Assembly: GCF_000242595.2 (NCBI RefSeq)
Contig: NC_017098.1
Coordinates: 806,001-870,000, forward strand
DNA length: 64,000 nucleotides
From: Spirochaeta africana DSM 8902
Lineage (GTDB): Bacteria; Spirochaetota; Spirochaetia; DSM-27196; DSM-8902
Direction of reading: 5' to 3'
Shown here: in pieces, positions 1-64,000 of the stretch
Position numbering within the stretch: position 1 is the first letter of the stretch
Layout of the letters: each line of letters starts with the position of its first letter
Program-made: the position numbers and the translations under genes
The notes under the pieces: model-generated
The model's database searches: none
What the model was told of the DNA's origin: nothing
The model's input: the letters and a program-made list of their open reading frames with translations, nothing else

Positions 1-503
1 GGGCGTTCCTGCAGATAAAAGAATGTTCCCAGGTTGATCGAGGCGCAGACCCCGATCAGGGCATAGGAAACATCCTGCAGTTGCTGTATCCGGGTCGGGT
101 CGGCCAACGAGCCGGCGCCTGGCAGGGATTCTTCGATATCCTGGACCAGGCGACGCCATTCGCTGAACTGTGGCTCTCGGGCAGTCTCCAGTGAGTTCAG
201 AAACATCAAACGCCACAAATGAGGTTCGTGCTCGGCCAGCTGATACATTGCCAGCTGCAGATCAAGCAGGGGACAGCCGCTGTGGATTCGCTGTCGCAGC
301 TGTTCCAGCAGGATGTAGCCGATTTCCATTACGCGAATATTCAGGTCCTGCATTGATCCCACCGTGGAGTAGAGCGGCATGGTGGAGCAGCCGATCTCCA
401 GGGCAATCTTGCGAGCGGTAACACTGCGCGTTCCCATGGTGCGAATCATATGGAACGCCGTCAGGATAATATCTTGTTCGGTGATTGATTTTTTGGGTGC
501 CAC
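1..503 (-). CDS. TetR-family transcriptional regulator (3' end beyond the window)
   Basis: Read on the minus strand this encodes an N-terminal TetR-type helix-turn-helix. It begins APKKSITEQDII and continues with a stretch resembling the recognition region (SVTARKIALEIGCSTMPLYS), followed by a helical ligand-binding domain truncated by the window edge. I chose GTG at 503 because an AAGG sits 7 nt upstream. The alternative in-frame ATG at 521 overlaps the -10 box of a good promoter (TTGACG at 548-543, 17-nt spacer, TACTAT at 525-520), so it cannot be transcribed from that promoter. The gene is divergent from the reductase at 611 and may control it. Ligand unknown. The family call rests on the N-terminal pattern only. 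Confidence 0.75.
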   Translation of the reverse strand, partial: MAPKKSITEQDIILTAFHMIRTMGTRSVTARKIALEIGCSTMPLYSTVGSMQDLNIRVMEIGYILLEQLRQRIHSGCPLLDLQLAMYQLAEHEPHLWRLMFLNSLETAREPQFSEWRRLVQDIEESLPGAGSLADPTRIQQLQDVSYALIGVCASINLGTFFYLQER

Positions 504-519
504 GATCCAACCTTGATTC

Positions 520-548
520 ATAGTAGTCTGCGATCCATTTCCCGTCAA
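520..548 (-). promoter_or_regulatory. Sigma70-type promoter of the TetR gene
   Basis: On the minus strand TTGACG (548-543) and TACTAT (525-520) are separated by 17 nt. The -10 box overlaps the upstream ATG candidate of the regulator, which argues for the downstream GTG start. Confidence 0.5.
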
Positions 549-573
549 TTGTTTTATAGGTATTCGCGTGCGG

Positions 574-602
574 TTGCCCTTTCTTCCTTGTCTGAGTATC
601 TT
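574..602 (+). promoter_or_regulatory. Promoter of the ferredoxin reductase gene, probably leaderless
   Basis: TTGCCC (574-579), 17-nt spacer and TATCTT (597-602), with the ATG at 611, only 8 nt after the -10 box. No Shine-Dalgarno is visible, so transcription would start at or next to the start codon. Confidence 0.45.
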
Positions 603-610
603 GAGCATGT

Positions 611-1267
611 ATGAAGCAAACCCGGCAGTTATTTACCGTTCTCGGTGTACGAGATCTTACTGACTCAACGTATGTATTGCGGCTGCAGTGGAGCGGCCCC
701 GAGATCATACCCGGACAGCGTATGGCGCTTGGTATCCCGGGGCTTGATGAGCGCCGCTGGTATTCGGTGTACTCGCGCCCCAATCCGCACGAGGTAGAGT
801 TTCTGATTCGCGAGGTCCCCGGAGGACTGCTCTCCCGTGCCTTCCGGCGGAGTCAGCCGGGTGATAATCTTGAGGTTATCGGCCCCAAGGGGCATTTTGT
901 GATTGATCCGGCAACCCTGGACTCAACCACCTATCTGTTTATCGCTACCGGTACCGGGGTCGCCCCGTTTCATGCCTTTGTGCAGGCCTATCCGGATCTG
1001 AATTATATCCTGCTGCATGGTGTTCGCTATATGGAAGAGCGCTACGACATGCAGGATTATCATGCTGAACGGTATATTGCCTGTGTATCCGGGGAGTCCG
1101 GGGGAGATTTTCATGGGCGAGTGACCGATTACATCGAACAGATGGATGTTCCCCCCACCCACAAGATCTACCTGTGCGGCAACCAGCAAATGATCTATCA
1201 GGTCTACTACAATCTTATCTCTCGTGACCATCCCAAGGATGGATTTGCTGCCGAGGTATATTTTTAA
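611..1267 (+). CDS. Ferredoxin-NADP+ reductase-like flavoprotein
   Basis: A 218-residue FAD/NAD(P)H oxidoreductase of the ferredoxin reductase fold, soluble and without its own iron-sulfur domain. Residues 1-100 form the FAD beta-barrel with the flavin motif RWYS (49-52) and GGLLS (71-75) for the phosphates. The NAD(P) domain carries ATGTGVAPF (112-120) and a CGNQQMI motif near the end. It ends in AEVYF; an aromatic C-terminus stacking on FAD is typical of bacterial Fpr proteins. Probable role: electron exchange between NADPH and ferredoxin or flavodoxin. It is monocistronic, divergent from a TetR-type regulator, and followed by the promoter of the sugar operon. The electron acceptor cannot be told from sequence. 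Confidence 0.8.
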   Translation: MKQTRQLFTVLGVRDLTDSTYVLRLQWSGPEIIPGQRMALGIPGLDERRWYSVYSRPNPHEVEFLIREVPGGLLSRAFRRSQPGDNLEVIGPKGHFVIDPATLDSTTYLFIATGTGVAPFHAFVQAYPDLNYILLHGVRYMEERYDMQDYHAERYIACVSGESGGDFHGRVTDYIEQMDVPPTHKIYLCGNQQMIYQVYYNLISRDHPKDGFAAEVYF

Positions 1268-1285
1268 CATTTCCTGAAAAAAAGA

Positions 1286-1315
1286 TTGACAGCCTGCTCT
1301 TTTGCCTCTCATAAT
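1286..1315 (+). promoter_or_regulatory. Promoter of the beta-glucan utilisation operon
   Basis: Consensus -35 TTGACA (1286-1291), 18-nt spacer and CATAAT (1310-1315). It lies about 85 nt upstream of the solute-binding protein start, leaving a leader long enough for operator binding. No clear dyad for a ROK or LacI regulator was recognised. Confidence 0.6.
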
Positions 1316-1401
1316 ATAGTTTGTAGGATAAACCAACCAACGGCACGGCAGTATTGTGTACACCCCGGTGGTTTTCCAAAAAAACGAAGAGGAGAGAAGC
1401 T

Positions 1402-2682
1402 ATGGTAAGAAGAGTAATTCTTATGGCCCTGAGTGCAGGACTCATTTCGGTAGCGGTGCTTGGTTGTGGGCAGCAGGAAGAAGCGGACATTCCGGCATTT
1501 GACCCGGATAAAACCTATAACCTGACATTTGGTGCATTTGGTGATCTCGAGGCGGCTTACACGGAGATTTTCGCATCCGAGCACTTTCGCTCGCAGTATC
1601 CGAACATCAACATCACCTTTCAGTCAGCAGACTTCGGGGGGCACCACGATCGTCTGACCACCCAGCTTAGCGCACGCGAGCGCACCAATGATATCGAGGC
1701 GCTTGAGGTAGAGTTTATCGCCAACTTTGTCGAGCAAGGGGATGCCCTGATCGATCTGAACCAGGAACCGTATAACGCAGAGAGTGTTATCGGGGATGTG
1801 GTCGATTTTGCGGTTGCTCAGGGACAGACCCGTGAGCTTCAGCAGGTAGCCATTCCGGTAGATATTGCACCCGCGGTACTGTTTTATCGAGCGGATCTGG
1901 CTGCCGAGGCCGGTGCCAACTTCGAGAATCTCGACAGCTGGGAAGAATACATCGAAGAGGGGCGCAAGGTTACCGGTAACGGTCGCTATGCAGTGCCGAA
2001 TGCCGCAGACGTAGCCGCAATCCCGCTGGCAGGCGGCAAGGGTGGCTGGTTGAGCGATGATGGTGAACTGCTGCAGCCCAAGGCGAAGTTCATGGAAGCC
2101 CTGCAGCTGGTTGCCGATGTCCGAGGTGCGGGGATCGATGCCGACCTGGGTGCCTGGAGCGGCCCGTGGATCGAGTCTTTTGCAAACGGTACAGTCGTGA
2201 CCATGCCAAACGGTGCCTGGTGGGGCGGTGCCCTGCGAACCTGGGTTGCCCCGGATGTAGAGGACTGGCGGGTAACCTATCTGCCAGGACGCGCAATGTC
2301 TGCACTTGGCGGCACCTACCTGAGTATTCCTTCGACTGTACCGGCCGACAACCGCGCCGCTGCCTGGGAAATTATCAAGTACCTGACCACCACCGAGGAA
2401 GCACAGCTCAAGACCTTCGATATTATTGATGCCTTCCCGGCGCTGACAACTACCTATGATCATCCGATCATGAGTGAGCCGGTGCCGTATTTCGGCAACG
2501 AGCCGGTTCGCGAGATCTTTGCTGATGTAGCCCTGAACATGCCGAACATGCGTGTCAGTGAGTATGACAACATCATCGTGAGTATCTGGGGATCGATTGT
2601 AGGCGAGGTTCTGGAGGGCGATCTGACGCCGGATCAGGCCTATGAACAGGCCCTGCGACAGATTCGGGCAACTATCGACTAA
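1402..2682 (+). CDS. Sugar ABC transporter solute-binding lipoprotein
   Basis: Family 1 extracellular solute-binding protein, 426 residues, predicted to capture oligosaccharide outside the inner membrane and hand it to the two permeases that follow. The start is ATG 1402, preceded by AGGAGAGAAGC; an upstream in-frame start at 1354 would bury the signal peptide. The signal sequence ends in a lipobox VLGC with Cys22 as the lipidation site. The mature part shows typical family features such as NGAWWGG and TYLSIPST. A strong intrinsic terminator directly downstream should make it more abundant than the membrane subunits. With glucan phosphorylases and a GH16 in the same operon, the cargo is inferred to be beta-1,3-gluco-oligosaccharides. 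No ATPase subunit is encoded here; a shared MsmK-like ATPase elsewhere is likely. Confidence 0.9.
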   Translation: MVRRVILMALSAGLISVAVLGCGQQEEADIPAFDPDKTYNLTFGAFGDLEAAYTEIFASEHFRSQYPNINITFQSADFGGHHDRLTTQLSARERTNDIEALEVEFIANFVEQGDALIDLNQEPYNAESVIGDVVDFAVAQGQTRELQQVAIPVDIAPAVLFYRADLAAEAGANFENLDSWEEYIEEGRKVTGNGRYAVPNAADVAAIPLAGGKGGWLSDDGELLQPKAKFMEALQLVADVRGAGIDADLGAWSGPWIESFANGTVVTMPNGAWWGGALRTWVAPDVEDWRVTYLPGRAMSALGGTYLSIPSTVPADNRAAAWEIIKYLTTTEEAQLKTFDIIDAFPALTTTYDHPIMSEPVPYFGNEPVREIFADVALNMPNMRVSEYDNIIVSIWGSIVGEVLEGDLTPDQAYEQALRQIRATID

Positions 2683-2690
2683 TGGTTTGT

Positions 2691-2722
2691 GTGCCGGGCG
2701 TCATGCCCGGCACTGTTTTTTA
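2691..2722 (+). terminator. Intrinsic terminator (attenuator) after the binding-protein gene
   Basis: A perfect 9-bp stem, GTGCCGGGC (2691-2699) with GCCCGGCAC (2705-2713), 5-nt loop, then a run of T (TGTTTTTTA). Because the permease genes follow on the same strand 14 nt later, it should act as a partial terminator setting the binding protein to permease ratio. Confidence 0.85.
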
Positions 2723-2735
2723 GAGGAGTTCAGCT

Positions 2736-3590
2736 GTGAAAAACAAACTGGATACACTGAACAGGGTTGGCAAAACTGTGGTGCTGTACAGTACTCTATT
2801 GGGATTTGCCGTACTGTTTTTCTTTCCGTTCTATTACATGTTCGTAATTGCCTCGCATCCGCGGGCGACAATGTTCAGGACACCACCCAATCTCTGGTTT
2901 GGCGGTGCCCTGATGACCAATATCCGGCAGTTGCTCTATGGCCAGCAGCAGATTCCATTTTTGCTGAACTACTACAACAGTGTGGCGATAGCCTTGTTGA
3001 CCGTTGTTACTACCGTGTTTTTCTGTACGATGGGCGGATTCGCCCTGGCCAAGTACGAGTTCAGATTCAAGACCTTTATCTTTTTCTTCATCATGGCGAC
3101 ACTCGCCTTTCCGCCGTTTCTTAATATCATCCCGTTTTATCGAATGATGGCTGCCTTTGGCTGGATCAACAAGTGGCGTGCACTGATTGTGCCGGGTATG
3201 GCCAATGCTATGGGGATATTCCTTATGCGGCAGTACCTGGAGGAGTCGATTCCCAAGGATCTGCTGGATGCCGCCCGCATCGACGGTATGAGTGAGTTTC
3301 GCATTCTGCTGCGAATTGTGTTTCCCCTGGCAAAACCGGCTATGGGGGTCCTGTCGATTATTGTGTTTGTCGGACAGTGGAACAACTTCCTGGGGGCCTT
3401 CATCCTGCTGCCGGGGATCCGCCGTACGACGCTGCCGGTTGCCTTGAATGCCCTGAACGCAGTCAGTTACGGGCAGTTCGGGATGGTGTATGCCGGTACA
3501 GCCCTGACTATTCTGCCACTGCTGCTGGTGTTCTTTGTGGCCTCACGACAGTTTATCTCCGGGCTGACAGCCGGAAGTATCAAGGGGTAG
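2736..3590 (+). CDS. Sugar ABC transporter permease, MalG type
   Basis: A 284-residue inner-membrane permease with about six hydrophobic segments. It has the cytoplasmic EAA loop near residues 167-200 (EESIPKDLLDAARIDGMSEF followed by RIVFPLAKPA), which docks on the ATPase. GTG start at 2736 with GAGGAG 8 nt upstream. It lies immediately after the attenuator and 5 nt before the second permease. The C-terminus QFISGLTAGSIKG is characteristic of MalG-type subunits of the carbohydrate CUT1 family. Usual gene order is MalF-type first; here the MalG-type gene precedes. Substrate inferred from the operon. Confidence 0.9.
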   Translation: MKNKLDTLNRVGKTVVLYSTLLGFAVLFFFPFYYMFVIASHPRATMFRTPPNLWFGGALMTNIRQLLYGQQQIPFLLNYYNSVAIALLTVVTTVFFCTMGGFALAKYEFRFKTFIFFFIMATLAFPPFLNIIPFYRMMAAFGWINKWRALIVPGMANAMGIFLMRQYLEESIPKDLLDAARIDGMSEFRILLRIVFPLAKPAMGVLSIIVFVGQWNNFLGAFILLPGIRRTTLPVALNALNAVSYGQFGMVYAGTALTILPLLLVFFVASRQFISGLTAGSIKG

Positions 3591-3595
3591 GATAC

Positions 3596-4516
3596 ATGAA
3601 AACAACAACAAAACTATGGGAAAAAATCGGCTTTAATCAGAAACTGGCGCCGTATGTCTTTGTCAGTCCGTTTTTTATTCTGTTTCTGATTTTCGGGTTG
3701 TACCCGCTGGTCTACTCGTTCTATATGAGTTTCTTTGATATGCGTCTGGTGGGCAACCGCGGGTTTGTCGGCCTGGCAAACTACACCCGCCTGTTCACGG
3801 TGGATGAGTTCTTTACCACAGCAATCATCAATACGGTTATCCTGTTGATATTCGGGTCGGTACTGCAGCATTTTATCGCCATACCCTTGGCGATTCTGGT
3901 AAACAGCAAGAAGGTCCGTGGCCGGCACTTGTTCAAGACGCTGTTTTTTGCACCCTACATCACCAGTGCAGTCGCGACGGTTATTATCTTCGGAATGGTA
4001 TTTGATCATAACCACGGCATGCTCAACTGGCTGCTGGAAACGGTTTTCCAGATTGAGGGGGGATTTCGCTGGACGACTCGCAGCGGGCCAATAAAGGCGG
4101 CGATCGCCATTATGCTGAACTGGCGCTTTATCGGGTTTAACATGGTGATCTATCTCGCTGGGCTGCAAAGTATTCCCGAGGAGTTGTACGAGGCTGCCGA
4201 GATGGATGGTGCTTCTACCTTGCGCCAGCACCTGCATATTACCCTGCCGATGCTGATACCGATTATCTTTTTCGGATTGACCTTGAGCATTATCGGCGGT
4301 TTCCAGCTGTTCGATGAGCCGTTCATCCTGATGGGCGGTTACGACACCCTTGGAGGCCCAGGGCAGGGCGGTCTTACGATTGCCTACTACCTTATGTTCC
4401 TCGGTTTCCGGAATGGACGACTTGGTCGCGGTGCTGCCGTAGCATGGGTGCTGTTTCTGATCATCATCATATTTACCTACATCAATCGAAAAGTGACCAA
4501 CCGCTTGCAGCGGTGA
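3596..4516 (+). CDS. Sugar ABC transporter permease, MalF type
   Basis: A 306-residue inner-membrane permease with an N-terminal membrane segment (APYVFVSPFFILFLIFGLYP) and about five more. The EAA loop is seen as EELYEAAEMDGASTLRQHLHITLPML near residues 196-222. ATG at 3596 starts 5 nt after the previous stop, with AGGGG overlapping that stop codon, so the two permeases are translationally coupled. Together with the MalG-type subunit it forms the CUT1 channel. A longer reading frame from 3377 overlaps the first permease and is not supported by a ribosome site. Confidence 0.9.
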   Translation: MKTTTKLWEKIGFNQKLAPYVFVSPFFILFLIFGLYPLVYSFYMSFFDMRLVGNRGFVGLANYTRLFTVDEFFTTAIINTVILLIFGSVLQHFIAIPLAILVNSKKVRGRHLFKTLFFAPYITSAVATVIIFGMVFDHNHGMLNWLLETVFQIEGGFRWTTRSGPIKAAIAIMLNWRFIGFNMVIYLAGLQSIPEELYEAAEMDGASTLRQHLHITLPMLIPIIFFGLTLSIIGGFQLFDEPFILMGGYDTLGGPGQGGLTIAYYLMFLGFRNGRLGRGAAVAWVLFLIIIIFTYINRKVTNRLQR

Positions 4517-4528
4517 TAGGAGTTGCAC

Positions 4529-7500
4529 ATGCAGGTTTTTCAACAGAGTGATTACTACAATCACCCGGCGTTTTCCGGCTTTCTGCCGGGGATCGCCGGG
4601 ATTCATGGTACGCCACTGTGGGTGTTTTATGTGAACCGTGGGCAGGCGATCATCAGTTTCGGCAGCGAGAGCAAGGACGGCAGCATTGCCGAGTTCTTTT
4701 CCGCAGCGGCCGCTTACCGGATGGTCTCCGAGCAGGGCTTTCGCACCTTTATCAAGGTTATCGATGACAGCTCAGCCGGCGGAAATACGCTCTACGAACC
4801 CTTTGCCTGCCAGGTAGACGGGGGCGCTACCAGTCTGCAGATCGATGCCGATGAGGTGAACCTGACAGAAACCAGCAGTGAGCTGGGTATACGTGTCGAG
4901 GTAAAATACCGCACTGTGCCCAATGCACGGGTCGGGGCGCTGATTCGGGAGGTCCGGCTGGTCAATGTGGGGGAGACCCCCGTGTCACTGGAGGTGCTGG
5001 ATGGTCTTTCGGCGGTAATCCCTGCCGGGGTGGACTACGGGGCGCTGAAAAACAATCTGACCACCGCCCAGGCCTGGATGGCTGCCAGACGCACCGGGTT
5101 GAACAGCGCGGTCTATCAGGTAGCTGCATCCCTGGAGGATACGGCGAATGTAGAAGAGGTGACACGCCTGAATTTCGCCACCGGGTATAAACAGGCGGGC
5201 GACGCCTTGCTGCCACTGGCGGTAGTGCATGACCCGGATGTGCTGTTTCCCGCTCAGCAGGCCTTGCGAACCCCAAACCATTTTGTTACGACACCGGCAG
5301 CGCAGCTGTGCGAGCAGCCGCAGATCGAGAACGGCAAGCTGCCGTGCGCCTTTTTTGCCGATACCCTTGAGCTTGCCCCGGGGGCGCATGCAACCTATTT
5401 CGAGCTGTATGGTGCGGCGGAATCTGCCGGGCTCTACCAGGAATTCTGTGCCGGTATTACCGGCCCACAGGTGATCCAGGGGTATTATGATCAGGGACAG
5501 CAGATCACTGCCGGGATTACCGATGTCTGCGATACCCGGACCGCCAATCCGCATTTTGACGCTTACTGTCGTCAGAACTTCCTGGACAACGTACTGCGGG
5601 GCGGATTCCCGCATATCGAGTATACCGACAGCAAGGACGTCTACATCCCGGTGTACTCCCGCAAGCATGGTGACCTGGAACGGGACTACAACTGGTTTGT
5701 GATTCCACCAGAGTACTACTCGCAGGGATGGGGAAACTATCGCGATGTAAACCAGAACCGGCGCTGCGATATCCTGTTTGTCCCGCAGGCGGGGTTTGAG
5801 AACCTCTGGGAGTTTGTCAGCCTGATCCAGACCGACGGGTATAATCCGCTGGTAGTACAGGGGCGCAGTTATCGTCTTGTAACACCGGAAAATCTGCCGG
5901 CTTCTGCCGGATTGCCGGCGGATATCTGGCAGCGAATGCCGTTGACTGCCGAACTGCTGGAAGGCGAGTTTTCCCCGGGGCAGCTCTACCGGACGATTGA
6001 GGATGAGGTTCCGCACGGGATTGATGGTGCGCAGGTGTTCCGGTCAGTGCTGGGGCGTTCGGATGCAATCGTGAATGCGGTGCATGGCGAGGGATTCTGG
6101 ATAGATCACTGGACATATAACAACGATCTGCTGGAAACCTGTCTTGCGGTCTTTCCCGAACAGCGTGCCGAGTTGTTTTGGAACCAACAGGTGTACCCCT
6201 ATTATCGCAACGTACACCATGTGCAGCCGCGTACGCATAAATGGCAGGTGCTTGAGGACAAGATTCGTCAGTACGATGCGGTGGAGGAACCGGAGGAAGC
6301 AGCTGAAACCACCGACTGGGTGCGGACTGCTGACGGCAGTGTGTATCTGGCAACCCTGGGGGAAAAACTGCTGGGGCTGGCGGCCATAAAGTTTCTTACC
6401 CGGGATCCTTTCGGGATCGGCATGGAAATGGAGGCTGGCAAACCTGGCTGGTACGATGCACTCAATGGCCTGCCCGGATTGATGGGTTCATCATTGCCCG
6501 AGTCGTGGGAGCTGTTAAGGTTGATACGAACCCTGGAGACCGCGGTCGTGGATGTCGATGAGCTCGCCGTAGCCGCAGAAATCGGCCACCTCTACGAGGC
6601 GATTACCGGGGTGCTTGCCATGGACTGCCGCAGCGACCGGGATCTGCATCGGCGCTGGGATACCATGGCGGCGATACGGGAAGAGTACCGGCTGCAGTGC
6701 CGTGATGGATACAGCGGAAAGCGGACGACCCTGGATCGTGAAGATCTGCAGGCGTTGCTGCGTGCCATGGAGCAGGATGTGTATGCCGGTCTGCAGCGCG
6801 GGAGGGAACGAAACAACGGGGTGTATCCTACCTACCTTACCAGCATTCCCCGGGATGCGGCCGCTGTTGCTGCCTTTACCAGGTCCGGCAAGGGAGCCGG
6901 CGAGCTGGATTTTCAGCTGCGCCCCCTGCCCCTGTTCCTGGAAGGGCTGGTTCGCGCCCTGGCAATCGAAAACGATCCCGCCGAACGGGCAGCGATCCAC
7001 GCCTCGGTTATGGGCAGTCCGCTGTATGATCGCAAGCTCGGGATGCTGCGGGTAAACGAGTCGCTGGATAAGGAATCGCACGAGATCGGGCGCGCCCGCG
7101 CCTTTACCCCGGGCTGGCTGGAGAATGGCTCGATCTGGATGCATATGGAATACAAGTACCTGCTGGCACTGCTGCGGGCCGGGCTGTACCGGGAGTTCTG
7201 GCAGCTGGCGAAAACGGCGCTGGTGCCGTTTATGGACCCCGAGGTGTACGGACGCAGTACCCTGGAGAACTCCAGCTTTATTGTGTCGAGCATGCATCCG
7301 GATGCATCCCTGCACGGCCGCGGGTTTGTGGCCCGCCTGTCCGGTTCCACCGCAGAGTTCATCAGCATGTGGGCGATCATCTTCTTCGGGCAGGAACCGT
7401 TTCGTCTGCAGGACGGGCAGCTTCAGCTGCACTTTGATCCCTGCATACCGGCGGAGCTGTTTGACAGCCGGGGCGAGGCAGCCTGCAGTTTTCTGCATGG

Positions 7501-7717
7501 CACCCGGGTGGTGTATCGCAACCCGAGTGGTTGCGATGTAATCCCGGGAGGAGATTTCGTGCCCGGCAGTATACAGGTGAAGCAGCGTGATACCGGGACG
7601 GTTCACCGCTGTACCGGCGCTATACCGTCACCCTACGCAGCGATGGTGCGAGAGGGAAAGATTGAGCGCATCGAGGTCGAGTTAATCCGGAAAGGAAAAA
7701 CCAATGAAGGGCTATAG
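4529..7717 (+). CDS. Large inverting glucan phosphorylase (GH94-clan; GH149/GH161-like)
   Basis: A 1062-residue cytoplasmic enzyme of the GH94-related phosphorylase group, which splits beta-glucosidic bonds with phosphate to release glucose 1-phosphate. The N-terminal third is a beta-sandwich; an (alpha/alpha)6 barrel follows. The segment EGFWIDHWTYN (about 521-531) resembles the catalytic-Asp motif of the oligo/polyglucan phosphorylases, making Asp526 the candidate general acid. The length exceeds GH94 disaccharide phosphorylases (roughly 800-900 residues) and fits the long beta-1,3-glucan phosphorylases placed in GH149/GH161; that assignment is from memory of those families, not a search. 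ATG 4529 has GGAG 6 nt upstream; the in-frame TTG at 4523 is less likely. Its 3' end overlaps the next phosphorylase by 14 bp. Beta-1,3 specificity is inferred from the GH16 neighbour. Confidence 0.75.
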   Translation: MQVFQQSDYYNHPAFSGFLPGIAGIHGTPLWVFYVNRGQAIISFGSESKDGSIAEFFSAAAAYRMVSEQGFRTFIKVIDDSSAGGNTLYEPFACQVDGGATSLQIDADEVNLTETSSELGIRVEVKYRTVPNARVGALIREVRLVNVGETPVSLEVLDGLSAVIPAGVDYGALKNNLTTAQAWMAARRTGLNSAVYQVAASLEDTANVEEVTRLNFATGYKQAGDALLPLAVVHDPDVLFPAQQALRTPNHFVTTPAAQLCEQPQIENGKLPCAFFADTLELAPGAHATYFELYGAAESAGLYQEFCAGITGPQVIQGYYDQGQQITAGITDVCDTRTANPHFDAYCRQNFLDNVLRGGFPHIEYTDSKDVYIPVYSRKHGDLERDYNWFVIPPEYYSQGWGNYRDVNQNRRCDILFVPQAGFENLWEFVSLIQTDGYNPLVVQGRSYRLVTPENLPASAGLPADIWQRMPLTAELLEGEFSPGQLYRTIEDEVPHGIDGAQVFRSVLGRSDAIVNAVHGEGFWIDHWTYNNDLLETCLAVFPEQRAELFWNQQVYPYYRNVHHVQPRTHKWQVLEDKIRQYDAVEEPEEAAETTDWVRTADGSVYLATLGEKLLGLAAIKFLTRDPFGIGMEMEAGKPGWYDALNGLPGLMGSSLPESWELLRLIRTLETAVVDVDELAVAAEIGHLYEAITGVLAMDCRSDRDLHRRWDTMAAIREEYRLQCRDGYSGKRTTLDREDLQALLRAMEQDVYAGLQRGRERNNGVYPTYLTSIPRDAAAVAAFTRSGKGAGELDFQLRPLPLFLEGLVRALAIENDPAERAAIHASVMGSPLYDRKLGMLRVNESLDKESHEIGRARAFTPGWLENGSIWMHMEYKYLLALLRAGLYREFWQLAKTALVPFMDPEVYGRSTLENSSFIVSSMHPDASLHGRGFVARLSGSTAEFISMWAIIFFGQEPFRLQDGQLQLHFDPCIPAELFDSRGEAACSFLHGTRVVYRNPSGCDVIPGGDFVPGSIQVKQRDTGTVHRCTGAIPSPYAAMVREGKIERIEVELIRKGKTNEGL

Positions 7718-10454
7718 TTTTGTACATCCTCGCGGGGATTTTGTGCTCCCGCATGCCGACAGAACCAACGGACTGTATTTTCCGCTGGCGAACGAGGCTG
7801 GTTATATGGCAGCGATCACCCCGACTGGCGGCGGCGATGCCAAGATAGATCAGAACCATTTCCTGCTGCCTCCGGCAGCAGTGGTTGATCTGCATAATAC
7901 CAGATTCACTCGCACCATCTGGGTGCGATTTGACGATGGTTCCTGCTGGTCTGCAACCGGCAGTTCTCATGAGCAGAAGGCCGCGGAACCTGAGCTGCAC
8001 ACGGTTGAGGCCGGGCTGCTGTGGCACAAGACCATTCGGAAGCATGCGGCCAGGCCGTTGACTGCCGAGATAGTGAGTTTTGTACCGAATGATGAGGTTA
8101 CGGCCGAGGTTGTTCGATTCACCTTGCGCAATACTGGTGCGTCGCCGCTGCGAGTCCTTCCGACGGCAGTGGTGCCGCTGTTCGGTCGATCGGCAGATTC
8201 GCTGCGGGATCATCGTCATGTTACGGCTCTGCTCAACCGTGTGGAGATAACCAGTCAGGGCGTGCTGCTGCAGCCTTCCATGAGCTTCGATGAACGTGGC
8301 CACTCGGTAAATACTACGGTGTATGCGGTGATGGGGCGCCGTGGCGACGGCAGTCTGCCAACGGGGTGTTTTGCTGATCTGGACAGTTTTATTGGTGAGG
8401 GCGGCGATCTTGAACGGCCTGCAGTAATATATTCGCCCGAGCATGCCGATGCTGTTCGATTGAGTCCCGGTGATGTCGTGGAAGGCAGCGAAGCTCTCGG
8501 GGCGGTGCAGTTCGACCAGGTAGAGATTGCGCCTGGTGCGGAGATCCAGCTGTACTGTCTGGCCGGGGTATTCGCCCATACAGACGGGGCCGCCCGGGCA
8601 GCTGAGCGCTACTGCAATCCCGCCGGGTTTGAGGCTGCCCTGGCTGCAAACCGTGAGTTCTGGGATGCCAAGCTCAACACGGTTTCCTGTACTACGGGTA
8701 ACAGTGAGTTTGATGCCTGGATGCGCTGGGTGTCACTTCAGCCGATCCTGCGACGATTATACGGCTGTTCATTTTTGCCTTACCACGACTATGGCCGCGG
8801 CGGCCGCGGCTGGCGCGATCTGTGGCAGGACTGTCTTGCGCTGCTGCTGATGGAGCCCGACAGTGTTCGTGAGAGTCTGCTGCAGAATCTGGCCGGGGTG
8901 CGCTTTGACGGTACGAACGCTACGATCATCGGCAGTCGGCCGGGGGAGTTTGTTGCCGATCGAAACAATATCACCCGGGTATGGATGGATCATGGCGCCT
9001 GGCCGTTAATGACCATCCAGCTGTATATCGACCAGACCGGGGATTCAGGATTTCTGTTTGAATCCCAAACCTATTTCTCTGATCCGCAGTGGGGCCGGGC
9101 TTCCCGAAAACTGGATGCCACTCGGGGCGATACCCTCCTGTACGATCAGACCGGTGGGGTGGTGCGCGGCAGTGTATTTGAACACCTGCTGCTGCAGCAG
9201 CTCTCGGCCTTTTTCCATGTAGGGGATCACAACTCGATTCTGCTGGAGGGTGCTGACTGGAACGACGGCCTGGACATGGCGGCCGACCGCGGAGAGAGCG
9301 TGGCCTTTACCGGACAGTATGCCGCGAACCTTGCCTGGCTGGCCGGGGTTCTGGAACAGGTCTCTGCCGAGGTCACCGAGATAGCGTTGCACCATGAGAT
9401 ACTGCAGCTGCTGGACCGCTATGCTGGTACGCCGGTCGATTACGATGATCCGGCAGCCAAGCGCGCCCGGCTGCAGTCGTTCTTCGACTCCTGCCAGCAG
9501 GGGCCGTCCGGAGAGATGGTCAACGTAGCGGCTGTTGATCTGGCCGCCGACCTGCGGGCCAAGAGTGACGCCATGATCGATCATCTGCGAAACCGGGAGT
9601 GGATTCAGACCCCGGATGGCCATGGATGGTTTAACGGATATTACGACAATGACGGTGAACGGGTCGAGGGGGGCGGTACCGACAGCCCGCGGATGACCCT
9701 GACCGGTCAGGTGTTCCAGGTGCTTGGCGGTGTAGCCGACGAGCAGCAGGTTGACCGTATCGTGGCAGCCGCAGATGCGCATCTGTGGGACGACGCGGTT
9801 GGCGGCTATCGCCTGAACACGGACTTCCGGGAGCTCAAACTGAATATGGGGCGCTGCTTCGGGTTTGCCTATGGGCACAAGGAAAACGGGGCGATGTTCA
9901 GCCATATGGCGGTGATGTTTGCCAATGCCCTGTACGCTCGCGGCCGGTCGCAGGCAGGCTGGCGTACTCTCGAGGCGATATTCAATGCGGCCAGTCGATT
10001 CTCTGCATCCAGGATGTATCCGGGGATTCCCGAGTATTTTGATCCCAAGGGCAGGGGGCTCTACCCGTATCTGACCGGTTCGGCCTCGTGGTATCTGCTT
10101 ACCGTGGTAACCCGCATGTTCGGCGTGCGTGGTCACTATGGGGATCTGGTGCTGGATCCACAGCTGCAGGCCGCGCAGTGGGGTGAGCTCGACAGTGTCT
10201 CCGTGTGTACCTACTTTCGCCAGCGGCAGCTGCAGATAGTATACCGGAATCCGGAAGGTCTCGATGTCGGTGAGTATCGTGTTACTGCCGTTGTCGCGGA
10301 CACCGGTGAGCTTGCCTTTACCCTGCGTGATGGTGCCGCGGTGATAGACGGGGCGGCTATAGACCGCGTGGCTATGGACTGCACGGGCCCCGAGCAGGCC
10401 CCAACCGTGCTGCGGGTCGAGCTCGGACGCCGGGACAATGGAGCAGGCGTATGA
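7704..10454 (+). CDS. GH94 phosphorylase, laminaribiose/cellobiose phosphorylase type
   Basis: A 916-residue GH94 glycoside phosphorylase, cytoplasmic (no signal peptide). It starts at ATG 7704 inside the end of the preceding gene, so it is translationally coupled. The beta-sandwich (1-280) includes YFPLANEAGYMAAITPTGGGDAK. A helical linker and (alpha/alpha)6 barrel follow, with the family motif EGADWNDGLD; Asp518 is the predicted general acid. RNREWIQTPDGHGWFNGYYDND and ENGAMFSH are further barrel motifs. Length and N-terminus resemble laminaribiose phosphorylases more than the ~810-residue cellobiose phosphorylases. Likely job: convert the disaccharide left by the large phosphorylase into glucose plus glucose 1-phosphate, saving ATP. 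Laminaribiose over cellobiose is inference. Confidence 0.85.
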   Translation: MKGYSFVHPRGDFVLPHADRTNGLYFPLANEAGYMAAITPTGGGDAKIDQNHFLLPPAAVVDLHNTRFTRTIWVRFDDGSCWSATGSSHEQKAAEPELHTVEAGLLWHKTIRKHAARPLTAEIVSFVPNDEVTAEVVRFTLRNTGASPLRVLPTAVVPLFGRSADSLRDHRHVTALLNRVEITSQGVLLQPSMSFDERGHSVNTTVYAVMGRRGDGSLPTGCFADLDSFIGEGGDLERPAVIYSPEHADAVRLSPGDVVEGSEALGAVQFDQVEIAPGAEIQLYCLAGVFAHTDGAARAAERYCNPAGFEAALAANREFWDAKLNTVSCTTGNSEFDAWMRWVSLQPILRRLYGCSFLPYHDYGRGGRGWRDLWQDCLALLLMEPDSVRESLLQNLAGVRFDGTNATIIGSRPGEFVADRNNITRVWMDHGAWPLMTIQLYIDQTGDSGFLFESQTYFSDPQWGRASRKLDATRGDTLLYDQTGGVVRGSVFEHLLLQQLSAFFHVGDHNSILLEGADWNDGLDMAADRGESVAFTGQYAANLAWLAGVLEQVSAEVTEIALHHEILQLLDRYAGTPVDYDDPAAKRARLQSFFDSCQQGPSGEMVNVAAVDLAADLRAKSDAMIDHLRNREWIQTPDGHGWFNGYYDNDGERVEGGGTDSPRMTLTGQVFQVLGGVADEQQVDRIVAAADAHLWDDAVGGYRLNTDFRELKLNMGRCFGFAYGHKENGAMFSHMAVMFANALYARGRSQAGWRTLEAIFNAASRFSASRMYPGIPEYFDPKGRGLYPYLTGSASWYLLTVVTRMFGVRGHYGDLVLDPQLQAAQWGELDSVSVCTYFRQRQLQIVYRNPEGLDVGEYRVTAVVADTGELAFTLRDGAAVIDGAAIDRVAMDCTGPEQAPTVLRVELGRRDNGAGV

Positions 10455-10888
10455 CTGGCACACGGGACATCCTGGTAGAGGTTCATGAATATATCGAGGA
10501 TGGCTACCGCCCGGTTGTCGATTATAACGGCTGGCGGGTGGCGGTACTGAACTATCACCCCGAGCTGCTGCCGGAAAACCTGCAGGATTTTCAGCGGCAC
10601 GACGAAACCGATGAGGTCTTTATACTGGTGTGCGGGCGCTGTCTCCTGCTGACCGGTGACGGTACCACCACCGTCGGTACCATTCATGCGATGGATCTGG
10701 AACCAGGCAAGGTCTACAACGTCAAGCGCGGCGTCTGGCACTCGCATACCCTGAGCAGGGATGCGCGGGTGATGATTGTGGAGAATACCGATACCGGCGA
10801 GCACAACTCGCCGCGCTGCATGCTTACCGAGGAACACAAGCGCCGGATTGTCGAGCTTGCCGCCGAACACGGGTACACAGAAACGTAA
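10451..10888 (+). CDS. Small cupin-domain protein of the glucan operon
   Basis: A 145-residue single-domain cupin. It contains a motif-1-like stretch HDETDEVFIL (about 50-59) and a motif-2-like stretch around GKVYNVKRGVWHSHTLS (78-94), giving the His/Glu set expected for a metal site. The start ATG overlaps the previous stop as ATGA, so it is co-translated with the GH94 enzyme. It precedes the GH30 gene by 10 nt. No enzymatic function can be assigned; a sugar-sensing or isomerase-like role would fit the operon, but nothing in the sequence proves it. Confidence 0.65.
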   Translation: MTGTRDILVEVHEYIEDGYRPVVDYNGWRVAVLNYHPELLPENLQDFQRHDETDEVFILVCGRCLLLTGDGTTTVGTIHAMDLEPGKVYNVKRGVWHSHTLSRDARVMIVENTDTGEHNSPRCMLTEEHKRRIVELAAEHGYTET

Positions 10889-10898
10889 AGGATCTGAT

Positions 10899-12260
10899 AT
10901 GGAGACAAGAATCATTCAAACCAGCCAGCGGGCCGGCGGAGAGATATGGCAGGAGGTGTCTGCACTGGCAGCGGCCGATGCACTACACCCTGCCGCGGTT
11001 ATTACCGCCGGGAATCCGCGGCGCCCCGACCCGATGCGGGGTTTTGGCGGTGCGTTTACCGAGTCCGCCGCCTGGGTGTGGTCCCGGCTTCCGCAGACCG
11101 AGAAGCAGGCGGTGCTGACCGGCTATTTTGACCCGGTACAGGGACTTGGCTATCGCTACGGGCGGACCCATATGAACAGCTGTGACTTTTCGCTGGGGAA
11201 TTACGCTGCGGTGGATGTCCCTGGCGATGAGAAGCTGTGGTCGTTCTCGTGCGAGCGTGAAAAAGGGTGTTTGTGGCAGTTTATCCATGCCGCCTATGAC
11301 CTGCAGCAGGAGCCGATACCGCTGCTGTTGTCGCCCTGGAGCCCCCCTGCCTGGATGAAGACCAATCAGGAGATGAACAATGGCGGCTCGCTCCTGCCGG
11401 AGTACCGGCAGGCATGGGCACGGTATTTCGTGCGCTATATCGCAGAGATGCACAAGCAGGGATTCCGGGTGTTCGGGGTTACCGTGCAGAACGAGCCGGA
11501 GGCCACCCAGACCTGGGACAGTTGTCGCTATTCTGCCGGGGACGAGGCGGTGTTTATCCGGGACCATCTCGGACCGGCTCTGGTGCAGGAAGACCTGCAG
11601 GATGTGGGAATCTATTTCTGGGACCATAATCGTGACCTGGTGTATGACCGGGCATGCGAGGTGCTTGCAGATCCGGCTGTTGCCCGCTATATCTCCGGCC
11701 AGGCGATCCACTGGTACTCGGGGGATCAGTTCGATCTGGTCGAACGTACCAAGCGTGAGTTCCCCGACAAGGAGATGATCTTCTCCGAGGGATGCATCGA
11801 GGGCGGGGTCAAGCTGGGAGAATGGGATCGGGGCGAGATCTATGCCCATAACATGATCGGCGACCTGAATGCCGGGGTAACCCTCTGGCTGGACTGGAAT
11901 ATGCTGCTTGATCTGCAGGGTGGGCCGAACCACGTGGGCAATTTTTGTGATGCCCCCATGATTGCCGACCTGGATGCTGGACAGCTGCATCGACAGTCAT
12001 CCTATGCCTATATCGGTCATTTCAGCCGCTACATCCAGCCGGGGGCTGTCTGTCTCGATTTTGTGATGGAGAGCGAGACTGCCAGTGCGGTCGAGACGAC
12101 GGTGTTTCGCAATCCGGACGGGGAAACAGTATGTGTACTCCTGAACCGCAGTGATAATCTCGAGAATATCACCGTCCAGGGATCGCACGGCAGCACGAGC
12201 GTGTCGGTAGCACTGCCAGCGCATTCAATAACCACCGTACTTATTGCCAACAAGGAGTAA
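10899..12260 (+). CDS. GH30 family beta-glucosidase/beta-glucanase (cytoplasmic)
   Basis: A 453-residue GH30 enzyme. Visible hallmarks are GFGGAFTESAAW (~48-59) and SPWSPPAWMKTN. Catalytic acid/base Glu199 lies in TVQNEPEATQTWDSC and nucleophile Glu297 in IFSEGC. Further conserved family features are GVTLWLDWNMLLD and GGPNHVGNFC. A beta-sandwich half-domain closes the C-terminus (CVLLNRSDNLENITV). There is no signal peptide, so it works on imported oligosaccharides. Start ATG 10899 follows AAAGGATCTGAT. In a laminarin pathway it could remove beta-1,6 branches or act as an exo-beta-glucosidase, jobs known for GH30 subfamilies; which subfamily was not determined. It starts 10 nt after the cupin stop and is followed 5 nt later by the GH16 gene. 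Confidence 0.85.
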   Translation: METRIIQTSQRAGGEIWQEVSALAAADALHPAAVITAGNPRRPDPMRGFGGAFTESAAWVWSRLPQTEKQAVLTGYFDPVQGLGYRYGRTHMNSCDFSLGNYAAVDVPGDEKLWSFSCEREKGCLWQFIHAAYDLQQEPIPLLLSPWSPPAWMKTNQEMNNGGSLLPEYRQAWARYFVRYIAEMHKQGFRVFGVTVQNEPEATQTWDSCRYSAGDEAVFIRDHLGPALVQEDLQDVGIYFWDHNRDLVYDRACEVLADPAVARYISGQAIHWYSGDQFDLVERTKREFPDKEMIFSEGCIEGGVKLGEWDRGEIYAHNMIGDLNAGVTLWLDWNMLLDLQGGPNHVGNFCDAPMIADLDAGQLHRQSSYAYIGHFSRYIQPGAVCLDFVMESETASAVETTVFRNPDGETVCVLLNRSDNLENITVQGSHGSTSVSVALPAHSITTVLIANKE

Positions 12261-12265
12261 TGCAT

Positions 12266-13708
12266 ATGCCAGCCGTTCGGAAGATGATCCTGTCTGTGAG
12301 TATCGCACTTTTTGCCGTAGGGGTGTTTGCCATAGTGTTCTATGTGACTGCCGGCTCCACCGGTAGAGTAATTCCGCACCTGCAGGAGCAAGAGAACCTG
12401 CTTGGTAATCCCGGATTTACCGGTACCCCATCGGCACCTTCCCAGCTGCGAGAGGACGGGAATTACGATACCGGAGGCGACTGGCAGATGCTGCTGTTTG
12501 ATGGTGCCCGGGCAGAGGCACGCCCTGTAAATGGGGCCGTGCAAGTGGCGATCGATGCTGCCGGCCCGAACACCTGGTCGGTGCAGCTACTGCAGGCCCC
12601 GCTTACGATCGAACAGGGACAGGAATACGAGGTCGAGTTTGTCGCCTGGGCCGAGGAGCCGCGTGAGATTGAGGTCAAGGTGGGTGGTGCGGCAGACAGG
12701 TCATGGACACCGTACAACCCTGGCGAAGGCGGCAACGCCGGAGGGACCATGGTAGAGCTATCCACCGAACCCGAGCTGCATCGCTTCCGGTTCAGTATGC
12801 TGCAGGAAACCGATACCCAGGCTCGCTTTGAATTCGAGCTGGGCAGAGAAGCCGGTGATGTCTGGCTGGCCGGGGCCAGGCTGACTCCTGTTGGAACAGT
12901 AGCCCTGGAGATGTCCGTAGACAGCCCCGAGGTTGAAAACCTTCTCGCGGCAGACTGGGAGCTGCGCTTTGCCGAGGAGTTTGATACCCCCGAGATCAAC
13001 AGGGATATCTGGAGCTTTGAAACCGGAAACGGTCATGCCAATGGAATCCCCGGGTGGGGCAATGCCGAGCTGCAGTACTATACCGATAGTCCCGACAATG
13101 CCTTTATTCGAGACAATCGACTGGTTATCCGTGCACAGGAAGAAGAACGTTCGGATCAGTTCGGAAGGTACGATTACACCTCGGCGCGCATGATCACCCA
13201 GGATAAACTGACGGTACGCTATGGCCGGATTGATGTCCGGGCACGCCTGCCGTATGGCCAGGGGGTATGGCCGGCAATCTGGATGTTAGGCAGCAATATC
13301 CCTGAGGTAAGCTGGCCCCGCAGCGGTGAGATAGATATTATGGAGATGCTTGGACACGAGCCGTACACTGTACATGGCACCATTCACGGTCCGGGATATT
13401 CCGGCGGTGGCGGTATCGGGGCGGCCTACGAGAGTGAGAGCAATTTCTCCGAGGAGTTTCATGTATTCACTATCCTGTGGAATGAGGATGTAATTGTCTG
13501 GCTGGTGGATGGCGATTACTTTCACCATGTTACTGCCGAGTACGTCGAGCGTTTCTATGCAGCTGACTGGGTGTTTAACCAGGAGTTCTTTTTTATCCTG
13601 AATGTTGCGGTAGGTGGACACTGGCCAGGCTATCCGGACGACACTACCAGCTTTCCGCAGGAGATGGAAATCGATTACCTGCATGTGTACGACAGGATTC
13701 GTTCCTGA
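12266..13708 (+). CDS. GH16 endo-beta-1,3-glucanase (laminarinase) with N-terminal CBM
   Basis: A 480-residue exported enzyme. Residues 9-30 are a hydrophobic signal anchor or signal peptide. Residues ~45-210 form a CBM4/9-like jelly roll (NLLGNPGFTG, GQEYEVEFVAWAEE). Residues ~230-480 are the GH16 domain with catalytic signature EIDIME: nucleophile Glu355, assisting Asp357, acid/base Glu360. The WPAIWMLG segment and the terminal EMEIDYLHVYD match bacterial laminarinases. ATG 12266 is 8 nt after AAGGAG; the ATG at 12260 is too close. It is the last gene of the operon and the only obvious extracellular depolymerase, feeding fragments to the ABC importer. No lipobox was seen, so membrane tethering by an uncleaved anchor is possible. 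Confidence 0.88.
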   Translation: MPAVRKMILSVSIALFAVGVFAIVFYVTAGSTGRVIPHLQEQENLLGNPGFTGTPSAPSQLREDGNYDTGGDWQMLLFDGARAEARPVNGAVQVAIDAAGPNTWSVQLLQAPLTIEQGQEYEVEFVAWAEEPREIEVKVGGAADRSWTPYNPGEGGNAGGTMVELSTEPELHRFRFSMLQETDTQARFEFELGREAGDVWLAGARLTPVGTVALEMSVDSPEVENLLAADWELRFAEEFDTPEINRDIWSFETGNGHANGIPGWGNAELQYYTDSPDNAFIRDNRLVIRAQEEERSDQFGRYDYTSARMITQDKLTVRYGRIDVRARLPYGQGVWPAIWMLGSNIPEVSWPRSGEIDIMEMLGHEPYTVHGTIHGPGYSGGGGIGAAYESESNFSEEFHVFTILWNEDVIVWLVDGDYFHHVTAEYVERFYAADWVFNQEFFFILNVAVGGHWPGYPDDTTSFPQEMEIDYLHVYDRIRS

Positions 13709-13716
13709 ATGTCGCC

Positions 13717-14934
13717 CTATATCCCCTCTACCCGAAACCGGGTCGCCTGCATTGCCCGACTACGCAGCCGCAGGGTGTTGACCGGCTTTTTGGCGTGGGA
13801 GATATCCGGCAGGCTGAAGAAAGACTCCAGAAACATACCAACGGCGCCATAGGCGATGGTCAGTTCCTGCAGGCTGCTGAACCGCACCTTTACATCCACC
13901 GGGGTTTCGTATGACCAGTTTTTGGTGATCTCTTCCTGCATAACCGAGATTATTTCCGGATGGAACTCGATACGCCCGCCGAGGATAACCTGACGCAGGT
14001 TCAGCATGTTTACCAGAAAGGCGATGTTCTGTGACAGTTCGTGCGCCACCTGAAGGAACAGGCGATCATCGTCTTCGTAGGACTCTGCTTCTGCATCGCT
14101 GACAGAGAACTGATTCAGGTACTCCCCGGTGCGGAATATGCTCTGGAATTCCCCTGCAGAATACTGTTGACCGTAATGTACCTTCTGGTCCAGTACCATG
14201 CTGGTGCCGATAGCGATGCCTTTGTACTGCGCGTCGTACACCTGGTTACGCCGCGTCTCTCCGAGAATATAGATGAAGTCATCCTGGGCAATTGCATCCT
14301 TTTTGAAGGCAAGTTCGCCCCACGCCCCACAGTTGGCATCGTTATCCAGTAAGACCGGTATGTCAAAGAGGGCGTCAAGATCTTCATACAGTTGCACCGG
14401 ATGCGAGATGCTGAGCGGGTTAGATTGATAAATGATACCTTCATAGGGGTTGATCAGGCCGCTGGCGCCAATTGCCGCACCGATGAGCGGGGCCCGGGTA
14501 GTATCCAGGTGAGGCTGTATGGATTGATAGATATGCAGAGCAGCCTCGGCTACTGTTGTACCCTCCAGCGAAAGCTCATTCTTTGTCTGGTACAAAATCC
14601 GGCCGGAAAAATCGACCTGTACTGCGATATAGAAATCCGGCTGCATCTCGATGCCGATAATCGAACCGAAGTTAGGGTTGATCGCGAGGAAGGTTGGTTT
14701 GCGACCACCGCTCGGGCTGGATGTGCCTTCTGCAACAAGCTCGATGATGCCGCTGTCCAGAAGGTTGCCGACAATCTTCGTAATCGTGGATTTATCCAGT
14801 CCCAGATAGCGGGACAGCTCGATGCGGCTCATGGATTTTTTGGCCCACAGTGTACGCAAAACGCGGGCGTCGTTTACGCCAATCGAGTAGGTTTTTGCCG
14901 GACGGTTATTGCTGGCGCTTCGCTTCGGATTCAT
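13717..14934 (-). CDS. ROK-family transcriptional repressor (NagC/XylR type)
   Basis: A 405-residue regulator. Residues ~20-80 are a winged helix (NDARVLRTLWAKKSMSRIELSRYLGLDKSTITKIVGNLLDSGII). The remainder is a ROK sugar-kinase-like fold with GASGLINPYEGIIYQSNPL, a LDNDANCGAWGE motif and GIAIGTSMVL. It probably binds DNA until a sugar or sugar phosphate occupies the ROK domain. The usual ROK zinc cluster (CxCxxxGC) is absent. The start at 14934 is the methionine just before the HTH; no convincing ribosome site precedes it, and longer readings lack ROK homology. It is convergent with the GH16 gene, 8 bp apart, and is the best candidate regulator of the glucan operon or the amylosucrase. Confidence 0.82.
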   Translation of the reverse strand: MNPKRSASNNRPAKTYSIGVNDARVLRTLWAKKSMSRIELSRYLGLDKSTITKIVGNLLDSGIIELVAEGTSSPSGGRKPTFLAINPNFGSIIGIEMQPDFYIAVQVDFSGRILYQTKNELSLEGTTVAEAALHIYQSIQPHLDTTRAPLIGAAIGASGLINPYEGIIYQSNPLSISHPVQLYEDLDALFDIPVLLDNDANCGAWGELAFKKDAIAQDDFIYILGETRRNQVYDAQYKGIAIGTSMVLDQKVHYGQQYSAGEFQSIFRTGEYLNQFSVSDAEAESYEDDDRLFLQVAHELSQNIAFLVNMLNLRQVILGGRIEFHPEIISVMQEEITKNWSYETPVDVKVRFSSLQELTIAYGAVGMFLESFFSLPDISHAKKPVNTLRLRSRAMQATRFRVEGI

Positions 14935-14989
14935 CAGGGAATCATACGGATAAAAGGTGAGAATAGCAACCAACCGGTTGTCGGCGTTT

Positions 14990-15018
14990 TTGCATCCGTC
15001 CGCCACAGGTACTATACT
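14990..15018 (+). promoter_or_regulatory. Leaderless-type promoter for the small gene at 15025
   Basis: TTGCAT (14990-14995), 17-nt spacer, TATACT (15013-15018), then 6 nt to the ATG. There is no room for a ribosome-binding leader. Confidence 0.6.
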
Positions 15019-15024
15019 GTGATT

Positions 15025-15264
15025 ATGAAACCCGGCGAATGGTACAAGGTGTTTGGCGGCCCGCAGCAGACCACGTACTACCATGTCCTGTCGGTCGACG
15101 AGGATGTAGTACGGGTAGAGGCGTATGAATACCAGTCGGTACTGCAGCGAATCCGCTCTATCTCTCGATACGGGATACCTGCCAAAGACTGGATGGAGCA
15201 GGAAGCCGAGAACGAGATTCATCCGGTGCCAAAGGCGCAGGTGCCGTTTGTAATACCGGTTTAG
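15025..15264 (+). CDS. Small conserved-looking hypothetical protein (79 aa)
   Basis: Encodes a 79-residue soluble acidic protein starting MKPGEWYKVFGG and ending VPFVIPV. No membrane segment, cysteine or recognised domain. It looks like a compact beta/alpha single domain (YYHVLSVDEDVVRVEAYEY). Support for it being real: an excellent promoter whose -10 box ends 6 nt before the ATG, coding-like third-position bias, and its position between the divergent ROK repressor and the amylosucrase. Start ATG 15025 is set by the promoter. Function unknown. Confidence 0.6.
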   Translation: MKPGEWYKVFGGPQQTTYYHVLSVDEDVVRVEAYEYQSVLQRIRSISRYGIPAKDWMEQEAENEIHPVPKAQVPFVIPV

Positions 15265-15334
15265 TATCCAGACGCGGTCTGTCTGTGCCGGTAAAACTAT
15301 AGCACCGTCAGAAAATTTCTTATAATATACCCGT

Positions 15335-17296
15335 ATGTATGATCGTCATCTTCATCCGTTGTTGGTCCGTTTTCTCGAAGGACTCAAACCCTCACCTTTC
15401 AGCAAAAAGCATGCCGGCTTTGTAACCCGCCTGTCGGCGGCATTTGACGAGTTTTACCGGGAGTACATGCGAATTTATGGTCATGTCCCCGGTGCCGAGC
15501 AGCATTTTCTGGATCTGCTGTCCTCATTGTGGGATGCGCATCGGGATCGTCCGGAGGATCTGCATGCGCGCGATCGCCAGCGAGAGGCGAACACCGACTG
15601 GTATCTGGAACCCAAGCTGGTTGCTGCCCAGATCTACCTGGATCGCTATGCCGGTGATCTTGCGGGGCTGCAGCGGCATCTGGATTACCTGCAGGAGCTG
15701 GGGATTACCGTGGTGCACCTGATGCCGATCCTGGATATGCCCGAGGGCGAGAACGACGGCGGATATGCGGTACGCGACTACCGCAAGATTGATCGCCGGT
15801 TTGGCACGATGGAACAGGTAGAAGAGCTGTCGCGCGAGCTGACCAGGCGCGGGATGCTGCTTCAGATGGATCTGGTGGTCAACCACACCGCTGATTCCCA
15901 TGAGTGGGCCCGCAAGGCGCGAGCCGGGGATCCGGCATACATCGACTACTACTATTTCTACAACGACCGCACCGTACCAGACGCCTTCGAGGCCTCGATG
16001 CCGGAGGTGTTCCCGGCGACCGCGCCGGGCAATTTTACTCACATCCCGGAGCTGGATAAATGGGTGATGACGGTCTTTCATCGCTACCAGTGGGATTTGA
16101 ACTACACCAATCCCACGGTGTTTCGCGAGATGGTGGGGATACTGCTGTATCTGGCTAACCGGGGGATCGATGTGATCCGTCTGGATGCGGTGCCGTTTCT
16201 CTGGAAGCAGATCGGCACCAACTGCCAGAATCTGGAGCAGGCGCATCAGCTGCTGAGGTTGTTTGCCCTGGCTTACAAGACGGTCGTGCCCAGTCTGGTG
16301 ACTATCTCCGAGGCGATTGTGCAGCCGCACGAGGTAGTGCGCTACTTCGGGGACGGCGATTTTGCGGGGCGCGAGACCGAGATTGCCTACCATGTTTCAC
16401 TGATGGTGCTGCTGTGGGATGCGGTGGCGACCACCAATGTACGGCTTCTTACAACCGGGCTGGAAAATATGCCGGAGATTCCCCGGGGTTGTACCTGGCT
16501 CACCTACATTCGCTGCCACGATGACATCGGGATCGGGTTTTCCGATGACGATGCACGGGCAGTCGGTTACGACCCGGCGATGCATCGCGCCTTCTGGAAG
16601 GAGATGTTTACCGGGAAGTTTCCGGGGTCGGTCAGCCGCGGCGAACTGTTTATGGAGAACAAGGCCACAGGCGATGCCCGCATCAGCGGCTCGGCAGCAT
16701 CGCTGGCAGGGCTGGAGTATGCCCTGTCCGTCAATGATCCGGCACTGGTGGATGCGGCGATCGATAAACTCTGCATGCTCTACGGGGTGGTGTTCAGCTA
16801 TGGCGGGATTCCGATTGTGTACTACGGTGACGAGATCGGCTATCTGAACGACTACGCGCACCGCAATCGGGAGGCCGAGCGCGAGGATAACCGCTGGATG
16901 CATCGCCCGATATTTGATTGGGACAAAGCTGCACTGGCAAAAGAGCAGGGTACGGTTGAGTACCGGATCTATCACCGGATGCAGCGCATGATTGCCGCCC
17001 GCAAGGCGATTGCCGAGTTCGGGCATCTTACCCAGCCGGAACTGGTGGCGTCCGGCAACGAGCATGTTTTTACCTTTTTGCGACATCTGGGCAGCAGTCG
17101 CACCCTGGTTGCTGCCAATGTTTCGCCCCAGGCACAGGTGATACCCCAGCACCTGATACACCGGATCTACGATGTGCCGGAGGCCGGCAACCTGACCCGG
17201 GTGCAGGATGTGATTACCGGCAGCTCCCCGACGATCCAGCAGGGACAGCTGCTGCTGCAGCCCTATCAGATCCTGTGGCTGCGGGATCCAGGTTGA
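15335..17296 (+). CDS. Amylosucrase (GH13 subfamily 4)
   Basis: A 653-residue GH13 enzyme matching the length and domain order of amylosucrases: helical N-domain (1-90), (beta/alpha)8 barrel with a long B' insertion, and C-terminal beta-sandwich. Catalytic signatures: region I DLVVNHT, region II DVIRLDAV with nucleophile Asp284, region III TISEAIV with acid/base Glu326, region IV RCHDDIG with His395-Asp396. The segment FLWKQIGTNCQNLEQAHQL resembles the equivalent region of the Neisseria enzyme as I remember it. No signal peptide, so it is cytoplasmic. It cleaves sucrose and transfers glucose to alpha-glucan, releasing fructose; a pure sucrose hydrolase is the alternative. TATAAT at 15321-15326 lies 8 nt before the ATG, another possible leaderless start. 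Confidence 0.88.
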   Translation: MYDRHLHPLLVRFLEGLKPSPFSKKHAGFVTRLSAAFDEFYREYMRIYGHVPGAEQHFLDLLSSLWDAHRDRPEDLHARDRQREANTDWYLEPKLVAAQIYLDRYAGDLAGLQRHLDYLQELGITVVHLMPILDMPEGENDGGYAVRDYRKIDRRFGTMEQVEELSRELTRRGMLLQMDLVVNHTADSHEWARKARAGDPAYIDYYYFYNDRTVPDAFEASMPEVFPATAPGNFTHIPELDKWVMTVFHRYQWDLNYTNPTVFREMVGILLYLANRGIDVIRLDAVPFLWKQIGTNCQNLEQAHQLLRLFALAYKTVVPSLVTISEAIVQPHEVVRYFGDGDFAGRETEIAYHVSLMVLLWDAVATTNVRLLTTGLENMPEIPRGCTWLTYIRCHDDIGIGFSDDDARAVGYDPAMHRAFWKEMFTGKFPGSVSRGELFMENKATGDARISGSAASLAGLEYALSVNDPALVDAAIDKLCMLYGVVFSYGGIPIVYYGDEIGYLNDYAHRNREAEREDNRWMHRPIFDWDKAALAKEQGTVEYRIYHRMQRMIAARKAIAEFGHLTQPELVASGNEHVFTFLRHLGSSRTLVAANVSPQAQVIPQHLIHRIYDVPEAGNLTRVQDVITGSSPTIQQGQLLLQPYQILWLRDPG

Positions 17297-17333
17297 GCGC
17301 GGAGCGCGAACTGCCGGGGAGCCAGTCTGGCAG

Positions 17334-17353
17334 AGCCCGGCGGGTGCCGGGCT
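17334..17353. terminator. Hairpin between convergent amylosucrase and thioredoxin-like genes
   Basis: Perfect 8-bp stem AGCCCGGC/GCCGGGCT with loop GGGT. There is no T tract on either side, so termination efficiency is uncertain; it sits between two gene 3' ends. Confidence 0.5.
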
Positions 17354-17376
17354 GCCGAACTCGATCCCGGGGATGA

Positions 17377-17841
17377 TCAGGGACTGATGCCGAAGCGCTG
17401 GTAGAACCTGTCGCGCGGCAGGTGGTTGGAGTCGCCCAGATACTGCCCGTGGTGGTAATAGCGGACATAGGGGATAAAGCCGTTTTTCCAGGTGCCTTCC
17501 TTGAGCTGCATGAACTCCTGCTGGTAGGGGGCCGTGTTGTAGACGATAACGAATACCGCGACGTTGTCCGGGTTGGCGGAAGCGGGCGCGGCTGTGTCGG
17601 CGTCGGGCGAGGCTGTAGCGGGAGAGGGGGCTGGAGTGGCCGCGGCGGCCGGGTTGGCAGCGGTGCTACGCGGTGCGGCTTCTTCGTTGAGCCAGCGCTG
17701 CATGGCTTTCCAGTCCGGGCACCAGTCCTGGGTGGAGATGATCGCGACATGTTCGGCGGCGGTGCGGATGTGTTCCGGAAACTCGCCAGCCGCAATTGTG
17801 GTGTGGATATCCTGTTCGGTAATGGTATGCAGTGTGATCAT
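17377..17841 (-). CDS. Thioredoxin-like protein with a low-complexity insert
   Basis: A 154-residue cytoplasmic protein. The first ~55 residues include STQDWCPDWKAMQRWL, reminiscent of a thioredoxin active-site helix but with a single Cys (WCPDW) instead of WCxxC. Residues ~56-90 are almost only Ala, Pro, Thr, Ser and Asp. The last ~65 residues (VAVFVIVYNTAPYQQEFMQL to YQRFGISP) look like the second half of a thioredoxin fold, including ENG-like NGFIPYVRYYHHGQ. Start ATG 17841 has AAAGGAGCTGCC upstream. It is divergent from thioredoxin reductase 248 bp away, supporting a redox role. The linker splitting the fold is odd; whether the protein is active is unknown. Confidence 0.6.
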   Translation of the reverse strand: MITLHTITEQDIHTTIAAGEFPEHIRTAAEHVAIISTQDWCPDWKAMQRWLNEEAAPRSTAANPAAAATPAPSPATASPDADTAAPASANPDNVAVFVIVYNTAPYQQEFMQLKEGTWKNGFIPYVRYYHHGQYLGDSNHLPRDRFYQRFGISP

Positions 17842-17946
17842 GGCAGCTCCTTTGCGGTGATGTTCCTGTGTAGTATACTGAGCGCACTGCACCGCGGGCA
17901 AATCCCGGTCAACAGCGTGCGCGGGTTGTGCGATGTGGGGGCTGCA

Positions 17947-18027
17947 TGGTGCGGGGGCTTGCCGTCGCGCGCGCGGGGTCAGGCCGCAGCCGGGACCAGC
18001 CCGGGCTCCTGGTGCGGGGGCTTGCCG
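17947..18027 (+). repeat. 18-bp direct repeats upstream of trxB
   Basis: TGGTGCGGGGGCTTGCCG occurs at 17947-17964 and again at 18010-18027 in the intergenic region between the thioredoxin-like gene and trxB. The rest of this ~250-bp stretch carries only the trxB promoter. Confidence 0.6.
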
Positions 18028-18040
18028 CTGGCAGGGTATT

Positions 18041-18069
18041 TTGTTAATATAGTAAAAACTATATATACA
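18041..18069 (+). promoter_or_regulatory. Promoter of thioredoxin reductase
   Basis: TTGTTA (18041-18046), 17-nt spacer, TATACA (18064-18069), with a Shine-Dalgarno leader before ATG 18089. Confidence 0.5.
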
Positions 18070-18088
18070 CACAAGGAGTACAGAGGAT

Positions 18089-19033
18089 ATGGCAGATACA
18101 CGCAAGGTAATTATAATCGGATCGGGGCCGGCAGCGCATACGGCGGCTATCTATGCAGCGCGGGCCGAACTGCAGCCGCTGCTGTTCGAGGGGTTTATGG
18201 CTGGCGGTGTTGCGGCGGGCGGTCAGCTCACCACTACCACCGAGGTAGAGAACTTTCCGGGTTTTCCCGAGGGGATCAGTGGTCCGGCGCTGATGGATCA
18301 GATGCGTGCGCAGTCTCTGCGCTTCGGTACCGAGATCAAGACCGAGACGGTAAGTGCGGTCGATATGTCGAAGCGGCCGTTCACCGTGACGGCCGACAGC
18401 GGTGAGTACCTGGCAGAGGCGGTGATTGTGTCCACCGGCGCGACCGCCAAGCGGCTGCAGCTGCCGGGCGAGGATCGCTTGTGGCAGCGGGGTATATCGG
18501 CCTGTGCGGTCTGCGACGGCGCCCTGCCGTTGTTTCGCAATCAGCCGCTGGTGGTGATTGGCGGCGGCGACAGCGCGGCCGAGGAGGCCTCGTTTCTGAC
18601 CAAGTACGGCAGCTCGGTAACGATGCTGGTGCGGCGCGATGAATTGCGGGCAAGCAAGGCCATGCAGAAGCGGGTGTTCGAGAACGAGAAGATTACGGTT
18701 ATGTGGAATACCGAAGCCCAGGAGGTTCTGGGCGAGAAGATGCTGGAGCAGGTGCGGGTGCGCAACAACAAGACCGGCGAGGAGCAGCTGCTCCCGGCCA
18801 AGGGGCTGTTTTACGCAATCGGGCACAAGCCGAATACCGATTTCCTCGGCGATGCCCTGGACAAGGACGAGACCGGCTACCTGGTAACCGTGCCGGGCAC
18901 AACCCGAACCAATGTTCCCGGGGTGTTTGCCTGCGGGGATGTGCAGGACAAGCATTATCGCCAGGCGGTAACCGCGGCCGGCAGTGGCTGTATGGCTGCC
19001 CTGGACGCCGAGAAGTTCCTGATCGAGGAGTAG
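18089..19033 (+). CDS. trxB: Thioredoxin reductase
   Basis: A 314-residue low-molecular-weight thioredoxin reductase, NADPH and FAD dependent. FAD motif [16 protein letters not shown] (11-26); [20 protein letters not shown]; redox-active CAVCDG with Cys139 and Cys142; NADPH motif [16 protein letters not shown] motif [27 protein letters not shown]. Usual active sites read CATC; here the second position is Val. ATG 18089 is preceded by AAGGAG and a GAGGAT. It keeps thioredoxin reduced for ribonucleotide reductase and repair of protein disulfides. Confidence 0.95.
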
Positions 19034-19151
19034 GGGCGCGGTGCGGCGCAGATGCCGCGGCGCTGAGCCGTGCCGCGGCATTACAATCGCGTTGCCGGCC
19101 CGGGGGGCAGTGCATCGCGACCGCGCGGCTGTACCTGCTCCCTGCCCAGGC

Positions 19152-20160
<1,009 letters not shown>

Positions 20161-20168
<8 letters not shown>

Positions 20169-22836
20169 TGGTCTCCTCCCCGGTATGGTGAGCGTTCCGG
20201 GTGTCTTCCCCGGACAGCTCCCTCATAAAACTGTCAATATCTGCCATATATCGGGGCATACGCTGTACGTCCCAGTTCTCGGCAGCGTCGGCCAGCTTCC
20301 GCAGCAGTTGCCCCAATCTGCTGTCGGGGTCCGACAGGATGCCGCTGGCCACCTGCTGTTGGGCCCAGGATTGCAAATCCCGTGGAATCATACGGGCCTT
20401 CAGGGTGGCGAAATTCTCTATCTCCCGGTTCAGCCAGGTCTCTGCAGTGAGGGCATCGGGAAAACTCCGGCTGGCAGGTTCGCTGTCTGCAGCGGCCTGG
20501 TGTGGATTGTGGGTGTCGGTGCGCTGACTGGCCGGCTGGATCCCCTCCAGCAGCAGCGTGAATACCGCTCCCTCCCCGGGAGTTCCGTGCGCCTCAAGTC
20601 TGCCCCCCATTTGGGTGCACAGTCGCTGGGCGATGGTCAGGCCAAGCCCGCTGCCGCCAAATCGGCGGGCATCGCTGCTGTCGGCCTGGTAGAATGGCTG
20701 GAATATCCGGTCTATCTCGGCTGGATCCAGCCCGATGCCGGTGTCGCGAATACGAACTGCCAGGGTACCGGTCTGCGGGCCGCGGGCCGGATCTTCGTCT
20801 GTTGCCGCGGCCTCGGGCTGTGGTGAGCCTGTGGGCTGTGTCGCGGTTTTTGCCCGAGCTGCGTCCGCGGGTTTCACTGAGTTCGCGCGGGAGCACCAGC
20901 GCAATTTGATACTGATTTCCCCCGACGGGGTAAACTTTACCGCGTTGTCCAGGAGGATATCAACGAGTTGCCGGAATCGGACCGGGTCCATGTATACATT
21001 AGGAACAGAGGAGCCAGCGGGGTTATCCAGTATCCTGATCGCGGTATCGCGGGTGCGCGGCTGGTACAGTGCCACCAGTTCCCGGACAATGCCCACCGGG
21101 TTTACCCGGTCGGTTTCCAGGCCGATCGACCGCGACTCAATCCTGGACAGATCGATGATCGAAGTTATGATGGAGTTCAGCTGGGTTCCAGCCTCTACAA
21201 TATGTTTGGCATAGTCACTGGTCTGGTCATCGGTCTGCTGTTCCAGTATCAGGCGGCTAAAGCCAAGGATACCGTTCAGCGGGGTACGCAGCTCATGGCT
21301 GATGGTCCGCAGGAATGCAGTCTTGGCCCGATCAGAGTCCTCGGCGGCCATTTTGGCCTGGAGGAGGGCATCCTGCACCGCCAGGCGCTCACTGGCATCG
21401 ATCTGCACCGCAACGTATCCCTCCAGCTGGCCTTTGGTGCCGATCAGTGGAGAGATAGTCTGGTCAGCGGTGTACAGCTGCCCATCCTTGCGCTGGTTGG
21501 TGATCTGTTCGTACCACTGACTGCCTACCTGGATGGTGGCCCACAACCGGGTGTAGTAGTCACGCGGCATCCGGCCGGACTGCAGCAGGCGCGGATTCTG
21601 GCCGACTACCTCGCTGCGGCTGTAGCCGGTCAGCTGTTCAAAGGCCGGATTCACATAGGTGATGATTCCTGCCGGGTCGGTCAGGTAGACGGCATGTGCT
21701 GTCGACTCCACGGCGCGGCGAAAGGCACGGGTGTGTCGCTCGGCGATGCGCCTGCGGCCGTTGTTCACCAGCAGCAGCAGTATCATCAAACTGAGGACCG
21801 CAATCACCGCAATGGTAATGACCAGATATCGGCGGTAGCGGGCAAACAGCTCTTCGGGACTGTTATGGAAAATGGTGCCGGGCGGAAAGCTGCCTGGCTG
21901 CAGCCCCAGTTCGCGCATTACCGGATAATCAATCAGGTAGCGATTGATCCCTTCCCGACGTATCGGCAGCTCCCAGGGAGCAACCCCGTCGGCGAGTATT
22001 TTTGCTATATATTCGCCGGCAGCATAACCGTGCTGGTAGCCGCTGGTCATGTATCCCCCGAGCACCCCGGTGTCCAGGGCATCGTCCCAGGCGGTATAGA
22101 TGGGGCGGCGTCCTGCATTCAGGATGAGCTGTACCGATTCCGACAGGCTCAGACTGATACCGTCCGGTGGCGAGAAATAGCCCAGAAACAGCATCGGTAT
22201 TTTCGGGTGTTTCTGTAATACCGTATCGAGTTCCTGCCGCTCGGGTGCAATCAGAATTATGGGTTCTGCATCCCAGCCGCGTCGCCCTGCTTCGATCTGA
22301 TTCAGAAAGCCAGGCAGCCCGGGCCTATCGTCGCTGAGTACCAGGAATTTTTCTGTGTCGGGATGCAGCCGCTGCATCAGCCGCACAATCGGTGCCAGTT
22401 CCACTGCCTCGTAAATCCCGGTGTGCGGTGGCCGTCGGCGGTCGAAGCGTGGATCGATAGTATCAACAGCAGCAAACACCATCGGGGTATCGGGAAACAG
22501 CTGTTGTCCATGACGGGAGTAGAGATCGTAGGCCTGTTCGTCACTGACAAACACCAGATCAAAGGTGATGTTCCGGTACTTATTCCGCAACAGATTGAGC
22601 AGATCGGGTTCGTAGCCGAGCGGGTCAATTCGCTTGGCATCCATAAATTCATGAAACAGCTGAGTTGGACCAAGCAGTTCATCCAGCGCATTCTCCAGCC
22701 CGCGAATCTGGCGGGCCGTCCAGAGATACTCCGTATGGTAGGAGTGCAGCGCCAGAATACGGGGTTGGGCCTCGGCTGCCCCGGACAAAGCGACAGAAAT
22801 CAGCAGCAGCACAGCTGTAAATAGAAGGTTTCTCAC
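20161..22836 (-). CDS. Sensor histidine kinase with periplasmic ABC-substrate-binding-like domain and PAS
   Basis: An 891-residue membrane kinase. Signal peptide 1-23; periplasmic region ~25-325 resembling the ABC_sub_bind family (ALHSYHTEYLWTARQIRGLENAL, YKNITFDLVFVSDEQAYD-like). One membrane segment ~333-356 (YLVITIAVIAVLSLMILLLLV), PAS ~375-490 (GYSRSEVVGQNPRLLQSG), HisKA with His514 in SHELRTPLNG, and HATPase with DNAVKFTPSG, DTGIGLDPAE and GSGLGLTIA. A variable Pro/Ala/Thr-rich loop lies inside the ATPase lid. The ~130-residue C-terminal tail is helical and unassigned. GTG 22836 is set by a promoter ending 6 nt before it. It probably senses a small ligand and phosphorylates the downstream REC-GGDEF protein. 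Confidence 0.88.
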
Positions 22837-22842
22837 CTTCTG

Positions 22843-22871
22843 AGCATAATGCTATCCGACCCGGTTTGCAA
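22843..22871 (-). promoter_or_regulatory. Leaderless-type promoter of the sensor kinase operon
   Basis: Minus strand TTGCAA (22871-22866), 17-nt spacer, TATGCT (22848-22843), 6 nt, then GTG at 22836. Confidence 0.65.
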
Positions 22872-22948
22872 AGGGCGAAAGCGCGCGCTCCAGCACCCCA
22901 TGGATATGCGAGATTGCTACGCCGTAGTTGGTAATCGGGGCCCTGACC

Positions 22949-24469
22949 CTACAGAAATATCCGGTAGACCGGGTTGGCGGTTTCATCCTGGTAGGAGTAG
23001 CCCAGTTTATCCAGCCGTGCACGGAAATCATCGCGGTCAGGGAGCGGTACCTGAAACCCGCAGAGGACCCTGCCGTACGCCGCCCCGTGATTGCGATAAT
23101 GAAACAGCGAGATGTTCCAGCGCTTGCCGATTCGCTTCAGAAAGTTCAGCAGTGCACCGGGGCGTTCCGGAAACACGAATCCATACAGCACCTCGTCGGC
23201 AGCATGATGCGAGCGTCCTCCAACCATATGGCGAATGTGCGACTTGGCGATCTGGTTGTCGGTCAGATCCAGCACCGGAAAACCGGCGTGCTGCAGCTCA
23301 CCCAGCATCTGTTCACGTTCCGGGCGCCCTGATATCTGAATCCCGACAAAGATATTGGCCTCGTCCTGATCATCAAAACGATAGTTGAACTCGGTGATTG
23401 AGCGTTTGCCCAGCAGGCTGCAGAACCGCAGGAAGGATCCCGGGCGTTCGGGGATGGTAACCGCCAGCAAGGCCTCACGCTCCTCGCCAACCTCGGCCTG
23501 TTCGGCGACATAGCGCAGACGATCGAAGTTCATGTTGGCACCGCTGGCCACTGCGATAAGCCGTTGCCCGCTGCAGTGCTCTCGGGCGACATATTTCTTT
23601 ACCCCGGCAAGGGCAAGCGCCCCGGCAGGCTCGGCCACAGAGCGGGTGTCATCGAACATGTCCTTTACCGCCCCGCAGATCTCGTCTGAACTTACGGTAA
23701 TTACCTCATCAACATGGGTGCGGCAAATCTCCCACGGGTGTTCCCCGACCTGGGCCACCGCTACGCCATCGGCAAAGATGCCAACCTGCTCCAGTTTCAC
23801 GCGCTTTCCGGCAGCAAGCGCCGCCGCGAGACAGGCCGACTCCTCGAACTCGACCCCGATCACCCGAATCTCCGGCTGCAGATATTTGATGTAGGCAGCC
23901 ATTCCGGCCGCCAGCCCCCCGCCACCTACCGGAATAAACACTGCGTCGACAGGCTGGGTACACTGGTGCAGGATCTCCCGGGCCACCGTACCCTGGCCGG
24001 CGATGGTGAGCGGATCATCGTAGGGATGGATGTAGGTAAGCCCGTGCTCCTCCATCAATTTGCGGGAGTGCGCTGCAGCCTCGTCAAAGGCATCCCCGTG
24101 CAGCACAACCTTCACGTACGATCCGCCGTGGCTGCGGACAGCCTCAACCTTTATCTCGGGGGTGGTCTTGGGCATGACGATGGTGGCGCGAATCTTGAGC
24201 TTGCGCGCCGAGTAGGCAGTTCCCTGGGCATGATTCCCGGCTGAGGCACAGATGACCCCGCGTTCACGCTCCGCGCTGCTCAGGTTGGCCATGCGATTAT
24301 AGGCCCCGCGTATCTTGAAGGAGAAAACCGGCTGCAGATCCTCACGCTTTATCAGCACGGTGTTTCCCAGTCGAGTGGAAAGATTGCGCGCAGGTTCCAG
24401 CGGGGTCTCGTGGGCGGCCTCGTATACCTTGGCATTCAGGATGCGTTTTATGGTGTCGTGCAGGGTCAT
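22949..24469 (-). CDS. ilvA: Threonine ammonia-lyase, biosynthetic
   Basis: A 506-residue PLP enzyme converting threonine to 2-oxobutanoate, the first step to isoleucine. The catalytic domain (1-325) has the PLP lysine in SFKIRGA (Lys52), the ASAGNHAQG loop and the glycine phosphate loop PVGGGGLAAG. The C-terminal ~180 residues contain two ACT-like regulatory domains (ALLAVTIPERPGSFLRF; EVLYGFVFPERPGALLNF), as in the long E. coli-type enzyme subject to isoleucine feedback. There is no leader: the ATG lies 8 nt after a TATGCT -10 box with a perfect TTGACA -35. It is monocistronic and divergent from the amino-acid ABC operon. Confidence 0.95.
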   Translation of the reverse strand: MTLHDTIKRILNAKVYEAAHETPLEPARNLSTRLGNTVLIKREDLQPVFSFKIRGAYNRMANLSSAERERGVICASAGNHAQGTAYSARKLKIRATIVMPKTTPEIKVEAVRSHGGSYVKVVLHGDAFDEAAAHSRKLMEEHGLTYIHPYDDPLTIAGQGTVAREILHQCTQPVDAVFIPVGGGGLAAGMAAYIKYLQPEIRVIGVEFEESACLAAALAAGKRVKLEQVGIFADGVAVAQVGEHPWEICRTHVDEVITVSSDEICGAVKDMFDDTRSVAEPAGALALAGVKKYVAREHCSGQRLIAVASGANMNFDRLRYVAEQAEVGEEREALLAVTIPERPGSFLRFCSLLGKRSITEFNYRFDDQDEANIFVGIQISGRPEREQMLGELQHAGFPVLDLTDNQIAKSHIRHMVGGRSHHAADEVLYGFVFPERPGALLNFLKRIGKRWNISLFHYRNHGAAYGRVLCGFQVPLPDRDDFRARLDKLGYSYQDETANPVYRIFL

Positions 24470-24477
24470 GGGAAATC

Positions 24478-24506
24478 AGCATAGAAAAGCGGGCTACCGG
24501 TGTCAA
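24478..24506 (-). promoter_or_regulatory. Leaderless-type promoter of ilvA
   Basis: Minus strand TTGACA (24506-24501), 17-nt spacer, TATGCT (24483-24478), then 8 nt to ATG 24469. No Shine-Dalgarno could fit. Confidence 0.65.
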
Positions 24507-24550
24507 GTGAAGCCGAAACAGATTGACACCTGCCGGAAAAATCCGCAAAA

Positions 24551-24571
24551 TTATGCATAAGGAGTGCATAA
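24551..24571 (+). promoter_or_regulatory. Inverted repeat enclosing the Shine-Dalgarno of the amino-acid ABC operon
   Basis: TTATGCA (24551-24557) and TGCATAA (24565-24571) are perfect 7-bp complements flanking TAAGGAG, the ribosome site, and the second arm includes the A of the start codon. TTATGCATAA at 24551-24560 is also a 10-bp palindrome. It could be a protein operator or an RNA hairpin presenting or hiding the ribosome site. Confidence 0.5.
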
Positions 24572-25338
24572 TGATTCATAAACTGATGCGAGCGATAATC
24601 GCCGTCGGAATGGCTGCCCTGCTGGCTGCCGCATTTGTCAGCTGCCAGGCGGAGGAAACCGGTCGTCCGGAGCGCCTGGTTATCGCAACCGATGCTACCT
24701 GGCCCCCGATGCAGTATGTTGATGAGAACCGCGAGATTGTCGGCTTTGACATCGACCTGATCAATGCGATCGGCGAGGCAGCTGATGTAGAGATCGAGGT
24801 TCGCAACACCGCCTGGGACGGGATTTTTGCCGGTCTGCTGAACCGCGACTATGATGCAGTTATCAGCTCGGTGACAATTACCGAGGATCGTCAGCGAACC
24901 ATGGATTTCTCGACCCCGTATCTTAACGCCGGGCAGGTGCTTATCGTGCGCAGCGAAACCGAGGGTGTCTCTGAACTGGCTGATCTTGCCGGGCAGGCTG
25001 TCGGCGCCCAGATCGGTACCACCGGGTTCTTTGAGGTGCAGAACACCGCCGGGATCGAAGCCCTGAGCTATGACGAGATCGGACTGGCTATCGAGGATCT
25101 GGCCAACGGGCAGATTGCCGGGGTTGTAGCCGATACCCCGATTGCCGCCAACTATGTGCTGCAAAACGAGAACTATCGTGATCAGCTCATGATAGTCGGA
25201 GAGCCTTTTACCGAGGAGTACTTCGGGATCGCAGTGCGTCAGGGCAACGAACGGGTACTGTCGGTAATCAACGAGGGACTGGAAGCAGTTATTGCTGCCG
25301 GCCTGATCGAGGAGCTGGAGGACAAGTGGCTTCGCTAA
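24571..25338 (+). CDS. Polar amino-acid ABC transporter binding protein (family 3)
   Basis: A 255-residue lipoprotein of the SBP_bac_3 family. Signal sequence 1-24 ending FVSC, with Cys25 the probable lipidation site, a relaxed lipobox. The mature part starts with LVIATDATWPPMQYVDENREIVGFDIDL and contains the ligand-contact signatures MDFSTPYLNAGQVLIVR and QIGTTGFF. It binds a polar amino acid outside the inner membrane and delivers it to the permease encoded next, whose start overlaps its end by 13 bp. Ligand identity (Arg, Gln, Glu, Cys) cannot be fixed by eye. Confidence 0.9.
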   Translation: MIHKLMRAIIAVGMAALLAAAFVSCQAEETGRPERLVIATDATWPPMQYVDENREIVGFDIDLINAIGEAADVEIEVRNTAWDGIFAGLLNRDYDAVISSVTITEDRQRTMDFSTPYLNAGQVLIVRSETEGVSELADLAGQAVGAQIGTTGFFEVQNTAGIEALSYDEIGLAIEDLANGQIAGVVADTPIAANYVLQNENYRDQLMIVGEPFTEEYFGIAVRQGNERVLSVINEGLEAVIAAGLIEELEDKWLR

Positions 25339-26147
25339 GCCCGAAGGATGCAGCTGCGCATAGCGCAGCTGCTGATCCGGTCGGCCCGGTCATGGTACCG
25401 GATGGGGCACTCATCCCCGATGACAGTTCCGGGTCGCTGTTCAGCGCCTGGAACATCTCGTTTTTCGGCGCCATGTCGGCTCTTATCCTGCTGCCACTGC
25501 TGGGCCCATCCCAGTACCGTGAGATTATTGCGTTTGTACCGGACGGGGTGTTGAGTACCTTTCAGGTTACCCTGACCTCGATTGCCCTGGCACTGGTCAT
25601 CGGTCTGTTTGCAGGTCTGGGCCGCATCTCCAAGGTCACGATTGTAAATCGCATTGCCACGATCTATGTAGAGGTTATCCGCGGGATTCCACTGCTGGTG
25701 CAGCTGTTTTATATCTACTTCGCCCTGGGGCGATTCTTTTCCCTGCCGCGAATGACCGCTGCAATTATTGCCATGTCGGTGTGTTACGGGGCGTACCTGG
25801 CCGAGATCTTCCGGGCCGGGATTCTGTCGATCCCCCGCGGGCAGATGGAGGCAGCGCTGGCTCTCGGTATGTCTCGCAGCCAGGCGATGCGAAAGGTAAT
25901 CATCCCGCAAACCCTGCGGATTATTCTGCCGCCTATCGGCAATGAATTTATTGCCATGCTCAAGGACTCGTCACTGGTGTCTATTCTGGCGGTCTCGGAT
26001 CTGCTGCGCCGCGGTCGGGAATATGCCTCGACCACATTTTATTATTTTGAAAGTTATACCATCGTAGCCCTGATCTACCTGGTAATGACCCTGTTCTTTT
26101 CGCGGCTGGTAGCCGCCATGGAAGCGAGGATTAGCCGCCGTGACTGA
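25326..26147 (+). CDS. Amino-acid ABC transporter permease (HisM/GlnP type)
   Basis: A 273-residue inner-membrane permease. The cytoplasmic N-terminal ~45 residues are unusual, rich in Ala, Pro and Asp. Then come about five membrane segments, with the family motif [20 protein letters not shown] and the EAA loop [36 protein letters not shown] written in two parts. GTG start 25326 with GGAGG 8 nt before it, nested in the end of the binding-protein gene; it also overlaps the next gene by 8 bp. A single permease probably homodimerises. Confidence 0.92.
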
Positions 26148-26895
26148 TACTACTGCAACACAGTCCCGACCCCGGATTGCCATTTCACAGGCAGTCAAAC
26201 GCTTTGGGCATGTGCAGGCCCTGCGCGGGGTTGATCTCGAGATACAGCCCGGCGAGGTCGTACTGGTGATCGGTCCATCCGGCAGCGGAAAGAGTACCCT
26301 GCTGCGCAGCGTGAATCGCCTGGAGCATCTTACCTCCGGGGAGATCCAGGTTGATGGAGACAGCGTTACCGCTCATCATGCGGATATCCGCAAGATTCGC
26401 GAAGAGGTTGGTATGGTGTTCCAGAACTTTAACCTGTTCCCGCATCTTTCGGTGGTCAAGAACATTATGCTGGCGCCAACCCTGGTCAAGAAAGAAAAGT
26501 CGGAGCTTGCCCTGGAAACCGCCCGCCGATTGCTGGCGCGGGTCGGGCTGGCCGACAAGGAGCGGGCCTATCCTGATCAGTTATCAGGTGGGCAACAGCA
26601 GCGAGTGGCAATCGCACGTGCCCTGGCAATGAATCCCAAGGTCATGCTGTTCGATGAGCCCACCAGCGCCCTGGACCCCGAGATGATCAAGGAGGTGCTG
26701 GATGTTATGCTTGCTCTGGCTCGTGAGGGTATGACCATGATGGTTGTTTCGCACGAAATGGGTTTCGCCCGTGCGGCAGCCGATCGGGTGGTATTCATGG
26801 ATGAGGGTATGATTATCGAGCAGGGAACCCCGGATCAGGTGTTTGGCAGTCCCCGGCATGAACGCACCAAGGCCTTTCTGCAGCATATATTATAG
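26140..26895 (+). CDS. Amino-acid ABC transporter ATP-binding protein (GlnQ/HisP type)
   Basis: A 251-residue ABC ATPase. Walker [11 protein letters not shown]-loop at [14 protein letters not shown], signature LSGGQQQR, Walker [13 protein letters not shown] and switch His in [16 protein letters not shown] are all intact. GTG start 26140 overlaps the permease stop. Third and last gene of the operon, energising uptake of the polar amino acid. Confidence 0.95.
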
Positions 26896-26911
26896 ATGTA
26901 TTAAGAAAAAT

Positions 26912-26941
26912 CTGGCAAAAATCTTTAGTCGGGACTATACT
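26912..26941 (+). promoter_or_regulatory. Promoter of the small gene at 26958
   Basis: CTGGCA (26912-26917), 18-nt spacer, TATACT (26936-26941). A short 16-nt leader contains GGGGA before the ATG. Confidence 0.4.
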
Positions 26942-26957
26942 GACTGGGGACAGCTGG

Positions 26958-27206
26958 ATGAAAGACTATTTTGCCGTAGTACAGGCAATTCGCAACGGCA
27001 CTGTATTGTACCGGATTCAGCGGCGCGATCCGCTTGATCCGGGCAGCGATTCGGTAACCTTCTGCGAGATAGCCACCCTCAACAGGATAATCCGGGACAT
27101 GGCCCGCTATCGCAGCGATAGCGGTGTACTCCCGGAGGATACCCTGGGTTCCCTGTGGTACCCGGATGGCATAGATCCCTCAACCTTTTTTTCTGACATA
27201 GAATAA
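26958..27206 (+). CDS. Small hypothetical protein (82 aa)
   Basis: An 82-residue soluble acidic protein, MKDYFAVVQAIRNGTVLYRI to FFSDIE. It has one cysteine, no membrane segment and no domain I recognise. A TATACT -10 box 16 nt upstream and GGGGA 9 nt before the ATG support expression. It stands alone between the amino-acid transporter and the CoA-disulfide reductase. Function unknown. Confidence 0.55.
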   Translation: MKDYFAVVQAIRNGTVLYRIQRRDPLDPGSDSVTFCEIATLNRIIRDMARYRSDSGVLPEDTLGSLWYPDGIDPSTFFSDIE

Positions 27207-27276
27207 CCCGCCGGTCTGCACGGACTGCTTGCTTTCTTTCTTAAAAATAGTTAAAATACTATATAAGGAGAAAACA

Positions 27277-29325
27277 ATGAAGCGAATTCTGGTAATCGGC
27301 GGTGTTGCCGCAGGTGCTACTGCCGCGGCCCGGGTGCGGCGCCTGGATGCCACTGCCGAGATCACTATTCTCGAGGCTGGCGCGGACGTCAGTTTCGCCA
27401 ACTGCGGACTGCCGTACTACATTGGCGGTGAGATCCAACACCGATCTTCCCTGTTGCTGGCCAGCCCGGAAACCTTTGATGATCAGTATCGGATTCGGGT
27501 GTATACCCATACAATTGCTGATTCCATTGACCGGCAGGAACGACGGGTTACTGTCCGTAATACCCGCACCGGTGAACAGCAGGATTTCTCCTACGATGCG
27601 CTTATTCTTGCCCAGGGAGGAAAACCGATTGTACCACCGCTGCCGGGGGTAGAGCAGGAGAATGTATTCCAGTTGTGGACCCTGTCGGACATGGATGCAA
27701 TCCAGCGCTATATCGGGGAACACCAGCCGTCATCTGCGGTAGTGGTGGGCGGCGGGTTTATCGGGTTGGAGATGGTAGAGGCTCTGGCACAGCGCGGGCT
27801 CAAGGTCAGTCTGGTCGAGATGGCTCCCCACGTCATGCCGAATCTTGTCGCCGAGATGGCTGGTTTTCTGACCAGGGAGCTTCAGGATCACGGGGTTGAA
27901 TTATATCTTGAGCGGTCGCTGCAGGCGATAGAGGGAGACACCGCAATTCTCTCGGATGGCACCCGGGTGCCGGCCGGGATGATACTGCTGTCGGTCGGGG
28001 TAAAACCGACCCTGGAGCTGGCCCGAGCCGCTGGTCTCGAGACCGGGGAGGCCGGGGGGCTGGTAGTCAATTCCCAATTACAGACCACCGATCCGCATAT
28101 CTATGCAGCCGGTGATATGGCCGAGATTGAGCATCGCGTGCTGGGGCGTCCGGTCCGGGTTCCCCTTGCTGGCCCGGCCAACCGCCAGGGGCGGATTGCT
28201 GCCGAGAACGCCCTGGGCGGCACGCGCGAGTATCGCGGTGCTCTGGGTACTTCGATTGTAAAGCTCTTTGGTGCAGTCGCTGGATCTACCGGCCTGAGCG
28301 TTCAGGCCGCCGCTGCCGCAGGCATCGCCGCCGAGGCGGTGACAGTGCATAAAACCAGTCACACTGCCTACTATCCCGGTGCAGAAAAAGTCAGTCTGCA
28401 GCTTATATTCGAGGCTGAGACCGGGAGAATTCTCGGTGGACAGGCCGCCGGACGGGTAGGGGTGGACAAGCGCCTGGACGTGGTGGCCACCGCTATAGCC
28501 GGCGGCCTTACCCTGGAAGACCTGGCCGAGCTGGACCTGGCCTATGCGCCGCCGTTCAACAGCCCCAACGGCCCGGTAAACATGGCTGCCTTCACCGCCG
28601 GGAACCACCACAGCGGCTTCAGCCCGGTCGTCCGGGCTGATCAGTTCGAGGAGTTTGTCTCCCGGCATGAACCGGTGGTAGTCGATCTGCGTGACCCGAT
28701 CAGCTACCGGCGCGCCAGCCTGGCCGGCAGTGTGAACCTGAGTCACAACCAGTTGCGTGAGCGTATGGATGAGCTGCCGCCTGAACAGACGGTGGTGGTG
28801 ATAAGCGATGACGGACAGAAAGGGCATGTTGCCCTCAGAATGCTCGCAGGTGCCGGACATACCAGGGTCTACAACCTGTCTGGCGGGTACATCTCGCTGG
28901 AGCGTCATGCCCGCGCAGCTGGATTCCGACAGCTCCAGGTGGGTCTGTTGCCGATCGAACCGGTACGAGCAGGGGCTGCCGGTGCTGCCGGTGGCTCCGG
29001 CGTGCATGCCGCCGAGGGGCACTCTGCCAGTGCTGCTGGTACGGGATCACCCGACCAGAACGCCGCCGCACAGGATGGCCCCCTGGTGGTGGATGTCCGC
29101 ACTGCCATGGAGTTCCAAATGGGTGCGTATCCCGGGGCACGACATATCGAACTGGATGAAATTCACGAACGGGTGGATGAGCTCGGGGGATCTGAACGCC
29201 ACATCGTTCTGTACTGTGCCAGTGGGGCCCGATCGGCTTACGGCGTACGCATCCTGCAGAGCCTGGGGTTTACCCGGGTCGAAAACGGCGGTGGACTGCA
29301 CGACATGATGACCAGGGAGTATTAG
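27277..29325 (+). CDS. CoA-disulfide reductase with two C-terminal rhodanese domains
   Basis: A 682-residue flavoprotein. Residues 1-445 are a pyridine nucleotide-disulfide oxidoreductase: GGVAAGATAAARVRRL (8-23), redox Cys43 in SFANCGLPYYIGG typical of CoA-disulfide and CoA-persulfide reductases, NAD(P)H site VVVGGGFIGLEMVEAL, and FAD site IYAAGDMAE. A first rhodanese domain (~465-555) has Asp in place of the catalytic Cys (VISDDGQKGH). A Gly/Ala/Ser linker follows (~570-605). A second rhodanese domain has an intact loop YCASGARS with Cys647. ATG 27277 follows AAGGAG. Likely role: reduce CoA disulfide, persulfide or polysulfide sulfur. Usual fusions carry one rhodanese domain, so the degenerate extra copy is notable. 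Confidence 0.85.
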   Translation: MKRILVIGGVAAGATAAARVRRLDATAEITILEAGADVSFANCGLPYYIGGEIQHRSSLLLASPETFDDQYRIRVYTHTIADSIDRQERRVTVRNTRTGEQQDFSYDALILAQGGKPIVPPLPGVEQENVFQLWTLSDMDAIQRYIGEHQPSSAVVVGGGFIGLEMVEALAQRGLKVSLVEMAPHVMPNLVAEMAGFLTRELQDHGVELYLERSLQAIEGDTAILSDGTRVPAGMILLSVGVKPTLELARAAGLETGEAGGLVVNSQLQTTDPHIYAAGDMAEIEHRVLGRPVRVPLAGPANRQGRIAAENALGGTREYRGALGTSIVKLFGAVAGSTGLSVQAAAAAGIAAEAVTVHKTSHTAYYPGAEKVSLQLIFEAETGRILGGQAAGRVGVDKRLDVVATAIAGGLTLEDLAELDLAYAPPFNSPNGPVNMAAFTAGNHHSGFSPVVRADQFEEFVSRHEPVVVDLRDPISYRRASLAGSVNLSHNQLRERMDELPPEQTVVVISDDGQKGHVALRMLAGAGHTRVYNLSGGYISLERHARAAGFRQLQVGLLPIEPVRAGAAGAAGGSGVHAAEGHSASAAGTGSPDQNAAAQDGPLVVDVRTAMEFQMGAYPGARHIELDEIHERVDELGGSERHIVLYCASGARSAYGVRILQSLGFTRVENGGGLHDMMTREY

Positions 29326-29360
29326 TCCAGGAGACAGGAACCGGCATACCAGCTCCTGGA
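29326..29360. terminator. Hairpin between convergent reductase and metal ATPase genes
   Basis: TCCAGGAG (29326-29333) and CTCCTGGA (29353-29360) form a perfect 8-bp stem with a 19-nt loop starting right after the reductase stop codon. No T run follows; a bidirectional terminator is likely from position only. Confidence 0.45.
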
Positions 29361-29419
29361 TATCTACTGCCGGCCGCTTCGGGGCCGACGGGCCCGAGCT
29401 CAGCCCCAGATCTGCCTGC

Positions 29420-31879
29420 TCATCCCGGCCGGCCTTCAGCGGTCGATGCCTGCCGGCGCCGTTTGTACATGAGCAGGCGCACCCCGTTCAGCGACACCAG
29501 AACGGTACCGCCTTCATGCCCGACAACCGCCAGCGGCAGCGGCAGGTCTATGGTATAAATACCGACGACCATCAACAGGATCAGCCCCAGGGCAACCGAT
29601 ATGTTGGTTATCAGGGTTCGTCTGGTCTGACGACTGAGGGCGATCAGGTAGGGAATCTTCTGCAGATCATCCGACAAAAGCACGATATCCGCAGTCTCGA
29701 GCGCGACATCGGTGCCTGCGGCACCCATAGCGATCCCCAGACGTGCGCCAGCCAGGGCGGGGGCGTCGTTCACCCCGTCACCAATCATTGCCGTGGGGCC
29801 GTACTCAGCCTCGATCCGGCGGATTGCATCCAGCTTGTGCTCAGGCAACAGTTCAGGGAACACCGTGTCGATACCTGCCTCGGCGGCAATTGCTTCAGCA
29901 GCTGCCTGATTGTCGCCGGTCAGCATTACTACATGCTCGATACCGTTGTCCTTCAGGTCCCGGATTATCTCGCGTACCCCCGGCCGGAGGTTGTCCATCA
30001 GGGTTATCAGACCCAGAATCCGCTGCTGATTGCCGGCTTCTACCAGAATGATTACGGTTTTGGTTTCCCGCTGCAGCTGGAGAACCCGGCTGCGTACATC
30101 CTCAAGCTGCGGGGTGTCCGCGGGCAGCTGGTCCAGCAGCGATGGACTGCCCAGCAGCAGCTCTCTGCCATCAACACTGCCGCGTACGCCTACCCCGGAC
30201 TCGCTGCGGAACTGTTGCGGTCGGGAGAAGCTGATGCCACGCTTGTTGGCTGCCGCCAGCACCGCCTGGGCAATAACATGCTCGCTCTTGCTCTCCAGGG
30301 CTGCGGCTGCACTCAGCAGTTCGGACTCATCCTGCCCCTGCAACGGCAGGATATCGGTTACGCGCGGTTTGCCCTCGGTAAGGGTGCCGGTCTTGTCAAA
30401 GGCGACCGCCTTGATAATCCCGGCCTGTTCGACATGCACCCCACCTTTAAAGAGTATCCCGCGACGAGCCCCGTTTCCGATTGAGGAAAGAATCGAAGCC
30501 GGGGTACTGATGATCAGCGCACAGGGGCTGGCCGCCACCATCAGAGTGATCGCCCGGTAGATGCTCAGCTCCCAGTCTGTCTGTAGTAGCAGCGGCGGGA
30601 GCAGACCGGCGGCAATAGTAATCCCGATAACTACCCAGGCATAGTATTGCTCGAACCGGTCCAGGAAGCGCTCGGTTTTGGCCTGCTGCTCGCGGGCCTG
30701 TTCCACCAGGGTGATCACCCGCGCGATGGTGGAGTCGCTGCTGGTTTTGGTGACCCGCAGCACGAACTCCCCGTCCTGGTTGATGGTACCAGCCAGGACC
30801 TCGGCTCCCTCGGTTTTTTCGACTGGCAGTGACTCTCCGGTAATACTGGACTGATCAATGCTGCTGGCGCCGCGGACGATTACCCCGTCCAGGGGAATCC
30901 GACTTCCCGGCTTTACCTGCACCAGGGTGTCGATGCTGATCTTTTCGACAGGTACCAGATTCCCGTGCTGACTGTCCGGTGCATCAACCACCAACGCCGT
31001 GTCCGGTCGCAAACGCGATAGTGCCTTGATAGCGCTGCGCGTGCGATCCAGAGCAAAATCCTGCAGCACATTCGAGAGCGAGAACAGGAACAGCAGCAAT
31101 GCACCCTCGAACGGGGCTCCTACACCCGCAGCCCCCAGCGCTGCCAGTACCATTAACAGATCGATATCGACCCGTTTGGCCTGCAGACTGTCGATGCTGG
31201 CACGAACCCCGAAGTACCCCCCGAACAGATATGCCAGTCCATAGAACACCCAGACCGCAGGACCTGGCAACACCCGCTCGGCAACCGCACCGGCAATCAT
31301 ACCGCACAGTGTCAACACTACGAACACGGGTTCCCAGGGGATCGATTTCAGCCGATGGTGCTGCTGTACTTCTTCTGCCGAGGGGGTTCCCAGGCGCAGT
31401 CGTCGGTGCAGCCACGGGCTGCGCTGTGCATCAGTCTCTGTACCAGCTGCAGCATCATTCGCTGCACCGCTGCCGTCGTGAATCCGGAAGATTCCACGCG
31501 AGAAATCGACTGCTTCATCGTTCAGTACCTCCAATGCACCGCAGTCCTCGCGGCGGCAGTCAACGGACTCATTGGCAGCGTCTGCTTTCTGCCGCAGCTG
31601 ATCAAGGCAGATGCCGCATCCTTTCCGGAAACGGGTCTGTTCACGGTCGCGACAGGTAGCCGATCGTTCTTCCAGATGGTGTGCCAGTTGGCTGACAGTC
31701 TGCTCGAATGCCGGTGCCCCCTCGAGTTCGCGATCGTAGACTATTTCGAGTTCGCGCTCACTGGTATTCCAGATTACCTGGTGCAGGCCGGCCTCCTGCT
31801 GAACCGCGCGATAGATGGTAATCACACAGCAACGGCTGTGCGATTCTGCAGGACAGGACAACGTGGTGGGGGTTTTCAT
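29420..31879 (-). CDS. P1B-4-type metal-exporting ATPase (PfeT/CoaT-like)
   Basis: An 819-residue heavy-metal P-type ATPase of the inner membrane. The cytosolic N-terminus (1-165) is Cys/His-rich (SHSRCC, GCGIC, CRREDC) without a classic GMTCxxC site. About eight membrane helices follow, with TGES actuator loop (SSITGESLP), SPC membrane motif at 451-453 instead of CPC, phosphorylated Asp495 in DKTGT, hinge GDGVND, and HEGGT at 788-792 in the last helices. SPC plus HEGGT is the P1B-4 signature, known for Co2+, Fe2+ and Zn2+ efflux. ATG 31879 has GGAGGAAGA upstream and overlaps the Fur-family stop as ATGA, so regulator and pump are one unit. Fe2+ efflux is favoured by the PerR-like partner. Confidence 0.88.
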   Translation of the reverse strand: MKTPTTLSCPAESHSRCCVITIYRAVQQEAGLHQVIWNTSERELEIVYDRELEGAPAFEQTVSQLAHHLEERSATCRDREQTRFRKGCGICLDQLRQKADAANESVDCRREDCGALEVLNDEAVDFSRGIFRIHDGSGAANDAAAGTETDAQRSPWLHRRLRLGTPSAEEVQQHHRLKSIPWEPVFVVLTLCGMIAGAVAERVLPGPAVWVFYGLAYLFGGYFGVRASIDSLQAKRVDIDLLMVLAALGAAGVGAPFEGALLLFLFSLSNVLQDFALDRTRSAIKALSRLRPDTALVVDAPDSQHGNLVPVEKISIDTLVQVKPGSRIPLDGVIVRGASSIDQSSITGESLPVEKTEGAEVLAGTINQDGEFVLRVTKTSSDSTIARVITLVEQAREQQAKTERFLDRFEQYYAWVVIGITIAAGLLPPLLLQTDWELSIYRAITLMVAASPCALIISTPASILSSIGNGARRGILFKGGVHVEQAGIIKAVAFDKTGTLTEGKPRVTDILPLQGQDESELLSAAAALESKSEHVIAQAVLAAANKRGISFSRPQQFRSESGVGVRGSVDGRELLLGSPSLLDQLPADTPQLEDVRSRVLQLQRETKTVIILVEAGNQQRILGLITLMDNLRPGVREIIRDLKDNGIEHVVMLTGDNQAAAEAIAAEAGIDTVFPELLPEHKLDAIRRIEAEYGPTAMIGDGVNDAPALAGARLGIAMGAAGTDVALETADIVLLSDDLQKIPYLIALSRQTRRTLITNISVALGLILLMVVGIYTIDLPLPLAVVGHEGGTVLVSLNGVRLLMYKRRRQASTAEGRPG

Positions 31880-32373
31880 TCTTCCTCCGTAGGCGAGCTG
31901 GTTATCGCCTGCTGGCCGGCGATAGCCGGGTTCCAGCGACATGCGCGGGGATCACTGTGTTCAAGGCATTCGCTGTAGTACACAACCCGCCCGCTCAGTA
32001 CCTTCGATCCAATCGCCTCCTGTACCTCCCGCTCGAGTTCACGTATCGCGCTGCTCTCCAGATCGCAGATGCGGTGACAGGTCAGGCAGGCAAGATTGAT
32101 GTGGGGATCGGTGTTGACCTCAAAATGGATGGTGTCATCACCGGCGCTGCCGAGGCTGGTTATGGCACCCAGCTTGAGCAGTGTGTCCAGGGTCTGGTAT
32201 ACCGTGGTCAAACTCAAGGACGGGTAGATCTGCTTGACCTGATCGTATAGTGACTGGGCGGTCGGATGATCAAACCGCTGGCTCAATGCCTCGCAAATCG
32301 CCATACGCTGCGGGGTCATTCGCAGCCCGGCCTGCTTCAGGGCAGCGGGTAACCCGGACTTTGTTCTGTGCAT
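31876..32373 (-). CDS. Fur-family regulator, PerR-like
   Basis: A 165-residue metal-dependent repressor. Winged helix 1-85 (RMTPQRMAICEAL, HPTAQSLYDQVKQIYPSLSLTTVYQTLDTL). The metal/dimer domain has a FEVNTDPHINLACLTCHRICDLE stretch containing one CxxC and a DPRAC tail cysteine. The pattern H-F-x5-PHxN fits PerR/Fur sensory sites, and the family's peroxide sensing through His oxidation is possible but not provable here. ATG 32373 follows AAAGGAGG. It is co-translated with the P1B-4 ATPase, so it presumably senses Fe2+ or peroxide and releases the pump operon. The C-terminus is longer than usual and acidic (SSPTEEE). Confidence 0.85.
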   Translation of the reverse strand: MHRTKSGLPAALKQAGLRMTPQRMAICEALSQRFDHPTAQSLYDQVKQIYPSLSLTTVYQTLDTLLKLGAITSLGSAGDDTIHFEVNTDPHINLACLTCHRICDLESSAIRELEREVQEAIGSKVLSGRVVYYSECLEHSDPRACRWNPAIAGQQAITSSPTEEE

Positions 32374-32457
32374 ACGGCCTCCTTTCTATGAATTGATACC
32401 TACATAGTAATGATTTCAACAAAGTAATGGATATAGCAAAAAGATGCAACCACATCA

Positions 32458-32487
32458 TTGGACAGTCATCTCAGCGCGGGGTATGCT
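32458..32487 (+). promoter_or_regulatory. Leaderless-type promoter of the diguanylate cyclase at 32494
   Basis: TTGGAC (32458-32463), 18-nt spacer, TATGCT (32482-32487), 6 nt, then ATG 32494. Confidence 0.6.
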
Positions 32488-32493
32488 TAAGGT

Positions 32494-33603
32494 ATGGACA
32501 ATGATGAGGGTTCGGTGGGCCACAGTTTCTGGAAACCGCTGCGGCTGCGCGAAAATGAGCGGGCAGACTTCTCGCAGATGCTTGCGCCGCAGAACAGCTC
32601 ACGTACAGCGGTTGTAGGTGCTATCCTCTGGGCATTTGCCGCGCTTGCGGCTGTTTTGGAGTTGTTCAGCCTCCTGTCTGGTCACATCGTATTCTATCTG
32701 ATTCAGTTGATGGTAATGACCTTCGGCTTAACCCTGATCTTCATTGCACAACGATCCCGGATGGAAATTCCCAGTCGGTTTGGGGAGTATATTGTGATTA
32801 CAGCGGCAATAGTCTGGATGTATTTTGCCGTTCGTGAGCGTGTCGAGGTTGGCTACGGTCTCTCTGAGTTTGTAATCGGGGTGCTTGCGCTGGCCATGCT
32901 GCGCAACATGCGACCCTATCATGCGACCGCAGCATTTTTGCTGCTGTCTGCTGGCTACGCTGGAGTGTTATATCATGCGGGCTATCTCGAGCTGCAGCCC
33001 TGGATGAATGGACTGCTGTTCTGCATCTTTGCGATCCTGCTCTCCTGGAACAGCTATAACGCCAAGGTACACGAGTTCCGCAGCCAGCAGCTGGCGGTAC
33101 GGCTGGCTGGAAACAATCGTGTTCTGCAAGCCCTGGCGATGCAGGACCCCCTCACCAAACTCCCGAATCGCCGCTACTTTGACTCGGTCCTGGAACGCTG
33201 GCAATGCGAACCCGACGGGTGCGTTGAGGCAAATACCCTGATCCTGGCAGATATTGACCGGTTCAAGGAGTATAACGATGCCCATGGTCATCCGGAAGGG
33301 GATCGCTGCCTGCAGCAGGTGGCCCATGCCCTGAGCCAGGCAATCCGCCACGAAGGGGCGGTGTGTCGACTGGGTGGTGAGGAGTTTGCGGTCATTCTGG
33401 AAGGGGTAACCGCAGCCGAGGCCGGGATAGCTGCCGAGCGACTGCGACGCGAGGTTGCACTGCGTACCCCGATTACCATGTCGTTTGGCCTGGCCGAGAT
33501 GCACCCGGGGGATCGTGATTACCAGGATATCTATCAGCGGGCCGATGCTGCCCTGTATCGGGCAAAACAGGCTGGTCGCGACCGGGTAATGCTGGATAAC
33601 TGA
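32494..33603 (+). CDS. Membrane diguanylate cyclase
   Basis: A 369-residue inner-membrane protein. About six hydrophobic helices (~40-185) form a sensor with almost no periplasmic loops. A short linker leads to a GGDEF domain (~215-369) with DPLTKLPNRRYFD, ADIDRFKEYND and active GGEEF. The residues where an I-site RxxD would sit read RHEG, so product inhibition may be weak. The start is fixed by a promoter 6 nt upstream and there is no Shine-Dalgarno. It is divergent from the perR-like operon and convergent with the VTT protein gene. It makes c-di-GMP; the signal is unknown. Confidence 0.9.
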   Translation: MDNDEGSVGHSFWKPLRLRENERADFSQMLAPQNSSRTAVVGAILWAFAALAAVLELFSLLSGHIVFYLIQLMVMTFGLTLIFIAQRSRMEIPSRFGEYIVITAAIVWMYFAVRERVEVGYGLSEFVIGVLALAMLRNMRPYHATAAFLLLSAGYAGVLYHAGYLELQPWMNGLLFCIFAILLSWNSYNAKVHEFRSQQLAVRLAGNNRVLQALAMQDPLTKLPNRRYFDSVLERWQCEPDGCVEANTLILADIDRFKEYNDAHGHPEGDRCLQQVAHALSQAIRHEGAVCRLGGEEFAVILEGVTAAEAGIAAERLRREVALRTPITMSFGLAEMHPGDRDYQDIYQRADAALYRAKQAGRDRVMLDN

Positions 33604-33639
33604 GCACCATGCCCCTGTTTTACCGGCGAAAATCCCCAA

Positions 33640-34362
33640 TCATCCCAGCAGCAGCATCCCCTCCCGCAGCAGATAAAAGGTTACCACCATGCGCGGAATC
33701 CGGAACAAGGCTCCCAGAATATAGCGAGACAGTCGCACATGCAGCGCGCCAGCCAGCCATGATATGGTGGAAAACGGCAGCGGCAGGGCTGCCGCCGCTG
33801 CTACCGCCCACATGCCGTGGCGCTCAATCAATCGGATATGCCGTTGCTCCCAGGACTGCATTCGCCTGGAAATTACGGGTATCCTGATCAGTGTCCGGCC
33901 GACGCCGTAGCCCGCGATACCAGCCAGAATCGAAGCCCCGCTTATCACGATCAACAGGGAACCTGCCGGCCACTGCAGAACGAAAGGCATGAGTAAATCC
34001 GTGCTTGCCGGCAGTATCAGGGTATCAACCACGAATACATACAGCCCGACACCCCATAAGCCTACATGTTCTGCCAACATCGAACCGATGCTCTCGACAT
34101 GCGCTGCCAGCGGTACCAGGGCAGAGTAGAAAAACAGCAGCAGCCCCGCTGCCGCCAGGGCACCCTTCAGTACCGCCGGGCCGTCAATCGCCGGCAAACC
34201 GGGAATGCTGCCCACGCCGGGCGATGTACGGGGAACCCGACAGGCTGCAGACACCAGCGTCTGCCCATGTATGTCCGAGGTTACCGGCCGGCCATCGGCC
34301 AGTACGGCGGTCGGTACTGGAAATATCCCGGAGGCCGCGAACCTCTGTCGTAATGAACTCAT
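33640..34362 (-). CDS. VTT/DedA-like membrane protein
   Basis: A 240-residue membrane protein with a ~65-residue hydrophilic N-terminal extension, then about four to five hydrophobic segments. The VTT (SNARE-associated) pattern is visible as GVGLYVFVVDTLILPASTDLLMP, GIAGYGVGRTLIR, and ERHGMWAVAAAAALPLPFSTISWLAGALHVRLSRYILGALFRIPRMVV. Family members are proposed lipid scramblases or transporters affecting envelope homeostasis. The N-terminal extension lacks similarity I recognise, so the true start could lie further in. It overlaps nothing and converges on the diguanylate cyclase. Confidence 0.75.
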   Translation of the reverse strand: MSSLRQRFAASGIFPVPTAVLADGRPVTSDIHGQTLVSAACRVPRTSPGVGSIPGLPAIDGPAVLKGALAAAGLLLFFYSALVPLAAHVESIGSMLAEHVGLWGVGLYVFVVDTLILPASTDLLMPFVLQWPAGSLLIVISGASILAGIAGYGVGRTLIRIPVISRRMQSWEQRHIRLIERHGMWAVAAAAALPLPFSTISWLAGALHVRLSRYILGALFRIPRMVVTFYLLREGMLLLG

Positions 34363-34408
34363 ACTGCTACCATCGCCCCTGTCCTGTTAGGACACCATGA
34401 GAAATATA

Positions 34409-34432
34409 TGAGAAATCCGTAAGCGGATCTCA
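34409..34432 (-). terminator. Hairpin downstream of the NlpC/P60-like gene
   Basis: TGAG..ATCCG (34409-34419) pairs with CGGATCTCA (34424-34432) through a 9-bp stem with a 2-nt bulge and TAAG loop. It lies between the two minus-strand genes; a stem without a strong T tract. Confidence 0.35.
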
Positions 34433-34491
34433 TTCTCATAAACATACAATCCTGACCGGCGTATCATCGTGCCCACACATCCGCCCGCGTT

Positions 34492-35169
34492 TCACAGCCC
34501 CAGCCGCGGCGCCTGCCCCGCCGAGTTGAACAGCTCCCCGGCCAGTCGTCGTTCGTAGGGCGGTGCCTGCCGGGAACGCAGAAAGCTGTTGGCAATCCCG
34601 CCCCCGGCTGCATCCGGCCGTCGATGCACCGACGGCTTGGCCAGATTCATGTGCTCCACCACCACCCCGCGGGCATAGTTGTGATGGATGTAGCGTACAT
34701 CCCCGTTCTCCGCCACGTCTATCACCATCCCCACATGGGTCAGCTCGTCGTCGGGCCGCCCGCTGCCGTTACGGTCGTAGGTATTGTCCCAGAAAATCAG
34801 GTCACCTGGCTGCAGATCGACCCCCTCGCTCCCGGTGTGCAGCAGCCGCTGATCCCCCAGATACGCATGCAGCCGCTCAACCCGACTGCCCTGGTAGCGC
34901 GATAACCCCGCCGACAGATCTATCCCTGCCTCGCGATACACCGCCTTGATAATCACCGTGCAGTCGATCGCCTGCGCCCTCCCGGCAACCACCAGCTCCC
35001 GCGCACCCTCAAGACGCAGCGCCGCCGCCACCAGCTGCTCCCGCAGTGCCTGCTCACGCGCCGGACGCGCCAGCACCTCGCGGTATCCCGCCATCGAGTT
35101 GTCCACCGAAACGCACGAAAACACCAGCAGCGTCGTCATCAGCAGGGTTGTCGGCAGATTATAGCGCAT
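34492..35169 (-). CDS. NlpC/P60-like peptidase lipoprotein
   Basis: A 225-residue exported protein. Signal sequence 1-18 with lipobox LVFSC, so Cys19 is probably lipidated. The papain-like fold is marked by the nucleophile in AIDCTVIIKAVYREAG (Cys69 region), GDLIFWDN, and the His in LTHVGMVIDV. A second basic segment (RYIHHNYARGVVVEHMN) completes the fold. It probably cleaves peptidoglycan stem peptides in the periplasm. ATG 35169 has GGAGGCTGC upstream. Transcribed alone on the minus strand. NlpC/P60 versus another amidase clan was not resolved. Confidence 0.75.
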   Translation of the reverse strand: MRYNLPTTLLMTTLLVFSCVSVDNSMAGYREVLARPAREQALREQLVAAALRLEGARELVVAGRAQAIDCTVIIKAVYREAGIDLSAGLSRYQGSRVERLHAYLGDQRLLHTGSEGVDLQPGDLIFWDNTYDRNGSGRPDDELTHVGMVIDVAENGDVRYIHHNYARGVVVEHMNLAKPSVHRRPDAAGGGIANSFLRSRQAPPYERRLAGELFNSAGQAPRLGL

Positions 35170-35255
35170 GCAGCCTCCGCACCCATCATAGCCCGAACCG
35201 GCCTGCTAATCCAGGGTAATTATCTCTGGAATACCCGGTGACTCGTTGTCGACTG

Positions 35256-35365
35256 GCCGGGCGCTCGCGCGCTCCCCCGGGCAGCGCCCGGCTTCGCTCT
35301 GCCGCTGCGTCAAACCATCCCCAGTGCTGCCGGTATCGCTGATGGCCGGCAGCGGGGCTGCCGGC
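35256..35365. other. Intergenic hairpins between the NlpC-like and rlmG-like genes
   Basis: Two perfect inverted repeats: GCCGGGCGCT (35256-35265) with AGCGCCCGGC (35283-35292), and GCCGGCAGC (35345-35353) with GCTGCCGGC (35357-35365). The second sits just past the stop of the minus-strand methyltransferase and may terminate it. No other feature is visible in this ~200-bp gap. Confidence 0.45.
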
Positions 35366-35376
35366 TGCCGGGCTGC

Positions 35377-36585
35377 TTATGGGCTCCGCAGCTCCAGAAC
35401 ACTGAAACCACTGCGCCGCGCCAGCTCGGCCACCTGCCAGCCATCGCGGCGCAGCACCCCAGCGTATCCGAGTGAAGTGTTGGCCACCACCAGCACCAGC
35501 CCGTTGTCTGTCAGCAGCCGGCGGGCATCCTGCAGCAGCCGCTGTGCCAGCCGCCGGTTTACCGCCCCCTGCTCATGGAACGGCGGGTTGCACAGCATCA
35601 GATCGTAGCTGTCGGAAAGCCGCATATCGCCGCCATCCATCTGCAGTACCTGCGCAGTCGCCAGGCTCTGGTAGCCAGGATTGGCAGCCGCGGTTGCGGC
35701 CAGGCTGGCCGCCGCTGATTTTACCGCCAGGTACGACTCATCAATCGCGGTTATCCGGGCCCTCGGCCAGGCCAGCCCGGCCGCTGCCGAAAGCAGACCG
35801 TTCCCGCAGCCGATATCCAGGATCGCTGGCGGTGCCCCGGGTGCCGATGTCGACACCCCGGCAGCACCTTGACGGATCAGCAGCTCTGCCAGCAGGCGGG
35901 ACCCCACATCCAGCTGTCGACGGGCGAAGGTATTGGGCAGCTTGACCAGGCGCACCCCTTCCCATGATTCCTGCTCGGCACATGCCAGTGCCGCCGGCGG
36001 GGCTTCTTCCGGCAGCCGGTCGATCCCCAGCTCGATTACCCGGGCCTTTTTCACCGCCCGCCCGGCATCACCATCGGAAAACAGCTGCCCGCACAGCTCG
36101 TAGACCGCGCGCGGGACTGCCCGGGACATCCCTCCCAGCAGCAGCCGGCTGTCCGGATGCATCCGGGCCCGCAGCTGACGCAGCAGATATTCCAGATAGG
36201 CCAGCTGCTTTGGCATCTTCAGCAGGATGGTGTCGTACCGCCGCTCGGCGACCGTACCGGGGGCCGTTTCGGCTGCCTGCTCCAGCGCCACCCGGCGAAT
36301 CCCGGCCGGTTCCAGCCCGTTCAGCCGCAGGTTGCCGGTTAGCGCCGTTGCTGCCAGCAGGGAGTCATGGTGCCAGTCCGGCTGCAGCCCCTGCAGGGCG
36401 CACCCCAGCGCCCCGAAGTTGTCATGCACAATCAGGACCCGCCCGATCTCTGCTGTTCCGGTTGCGGCCAGCCGCTGCAGCAGCAGCTCGTCGGCTGCAT
36501 CCCAGGCCCGCAGGGTAGGGTTGCCGGTATCCGGATAGCGCTGCAGCTGCAGGGTGCCTTGGGGAAACTCAGCCGACTGTGTCAT
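35377..36585 (-). CDS. rlmG: RlmG/RsmC-type rRNA guanine-N2 methyltransferase
   Basis: A 402-residue protein with the duplicated architecture of RlmG/RsmC. The N-terminal pseudo-methylase (1-200) carries VLIVHDNFGALGCALQG and LLKMPKQLAYLEYLLRQL. The C-terminal SAM domain has ILDIGCGNGLLS for SAM binding and catalytic NPPFHEQ. The KMPKQL stretch favours RlmG (23S G1835) over RsmC (16S G1207). Its ATG overlaps the stop of the metallo-hydrolase as ATGA. The C-terminus (GFSVLELRSP) is close to the usual end. A contribution to ribosome maturation is expected; the exact target base is inferred. Confidence 0.75.
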   Translation of the reverse strand: MTQSAEFPQGTLQLQRYPDTGNPTLRAWDAADELLLQRLAATGTAEIGRVLIVHDNFGALGCALQGLQPDWHHDSLLAATALTGNLRLNGLEPAGIRRVALEQAAETAPGTVAERRYDTILLKMPKQLAYLEYLLRQLRARMHPDSRLLLGGMSRAVPRAVYELCGQLFSDGDAGRAVKKARVIELGIDRLPEEAPPAALACAEQESWEGVRLVKLPNTFARRQLDVGSRLLAELLIRQGAAGVSTSAPGAPPAILDIGCGNGLLSAAAGLAWPRARITAIDESYLAVKSAAASLAATAAANPGYQSLATAQVLQMDGGDMRLSDSYDLMLCNPPFHEQGAVNRRLAQRLLQDARRLLTDNGLVLVVANTSLGYAGVLRRDGWQVAELARRSGFSVLELRSP

Positions 36586-37445
36586 GGTGCAGCTTCCCGC
36601 TCGGTAACAATCGATGTCTCCTGACCATCGCTGTGCAGCACAATGGTGCCATGGGTATCGGTACCCAGGATACGTGCAGACGTCAGTTCGCGGACCCGCG
36701 TAATCACCTCCGGATGCGGATGCCCGTAGCGATTATCCTGCCCGGCCTGATACACCACTATCTCCGGCTCCACTGCCTGCAGCAGCTGCGGTGAGCTGGA
36801 GGTGCGTGAGCCATGGTGCCCCAGCTGCAGCACCGTTACCGGCTGCAGCAGCCCGGCATCCGCCAGCTCCAGCTCGGTGGCGATCTCGGCATCCCCGGTC
36901 AGCAGTACCCGGAAATCCCGGAACTCGGCCAGCACCACGATGTTCTGGTCATGCAGGTGTCCGGCGTAGTCCGCCGCCGACCCGGTTGGGTGCAGCACCG
37001 TCAGCCGCAGTTCACCAAGTTCCACCGACTCTCCCCGCGACGGCTCATGATACCCCGTCTGTGCATCCAGAACCGCATCCACAAACCGCTCGAAGGTCAG
37101 GGTCGTGTGTGTTTGCCCGTTGTACCATACCTGTTCCACCGGCACCGCCTGCAGTACCGCCGGAAACCCGCCGATATGGTCGGCATGCCCGTGGCTGGCG
37201 ATCGCCAGATCCACCCGGGTAATCCCGGCGGCCAGCAGATACTCCGCCATGTCCCCATACTGCCCCGCATCAAACAGAACCACCGCCTCGGCCGTCTCCA
37301 GAACCATCCCGCCGCCCTGGCCAACATCCACCACATGCAGCCGCAGCCCTCCGGCGGCCGCCGCCAGCGGCAGCACACCCAGCAGCAGCACCGCCAGCAA
37401 TACCGCCCGACACACACGCATCCTTTTACCCATAGTCAGCCTCAT
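36582..37445 (-). CDS. Secreted metallo-beta-lactamase-fold hydrolase (ComEC C-terminal domain-like)
   Basis: A 287-residue exported protein. A signal peptide of about 31 residues ends at AAAAG. The MBL fold follows: HVVDVGQGGGMVLETAEAVVLFDAG, the metal motif SHGHADHIGG (~83-92), LLTGDAE, and LQLGHHGSRTSSS. This matches the soluble proteins related to the ComEC/Rec2 catalytic domain rather than a lactamase. The ATG overlaps the stop of the DUF3006 gene as ATGA, and its own stop overlaps the methyltransferase start, so the three genes are one translational unit. A periplasmic nuclease or phosphodiesterase role is inferred from the ComEC relationship. Confidence 0.78.
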   Translation of the reverse strand: MRLTMGKRMRVCRAVLLAVLLLGVLPLAAAAGGLRLHVVDVGQGGGMVLETAEAVVLFDAGQYGDMAEYLLAAGITRVDLAIASHGHADHIGGFPAVLQAVPVEQVWYNGQTHTTLTFERFVDAVLDAQTGYHEPSRGESVELGELRLTVLHPTGSAADYAGHLHDQNIVVLAEFRDFRVLLTGDAEIATELELADAGLLQPVTVLQLGHHGSRTSSSPQLLQAVEPEIVVYQAGQDNRYGHPHPEVITRVRELTSARILGTDTHGTIVLHSDGQETSIVTEREAAP

Positions 37446-37708
37446 CGTTCCTCTCGCAACCGGTTCAGTTTGGCACGAATCCGCCGTGCCGCCGCAGCGG
37501 TCGCCTCCCGATCAACAACCAGCTCGGGAATCCAGTCCGGCCCCGTCTGTGCATCAGCTTTCACTACCGTCTCCACAGTCGCCAGCACATCGCCCTCGCG
37601 GCAGCCAGCCGGCAGCCGCTGCAGCGGCAACTCGGTCCAGCCGCCGTCCGCCAGCTCCAGTCGCGCCACCCCGTCGTGGATCGCATCGATTATCGCAAAC
37701 CGCTTCAT
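37442..37708 (-). CDS. DUF3006-like small protein
   Basis: An 88-residue protein, MKRFAIIDAIHDGVARLEL then LPLQRLPAGCREGDVLATVE, with a basic helical C-terminus (RRIRAKLNRLREER). This is the layout of DUF3006 proteins: a small beta-barrel plus helix often encoded next to secreted ComEC-like MBL hydrolases, as here. I took ATG 37708, where the recognisable domain begins; the longer reading to 37834 adds an unlikely N-terminus overlapping the MCP promoter. First gene of the three-gene cluster. Confidence 0.7.
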   Translation of the reverse strand: MKRFAIIDAIHDGVARLELADGGWTELPLQRLPAGCREGDVLATVETVVKADAQTGPDWIPELVVDREATAAAARRIRAKLNRLREER

Positions 37709-37788
37709 GGTGAAAGTGTAGCCTGAATCAGCTGTGCTGGTAAAATGATACCCGCGCATGTTTATGCCAAAAGCTCTGTGTGCATGTA

Positions 37789-37816
37789 TTGCCCTGAACC
37801 GGTAAATCGTTATACT
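37789..37816 (+). promoter_or_regulatory. Leaderless-type promoter of the MCP gene
   Basis: TTGCCC (37789-37794), 16-nt spacer, TATACT (37811-37816), 7 nt, then ATG 37824. Confidence 0.55.
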
Positions 37817-37823
37817 TGCATAT

Positions 37824-39446
37824 ATGAATTTCATAAATAAATTGCGGGTAGTATATCAGGACAGCAGTGTAGTGATACGCAATCAGGTGCCAGGTCTGTT
37901 TTTTTCCCTGGTGATTTTGCTGTCACTGCTCCCGGTGTTGCTGGTAAACGAGCTCATTCAGGGGGACTATCTGGAGTTTGCCCTCGAGTTCACAATCTTT
38001 CTGCTGATAGGCGTAGCATTATTCCAGCTGTTTCGCGGCAAATACCGCTCTGCGGTTACCATTCCGATTATCACCTCAATCCTTGCCGCTACTGCACTGG
38101 CGTTAGTATTAACCCCGCAATCCTCCTTTCAGGTATATCAGGTCAGCCTGTACATGACCGTACCGCTGGTGTTGACCGTGACCATCAGTGATAGCACCTG
38201 GTATCCGGCCGGGGTGGCCGTGTCCGGTGTGGTGGTAATACTGCTGATAGCGTTTACCCGTATACGCCCGGTACTTGACGGGGTAGAGGCAGAGGCGTTT
38301 CTGGAGCGCACCGTTGTCCCGATTGCACTGTACGGTATGGCGTCGCTGTTGTCCCTGCGGATATCATACGGGAATATCCGCTCCCTCCAGCGAACCGAGG
38401 CTGAACATCAGCATGGGCTGGAAACAATTGCCAAAATTGCCGCGATTGTGCAGCGCAGCGATGAGAATTTGAATGCAGCCCGTTTACTGGAGAACGATTT
38501 CCAGACGATTCTTGCCGGCGCCGAGCGTATCGCCACCGCAGTACACGCGCTGGACGATGATGCCGGAACGCTCCAGGAAGGAATGTCCGGTGCGAATCAG
38601 GCAATCAATACCACCAATAACCTGGTGGAACAGTTCCATCATCAGGTCGATGAGCAGAACAGTGTAGTGCTGGAGGCTACCGCCTCGGTAAACCAGATGT
38701 CGGCATCGCTCGACAATGTTGCCGACATCACCTCTCGTAAGCATACCACAGCGGAAAAGCTGCTTGTCGAGGCCGAGCAGGGGCTGCGTACAATGGATGA
38801 TAACAATCAGGCAGTCCAGGACATGGTAAAACTGGCCAACCAGTTGCTGGAAATCAACACGATTATCTCCGGGATCGCTGAGCAAACCAACATCCTGTCC
38901 ATGAACGCAGCCATCGAGGCAGCTCATGCCGGCGAGGCCGGAAGAGGTTTTTCCGTGGTTGCGGAGGAGATCCGTAAACTCGCTACCTCTACCAGCGAGA
39001 ATTCCAGAATAATCGCCGAAAGTATCAAGCAGCTTTCAAGCGGCATGGAAATCTCCCAGCGCAGTGCTGCTGCCATGCAGCACAGCTTTACCGCGGTGGT
39101 GAAGGAAATACGCGAGATATCGGCGGCCTTCAGTGAAATTACCAACTCAACCGCGGAATTATCCCAAGGCGGTCGGGAGATTCTTTCCGCAATGCAGATC
39201 CTGCAGAACAGTTCAACTGTTATTCATGACGGCAGCACCAACATCAGTACCGAGCAGCAGAACGCCTTGCAGCAGTTCCGGCATGTGGAATCCTTTGTCG
39301 GGCAGATAGGGGAGGCCTCTCAACGTATTCAGCAGGCACTGCAATCAATTACTGAGGCCTTGGAAAGTCAGCGTGTGCTGGTCTCGCAGTCAACCCGAAA
39401 AAGCGGGGAGCTGTTTTCTGCGGTGTCACAACTTGCCGCACAATAA
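37824..39446 (+). CDS. Methyl-accepting chemotaxis protein with membrane-embedded sensor
   Basis: A 540-residue transducer. About six membrane helices occupy residues ~22-195 with short loops and no periplasmic ligand domain, and no HAMP is evident. The cytoplasmic region is a long coiled coil with the hairpin tip [37 protein letters not shown], split here for length: [20 protein letters not shown] then [17 protein letters not shown]. That is the CheA/CheW contact. Gln/Glu-rich helices flank it as methylation sites. No C-terminal CheR-tether pentapeptide. The start is defined by the leaderless promoter. It likely reports a membrane or intracellular signal. Confidence 0.92.
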
Positions 39447-39473
39447 GCACTGCTGATTTGCTACAGCCTGTTG

Positions 39474-39501
39474 TTGCACCGGTACAGAAAATACCTAGAC
39501 T
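39474..39501 (+). promoter_or_regulatory. Leaderless-type promoter of the GGDEF/EAL gene
   Basis: TTGCAC (39474-39479), 16-nt spacer, TAGACT (39496-39501), 6 nt, then ATG 39508. Confidence 0.55.
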
Positions 39502-39507
39502 TGGGGT

Positions 39508-41391
39508 ATGGGTATACGGCAATGTGCACGTACACTGCTGCATTTTCTCTTTGACTATCGACCGGAGTACCATCTTGAGCCCACCCAGGCTAAGGTCAGT
39601 CTGATTGCCATGTACACCATCGGGTTGGCCGGCATGATTGCAGCCCCGTTCAATGCAGTTTACGATTACCGCCAGGGACCCGGACTGATCTTTCTTACGC
39701 ATGCAATCTTTCTGGCGCTGCTGATTACCGGCATCATAGTATTCTGGATGACCCGGTACCTGCGTGTGTTCCGACTGATCTATGTAGGAGCGATGATCAG
39801 CCTGGTAACCGGCATAGCATTCTCCGGTGCTGGCAGCTCCGGAACCGGTTTTTTTTATCTCATTGCCGGATATGGCGTACTGTATTATGTGCTTGGGCTA
39901 CGAGGCGGGATTATCTTTCCCGTGCTGGTGCTGGGCGCCGCAGTTCTGATTTACCGTGCCGGATGGTATCCTCCCGACTCGCTGCTCCATCTGTCCCGGT
40001 TCTCCCGGAACTATCTGCTGATAAATTTCGTGGCCAGTACCTTCGGTGTCTTCTCGGTTATATATCAGCATGTCATGTACAGTCACCTGTTCCGCACTGC
40101 CTATACTGATCACCTCACCGGTATACCAAATCGAGCCCGACTCGAGATCGAGCTGCAACAGCGCATGATGGCTCCGGAACGACTGCATGCGTTCAGTCTG
40201 GTTGGCATAAAATTGAGGCATCTCTCCAAGATCAACGCCTTCCATGGCAGTGACGTCGGTGATGCCGTGCTCATTGAGACAACCCGGAGAATACGTGAAC
40301 AGTGCCAGGATAATGACCTGGTGGTACGTTATTCCGGCACCTTGTTTGTAGTGCTGACCCCTGACATTGACTCAACAAGCCTCCAATCCGGAATCCGACA
40401 CGTTCTTGGCAGTATTCAGCGGCTGCAGGTACAGCACGGGGTACGCCTCGAGATCACCGCGCAGGTTGCTATTACACGTTACCCCGAAGACTCACTTGTC
40501 GCTGATCAGTTGATTTCCAACCTGACCGAAACCCTCTCGCGTAATCCTCGTACCCAGATACTGTTTTTTGATCAAGGGCGGCATCTTGAAGAGCAGCGCA
40601 GGTTTGCCATGGCCCAGGAGCTGCGTCAGGCACTTATTCGAGATGAACTCCATCTGGTGTATCATCCCAAGGTGCGGATGCACGACGGGGTTGCCTGCGG
40701 CTGCGAGGTGCTGTTGCGATGGCGCAGCAGCACCCTTGGCACGGTGCCGCCGGAAGTCTTTATCCCCCTGGCCGAAGAGGTCGGGCTTATCGAGGATATA
40801 ACTGCATGGATTCTACATCAGGTTCTGAAAGCCTGCCACGAGCTGCACCCTGAGCTCGTTCGCTCTGTCTGTCCACACAGATTTGCTATTAATCTCTCAC
40901 CGCTGGATTTGACTCATCCGGAATTCCAACAGCGCCTGAGTGATATCGCCCGTGATCATCCGCAGTGCATGCCCATGCTGGAGTTTGAAATAACCGAAGG
41001 AATAATGATGGACGATAATCCCGTGCTGCAGCAAAACCTGGATGCCCTGCATGAAGCAGGATGCCGCATTGCCATTGATGATTTCGGTACCGGATACTCC
41101 AACCTGGGGTATCTGCATCGCATACGTGCCCAGAATCTGAAGATCGACCGCAGCTTTGTGTGTACCCTGAATGAAACCAATCAGCACTCCCCGATAGTCG
41201 AAGCAATCCTGGCAATGGCGCGCTCCCTGCAACTGGACATCACCGCCGAGGGTGTCGAGACCCCCTTTCAGCACGATTTCCTTATCCAGCGCGGCTGCAC
41301 CTATGCCCAGGGCTGGCTGTACAGCAAACCCTTGCAGCTGACCGACTACAAAGCCTGGCTTACCCGCAACCCGAACAACCTCCGTTCTTGA
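39508..41391 (+). CDS. Membrane GGDEF/EAL protein, probable c-di-GMP phosphodiesterase
   Basis: A 627-residue protein. About six hydrophobic helices occupy ~30-195. A GGDEF domain (~200-360) has DHLTGIPNRARLE, but the active loop reads YSGTLFVVL in place of GGDEF, so no cyclase activity is expected. An EAL domain (~370-620) shows EVLLRWRS, EFEITEG, DDFGTGYSNLGYL, KIDRSFV and EGVET, the metal and catalytic set of active phosphodiesterases. The degenerate GGDEF may serve as a GTP sensor, as known for other tandem proteins. The stop codon lies inside the -35 box of the tRNA promoter. Confidence 0.9.
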   Translation: MGIRQCARTLLHFLFDYRPEYHLEPTQAKVSLIAMYTIGLAGMIAAPFNAVYDYRQGPGLIFLTHAIFLALLITGIIVFWMTRYLRVFRLIYVGAMISLVTGIAFSGAGSSGTGFFYLIAGYGVLYYVLGLRGGIIFPVLVLGAAVLIYRAGWYPPDSLLHLSRFSRNYLLINFVASTFGVFSVIYQHVMYSHLFRTAYTDHLTGIPNRARLEIELQQRMMAPERLHAFSLVGIKLRHLSKINAFHGSDVGDAVLIETTRRIREQCQDNDLVVRYSGTLFVVLTPDIDSTSLQSGIRHVLGSIQRLQVQHGVRLEITAQVAITRYPEDSLVADQLISNLTETLSRNPRTQILFFDQGRHLEEQRRFAMAQELRQALIRDELHLVYHPKVRMHDGVACGCEVLLRWRSSTLGTVPPEVFIPLAEEVGLIEDITAWILHQVLKACHELHPELVRSVCPHRFAINLSPLDLTHPEFQQRLSDIARDHPQCMPMLEFEITEGIMMDDNPVLQQNLDALHEAGCRIAIDDFGTGYSNLGYLHRIRAQNLKIDRSFVCTLNETNQHSPIVEAILAMARSLQLDITAEGVETPFQHDFLIQRGCTYAQGWLYSKPLQLTDYKAWLTRNPNNLRS

Positions 41392-41416
41392 CACCACCAC
41401 CAGCTCATGCTACATT
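41388..41416 (+). promoter_or_regulatory. Promoter of tRNA-Pro
   Basis: TTGACA (41388-41393), 17-nt spacer, TACATT (41411-41416), about 37 nt upstream of the mature tRNA. The -35 box overlaps the stop codon of the EAL gene. Confidence 0.7.
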
Positions 41417-41452
41417 CCAAACCTGTTTACGGCTCTACCAGCCGCAGCAGAA

Positions 41453-41525
41453 CGGGCTGTAGCGCAGCGGTTAGCGTACAAGTCTGGGGGACTTGGGGTC
41501 GGCGGTTCGAATCCGCCCAGCCCGA
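41453..41525 (+). tRNA. tRNA-Pro (anticodon GGG)
   Basis: A 73-nt cloverleaf: acceptor CGGGCTG/CAGCCCG with discriminator A, D-arm GCGC/GCGT, anticodon stem CAAGT/ACTTG with loop CTGGGGG (anticodon GGG), T-arm GGCGG-TTCGAAT-CCGCC. The 3' CCA is not encoded. It is followed directly by an intrinsic terminator. Confidence 0.95.
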
Positions 41526-41526
41526 T

Positions 41527-41567
41527 AAAAGCGTCATGAAGGGTAATCCCTTCGTGGCGCTTTTTTT
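41527..41567 (+). terminator. Intrinsic terminator of tRNA-Pro
   Basis: A 16-bp near-perfect stem starting AAAGCGTCATGAAGGG, loop TAAT, followed by seven T residues. Confidence 0.9.
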
Positions 41568-41579
41568 GTGGTTGAGCGA

Positions 41580-41699
41580 GCGGATTCGATCCGGAGCTGC
41601 GGCGCGAATACCTGGAGCGCACACCGGCAGGACGCCGGTGTAGCAGCGCAGGCGGGTCGTCGGAGCCGGCAGGACGCCGGCGACATAGACCGAATCCGC
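41580..41699. other. Folded non-coding element with two AGGAC-loop hairpins
   Basis: GCGGATTCG (41580-41588) and CGAATCCGC (41691-41699) close the element. Inside are two hairpins sharing the 15-nt core CCGGCAGGACGCCGG: ACACCGGC/GCCGGTGT (41621-41641) and GCCGGC/GCCGGC (41665-41681). The right closing arm is also part of the duplicated tRNA 3' end. No reading frame with coding features is present. Confidence 0.55.
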
Positions 41700-41708
41700 C
41701 CAGCCCGA
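41691..41708 (+). repeat. 18-bp duplicate of the tRNA-Pro 3' end (att-like)
   Basis: CGAATCCGCCCAGCCCGA at 41691-41708 repeats 41508-41525, the T-arm and acceptor 3' half of tRNA-Pro. Such a copy is expected at an attachment site of a tRNA-integrating element, or as the stump of a second tRNA gene because its own terminator follows. Confidence 0.7.
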
Positions 41709-41709
41709 C

Positions 41710-41748
41710 GAAAACAAGCCGATCGGGTTTATCCCGGTCGGCTTTTGT
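41710..41748 (+). terminator. Intrinsic terminator after the tRNA 3' stump
   Basis: AAAACAAGCCGATCGGG pairs with CCCGGTCGGCTTTTGTT around loop TTTAT, giving a long stem ending in T-rich sequence. Confidence 0.75.
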
Positions 41749-41758
41749 TATTCAGAGA

Positions 41759-41838
41759 CGGGCTGGGGCTCCCCAGCGGTTTCGCCAGAAACCGCGAGGG
41801 CGGCAGGGATTCTGCAGGAATCCCGGGAGCCTAGCCCG
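41759..41838. other. Three-way-junction non-coding element
   Basis: The outer stem CGGGCT/AGCCCG continues as GGCTCCC/GGGAGCC (41759-41773 with 41825-41838). It encloses hairpins GCGGTTTC/GAAACCGC (41776-41795) and GGGATTC/GAATCCC (41806-41824). All arms are perfect apart from a small bulge. It has the same topology as the element at 41580-41699 but a different sequence. Confidence 0.5.
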
Positions 41839-41875
41839 AAAAGGTTAAATCTTTTCCGTATAAGTGGTTATACTT

Positions 41876-42298
41876 ATGCGAGACCGTGATTTTTTATACC
41901 CGTTCGCCTTAGTGCAAACACTTGTGCCCGACTTGGGGTCACAGAGGTACAATATACGCCATAGAGTAACCTTTACCCTGTTAAAGAAAACCGTGCCATC
42001 CAGGAAGAAAATCTATTATTACACCGTCTACGATCAGTTTAATCGGCGCAGGCAGTATTCTACCGGAGCTACCACTAAAGCTGATGCAATGACCTACGAT
42101 GTACGTAAATTCTCTCGTGGAGACCTGAAGCCGGTTCTTACCCGCAAGATCGGTACCTTTGCAGAGAATTACTTCTATTGTGCAAACGAAATCCATTGGC
42201 CCTGTTTGACTTTGTATATTGGAATAACGATAATGAGCAATAAATCAGCAAGAGGATCGGAACTGTTTCCTCCTGTACGGGTAAATGCGCATGTATAA
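41876..42298 (+). pseudogene. Truncated tyrosine recombinase (integrase) N-terminus
   Basis: The central part, FTLLKKTVPSRKKIYYYTVYD followed by QFNRRRQYSTGATTKADAM and KIGTFAENYFY, resembles the arm-binding and core-binding start of phage-type integrases (basic residues, YYYTVYD, a STG-x-T-x-AxA pattern, then TFAExYF). The catalytic domain with its Arg, His and Tyr is missing. After about residue 107 the sequence no longer looks like the family, and the frame runs into the start of the hybrid kinase gene. It sits about 350 bp downstream of the tRNA-Pro gene and its duplicated 3' end, the usual place for an integrase. The true start is uncertain, since ATG 41876 lies right after a TATACT box. 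Confidence 0.55.
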
Positions 42299-45266
42299 CA
42301 AACCATGGTGTATTCTATTGTTCTCTGTGCTTTTTCTTTGCGCTACCCTCAATGCATTTTCCAATGCAACCGATATCACCGACCCTGATACCGTATACTT
42401 GGCTGTGCTTGCATTTCGCCCCAAGAATGAGGTCGCTGAAAAATGGCAGCCATTAATCGAATATCTTGATGATGCTATTCCAGAGTACAGATTTGTTCTT
42501 CAACCGCTTACGTACCCTGAACTTGAGCAGGCAGTCAAAAACGGGGCGACAGATGTTGTATTGACTCAGCCTTCACATTATATCCTGCTGACATATCGTG
42601 ATGGACTTCTCTCGCCACTGGCAACACTTGTTGAGCGTGATGGCCCGTATGCGCTTGCTCAATTTGGCGGTGTAATCCTTACCAAAGCAGACAGGCAGGA
42701 TATTCAAGAGATTGAAGACCTGCGTGGAAAACGTATCGCAACCAGTAGCATGAGTTCTCTTGGCAGTTATCAGATGCAGGCTCGTGAAGCGAAACAACGG
42801 GGAATAGATCTGCCGCGTCATGCTCGTATTATAGAAACTGGTCAGCCACAGGATAAAGCTGTTGAAGCAGTTCTGGCAAACGAGGTCGATGTTGCATTTG
42901 TCAGAACAGGCGTAATTGAATCAATGACCCAGCGTGGTAGTCTTGATCATGAACTGTTGCAGGTGATTAATTCGTCAGATTCACCAGATTTTCCGTTTGT
43001 CTTATCGACGCGTCTATACCCAGAGTGGCCATTAGCTGTAATGCCATGGGTAGATGAAGCAGTTGCACGCCGAATAGCAACGGCCGTACTTGGATTGCCG
43101 CATGACGGTGCGATTGCCAGCCAGATTGGAATAACTGGATTTACCATTCCTCACGACTACCAGCCTGTTGCAGCCCTGCTGAGTGATCTACGGCTGCCGC
43201 CATATGACAAAGCGCCGACATTTACATTGGTTGATATCTGGGCACAGTACAGTTTGCCAATCGTTGGTAGTTTTCTCGCTTTGGCGGTAATTCTCCTGCT
43301 GCTCTTAATGGTAGTGAGACGACAGCTTGAGCTTAAAGCGGTTATGCAGTCCTTGGATGACGCCAAGGATCGGGCTGAATCAGCGAATCGTGCCAAATCA
43401 GAGTTTCTGGCCAATATGAGTCATGAAATTCGCACGCCGCTGAATGGGGTCATTGGGTTTACCGATCTGCTAAAAACCACCCCCCTTTCTGCAGTACAGC
43501 AGCAGTATGTCGACAATGCCTATGAATCAGGGCACACCCTTCTTGGGATTGTTAACGATATCCTTGATTTCTCCAAGATTGAAGCAGGCATGCTTCAGCT
43601 GGAAAAGATCAAAACCGACATATTTCATCTGCTGGAGACCAGCATTGATCTGGTCCGGTTTCAGGCTGGAGAGAAAAATCTTGAGTTGCTGCTACAGGTT
43701 GACCAATCCCTGCCCCGATTTGTCTTGACAGATCCAATTCGACTTAAGCAGGTGCTGGCTAATCTTTTGAGCAATGCGGTGAAATTTACGCAGCAGGGTG
43801 AAATTGAACTACAAGTAAAGTACGAACCACTTGACGGGACAAATGGTACGCTGTCGTTCTTTGTGCGTGATACCGGCATCGGTATTACCGAAAAACAGAG
43901 AGAGAAACTGTTCAAGGCATTTTCCCAAGCCGACAGTTCCACTACTCGTCAATTTGGTGGCACCGGTCTGGGCCTGATTATCTCCGAACTGATTGTGAAT
44001 AAACTGGGTGGCAAGATTCTTGTGGACAGCACGGAAGGCGAGGGAACTACGTTTTATTTCGAGATTGTTACCGAAGTTGAAGACGGCGATCGCCTCCAGG
44101 ATGTTTCGATTGCGCACATCACACGCTGTTTGATCATTGACGATAATGCCAACAATCGTCTGATCCTCGAAGGAATGCTGACAAGCTGGGGGGTAGAACA
44201 TGAGTCCTGTAATAATGGACTTGCAGCCCTTAAGCTGCTGGAAACATCCAGACCCTTTGATGCCGTTATATGCGACTATCACATGCCCCATGTTGATGGT
44301 CTGGAAACCATTCGCATGATCCGGGAAAAACTGAAACTGACAGCGGAGGAACTACCAGTAATATTGCTGCATTCTTCTTCGGATGATGTTGAATTGCACC
44401 GGAAATGCGAAGAGCTGGACATACGATTCAGACTGACCAAGCCAGTCAAGAGTCACGACCTGCACGCCTACCTGAGCCAAGTGCATGGTTCGTATCAAAA
44501 ACCAGTACAGAATGTCGATGCAAATGCACCACAACCTGCGCCTGCAGTATTCAAAAGTGCCAACATTTTGATTGCCGAAGATGTTCCAATGAATATGCTA
44601 CTGATCAAGACATTAATCGCTCGATTATATCCCGATGTGACTATTCATGAAGCCCACCATGGTGTCGATGCAGTCAAGCTGATGAAAGAGGTCGAACCGG
44701 AGCTGATATTTATGGATGTGCAGATGCCACAGCTGGATGGGCTGGGCGCAACGAAGCAGATACGCGCACTGGAGAAAGAGCGTGGCACCCATGTTCCGAT
44801 AATTGCCTTGACTGCAGGGGCTTTGCAAGACGAGAAAGACAAATGTATAGCGGCTGGAATGGATGATTTTCTGACCAAGCCATTAGAAAAAAGGCGAATC
44901 CAGGATGTTTTAGAGAAGTATCTTGCCAGAAAAAAGGATACGGATCATTTCTGTAAAGAAACGCTACTCGCAAGAACTGCCTCAACCAAACTAACTGATG
45001 AATTGATAGAAATTGCGTTGTCAAGTGTAGAAGCCAGGATCGAGAAAATGGGTAACGCCATAAACTCTCACGATACCGCGAGTATCCTGAATCTTGCACA
45101 TCAACTGAAAGGAACCGCTGCAAATTTAAGCTGCAATCTTCTGGTTGAAATTCTCGATGCCATAGAGCAGATCGCAATTGTGAATAATAATTTGTTCTCG
45201 CTCACAGGAAAATTCACAGAACTTCAAAATGAATGGGAAACAGTGAAAGCTATGTTGAAAGAATAA
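42285..45266 (+). CDS. Hybrid histidine kinase with PhnD-like periplasmic sensor
   Basis: A 993-residue membrane kinase. Signal peptide ~1-27; periplasmic PhnD/TctC-like binding domain ~35-300 (VYLAVLAFRPKNEVAEKWQPL, TDVVLTQPSHYILL, DVAFVRTGVIE); membrane helix ~328-350. HisKA has His380 in SHEIRTPLNG, and HATPase has NAVKFTQQG, DTGIGI and GTGLGL. Two receiver domains carry Asp664 (CDYHMP) and Asp811 (MDVQMP). A C-terminal HPt has His939 (AHQLKGT). The complete His-Asp-Asp-His relay has no output partner nearby. Codon choice is visibly more A+T-rich than in flanking genes, suggesting acquisition. Starts at 42285 and 42291 are both possible; neither has a strong ribosome site. Confidence 0.88.
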   Translation: MRMYNKPWCILLFSVLFLCATLNAFSNATDITDPDTVYLAVLAFRPKNEVAEKWQPLIEYLDDAIPEYRFVLQPLTYPELEQAVKNGATDVVLTQPSHYILLTYRDGLLSPLATLVERDGPYALAQFGGVILTKADRQDIQEIEDLRGKRIATSSMSSLGSYQMQAREAKQRGIDLPRHARIIETGQPQDKAVEAVLANEVDVAFVRTGVIESMTQRGSLDHELLQVINSSDSPDFPFVLSTRLYPEWPLAVMPWVDEAVARRIATAVLGLPHDGAIASQIGITGFTIPHDYQPVAALLSDLRLPPYDKAPTFTLVDIWAQYSLPIVGSFLALAVILLLLLMVVRRQLELKAVMQSLDDAKDRAESANRAKSEFLANMSHEIRTPLNGVIGFTDLLKTTPLSAVQQQYVDNAYESGHTLLGIVNDILDFSKIEAGMLQLEKIKTDIFHLLETSIDLVRFQAGEKNLELLLQVDQSLPRFVLTDPIRLKQVLANLLSNAVKFTQQGEIELQVKYEPLDGTNGTLSFFVRDTGIGITEKQREKLFKAFSQADSSTTRQFGGTGLGLIISELIVNKLGGKILVDSTEGEGTTFYFEIVTEVEDGDRLQDVSIAHITRCLIIDDNANNRLILEGMLTSWGVEHESCNNGLAALKLLETSRPFDAVICDYHMPHVDGLETIRMIREKLKLTAEELPVILLHSSSDDVELHRKCEELDIRFRLTKPVKSHDLHAYLSQVHGSYQKPVQNVDANAPQPAPAVFKSANILIAEDVPMNMLLIKTLIARLYPDVTIHEAHHGVDAVKLMKEVEPELIFMDVQMPQLDGLGATKQIRALEKERGTHVPIIALTAGALQDEKDKCIAAGMDDFLTKPLEKRRIQDVLEKYLARKKDTDHFCKETLLARTASTKLTDELIEIALSSVEARIEKMGNAINSHDTASILNLAHQLKGTAANLSCNLLVEILDAIEQIAIVNNNLFSLTGKFTELQNEWETVKAMLKE

Positions 45267-45285
45267 CAGATGATGGGAACATCTG
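45267..45285 (+). terminator. Weak hairpin after the hybrid kinase gene
   Basis: CAGATG (45267-45272) and CATCTG (45280-45285) form a 6-bp stem directly after the stop codon; the following sequence is only moderately T-rich. Confidence 0.35.
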
Positions 45286-45361
45286 ATCAATTCTTGATTT
45301 CTAAGAGTAACAGGTGTCGACGATTTCGGGGGAATTCCATTGTTACCTGAATCACAACAGT

Positions 45362-45436
45362 TTGTCCGTTTTTATAAATCTGAACACGCCTGTACTTTCC
45401 CGGTAGGCCTCCTACCTTTAGTCTTAAGGTAGGAGG
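45362..45436 (+). promoter_or_regulatory. Conserved upstream block and Shine-Dalgarno-sequestering hairpin, copy 1
   Basis: The block TTGTCCGTTTTTATAAA (45362-45378) is shared with copy 2. CCTCCTACCTT (45408-45418) pairs perfectly over 11 bp with AAGGTAGGAGG (45426-45436), which contains the ribosome site 5 nt before ATG 45442. Translation should require melting of this stem or binding by a factor. Confidence 0.6.
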
Positions 45437-45441
45437 ACGCA

Positions 45442-46020
45442 ATGAAAATAATCAATAAAACACGTCTTTTATTGATCGCGCTGGCCTTGTTGTTGATCGG
45501 CGCGATTAATGCGCCGGCGCTGGAGTTTAATCCGCAGGCTTTTGATGTCGGGCTGGCAGCGGCCAAGCCCCTGGGTGATTATGCGGACGTTAGTGATTTC
45601 GGGATTGGTTTGAATGCCCAGTTGCAGATGGGCGCCGAGGCGATGAGTGGCCTGCAGGTGCTGGCTGATTTGAGCATTCTGTATCAGCTTACTACCGAAG
45701 ATGATACCGGCATATACGACTTTGCACCCAGTATAGGTCTGGCTTATTACCATGCCCTGAACGATGAGATTGTTCTTGGTGGTCAGATTGGATACGGGAT
45801 TATTTTGCATCTGGTAACCGGCGACTGGGAAAGCGGGGTCAGCGGCCCGGAACTCTACACCGACCAGGCCCTGTTTGTGGCCGGCGAGGTTGCCTATCGG
45901 CTTTCGGACAGTGGTGCTGCCTTTGTACGCCCCCGCTTTACCTTTTTTACCCAAGAAGACACCAACGGCATGATGGTCGGTGCTGACCTGGGTTACCGCT
46001 TTATTCTGGGAGGAGAATGA
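45442..46020 (+). CDS. Small outer-membrane beta-barrel-like protein, copy 1
   Basis: A 192-residue exported protein. Signal peptide 1-27 (TRLLLIALALLLIGAINAPA). The mature part is alternating amphipathic strands rich in Gly, Tyr and aromatic residues (FDVGLAAAKPLGDY, GIGLNAQLQMG, FAPSIGLAYYHAL, VLGGQIGYGIILHLV) and ends GADLGYRFILGGE, consistent with an eight-stranded barrel. ATG 45442 is preceded by GGAGG in a hairpin. It is followed 2 nt later by a DUF1566 lipoprotein gene. A second copy at 47799 encodes an identical mature protein. Function unknown; probably a surface scaffold or anchor for the lipoprotein. Confidence 0.75.
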   Translation: MKIINKTRLLLIALALLLIGAINAPALEFNPQAFDVGLAAAKPLGDYADVSDFGIGLNAQLQMGAEAMSGLQVLADLSILYQLTTEDDTGIYDFAPSIGLAYYHALNDEIVLGGQIGYGIILHLVTGDWESGVSGPELYTDQALFVAGEVAYRLSDSGAAFVRPRFTFFTQEDTNGMMVGADLGYRFILGGE

Positions 46021-46149
46021 TTATGAAAAACAAAATGATAATAGTGCTGTTTATAGCCATAGCTGCCGCCCTGGTAATGGCGGGGTGTAGTAACATGATT
46101 ATGGATTTGACTGGTGGAGAAGGAGCAGGTGGAGAAGGAGCAGGTGGAG
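45454..46149 (+). repeat. Duplicated module, copy 1 (696 bp)
   Basis: Nearly identical to 47805-48500, offset 2351 bp. It covers almost the whole barrel gene plus the lipoprotein signal peptide and its Gly/Glu repeat. Similarity stops abruptly at the GGAGAAGGAGCAGGT repeats, where the lipoprotein bodies diverge. Confidence 0.9.
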
Positions 46150-46697
46150 GTGCTGGTTACAATGATACTCACAATCTGAGCATAGGAGATGAAGGGCCAG
46201 GTGGTGGGATGGTATTCTATATCAATCCAAATGCCGATGCAGATGGTTGGAAGTATCTGGAAGTGATGCAGAGTAACTTAGAACAGCCAAACAACCAACC
46301 GGCTCCTGGATTCCCTGAGTATATGGTCTGGAGTGACGTCTTTGATCAGCTCGTAGGTGGAACCAGTACAGATATTGGGACTGGCATGGCAAATACTAAT
46401 GCTATCATTGCGCAGGACGGTCATGAATATAGTGCAGCCCAGGTTGCTCGTGAATATCGTGCGGGCGAGGAAGGGGATTGGTATCTGCCCAGTAGAGACG
46501 AATTGCAACTGGTTTATGACAATTTGCATGACACGTCACCTCAATTACTCAATCTGACGGGAGGACAGTTCTGGACTTCATCTGAGGTTAGTGCGACTCA
46601 AGTCTATGCTATTAATCCGAGCTTTGGTAACCAGGTTCAACACAACAAGAATTATTCGATGGAGGCTATGTTGGCCCGTGCCATCCGCGCTTTCTAA
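46023..46697 (+). CDS. DUF1566-type lipoprotein, copy 1
   Basis: A 224-residue lipoprotein. Lipobox VMAGC with Cys22; a Gly/Glu linker (GGEGAGGEGAGGGAG); then a DUF1566-like domain starting with the hallmark GDEGPGGGMVFYIN. It contains EGDWYLPSRDELQLVYDNL and FWTSSE and ends LARAIRAF. This fold is related to C-type-lectin-like domains known from surface and adhesion proteins. ATG 46023 rather than 46017: the spacing to GGAGGAG matches that of copy 2. Signal peptide and linker are identical to the gene at 48374 while the domain differs widely, so the pair looks like a common anchor with alternative heads. Confidence 0.8.
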   Translation: MKNKMIIVLFIAIAAALVMAGCSNMIMDLTGGEGAGGEGAGGGAGYNDTHNLSIGDEGPGGGMVFYINPNADADGWKYLEVMQSNLEQPNNQPAPGFPEYMVWSDVFDQLVGGTSTDIGTGMANTNAIIAQDGHEYSAAQVAREYRAGEEGDWYLPSRDELQLVYDNLHDTSPQLLNLTGGQFWTSSEVSATQVYAINPSFGNQVQHNKNYSMEAMLARAIRAF

Positions 46698-46720
46698 TCC
46701 AGCATAACTGACCAAAACGC

Positions 46721-46750
46721 AAAGCCGCCCCGCAGGGGCGGCTTTCTTGC
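46721..46750 (+). terminator. Intrinsic terminator after lipoprotein copy 1
   Basis: AAAGCCGCCCC (46721-46731) and GGGGCGGCTTT (46735-46745) form a perfect 11-bp stem with a GCA loop, followed by CTT. Confidence 0.85.
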
Positions 46751-47006
46751 GCAAGGCCGAAGGCCGGAAAGCCCGCAGGCTGGCCAGGCGTGGGCAGGGC
46801 GAGCGGCAGTGAGCCCGACTGGCCACGCCGCCCTGGGGCAGCCGAGGACTTGCAGGTCGCAGGCCGACCCCGCCGGTTTGTTGCTGGATGGTGGCGCTGG
46901 AGAAACAGCCCGGCGGGGATGCGCCCAGTTGATTTTTCCAGGTGGCCGAGACTGGGTGACGTGGTGAATTGACGATTTATTCGGCTTTTATGGTATACTG
47001 TTTTAC
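46751..47006. other. G+C-rich dyad-rich non-coding stretch
   Basis: No coding frame is supported. It contains interrupted inverted repeats, notably CCCCGCCGG with CCGGCGGGG about 30 nt apart (around 46872-46917), and repeated GGCC/GGCTGGCC motifs. Composition contrasts sharply with the A+T-richer flanks. The right end carries TTGACG (46969-46974) and TATACT (46994-46999), which would give a leaderless transcript of the broken gene at 47007. Confidence 0.45.
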
Positions 47007-47652
47007 ATGAAAAACTTGCCCATTGGTATCAGTACCTTATCTACCATCCTCGAGAACAACATGGTGTACGTGGACTAGACGGAATATGTCCACAATTTGG
47101 TAAGCCAGCCGGGCCGATATTTTCTTTCCCGACCCCGGCGTTTTGGCAAGTCCTTGCTGCTGGACACCTTCAAGAGCTTGTTCGAGGCGGGTACGTCTAG
47201 CTTTCTAATGAAGCTTTTTCAGGAGCAGCAGTACTTTCTGCTGGAGTTTGGAGGGGTTCATAAAACGTCTGTTTGCCGGCATCGCCTACCGGAACTACAC
47301 CAACAACCCCATTAGCCAGTTCGAGGGCTACTATGCCTCGGTAAACTGTACGGTTATTCCCGAGGACATTGATAACCAGGGCCAGGCTGATCTGACAGTG
47401 ATTCTGGATGACAACGTGTATGTGATGGAGATAAAGGTGGTGGACAAGGCTGTGGAGGCTGGTGAGCAAGCTGCCAACGCTCCAGCCCAGACCAACTCCG
47501 CCCTGGAGCAGATAATCGCCCGCGACTACGTCGCCAAGTACCGGGGGCAGCCGGGTCGGCAGGTTTTTGAGCTGGGGCTGGTGTTTGGTAAGGCCGAGAA
47601 GACCCTGGTTCAGTTTGCCTGGCGACAGGTTTCCCGAGAATCAAGACCATAG
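47007..47652 (+). pseudogene. Broken AAA-ATPase/PD-(D/E)XK nuclease-like gene
   Basis: The N-terminus MKNLPIGISTLSTILENNMVYVD and, after an in-frame TAG at 47076-47078 (where family members have Lys), TEYVHNLVSQPGRYFLSRPR plus RFGKSLLLDTFKSLFE match the widespread AAA-like family with a C-terminal nuclease domain. The middle, several hundred residues in intact relatives, is missing. The C-terminal nuclease piece resumes in another frame (RLFAGIAYRNYTNNPISQFEG; GQADLTVILDDNVYVMEIKV, the latter with the D-x-ExK core). So one nonsense mutation, one large deletion and one frame change are visible. Intact members are common accessory genes of unclear role. Confidence 0.8.
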
Positions 47653-47712
47653 ACCTGCCATGGTAATTTAGAACTTTGCCGCCGCATATTGGTTTGCGCA
47701 CTCCTTAAAACC

Positions 47713-47787
47713 TTGTCCGTTTTTATAAAACCGGACATGACTATGCTTTGCTGCTGGCTTTCCTGCCTTTACTTTTAGGGCAGGAGG
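47713..47787 (+). promoter_or_regulatory. Conserved upstream block and Shine-Dalgarno hairpin, copy 2
   Basis: TTGTCCGTTTTTATAAA (47713-47729) matches copy 1, followed by TATGCT (47742-47747). TTTCCTGCC (47759-47767) pairs with GGCAGGAGG (47779-47787), again trapping the AGGAGG ribosome site. The sequence differs from copy 1 but the pairing is kept. Confidence 0.55.
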
Positions 47788-47798
47788 CAGAAAAGAAA

Positions 47799-48371
47799 AT
47801 GAATAATAAAACACGTCTTTTACTGATTGCGCTGGCCTTGTTGCTGGTAGCAGCGATTAATGCGCCGGCGCTGGAGTTTAATCCGCAGGCTTTTGATGTC
47901 GGGCTGGCAGCGGCCAAGCCCCTGGGTGATTATGCGGACGTTAGTGATTTCGGGATTGGTTTGAATGCCCAGTTGCAGATGGGCGCCGAGGCGATGAGTG
48001 GCCTGCAGGTGCTGGCTGATTTGAGCATTCTGTATCAGCTTACTACCGAAGATGATACCGGCATATACGACTTTGCACCCAGTATAGGTCTGGCTTATTA
48101 CCATGCCCTGAACGATGAGATTGTTCTTGGTGGTCAGATTGGATACGGGATTATTTTGCATCTGGTAACCGGCGACTGGGAAAGCGGGGTCAGCGGCCCG
48201 GAACTCTACACCGACCAGGCCCTGTTTGTGGCCGGCGAGGTTGCCTATCGGCTTTCGGACAGTGGTGCTGCCTTTGTACGCCCCCGCTTTACCTTTTTTA
48301 CCCAAGAAGACACCAACGGCATGATGGTCGGTGCTGACCTGGGTTACCGCTTTATTCTGGGAGGAGAGTAA
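47799..48371 (+). CDS. Small outer-membrane beta-barrel-like protein, copy 2
   Basis: A 190-residue twin of the protein at 45442. The signal peptide differs at a few residues (LLLVAAINAPA versus LLLIGAINAPA); from ALEFNPQAF to the end RFILGGE the two proteins are identical. ATG 47799 is 11 nt after a GGAGG buried in a hairpin. It is followed 2 nt later by the second lipoprotein gene. Identity of the mature proteins despite diverged upstream DNA suggests recent duplication or gene conversion. Confidence 0.75.
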   Translation: MNNKTRLLLIALALLLVAAINAPALEFNPQAFDVGLAAAKPLGDYADVSDFGIGLNAQLQMGAEAMSGLQVLADLSILYQLTTEDDTGIYDFAPSIGLAYYHALNDEIVLGGQIGYGIILHLVTGDWESGVSGPELYTDQALFVAGEVAYRLSDSGAAFVRPRFTFFTQEDTNGMMVGADLGYRFILGGE

Positions 48372-48500
48372 GTATGAAAAACAAAAAGATAATAGTGGTG
48401 TTTATAGCCATAGCTGCCGCCCTGGTAATGGCGGGGTGTAGTAACATGATTATGGATTTGACTGGTGGAGAAGGAGCAGGTGGGGAAGGAGCAGGTGGAG
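47805..48500 (+). repeat. Duplicated module, copy 2 (696 bp)
   Basis: Second copy of 45454-46149. The first ~50 bp hold most of the differences; the remainder is almost unchanged. It ends at the Gly/Glu linker of the lipoprotein. Confidence 0.9.
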
Positions 48501-49018
48501 AATCATATCAACTTGGCGATTTTGCAATTGGCGACACCGGTCCAGCTGGTGGATTGATATTTTATATTGACGAGGCCGAGGCATTTGATTGGACATTTCT
48601 TGAAGCGGCCCCCAATACCTGGAATGGCGGAACTGCGGATCCATCTATTGTCTGGTCAGATCCATCTGACACAACAGGTGCAACTGGAACAGAAGTAGGG
48701 GCAGGCCAAGCCAACACAACTGCGATTGTTACATGGCTGGATGACAATGACCAAGAAGACCGTGCAGCTCAGGTGGTAGACAGTTTAGTCTTTGGCGGTA
48801 AAGAAGACTGGTTTTTGCCGAGCTTGGATGAGGTTACAAAGATGTATGAAAATCTTGCTAGTGAAGATGCTGGTGGGTTTACGTCTGCTGGTTATTGGTC
48901 GTCTTCCGAGCAAACTGCTAATAATGCGAGGTTTCAGTGGTTTTCCTCTCCGTTCGACGCGACCAGCATCGCAAAGAATAACGAATTTAGGCGTGTTCGT
49001 CCTATCCGGGCTTTTTAA
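48374..49018 (+). CDS. DUF1566-type lipoprotein, copy 2
   Basis: A 214-residue lipoprotein with the same signal peptide, Cys22 lipobox and GGEGAGGEGAGGE linker as the protein at 46023. After the linker it diverges but keeps DUF1566 landmarks: GDTGPAGGLIFYIDEA, KEDWFLPSLDEVTKMYENL, GYWSSSEQ, and a basic end RRVRPIRAF. ATG 48374 with GGAGGAGAG 8 nt upstream. It follows the identical barrel gene by 2 nt, suggesting the two proteins act together at the cell surface. Ligand unknown. Confidence 0.8.
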   Translation: MKNKKIIVVFIAIAAALVMAGCSNMIMDLTGGEGAGGEGAGGESYQLGDFAIGDTGPAGGLIFYIDEAEAFDWTFLEAAPNTWNGGTADPSIVWSDPSDTTGATGTEVGAGQANTTAIVTWLDDNDQEDRAAQVVDSLVFGGKEDWFLPSLDEVTKMYENLASEDAGGFTSAGYWSSSEQTANNARFQWFSSPFDATSIAKNNEFRRVRPIRAF

Positions 49019-49077
49019 CGTGTGACGCACAGGAATAGAGAATGCACTGCTTTTCTGTTGTAGCTGAGCTACAAATG

Positions 49078-49106
49078 AGGGCGGCCGGAGTAATCTGGCT
49101 GCCCTT
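49078..49106 (+). terminator. Hairpin after lipoprotein copy 2
   Basis: AGGGCGGCC (49078-49086) pairs with GGCTGCCCT (49097-49105) with one G-T pair and a 10-nt loop, followed by TTGTTC. The rest of the ~220-bp gap shows nothing recognisable. Confidence 0.5.
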
Positions 49107-49235
49107 GTTCATTCCGCTTTGCGATGGGCGTAGTCCCTTTAACTGCGTGTGCGCCCCTAAATGGGGTCAGACCCTTACATTCTGGAGTTTTAGGTGGATT
49201 ATAGACAAGGGAGTGATTCGGGGGCAGGATAAGGT

Positions 49236-51380
49236 ATGAAGTTTTTTGTGCGGGTGGTGTTTTGGTGGCTTTTGAGTGGGGTGGTGCTGGTGACGCTGGT
49301 GGCCGAGCAGCCAGAACAGGTAGCTCATCCTGAGCCGACGGTGTTACTGACCAAGGAAGAACGGGAGTTTCTACAGGAGCTGGGGACGGTGACGATGCTG
49401 GTGGACCCGTACTGGTTGCCGTATGAGCTGTTGACCGAGGATAGCGAGTTTATCGGTATTGCGGCTGATCTGTTGGAGCTGATCTTTGGCCGGCTGGGGG
49501 TGGAGTACGAGATTGTGCCGACCGCCGACTGGGCCGAGACGCTGGAGGTGTCGCAGTCGGGTGGGGCTCACATCCTGGCGTTTTTGAACGAGACCCCGGA
49601 ACGGCAGGAGTGGCTGACCTTCACCGATGTCTATTTTGTTGACCCGAATGTTTTTATTACCCGACAGGAGCATGCTTTCATTACCGACCCCCGCGCGCTG
49701 GATGGGGCGAAGCTGGTTTTGCCGGAGGGTACCAGCGTCGAAGAGCGTTTGCGACGTGATTATCCGAATATTGATATTGTTACGGTTCCGACCGAGAACG
49801 AGGTGTTCGAATGGGTGGAGCAGGGCAAGGCGCAGCTGACCCTACGTTCGTTGACGGTGGCGGCCTGGACGATTCGCGAGGATGGCTGGTTTAACCTCAA
49901 GGTGGCCGGGGAGCTGGCAGGTTATGAAAATCTGTTTCGTATTGGGGTATTGCACGAGCATGCGCCACTGGTGGAGATCTTGAACAAGGGGATAGCCACC
50001 CTGTCGCCGGTGGAGGTGCAAGAGATTGTGAATCGGCATACCGGACTGGTGGTGAAGCACCGGGTGGATTATGGGGCAGTAGTGCGTGCTGTGGCTGTGA
50101 TGTCGGTGCTGGTGGTTTTAGCAGGCGGCTGGGCCTTACACAGTCGGCGCCTGAACCGGCGGCTGGTAGAACAGACAGCTTTGGCCTTAGAGAATTCCCG
50201 GCGTTTTGAAGAGCTCAGTTTGCAGAGCCGTTCTTTTGCCTGGGAGGTGGATGCCGAGGGGCTTTACTCCTACGTTAGTGATAATGTTAAACAAGTTGGC
50301 GGGTACAGACCGGCAGATCTGGTCGGAAATCGCTTTTTTTATGAGCTCACGCCGGTGGAGGATCGGCCGGAAGTCAAGTCGCATGCGTTTGAAATGATGC
50401 ACCGGCAGGAGACCATGACCAACTACGAAAACCGTCTGGTACGCGCTGATGGCGAGGTGATATGGGTGGAGTCCAGCGGTGTGCCGGTAACGGATAGCCG
50501 TGGCCGGGTGGCTGGCTACCGAGGTCTGGACAAGGATGTGACCGACCGCAAGCAGGCTGAGTTCGAGCTGGAGCGCTACAAGGAGGCTCTTGAGCAGATG
50601 GTGAGCGACCGGACCAGGCAGTTGCTGGCGGCCGAGAAGCTGGCGGCGATTGGAATCCTGGCGGCCGGCATGGGCCATGAAATCAATAATCCGGTCAGTT
50701 TTATTCTGATGAATGGCCAGATCCTGCAGGAGGCCTGGCCGGCCATTGCGCAAAGGTTGGCGGGGCATTCGCAGGGAGAGGATAGTATAGGCGGTCTGCC
50801 GGCTGGTGAATTCATGCAGCGTGCCCGTCAGGCGGTTGATGATATTCTGGAGGGTGGCCGCCGTATTGAGGCCATCGTCAGTAACCTGCGGGTATATGCC
50901 ATGCATGGAGAGACGGTGGAACTGTCGGAAATAGACCTGAATGAGGCGGTGCGTGGGGCTTTATACTTTTGCCAGCACAGGATTGATGCGGTTACCCGTC
51001 AGTTCGACCTGAAGTTACATCCAGCACCGCTATTGTTTGATAGCAGTCTGGGGCATTGTGAACACGTGATTCTGAATCTGCTTATGAATGCTTGCCATGC
51101 ATTGACGGACCCCGGGCAGTCGATCAGCCTGCGCACTGGTATTGGAGATGCCGGGGAATACTATGTGCTGGTGTGCGATGAGGGCTGCGGCATGGACGAG
51201 GCAACGCTGGACAAGATTACCGACCCGTTTTTTACGACCCGTCGTAATGAGGGGGGGACCGGATTGGGCTTGAGTGTGGCGACACAGATGGCCGGTGAGC
51301 TGGGCGGGCGCTTGCAGTTTGAGTCGACGCCAGGCAAGGGAACCTGTGTCTGGTTCTGGCTGCCGGTCAGGTGTGGCTGA
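49236..51380 (+). CDS. Sensor histidine kinase with periplasmic family-3 binding domain and PAS
   Basis: A 714-residue membrane kinase. Signal peptide ~1-23; one SBP_bac_3-like domain ~40-275 (VTMLVDPYWLPYELLTEDSEFIGIAADLLE, split here from its continuation; EGTSVEERLRRDYPNIDIV); membrane helix ~288-306 (AVAVMSVLVVLAGGWAL). PAS with PAC ~325-450; HisKA with His481 in GMGHEINNPVS; HATPase with LLMNACHAL, CDEGCGMDEA and GGTGLGLSVA. No receiver. The 3' end overlaps the convergent AraC-type response regulator by 14 bp, an arrangement suggesting they are partners. The H-box GHEINNP is the HPK4-type variant. Confidence 0.88.
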   Translation: MKFFVRVVFWWLLSGVVLVTLVAEQPEQVAHPEPTVLLTKEEREFLQELGTVTMLVDPYWLPYELLTEDSEFIGIAADLLELIFGRLGVEYEIVPTADWAETLEVSQSGGAHILAFLNETPERQEWLTFTDVYFVDPNVFITRQEHAFITDPRALDGAKLVLPEGTSVEERLRRDYPNIDIVTVPTENEVFEWVEQGKAQLTLRSLTVAAWTIREDGWFNLKVAGELAGYENLFRIGVLHEHAPLVEILNKGIATLSPVEVQEIVNRHTGLVVKHRVDYGAVVRAVAVMSVLVVLAGGWALHSRRLNRRLVEQTALALENSRRFEELSLQSRSFAWEVDAEGLYSYVSDNVKQVGGYRPADLVGNRFFYELTPVEDRPEVKSHAFEMMHRQETMTNYENRLVRADGEVIWVESSGVPVTDSRGRVAGYRGLDKDVTDRKQAEFELERYKEALEQMVSDRTRQLLAAEKLAAIGILAAGMGHEINNPVSFILMNGQILQEAWPAIAQRLAGHSQGEDSIGGLPAGEFMQRARQAVDDILEGGRRIEAIVSNLRVYAMHGETVELSEIDLNEAVRGALYFCQHRIDAVTRQFDLKLHPAPLLFDSSLGHCEHVILNLLMNACHALTDPGQSISLRTGIGDAGEYYVLVCDEGCGMDEATLDKITDPFFTTRRNEGGTGLGLSVATQMAGELGGRLQFESTPGKGTCVWFWLPVRCG

Positions 51381-52239
51381 ATATTTCCTGCGGAGTGCGT
51401 CCGGCGACGGCCCGAAAAGCGGCATAGAAGGTAGTGCGCTGGCGGAAGCCCACCGAATGGGCCAGGCCTTCGAGGGTCAAGTCCTTCAGGGCCCCGCTTA
51501 AGGCGGCTTGCAAGGCGGCGGCCAGGCGGATGCGGTTTAAAAGGGCCCGAAAGTTCATATTGGCACTCTGATTGATAATGCGCGACAGATAACTGGTGTT
51601 GGTGCCCAGTTCTTGCGCCACCTGCTGCAGGGTCAGTCCTTGCCGGGCATAGTTGGCCGGATCAGCAAGATAAGCGGCTAATTGCTGACTGAGTTCGGTC
51701 TGTGTAGCGTTGGTATTCTCGCTCGGTTGGAGGGTTTCTGGAAGTCCATGAGGCAGAAAGGGCGAAAGTCTTTGTTGTAATTCGCGTAAGTTTTGGCTGG
51801 GGCGGGGGGGCGCTGTGCTCATACCTAACTCGTCTGACATCACTTTGTCGATCAGGACACTGTTAATGGTGTGGATTAGTTCGTCACGGTTAAGTGGTTT
51901 GGTAAGGTAGTCGGCGGCACCGCGTTTCATTGCAAGTACCGCGGTTTTCAGTTCGCTGACCCCGGTCATCATGATTGTCAGGCTATCTGGCCAGTGCTCA
52001 CGCAGTTCCAACAGGGCATCAATACCGTTGATACCTGGCATATTGATATCCATCAGAACCACCTCACACGGTGTGTGGTGCAAGATATTGCTTGCTTCGG
52101 ACCAGGATTGTGCCGCATACAACCAGGTAAAGCCATTGGTGCGCAGTACGAATTCCATAGCACGCAACGCTGCAGGTTCATCATCTATCAGGCAGAGGCG
52201 GGGCGATCTTGGGACGATGTTATCACGTGCTGAACTCAT
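51367..52239 (-). CDS. Response regulator with AraC-type DNA-binding domain
   Basis: A 290-residue cytoplasmic regulator. Receiver 14-130 with acidic pair D19 D20, phospho-acceptor Asp64 (VLMDINMPG), Thr in MMTGVSE and Lys in TKPLNRDEL. A Pro/Gln-rich linker follows, then an AraC HTH pair ~190-288 (GLTLQQVAQELGTNTSYLSRIINQ; FRALLNRIRLAAALQ; GLAHSVGFRQRTTFYAAFRAVAGRTPQEI). Convergent with the kinase at 49236; the last 14 bp of the two genes overlap. It probably activates a promoter outside this window or the nearby accessory genes. Start ATG 52239, with an AAGG 8 nt upstream after a TATACT box. Confidence 0.88.
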   Translation of the reverse strand: MSSARDNIVPRSPRLCLIDDEPAALRAMEFVLRTNGFTWLYAAQSWSEASNILHHTPCEVVLMDINMPGINGIDALLELREHWPDSLTIMMTGVSELKTAVLAMKRGAADYLTKPLNRDELIHTINSVLIDKVMSDELGMSTAPPRPSQNLRELQQRLSPFLPHGLPETLQPSENTNATQTELSQQLAAYLADPANYARQGLTLQQVAQELGTNTSYLSRIINQSANMNFRALLNRIRLAAALQAALSGALKDLTLEGLAHSVGFRQRTTFYAAFRAVAGRTPQEIFSHT

Positions 52240-52266
52240 AGAAACCTTGTAAAGTATAGTTCAATC

Positions 52267-52446
52267 TTACTGGAAATACAAACTGAAACTACTGAAGTGA
52301 TGAGCACAAGGGAAAGATGAACCACTGATTACACGATTAAGCAACATTCTTTCTGTAAATTTCGTTTGAAGCAGGCCGCTCAGACGCCGCCGGGAGGTAC
52401 CGCTTTCGTTCTGCCACTGTTCCGACTGCTCTATGAGCAGTGCAGC
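52267..52446 (-). other. Possible remnant of another transposase
   Basis: On the minus strand a short frame reads AALLIEQSEQWQNESGTSRR and continues LSGLLQTKF. It loosely recalls the C-terminus of IS256-type transposases but has no start and no catalytic residues. It adjoins the left inverted repeat of the IS3 element. Very tentative. Confidence 0.2.
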
Positions 52447-53812
52447 TGTCTGAACCGCCCCGGCTTTACCGGAGACAATCTTTTGTGAGAGGATATTGTC
52501 ATGGTAAAGGGAAACAGCCGGTACTCCAAGTAATTCCGGGAACGAGCCGTTCGTATGGTGGCCGAAGTCAGAGCTGATCATTCCAGCCAATGAGCTGCTA
52601 TTCAGGCAGTTGCAGGCAAACTGGGATGCACCAGTGAAACGCTGCGGCGATGGATAATCCAGGCGGAAAAGATCGAGGGATCCGTGATGGTCTTTCTACC
52701 GATGAACGAAGTCGAATCAAGGAGTTGGAGCGGGAAAACCGTGAGTTGAAACGCGCCAATGAGATTCTTCGTTTGGCTTCCGCATATTTCGCCAAGGCGT
52801 CGAAGAGACCGGCCCACACAAGAAATGATTGCTTTCATTTATCTGTATCGTGAGCAGTATGGAGTCGAGCCGATTTGTACTGTATTGCCGATCGCTTCAT
52901 CGCTGTACTACGAGCATAAACGTCGAGAGCAAAATGCACAGCTGGTTCCTTTTCGCACCCAGCGGGACAAAGAGCTTGCTGAAAAAGTCCAAATAGTCTG
53001 GGAAGACAACAAGCAGGTGTATGGAGCGCGGAAGGTATGGCGACAGCTGCAACGTGAAAGTGTTGCTGTTGCCAGATGTACGGTAGAGCGAATCATGCGG
53101 TCACTGGGTCTGCGAGGTGTTGTTAGGGGCAAAAGAGTTCGCACCACCTGCTCAGCTGCAGCTGAAGTTCGGCCACTTGATCTGGTAAAACGTGATTTTT
53201 CCGCAATTCGGCCCAACCAGTTGTGGGCTGGTCGCAAGCTACGCTTGCTGCTCGCCCTGGCAACCCAGGTCGCCGATTTCACCTACGTTGCTACCTGGGT
53301 TGGTGTTTTATATGCGGCGTTCGTTATCGATGTCTTTTCCCGCATGATTGTCGGCTGACGGGTGTTATCCACGATGCATACATACCTTGTGCTTGATGCT
53401 CTGGAACAGGCATTGTGGGCACGCCAGATTAAGGGAAACCTCATTCATCACAGTGATCGCGGAAGTCAGTACCTCTCCATCCGATATACCGAACATCTTG
53501 CTGAAAACGGTGTCGTCCCCTCGGTCGGTAGCGTAGGAAGCTCGTACGACAATGCCTTGGCTGAGACCATTATTGGTCTATTCAAGGCCGAAGTCATTCG
53601 ACGCCAGGGGCCATGGAAAAATATGGAAGCAGTGGAACTTGCAACGGCAGACTGGGTGGAGTGGTTCAACAACCGCAGATTATTGACATCAATCGGCGAT
53701 ATACCACCTGCAGAGTTCGAGCAGACGTATTATAATCGTGAGTTGGGAGTCATGGCCGTACGGGCGTGACTCACAAAATTAACCCTCCGGTAAAGCCGGG
53801 GCTGTTCAGACT
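52447..53812 (+). mobile_element. Degenerate IS3-family insertion sequence (about 1366 bp)
   Basis: Terminal inverted repeats of about 28 bp: the left starts TGTCTGAACCGCCCCGG (52447-52474); the right (53785-53812) is its complement with two differences, one at the extreme end. Between them lie decayed orfA and orfB. No convincing 3-4 bp target duplication flanks the ends. Confidence 0.8.
52501..53769 (+). pseudogene. IS3-family transposase orfA/orfB, inactivated
   Basis: orfA from ATG 52501: KGNSRYSK then stop TAA (52531), FRERAVRMVAEVRADHSSQ then TGA (52591, normally Trp), a one-base deletion in the AAAA at 52667-52670, then the leucine-zipper part [20 protein letters not shown]. orfB from ATG 52825 has YGARKVWRQLQRE, VADFTYVATW, DVFSRMIVG then TGA (53356, normally Trp), HHSDRGSQY and NALAETIIGLFKAE, the DDE pattern of IS3 integrases. 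About 14 residues (AGRKLRLLLALATQ) are inserted in front of VADFTYVATW. Four inactivating changes mean it cannot move by itself. Confidence 0.88.
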
Positions 53813-54159
53813 GGCTATACAGATCCGGCGATGCAACAGGAGCCTGAAGCATTGCCCCGTTCGGTTTTTTATTAAACCGATTGATATTTCCAGCGTTCTG
53901 GACTCTCTCGAGTAGCTTAATTTTCCGGACCTGGAATATCTATCAGCAAGATCTGGCATTTTTTGTGGCTTTATGTGCTGGAGAAAGGCGCAACAGCTGA
54001 TACTGCCGGATTCCCACCCATCGCCTTGCCGCTGACAACACGAAAGAGGATAATTTATTAGTTAATTACTTCTGTAAAGCTTGCTTGACAAAATGTAATC
54101 GCAGAAACTACCATCATTAGTGGGGAAAAGCACAACCATTGGTGAGGGAGGAGTAGCGT
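53813..54159. other. Intergenic stretch between the IS element and the FecR gene
   Basis: No gene is supported. It contains a hairpin TCGGTTT/AAACCGA (53861-53880) with a T-rich loop that may terminate transcription from the IS, and at its right end the FecR promoter and ribosome site. Confidence 0.5.
54085..54114 (+). promoter_or_regulatory. Promoter of the FecR/outer-membrane pair
   Basis: TTGACA (54085-54090), 18-nt spacer, TACCAT (54109-54114); GGGAGGAG lies before ATG 54160. Confidence 0.6.
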
Positions 54160-54828
54160 ATGCGAATTCGAGGAATATTGCTGGTGACGGCTCTGCTGTT
54201 TGGCGCATCCGGAGCGGCGCTGTGGGGGCAGCAGGGGCGTGTTGTTTACCTCTTGGGTTCTGTGCAGCTGCACCGGGCAGCTGGTACAACTACCGCGGTC
54301 ATCGGTAGCGCCACCGAGGTTGGCGACATTATAGAAACCGGCTCTGATGGCACTGCAATTATCGCATTGGCGGACGGTGCCGAGGTAAAGCTTCGTGAAA
54401 ACACCTCGCTGCGCATCGATTCACTTGGCGATGATATTCTGGTCAATCTGGAATCAGGTGGTGCGTTTGCCCAGGTAAGTGGACGGGTGCAACGGGAAAG
54501 CCGGTTTCGCATGCAGGCTCGCGGCACGGTTGCCGGGGTTCGGGGTACCAAATTCTTCATGGCATATGGTCGCACAATCGAGGATGAACCGGATATCTGG
54601 CTCTGCGTTGCAGACGGATTGGTGAATGTAGCTGCCGGGGGACAGAGTGCCGATGTCCGTGCTGGTGAGGGAATTAACGTGCTGGCATCTGCACGGGTTA
54701 CACAGCCACGCTTTTACCCATGGACCCTTGAACTCAACTGGAACATGGATCCGGAAGCCGGAGATGTTGTGGATCGTACCGATCTGGAACAGGCCTACAG
54801 CGATTTACTGGATCAGGACTATGATTGA
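54160..54828 (+). CDS. FecR-domain exported protein
   Basis: A 222-residue exported protein. Signal peptide 1-24 (ILLVTALLFGASGAALWG). The FecR-like beta domain ~25-160 has GSVQLHRAAGTTTAVIGSATEVGDIIETGSDG in two strands, LREN-TSLRIDSL, and the typical RGTVAGVRGTKFF. It lacks the N-terminal DNA-regulator anchor of true FecR anti-sigma factors, so it is a stand-alone periplasmic FecR-domain protein as often found in spirochaetes. GTDL-like acidic C-terminus. Its last 8 bp overlap the start of the outer-membrane protein gene, implying a joint role, perhaps envelope assembly or surface polysaccharide binding. Confidence 0.8.
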   Translation: MRIRGILLVTALLFGASGAALWGQQGRVVYLLGSVQLHRAAGTTTAVIGSATEVGDIIETGSDGTAIIALADGAEVKLRENTSLRIDSLGDDILVNLESGGAFAQVSGRVQRESRFRMQARGTVAGVRGTKFFMAYGRTIEDEPDIWLCVADGLVNVAAGGQSADVRAGEGINVLASARVTQPRFYPWTLELNWNMDPEAGDVVDRTDLEQAYSDLLDQDYD

Positions 54829-55612
54829 TAGACGCAGACTTCTGTTAACTGTGTGCCTGGTATGGCTAGCTTCGGCTCTGCCGGTCTCTGCTGCCCATAT
54901 TCCCGGGTTTCCAGCCCATCCCCTTGAACTGGAAACCTTTGCCCGGCTTTTTTATCGCACCGGAGATATCGAACTAATGGCAGATTATGCTACCGGGTTT
55001 TCCGGCGAGCCGCTGCAGTATCAGTCCAGCAAGGTAACGCTGGGTGGCTATTACCGGCTGCATCGCAATGTAAAGGCCGGTTTGTTCTATTCTTTCCAAA
55101 GCGGTATGCAGCATGATGATGACTGGATTGTCTATGGAGACGGGAACTGGAAATGGGAGGACACCCGCAGCAGGTGGGAGCAGGTACTGAGTGCAGATGT
55201 ATCACCACGCTTTATGCTTGATTTCCTGCCGGGAAGAACCTGGGTTTTTATGCAGAAGCTGCGCTACAGCTACAACTTCTATAACAATCACCAGATCCTG
55301 CTGGCGCGACCGGGATTGACCTACTTTCACATGGTAGAACGTGAGCCGGTGGTTAACATAGGGCTGCAGTACGCTGTGTATGGTGCACTGAATTTTGGCC
55401 CTTCACCGGTCTACCGCCATGGCCCGTATATCAATATCCTGTACCATTTTTCTCCACATGTACAGTTCTCTGTCGGTGCCGGGCGTCAGATTGTTCGCTG
55501 GGATGATTCGGCCGATTTTCGTGCCCTGCATCCGGACGAAAGCTACGCCGATCGTCGCTACAGACCGTGGATAATCGATGCCGGGGTGCTGTTCCGGTTG
55601 GGGAGCCGTTAA
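54821..55612 (+). CDS. Putative outer-membrane beta-barrel protein
   Basis: A 263-residue exported protein. Signal peptide 1-24 (LLLTVCLVWLASALPVSA). The mature part alternates aromatic and polar residues in long strands (KVTLGGYYRLHRNVKAGLFYSF; TWVFMQKLRYSYNFYNNHQ; VNIGLQYAVYGALNF; YINILYHFSPHVQFSVGAG) and ends WIIDAGVLFRLGSR. A barrel of about ten to twelve strands is likely. ATG 54821 overlaps the FecR-domain gene's stop. No family name recognised; the pair may be a two-component envelope module. Confidence 0.7.
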   Translation: MIDRRRLLLTVCLVWLASALPVSAAHIPGFPAHPLELETFARLFYRTGDIELMADYATGFSGEPLQYQSSKVTLGGYYRLHRNVKAGLFYSFQSGMQHDDDWIVYGDGNWKWEDTRSRWEQVLSADVSPRFMLDFLPGRTWVFMQKLRYSYNFYNNHQILLARPGLTYFHMVEREPVVNIGLQYAVYGALNFGPSPVYRHGPYINILYHFSPHVQFSVGAGRQIVRWDDSADFRALHPDESYADRRYRPWIIDAGVLFRLGSR

Positions 55613-55649
55613 TGGTGTTTGTCGCGTTACCAGTCAACTGATTCCGGCG

Positions 55650-57173
55650 TCACGCCTGCGGTGTCCAGTGTTCTACGCGGTTGCGACCATTGTGCTTGGC
55701 GGCGTAGAGGGCCAGGTCGGCACGCTCGATAAGGTTTTCGGAATCAAGTGTCTCGAGGCGGGTTGAAGCGGCGACACCCAGACTGATCGTGATATCCAGG
55801 GTGCGCTCTACTGCTGCCCGCATGCGCTCGGCAATCTCAGCGGCTGCTGCCAGGGGGCTTCCTGGGAGGATTACCGCAAATTCCTCGCCGCCATAACGGG
55901 CAATTATATCTCCCTGCCGCAGGCAGTCGCTCACAACCCTGGCGGTATCCTTCAGCATGTTGTCGCCGGTCTGGTGGCCATGCGTATCATTCAGGTTTTT
56001 AAAATGGTCGATGTCGAACATCACCAGCGAGACATCCCGTTTTTCCCAGCTGGCTTCATGCAGGATAACTGGTAGCTGTTCATCGAAGCTTCTCCGGTTC
56101 AGCACATTGGTCAGACCGTCGCGTTCCGCGCGGATGCGTAGTGCTTTTTCTACATGTACCTGCTGGGTTACATCCTGAAACAGTATCAGGTACCCGGTGA
56201 GAGAACGGAAATGGTGTAAACGGGTTAGCTGTACACGGTAAAAGGATCGATGGCCATCCTGCCATAATCCCCACTGATCCGGTTGAGTCAGTTTTTCCAG
56301 TGTGTCGGCAAGCTGGGGCAGGGTTTCATACAGCGCCTGAATTGGGTCTCCAGTCTGGAAATCCGTCAGGACCGGAAACATCCGGAGGGCTGCCTGATTG
56401 TATTCCAGCAGGCGTCGCTCGGCGTCTACAATCAGGCAGCCTGACGGAATTGCATGGAACACTGTACGCATCGCTACCGGCCGGATGTCCAGCAGTCCAC
56501 GGTTCAACAGGCCATACCCAAGCGGCAAGGCTCCCAGCGAGAATGCCGCCGGGATTATATCAAGTCCGGGTGGTGTCAGCCCGAACCCGCTGACAAGCGT
56601 GAATGCCAGGGGGGTTGCGACCCCAAGGAGTACCATGCTGGCCTGTATGCGAAACGTGCCTTCCTGCAGCAGTACCTGTCGGGTGAGCAGCAGGAGACAG
56701 AGCGCCGAGATGCCGATGTAGTACGCGTAGAATGCCATGTACAGCCCGCCTGGTTGAAACCTCAGGTAGCTGATAGTCTCATGGGCGGCAAGCTGTATGT
56801 CCCGGTAGTAGAACCCGTGCAGGGGACTGCTCCAGTGGGCGATCATGATCAGCAGGGAAAAGCCGAAGCACAGCAGCAGCACTGCCCTCACGGCAGGTTG
56901 CGCCAGGCGGGAGCCGATGAACAGCAGGACGATCAGCAGAATGAGCGAAGGGATAAAGGGTATGGCGGCGTACTGCACCCGGCTCCAGATCCAGGCGGCA
57001 GTCAGTGTTCGGCTGAGTGACTCAAACCCCAGCCCCGCACTGTACACCGCCATAGCGATCATCAGGGCGCAGAATGCGCCGGCTGCAATGCGATCCCGCC
57101 GTCCCCAGGACACCCATGCCAGCAGTATCAGCAGCAAAGCAGATAGAAAGTTGATAGATGCAAACCAGTGCAT
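55650..57173 (-). CDS. Diguanylate cyclase with 7TM (histidine-kinase-type) sensor and PAS
   Basis: A 507-residue membrane protein. Seven hydrophobic helices (~1-215) fit the N-terminal 7TM sensor found on kinases and cyclases. PAS-like ~225-325 (GCLIVDAERRLLEYNQAALRMFP). GGDEF ~335-505 with DGLTNVLNRRSFD, FDIDHFKNLNDTHG, active GGEEF and an I-site RQGD five residues upstream. It should synthesise c-di-GMP in response to a membrane or PAS ligand. ATG 57173 follows a TATATA-like -10 region closely, so a very short leader is possible. It lies between convergent and divergent genes of the 54-58 kb block and is transcribed alone. Confidence 0.9.
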   Translation of the reverse strand: MHWFASINFLSALLLILLAWVSWGRRDRIAAGAFCALMIAMAVYSAGLGFESLSRTLTAAWIWSRVQYAAIPFIPSLILLIVLLFIGSRLAQPAVRAVLLLCFGFSLLIMIAHWSSPLHGFYYRDIQLAAHETISYLRFQPGGLYMAFYAYYIGISALCLLLLTRQVLLQEGTFRIQASMVLLGVATPLAFTLVSGFGLTPPGLDIIPAAFSLGALPLGYGLLNRGLLDIRPVAMRTVFHAIPSGCLIVDAERRLLEYNQAALRMFPVLTDFQTGDPIQALYETLPQLADTLEKLTQPDQWGLWQDGHRSFYRVQLTRLHHFRSLTGYLILFQDVTQQVHVEKALRIRAERDGLTNVLNRRSFDEQLPVILHEASWEKRDVSLVMFDIDHFKNLNDTHGHQTGDNMLKDTARVVSDCLRQGDIIARYGGEEFAVILPGSPLAAAAEIAERMRAAVERTLDITISLGVAASTRLETLDSENLIERADLALYAAKHNGRNRVEHWTPQA

Positions 57174-57232
57174 GATATATACAGCTTAGTTTTCGCACGG
57201 TAGTCGTGCAATAGCTGCAGACCTGTCGGTAT

Positions 57233-57261
57233 TTGTTTTCGGGCATCAACCGGGGTATGCT
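57233..57261 (+). promoter_or_regulatory. Promoter of the DUF6263-like lipoprotein gene
   Basis: TTGTTT (57233-57238), 17-nt spacer, TATGCT (57256-57261). Unlike the leaderless set, a ~35-nt leader with AAAGGGGAC precedes ATG 57302. Confidence 0.55.
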
Positions 57262-57301
57262 ATACGGTATCATAGTTGCGTTATCAAAAAAGGGGACAAA
57301 G

Positions 57302-58276
57302 ATGGATCGTATGGTAAAGAGCAGGAGAGGTGTTTTCCTGGTAGCAGCCGGAATGATGGTCGTGCTGTTGGTAACTGGTTGTCGAACTGCCGGTGCAGGG
57401 GATGGCCCTCATGATTTGCGGCTGGCACTGCAACCGGGAGAGACCTACAGTTTCAATATGCTGGTTCAGCAAACCATCGATCAGCAGATTATGGGGATGG
57501 ATATCAACACAACCCAGGATATTGCGTCCGGGTATGAGTACCGGGTGCTGGAGGTTGCCGATGATGGCAGCATGCTGCTTGGTGTCACTCTGCACAATAT
57601 CTCTATGGAGTCGGCTACCTCCGCCCCGGATATCAGTCCCGAAGATCAGGCTGAGATGATGGAAGCACTCAATGAGTCCTTTGACATGCTGAATGAGGCA
57701 TCGCGTGACCTGGAGTTCAGGCTGCGGGTAACCCCCAAGGGAGAGATCCTGTCAATCGACGGGGTAGAGGCCTGGCTGGAGGGGTATCTTGCGGCTATAG
57801 ACAAACAGGACACCGAGCATGGGAAGGCAGCCCGGGAGATGGCAGAGTCGTTGCTCGGACCGGATATGTTCAAGCAGTCCTGGCGTCAGGCTTTCGGCTA
57901 CATCCCTGAACACCCGGTTATGGTGGGCGACAGCTGGACATATACCCTGGAAATGGATCAGGGCCTTGCAATGCAGGCGGTCAGTGAATATACGCTGCTT
58001 GCGGCTACCGATTCAACCTACGAGCTTTCGGTTACCGGTTCTGTGCGCAGTGGTAATGAACATAGTGATTTTCTGCTTGAGCTGGAGCAGCAGGGGGTTA
58101 AGGTGGATCTGGTCATGGATGGTGTTTTGCATGGCACGCTGACCCTCGACCGCTTGACTGGCTGGACACTGGCCTCCGAGCTGTCCATGACGGCTGATGC
58201 TGAGATGTTGCTGTCGGTGGGGGAAGAAAGCCTGACTGCTACCATGCAGCTGCAGTCGGTGACCAGGGTACAGTAA
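57302..58276 (+). CDS. DUF6263-like lipoprotein
   Basis: A 324-residue lipoprotein. Signal sequence with lipobox LVTGC (Cys27 region), then a DUF6263-like body: LRLALQPGETYSFNMLVQQTI, FRLRVTPKGEILSIDGVEAW, FGYIPEHPVMVGDSWTYTLEM, and the closing GTLTLDRLTGWTLASELSM. This repeated beta-sheet organisation is seen in envelope lipoproteins of unknown role. ATG 57302 has AAAGGGGACAAAG upstream. Single gene, followed by the cobalamin riboswitch. Confidence 0.7.
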   Translation: MDRMVKSRRGVFLVAAGMMVVLLVTGCRTAGAGDGPHDLRLALQPGETYSFNMLVQQTIDQQIMGMDINTTQDIASGYEYRVLEVADDGSMLLGVTLHNISMESATSAPDISPEDQAEMMEALNESFDMLNEASRDLEFRLRVTPKGEILSIDGVEAWLEGYLAAIDKQDTEHGKAAREMAESLLGPDMFKQSWRQAFGYIPEHPVMVGDSWTYTLEMDQGLAMQAVSEYTLLAATDSTYELSVTGSVRSGNEHSDFLLELEQQGVKVDLVMDGVLHGTLTLDRLTGWTLASELSMTADAEMLLSVGEESLTATMQLQSVTRVQ

Positions 58277-58354
58277 GCCAATCGACAACAAAAACAACTA
58301 AATAAGTAATAAAAGGCGCGTGATGATGCTGACATCCGCGCCGGGTTATTGTAC

Positions 58355-58500
58355 ATTACTCGTGTGATGAATCAGTGAAGTCCGGTGGAATTCCGGCACT
58401 GTCGCGCAACGGTTAAAGTCCGATCCTGATTCTGGTGCCCGGTATGGGCTCACATTGCTCGCGTCAAGCACCCTTCAGGCTACTCTCTGGCTGAAATTTC
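58355..58500 (+). promoter_or_regulatory. Cobalamin riboswitch controlling ribonucleotide reductase
   Basis: The core AATCAGTGAAGTCCGGTGGA followed by ATTCCGGCACTGTCGCGCAA and CGGTTAAAGTCCGATCC matches the conserved GGTGxxAATCC...CGCxACGGT...AGTCCGAT pattern of B12 aptamers. The ribosome site of the next gene (CAGGAG, 8 nt before ATG 58540) lies ~35 nt downstream. GAAATTTC occurs at 58493-58500 and again just upstream of that site, able to pair, a possible expression platform. Exact 5' boundary estimated. Confidence 0.8.
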
Positions 58501-58539
58501 TTGACCGCAGCAATGAAATTTCGCCACAGGAGAAGCGCA

Positions 58540-59814
58540 ATGCATACCCCAAGGGAACCTGACTATATCGTCAAGCGTGACGGTTCTACCGCTCATTTCG
58601 ATCCTGCCAAAATTCGCACGGCCCTTTTAAAGGCCGGCAGCAGTACCGGTGAGTTCGGTGAGGCTGCTGCCGAACGGCTGACCGGGGAGACCCTGGAGCT
58701 GATTGAATCACGCAGACCGGAAGAGTTGAGCGTGGAGCTGGTACAGGATCTGGTCGAGGAGGTGCTGCTGGGCTCGGAGTTCAAGCATACCGCCAAGGCT
58801 TATATACTGTACCGTGAGCAGCATGCGCGGCAGCGTCAGCGGGATATCTTCAAACGCCGCTTGAACCTGAAGCCGTATGAGTACCCGGAACTGGCGGCCT
58901 ATGTCGATTCCATCCGGCATTCATACTGGATCCATACCGAGTTCAACTACACCAGCGATATCCAGGATTTCAAGGTGAACGTAACCGCCGCCGAGCGGGA
59001 GGTGATCCGCAAGACCATGCTGGCGATTGCCCAGATCGAGGTGTCGGTCAAGAGTTTCTGGGGGGATATCCACAAGAAGCTTCCCAAGCCGGAGATCGGC
59101 TCGGTGGGCTATACCTTTGCCGAGAGCGAGGTGCGTCATCACGATGCCTATTCACATTTGCTGGAGCTGCTGGGGCTGAATCACGAATTCGAGCAGATTG
59201 GCGCGATACCAAGCATTATCCGGCGGATTCGCTACCTGGACAAGATCAATCTGCTTGCCCATGGGGAGCAGCCGGAGGACTATGCCCTGTCCATCCTGCT
59301 TTTTTCGCTGTTCATCGAGCATGTGTCGCTGTTTTCCCAGTTTCTGATCATGATGGCGTTCAACAAGTACCGCAATCTGTTCAAGGGGATATCCAATGTG
59401 ATCGAGGCTACCAGCAAGGAGGAGCAGATTCACGGGCTGTTCGGTATCGATCTGATCAATATCATCCGCAGCGAGCATTCGGAGTGGTTTACCCCGGAGT
59501 TGTCGCACAGGATTGCGGCTATGTGCCATGAGGCCTGGGAGGCCGAGTCACACATCATCGACTGGTTTTTTGAGAGCGGTGAACTGGACTTTTTGCCCAA
59601 AGCGCTGGTGCAGGAGTTTGTAAAGGATCGCTTGAATACAGCGCTGGAACGCATCGGGGAGCAGCCGCAGTTTGCGGTTGATAGCGAGCTGCTGCACGAG
59701 GTGGACTGGTTCGACGACGAGGTGATCGCCACCAAGCACGGGGATTTCTTCGTCAAGCGGTCAATCAACTACAACAAGCGGGCCAAAAGCATTACCAGCG
59801 ATGATCTGTTTTAG
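58540..59814 (+). CDS. nrdB: Class I ribonucleotide reductase small subunit with N-terminal ATP-cone
   Basis: A 424-residue protein. Residues ~8-95 are an ATP-cone (YIVKRDGSTAHFDPAKIRTALLKA; LVQDLVEEVLLGSEFKHTAKAYILYREQHARQR, shown in parts), the allosteric on/off domain normally found on NrdA. The rest is NrdB: di-metal ligands Glu167, Glu197, His200, Glu260, Glu295 and His298, and the radical Tyr204 at the position of E. coli Tyr122. ATG 58540 is chosen by CAGGAGAAGC; an upstream TTG at 58501 is within the riboswitch platform. It lies 9 nt before nrdA. ATP-cone fusion to NrdB is known in a minority of bacteria, where dATP drives NrdB oligomerisation. Expression is predicted to be off when B12 is plentiful. 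Confidence 0.9.
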   Translation: MHTPREPDYIVKRDGSTAHFDPAKIRTALLKAGSSTGEFGEAAAERLTGETLELIESRRPEELSVELVQDLVEEVLLGSEFKHTAKAYILYREQHARQRQRDIFKRRLNLKPYEYPELAAYVDSIRHSYWIHTEFNYTSDIQDFKVNVTAAEREVIRKTMLAIAQIEVSVKSFWGDIHKKLPKPEIGSVGYTFAESEVRHHDAYSHLLELLGLNHEFEQIGAIPSIIRRIRYLDKINLLAHGEQPEDYALSILLFSLFIEHVSLFSQFLIMMAFNKYRNLFKGISNVIEATSKEEQIHGLFGIDLINIIRSEHSEWFTPELSHRIAAMCHEAWEAESHIIDWFFESGELDFLPKALVQEFVKDRLNTALERIGEQPQFAVDSELLHEVDWFDDEVIATKHGDFFVKRSINYNKRAKSITSDDLF

Positions 59815-59823
59815 GAGGAAATC

Positions 59824-61497
59824 ATGGAGTGGTTAAATGAGTACAGTCGGGCCTTTCTGGCCAAGGGGTACCTGACCGAGGGGGTAGAGCCGGAGCAGCG
59901 CATCGGGTTTATCGCCGGGACTGCTGAGCGCATTCTGGGAAAGCCCGGCTTTGCTGACAAGTTCCGGGGGTATATGGCGCAGGGCTATTATTCTCTGTCC
60001 TCGCCGATCTGGTCGAACTTTGGCATCGAGAAGGGGCTGCCGATCAGCTGCTTTGGCGGGCATATCTCGGACAGCATGAGCAGCATCCTGTTTGCCCAGG
60101 CTGAGGCCGGGATGATGAGCAAGTTCGGCGGCGGTACCTCGGGCTATTTTGGCGATCTGCGTCACCGGGGGGCGCCAATCAGGATGAACGGGCATTCCTC
60201 CGGCGCGGTGCATTTTATGCAGCTGTTCGAGTCGATTATCAATGTGGTCAGTCAGGGATCAACCAGGCGGGGGCACTACTCGCCGTATCTGCCGATTGAT
60301 CATCCGGACATCGACGAGTTTCTGGATATCGGCACCGAGGGTAATCCGATCCAGAACCTGACCCACGGGGTTACGGTAAGCGATGCCTGGATGCAGGCCA
60401 TGATAGACGGAGACGCCGAAAAGCGCGCGGTGTGGGCCAAGGTAATCCAGCGGCGGGTGGAGATCGGGTATCCGTATATCCTGTTTACCGATAGTGTGAA
60501 CCGCAACACCGTGGATGTGTATCGGGACAAGGGCTTGCGGATTACCCACAGCAATCTGTGTTCCGAGATCGCCCTGCCGGACAACGATGACTGGTCGTTT
60601 GTGTGTGATCTGGCCTCGATGAATCTGCTGCACTACGATGCCTGGAAGGACACCGATGCGGTAGAGACCATGGTGTACTTCCTGGACGCGGTCATGACCG
60701 ACTTTATTACCAAGCTGGAACGGCTGCGGGATTCCCCCGATCGCGCGGATCGGGAGGGTTTTCACTACATGGAGCGGACCTACAATTTCGCGGTGGAGAA
60801 TCGTGCCCTGGGGCTGGGTGCGCTGGGTTGGCACTCGCTGCTGCAGTCCCGGATGATCCCGTTCGAGAGTATGGCGGCCAAGAAGCTGAACCTGGAGATT
60901 TTCCGGCTGATCCGGGAACGCTCCTACGCGGCCTCGGCCGCACTGGCGGCCGAGTACGGCGAACCTGCGGTGCTGCAGGGCTATGGACGGCGCAACACCA
61001 CCCTGAACGCGGTAGCCCCGACCACCTCCTCGGCCTTTATTCTGGGGCAGGTGTCGCAGAGCATCGAGCCGATCTGGTCCAACTGTTACGTCAAGGATAT
61101 CGACAAGATGAAGGTCACGATCCGCAATCCGCTCCTGCAGCAGCTTTTGCAGCAGAAGGGAAAGGATACCCGCGAGGTGTGGCTCGATATCCGTGACCAC
61201 GACGGGTCGGTACAGCACCTGGATTTTCTGAGCGACGAGGAGAAACAGGTGTTTAAAACCTTCAGCGAGATCGACCCGATGGAGATCCTGGATCAGGCCA
61301 GTACCCGGCAGCTGCACATCGACCAGAGCCAGTCACTGAATCTGATGATAAACCCCGCAATGCCGGCGCGGGAGATCAACCAGCTGTATATCACTGCCTG
61401 GCAGCTGCAGATCAAGAGCCTGTACTACCAGCACTCCACCAATGCGGCCCAGAAGTTCAGTCAGAGCAAGCTGTGCGGGACGGCGTGCGAGGCGTGA
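59824..61497 (+). CDS. nrdA: Class I ribonucleotide reductase large subunit lacking an ATP-cone
   Basis: A 557-residue catalytic subunit, about 200 residues shorter than E. coli NrdA because the N-terminal ATP-cone is absent. Key residues are present: redox Cys76 (PISCFGG) and Cys261 (FVCDLASMNL), thiyl Cys246 with Asn244 and Glu248 in NLCSEIALP, radical-transfer Tyr534-Tyr535 (SLYYQHSTN), and C-terminal shuttle cysteines Cys551 and Cys555 (KLCGTACEA). ATG 59824 has AGGAGGAAATC upstream. It reduces ribonucleoside diphosphates with NrdB and thioredoxin. Overall-activity control must come from the cone on NrdB. Confidence 0.93.
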   Translation: MEWLNEYSRAFLAKGYLTEGVEPEQRIGFIAGTAERILGKPGFADKFRGYMAQGYYSLSSPIWSNFGIEKGLPISCFGGHISDSMSSILFAQAEAGMMSKFGGGTSGYFGDLRHRGAPIRMNGHSSGAVHFMQLFESIINVVSQGSTRRGHYSPYLPIDHPDIDEFLDIGTEGNPIQNLTHGVTVSDAWMQAMIDGDAEKRAVWAKVIQRRVEIGYPYILFTDSVNRNTVDVYRDKGLRITHSNLCSEIALPDNDDWSFVCDLASMNLLHYDAWKDTDAVETMVYFLDAVMTDFITKLERLRDSPDRADREGFHYMERTYNFAVENRALGLGALGWHSLLQSRMIPFESMAAKKLNLEIFRLIRERSYAASAALAAEYGEPAVLQGYGRRNTTLNAVAPTTSSAFILGQVSQSIEPIWSNCYVKDIDKMKVTIRNPLLQQLLQQKGKDTREVWLDIRDHDGSVQHLDFLSDEEKQVFKTFSEIDPMEILDQASTRQLHIDQSQSLNLMINPAMPAREINQLYITAWQLQIKSLYYQHSTNAAQKFSQSKLCGTACEA

Positions 61498-61600
61498 GCT
61501 GCATCGGTGTAGAGGTATACCCCCTGGTAGGTTCGGGCATACTGGCTGCCAGCAGTTGGCATGCGTGGCAATACCCGCTACACTGCATCCAGATCAAGCG

Positions 61601-61731
61601 CATGGCAACGGAAGAGGGGTGAGAATCCCCCGCGATCGCGTCACTGTGATCGGATATGCGCCCGCACAAGGCCACTGGGAAACCGGGAAGGCGCGGGCGA
61701 TGACATCCGTCAGCCAGGATATGTTGCCATG
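61601..61731 (+). promoter_or_regulatory. Cobalamin riboswitch of the B12-uptake operon
   Basis: The closing stem P1 is a perfect 9 bp, CATGGCAAC (61601-61609) with GTTGCCATG (61723-61731). The core shows GGGGTGAGAATCCCC, CGCGTCACTGTGATC, GCCACTGGGAAACCGGGAAG and the B12-box-like CCGTCAGCCAGGATA, the classical class I layout. About 100 nt upstream of the core, after the nrdA stop, no gene is seen. Confidence 0.9.
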
Positions 61732-61836
61732 CGGTTAGCCATTTAGACTTCGCGGAATAAGTCGGAATGGGCGTAATCGATTGAAGCATACCTGCCTGCC
61801 GTGCGTATCAATTGACCAAGCGCCGTACTCTGGACT

Positions 61837-61859
61837 TCTTCTGCCTGTATAGGAGAAGA
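61837..61859 (+). promoter_or_regulatory. Candidate expression-platform hairpin hiding the Shine-Dalgarno
   Basis: TCTTCT (61837-61842) pairs with AGAAGA (61854-61859), extended by CC/GG across a bulge, enclosing AGGAG just before ATG 61862. It could block initiation when B12 is bound. Confidence 0.4.
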
Positions 61860-61861
61860 GT

Positions 61862-62446
61862 ATGATTGCAATTATTTCACGCCGACGCGCCGCGTCTGCG
61901 TTTTCGTCTGCCGCAGTGAGTGCACTGCTGGTCGCTGCGGTAGTGGTGCTGGGTTCCTGCAGCCTGGGGGGCTTTGTCCCCGGGCCGATCGCGGTCGAGG
62001 GCACCTGGGTTATCCAGAATGATGCCTGGGACGATGAACAGTGGGTGATTACCCCGGACAGCATTACCTATCTGTCGGTAGGCGATACAGAAACCACCAC
62101 CACCTTTGCCGCCGACATCGTGACCTACTCGAATTTCGGACTGAATGCCGGTGATACCGAGCTGTATCCCGGCGGCACCGATATGGGACTGGGGTATGCC
62201 GTTATCCGGTTTACCGAGGTCGAGGGCCCGGGCACCGGCGAGGTTGGCAAGTACCAGGTCTTTCGGTGGGGAACCAACCAGGATGATGCCAGCACCCGGG
62301 ATTTTACCCAGGGGTATAACAACGTGGGGGATCCGCACCCGGACAATGTGAACGAGGTGTTCGACACCCCGGAAGCGGCCGAGGCACAGGTATCTAACGG
62401 GAACGGGCATTTCAGCTTTGCCTCCGAGGGCGCTGTCAGGCAGTGA
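61862..62446 (+). CDS. Lipoprotein of the B12-regulated operon (194 aa)
   Basis: A 194-residue lipoprotein. Signal peptide with two arginines then a long hydrophobic stretch; lipobox VLGSC (Cys33 region). The mature part is acidic and beta-rich (VEGTWVIQNDAWDDEQWVITPDS; GMGYAVIRF-like; FRWGTNQDDASTRDFTQGYNN). No named domain recognised. First gene after the second cobalamin riboswitch and overlapping the next lipoprotein gene by 4 bp, so it probably serves cobalamin capture or its receptor. ATG 61862 follows AGGAGAAGAGT. Confidence 0.72.
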   Translation: MIAIISRRRAASAFSSAAVSALLVAAVVVLGSCSLGGFVPGPIAVEGTWVIQNDAWDDEQWVITPDSITYLSVGDTETTTTFAADIVTYSNFGLNAGDTELYPGGTDMGLGYAVIRFTEVEGPGTGEVGKYQVFRWGTNQDDASTRDFTQGYNNVGDPHPDNVNEVFDTPEAAEAQVSNGNGHFSFASEGAVRQ

Positions 62447-63426
62447 GTATGCAGGGCAGTGCGGCACCAGCACGGCGAACCTCCCCGGCAGGCGCAGGTT
62501 CGGCTTTGGTGGTGAGTGTGTGCATACTGCTGGTTGCTGGCTGCAATCTGCAGCCGGACAGCTCCCCCCCGGGAACCGGTAATACCCCGGGGGAGGCGGC
62601 ATACATCACCGAGGTATTCGAGTATCTCTACGGACCGGGACAGCATGCAGCTGATTCCCGGCTCGCTGCTGGCGGCATACAGCATGCCCGGCAGTTTATC
62701 GGCACCGATCCGGGCTTTGTGCTGCTGGGCGGCTGGGGTGGCTACATCTCGGCGGGATTCGGGAGCGATGTCCCGAACACTCCCGGGCTGTACGACTTTG
62801 CGGTGTTTACCCAGCCAGGCATACACGATGAGCCCGGGGTAGTCTTTGTGATGAGCGATGAAAACGGCACCGGACAGCCTGACGGTGTCTGGTACGAGCT
62901 GCGCGGCAGCGAAACCGGGCAGCCAGGATACCACCGCGACTACCAGGTAACCTATTATCGGCCGGCAAGTCCAGACCACAACATTACCTGGAGCGATAAT
63001 CACGGCGATTCGGGCAAGCTGGTCCCCGGGTTCCCCGAGGATGCTACCAGCTACAGCTGGTGGTGGGATGAATATGGCGATGCCGCGGAGATCACCCTGG
63101 GTGGGGTGCTGCTGCCGCCGAATATGGAACAGCACGGCGGGGAATGGCATGCCGCGCCCGACAGTCACACCTGGGGTTATGCCGAGAATTACCACGCCGA
63201 CGACCTGTATACCCTGCCGTTCGGTGAACGCACCCGCAGCGCGAATCTGTTCGACATCGGGAATGCGGTAGACAGCGACGGCGAGCCGGTGCACCTCGAC
63301 AGCATCCGGTATATCCGGATCCAGACCGGGGTGTTCCAGATTGCCGGCTGGCTGAACGAGGTGTCGACCGAGGTAAGCGGTGCGGTTAACCTGCACGCTG
63401 CGGGGCTGGCGGAGGCTCTGCCATGA
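62443..63426 (+). CDS. Surface lipoprotein of the B12-regulated operon (327 aa)
   Basis: A 327-residue lipoprotein with lipobox LLVAGC at about residue 34. The body contains FVLLGGWGGYISAGFGSDVPN, GVVFVMSDENGTGQPDGVWYELRGSE and SANLFDIGNAVDSDGEPVHLDSIRYIRIQTG. This pattern (calcium-like DxNGxGxPDxxWYELxGSE) is seen in cell-surface proteins often encoded next to cobalamin receptors. GTG 62443 overlaps the previous stop; ATG 62449 is the alternative. Its stop overlaps the receptor start. It may act as a B12-binding or receptor-associated surface protein, comparable in place but not shown to be homologous to BtuG. Confidence 0.75.
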   Translation: MSMQGSAAPARRTSPAGAGSALVVSVCILLVAGCNLQPDSSPPGTGNTPGEAAYITEVFEYLYGPGQHAADSRLAAGGIQHARQFIGTDPGFVLLGGWGGYISAGFGSDVPNTPGLYDFAVFTQPGIHDEPGVVFVMSDENGTGQPDGVWYELRGSETGQPGYHRDYQVTYYRPASPDHNITWSDNHGDSGKLVPGFPEDATSYSWWWDEYGDAAEITLGGVLLPPNMEQHGGEWHAAPDSHTWGYAENYHADDLYTLPFGERTRSANLFDIGNAVDSDGEPVHLDSIRYIRIQTGVFQIAGWLNEVSTEVSGAVNLHAAGLAEALP

Positions 63427-64000
63427 TCCTGGAAATGCGAGGCCTGGTTCGGCGTGTGCGATGGGTGCTGCAGGCAGTGTTCGTGATAAACCGGCGTGTG
63501 TGGCGGCTCCTGGCAGCCGTTGCAGCGCTCGGGGTGCTAGCGGCGCCCGGGGCTTTGGCTGAGCCTCAGGCCGAGCCGGCGAGGCAACCAGAGTTGTCGC
63601 CGGAGGAAGCACCGGGGCAGCCGCCGGAGCAGGCGCCACCAGAGCGCATAATCATCACCGGCAAGCTGCGTGCCCCGGACCCGCGGACCGTGCCGGAGCA
63701 GGTTACCATAATTACGGCAGACCAGATTGCTGCCAGTGCGGCAACCACTGCAGCCGAGATTCTGGAGCCGCTGCCCGGGGTCTCGATCACCAGATATGGC
63801 GGACGATCCGCCGCTGCGCTGGTGTCGGTGCGCGGGGCATCCCCGGAGCAGGTGCTGGTGCTGGTCAATGGCCGGCGGCGCAACACGGCGCAGGGCGGCG
63901 GGGTTGATCTTGCGGCAATCAGTCCGGATTCGATCGAGCGGATAGAGGTCTACCGCGGCGGTATGAGTGCGGTGCATGGCGATGCTGCAGTCGGTGGGGT
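63423..64000 (+). CDS. TonB-dependent outer-membrane receptor, BtuB-like (5' part)
   Basis: The reading frame runs off the window. A signal region of about 42 residues (long, with Arg-rich start MILEMRGLVRRVR) ends ALA; a Pro/Glu-rich spacer (PEEAPGQPPEQAPPE) follows. Then a TonB box-like IIITGKLRAP and the plug domain: VTIITADQIAASAATTAAEIL, PLPGVSITRYGGRSA, VSVRGASPEQVLVLVNGRRR, SIERIEVYRGGMSAVHGDAAVGG. These are standard plug motifs. Cobalamin as ligand is inferred from the riboswitch 1.7 kb upstream and the coupled lipoproteins. ATG 63423 overlaps the previous stop. Confidence 0.85.
   Translation, partial: MILEMRGLVRRVRWVLQAVFVINRRVWRLLAAVAALGVLAAPGALAEPQAEPARQPELSPEEAPGQPPEQAPPERIIITGKLRAPDPRTVPEQVTIITADQIAASAATTAAEILEPLPGVSITRYGGRSAAALVSVRGASPEQVLVLVNGRRRNTAQGGGVDLAAISPDSIERIEVYRGGMSAVHGDAAVGG

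Follow-up and report, generated by a model that had tools for sequence, protein, structure and literature searches.

The 64,000-nucleotide stretch of the Spirochaeta africana genome analysed here (the window; the whole genome forms one contig of 3,285,855 bases) carries eight same-strand genes between positions 1402 and 13708 of the + strand. Their order is solute-binding protein (SBP), permease, permease, GH161, GH94, cupin, GH30 and GH16. The genes and the features that flank them are listed below.

1286..1315, + strand: sigma-70-like promoter, TTGACA-N18-CATAAT (11/12 consensus matches, the region's best)
1318..1338, + strand: predicted ROK operator, AGTTTGTAGGATAAACCAACC, an imperfect inverted repeat (AGTTnG-n6-AAAYYAACY)
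1402..2682, + strand: ABC solute-binding lipoprotein, SBP_bac_8, with a hydrophobic N-terminus and an LGC lipobox
2736..3590, + strand: ABC permease, MalG/UgpE-like
3596..4516, + strand: ABC permease, MalF/UgpA-like
4529..7717, + strand: predicted GH161 β-1,3-glucan phosphorylase, 1062 aa (792 bits to PDB 9h8v/9qqk, residues 3-1050)
7704..10454, + strand: GH94 enzyme of the laminaribiose phosphorylase type, 916 aa (934 bits to PsLBP, PDB 6ggy, residues 2-886)
10451..10888, + strand: small cupin, 145 aa, CA_C3497 family (match to PDB 3d0j, E 1.6e-13)
10899..12260, + strand: GH30 glucosidase, 453 aa, no signal peptide, predicted cytoplasmic (catalytic Glu motifs NEP at 198 and SEG at 296)
12260..13708, + strand: laminarinase-type GH16 endo-β-1,3-glucanase, 482 aa, with a CBM_4_9 domain and a hydrophobic N-terminal segment
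13717..14934, − strand: convergent ROK-family transcriptional regulator and candidate operon repressor (start codon picked by eye)

All of the genes named in a preliminary description of this locus were found on the + strand where it had placed them, although its gene list lacked the 145-aa cupin between GH94 and GH30. Its starting point, position 1286, is the −35 box of the promoter-like site, upstream of the first gene at 1402. Promoter-like sites overall were no more numerous in the region than in shuffles. The genes are tightly packed, as had been described, but they overlap at three junctions only (14 nt between GH161 and GH94, 4 nt between GH94 and the cupin, and 1 nt between GH30 and GH16). 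The other four junctions have gaps (SBP/permease 53 nt, permease/permease 5 nt, permease/GH161 12 nt and cupin/GH30 10 nt). Gene order had also been read as a clue to the pathway, with cutting of the polymer first. It does not mirror pathway order, because GH16 stands last. A perfect 10-bp GC-rich hairpin with a T-run lies at 2691-2713, immediately 3' of the SBP gene. Hairpins with reduced downstream transcription are common after SBP genes, and this one, a likely attenuator, could keep SBP above the downstream genes.

Family placement of the two phosphorylases was by bit scores to solved structures, which put the 1062-aa enzyme in GH161 and not in GH149. In phmmer searches against the PDB it scored 792 bits to GH161 structures over 1048 residues, as against 31 bits for a GH94 laminaribiose phosphorylase and 26 for 6hq6, a GH149 structure. 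The NCBIfam GH149 model likewise gave 79.6 bits against a curated cut-off of 1150. Thus, the earlier label of GH149/GH161-like holds for its GH161 part and not for its GH149 part. Placement in a cellodextrin or 1,2-glucan phosphorylase clade, which had been named as the outcome that would speak against the proposal, did not occur. Of the two near-identical GH161 structures, 9qqk is labelled GH161 and 9h8v carries the depositors' label 'cellobiose phosphorylase'.

The catalytic motifs of the large enzyme are intact. Its RD motif (R405-D406), general acid D643 (in WYD) and phosphate-site H872 are invariant in the alignment of its relatives (A1), and are also present in 9h8v. Clan GH-Q enzymes share an RD motif, a general-acid Asp and a phosphate-site His (PMC6771811; PMC6484121), and we infer that the residues found here have the roles they have in that clan (PMC6771811). 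By homology, we assign the enzyme β-1,3-glucan phosphorolysis. The characterised GH161 enzymes in a 2022 review numbered three, each a β-1,3-glucan phosphorylase (PMC8950772); one of these, TaCDP, was initially reported as a cellodextrin phosphorylase (PMC6484121). Another GH161 enzyme, PapP, acts on chains down to DP 3, so that laminaribiose remains, and in the synthesis direction it extends several β-linked disaccharides (PMC6484121). The linkage specificity of a single GH161 member is therefore not absolute.

The 916-aa GH94 enzyme is placed in the laminaribiose-phosphorylase group by its scores. It gave 934 bits to PsLBP from Paenibacillus sp. YM-1 (6ggy), and the runner-up in the PDB gave 70 bits. 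We rejected its placement with cellobiose, cellodextrin or chitobiose phosphorylases, for which every PDB match scored 70 bits or less. The resemblance to PsLBP extends over the full length and includes the catalytic motifs, which align at D521 (WND), D372 (RD) and His734 of the phosphate site (FSHM). However, identity between the two is only moderate and the operon enzyme is known from its sequence; its activity on laminaribiose is assigned by homology. A genome search found no second GH94, which makes this the sole copy. As GH161 enzymes leave laminaribiose and this GH94 is of the laminaribiose type, it is an exactly matching partner enzyme. Both family assignments thus came out as had been proposed.

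The GH16 enzyme is of the laminarinase type as judged by its matches and its motif. Its best PDB matches were the laminarinases 4dfs and 3azx (339 bits), and it has a β-bulge motif (ExDxxE), GEIDIME, at residue 356. This motif marks GH16 enzymes of the laminarinase type (subfamily 3 type). Its strongly hydrophobic N-terminus could be a cleaved signal peptide or a membrane anchor. It is also the only GH16 in the genome, where a search found no other. The nearest solved relatives of the GH30 enzyme were SrfJ and human glucosylceramidase. The β-1,6-glucanase BT3312 was more distant, and the BT3312 β-1,6-glucanase model gave 220 bits against a cut-off of 700. Going by its gene context, GH30 is likely to be a β-1,6-debranching enzyme.

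The importer described earlier is present as an SBP and two permeases, but the operon has no gene for its ATPase. One MalK-type ATPase is encoded elsewhere in the genome. Nothing in the locus accounts for passage of the oligosaccharides through the outer membrane. Outside the operon, the same genome also has two genes of the phosphoglucomutase/phosphomannomutase family and three GH3 genes.

We consider it very probable that the operon is inducible and serves growth on β-1,3(1,6)-glucan of the laminarin type, with phosphorolysis by GH161 and then by GH94. The polymer would be cut by GH16 outside the cytoplasm, as its N-terminus suggests. The SBP and the two permeases may then import laminari-oligosaccharides using a shared ATPase encoded elsewhere, and the cytoplasmic GH30 may take off β-1,6-linked side residues. 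GH161 would phosphorolyse chains of at least three glucoses to α-glucose 1-phosphate and, finally, laminaribiose, from which GH94 and phosphate would yield glucose 1-phosphate and glucose. Phosphoglucomutase would lead on to glycolysis, with one ATP spared per cleaved bond. The ROK protein is predicted to repress the promoter through AGTTnG-n6-AAAYYAACY just past the −10 box, and a sugar ligand would release it. Family placement, intact motifs and a laminarinase-type GH16 make the pathway well supported by homology.

A different substrate, mixed-linkage β-1,3/1,4-glucan such as lichenan or cereal glucan, seems improbable. Blautia producta does use mixed-linkage glucan by phosphorolysis, with a GH16 and a GH94 (PMC10318527), and the operon GH16 scores to a model for EglC-type β-1,3-1,4-glycanases, albeit far under its cut-off. 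However, the GH94 of B. producta is of the cellodextrin type and inactive on laminaribiose (PMC10318527), whereas that of the operon is of the laminaribiose type. In addition, the operon GH16 has the laminarinase β-bulge motif and matches laminarinases best, and β-1,4 bonds would stall a β-1,3 phosphorylase. Least probable, by our reckoning, is a storage role, in which the phosphorylases would work in the synthesis direction or remobilise a β-1,3-glucan store inside the cell, as GH161 may in chrysolaminarin-storing algae: phosphorolysis is reversible and GH161 is present in heterokonts that store β-1,3-glucan (PMC6484121), but catabolism is indicated by the importer genes in the operon, the export-type N-terminus of the laminarinase and the predicted control by ROK.

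The closest known systems to the proposed laminarin operon are the GH94-GH161 tandem loci of Kuhaudomlarp et al. 2019 (PMC6484121), together with the adjacent GH161/GH16/GH3 and GH94 clusters of Acholeplasma laidlawii. These share with the spirochaete operon GH161 and a laminaribiose-type GH94, sequential cytoplasmic phosphorolysis, in some cases GH16, and an ABC importer that mostly lacks its own ATPase. In contrast to them, the spirochaete operon has GH30 as well as GH16, a cupin, a convergent ROK gene and a predicted operator, and it lacks GH3 and GH1. The laminarin locus of Bacillus weihaiensis (GH161, GH30, GH1 and GH16; PMC6484121) is similar in combining GH161 with GH30 and a GH16 laminarinase. 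There, however, a hydrolytic GH1 finishes the disaccharide, where the spirochaete operon has a second phosphorylase, and GH30 is predicted to be secreted, whereas the spirochaete GH30 has no signal peptide. As a concept, a complete route that pairs two unlike phosphorylases is not new, given the GH94-GH161 tandems (PMC6484121); the parts that look new are the cupin and the operator. The remark that such a pathway is little described in spirochaetes was fair, as the GH161 paper (PMC6484121) does not mention them. The operon extends a known energy-saving β-glucan route to free-living spirochaetes. Their habitat here is probably salt and soda lakes, in which algal glucans are a plausible food.

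A scan for GH161, with one genome per species, gave at least 554 confirmed relatives among at least 578 candidates, from which the best 80 were kept. A GH94 like that of the operon lay within the fetched flanks at 58 of these best 80 of at least 554 loci, so pairing of GH94 with GH161, described as a tandem in 2019 (PMC6484121), is the rule among them. ABC permeases were found at 46 of the same 80 loci, GH30 at 26 and GH16 at 6. The full set of GH161/GH94, GH30, GH16 and importer was rarer; among the best 80 loci, and within the taxonomic order to which S. africana belongs, it was seen in the window and at L033. One carrier of GH161 is Halapricum hydrolyticum HArc-curdl7 (L091), a haloarchaeal strain obtained with curdlan as the substrate for isolation. 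Growth on laminarin is a trait of isolates of this kind (PMC9726719), which fits the substrate assigned to GH161.

Within the phylum, GH161 was present in 11 of 393 sampled genomes and is thus uncommon in spirochaetes, not unique. The closest relatives among the matches listed were three Spirochaetaceae MAGs (L038-L040), which we take, going by their isolate names, to be from soda-lake metagenomes. The locus is largely conserved in soda-lake-type Spirochaetaceae and in other families of the order. In FastTree phylogenies, GH161 from seven genomes of the order formed one clade (local support 99), with the phylum's other GH161 sequences placed outside it, and GH94 from six genomes of the order also formed one clade (local support 96). 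These single clades argue for shared inheritance within the order and against recent separate gain. In one relative (L008/L034, G015:C20), GH161 matched in two pieces, one with an in-frame TGA, and is possibly a decaying gene. That locus yielded no GH94 and no cupin.

An orthologue of the ROK gene is present at the loci of relatives. The predicted operator, which looks new, recurs in six genomes in the region preceding the SBP gene (the window, L031, L032, L034, L037 and L165). L165 covers the stretch that precedes the SBP gene at the L033 locus; a ROK-like gene there, recognised by eye, is divergent. As the motif was built from these same upstream regions, its conservation is descriptive. By eye, one copy lies directly 3' of a −10-like box in the window and most relatives, with a second copy further downstream in L031 and L032. 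Placement of the motif over the start region suggests that the ROK protein acts here as a repressor. With up to one mismatch allowed, the 64-kb window held one match where 0.05 were expected by chance, and the genome had no exact match besides the operon's own site. One-mismatch sites elsewhere in the genome were about as frequent as those of a reversed-pattern control and were taken as chance, as was an exact match in a Lachnospiraceae genome (L112).

The cupin has the fold and family of CA_C3497 from Clostridium acetobutylicum (PDB 3d0j). Its predicted structure (pLDDT 89) matched 3d0j with Z 19.7, compared to Z 9 to 12 for other cupins, at a sequence identity of about 27-28%. H50, E55, H97 and H99 were invariant in eight homologues, and this His50/Glu55/His97/His99 pattern is as expected for a metal site. 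A cupin lies beside GH161/GH94 at six spirochaete loci (the window, L032/L039, L031/L040, L033, L097 and L144). At L144, from another family, the order is GH94-cupin-GH161, and at L097 the cupin follows GH161, with no GH94 within the fetched stretch. It is also near GH161/GH94 at three Lachnospiraceae loci (L068, L074 and L104), although at L068 and L074 it sits past the ABC permeases and does not adjoin the phosphorylases. GH161 and the cupin occurred together in 4 of 393 genomes of the phylum, where 0.36 were expected (hypergeometric p 2e-4, with kinship ignored). This conserved association looks new.

Replacement of phosphoglucose isomerase (PGI) by the cupin was considered. The idea is weakened by a canonical PGI gene elsewhere in the genome, and in fold the protein resembled cupin PGI (Z about 10) no more closely than it did many other cupins. 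The protein is probably a metal-binding accessory that acts on or senses a pathway sugar. Our more specific proposal, that in spirochaetes and some Lachnospiraceae it is a dedicated component of β-1,3-glucan phosphorolysis, such as a sugar isomerase or epimerase that depends on a metal, or a product sensor, is tentative. Two leads follow from the locus: a cupin that travels with phosphorylases and a predicted ROK operator specific to the operon. Distant homologues of the cupin also occur in other spirochaete sugar operons (L145 and L147), beside transketolase-like and Gfo/Idh-like genes, the neighbours being named by eye from their N-termini.

Elsewhere in the window, a 653-aa GH13 enzyme is encoded past the ROK gene (15335-17296); its best NCBIfam model was that of the TreS N-terminal domain, far under cut-off. 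A hybrid histidine kinase at 42285-45266 has a phosphonate-type periplasmic binding domain as sensor, with receiver and Hpt domains, and lies where G+C is low (0.47), near a tRNA-Pro at 41453.
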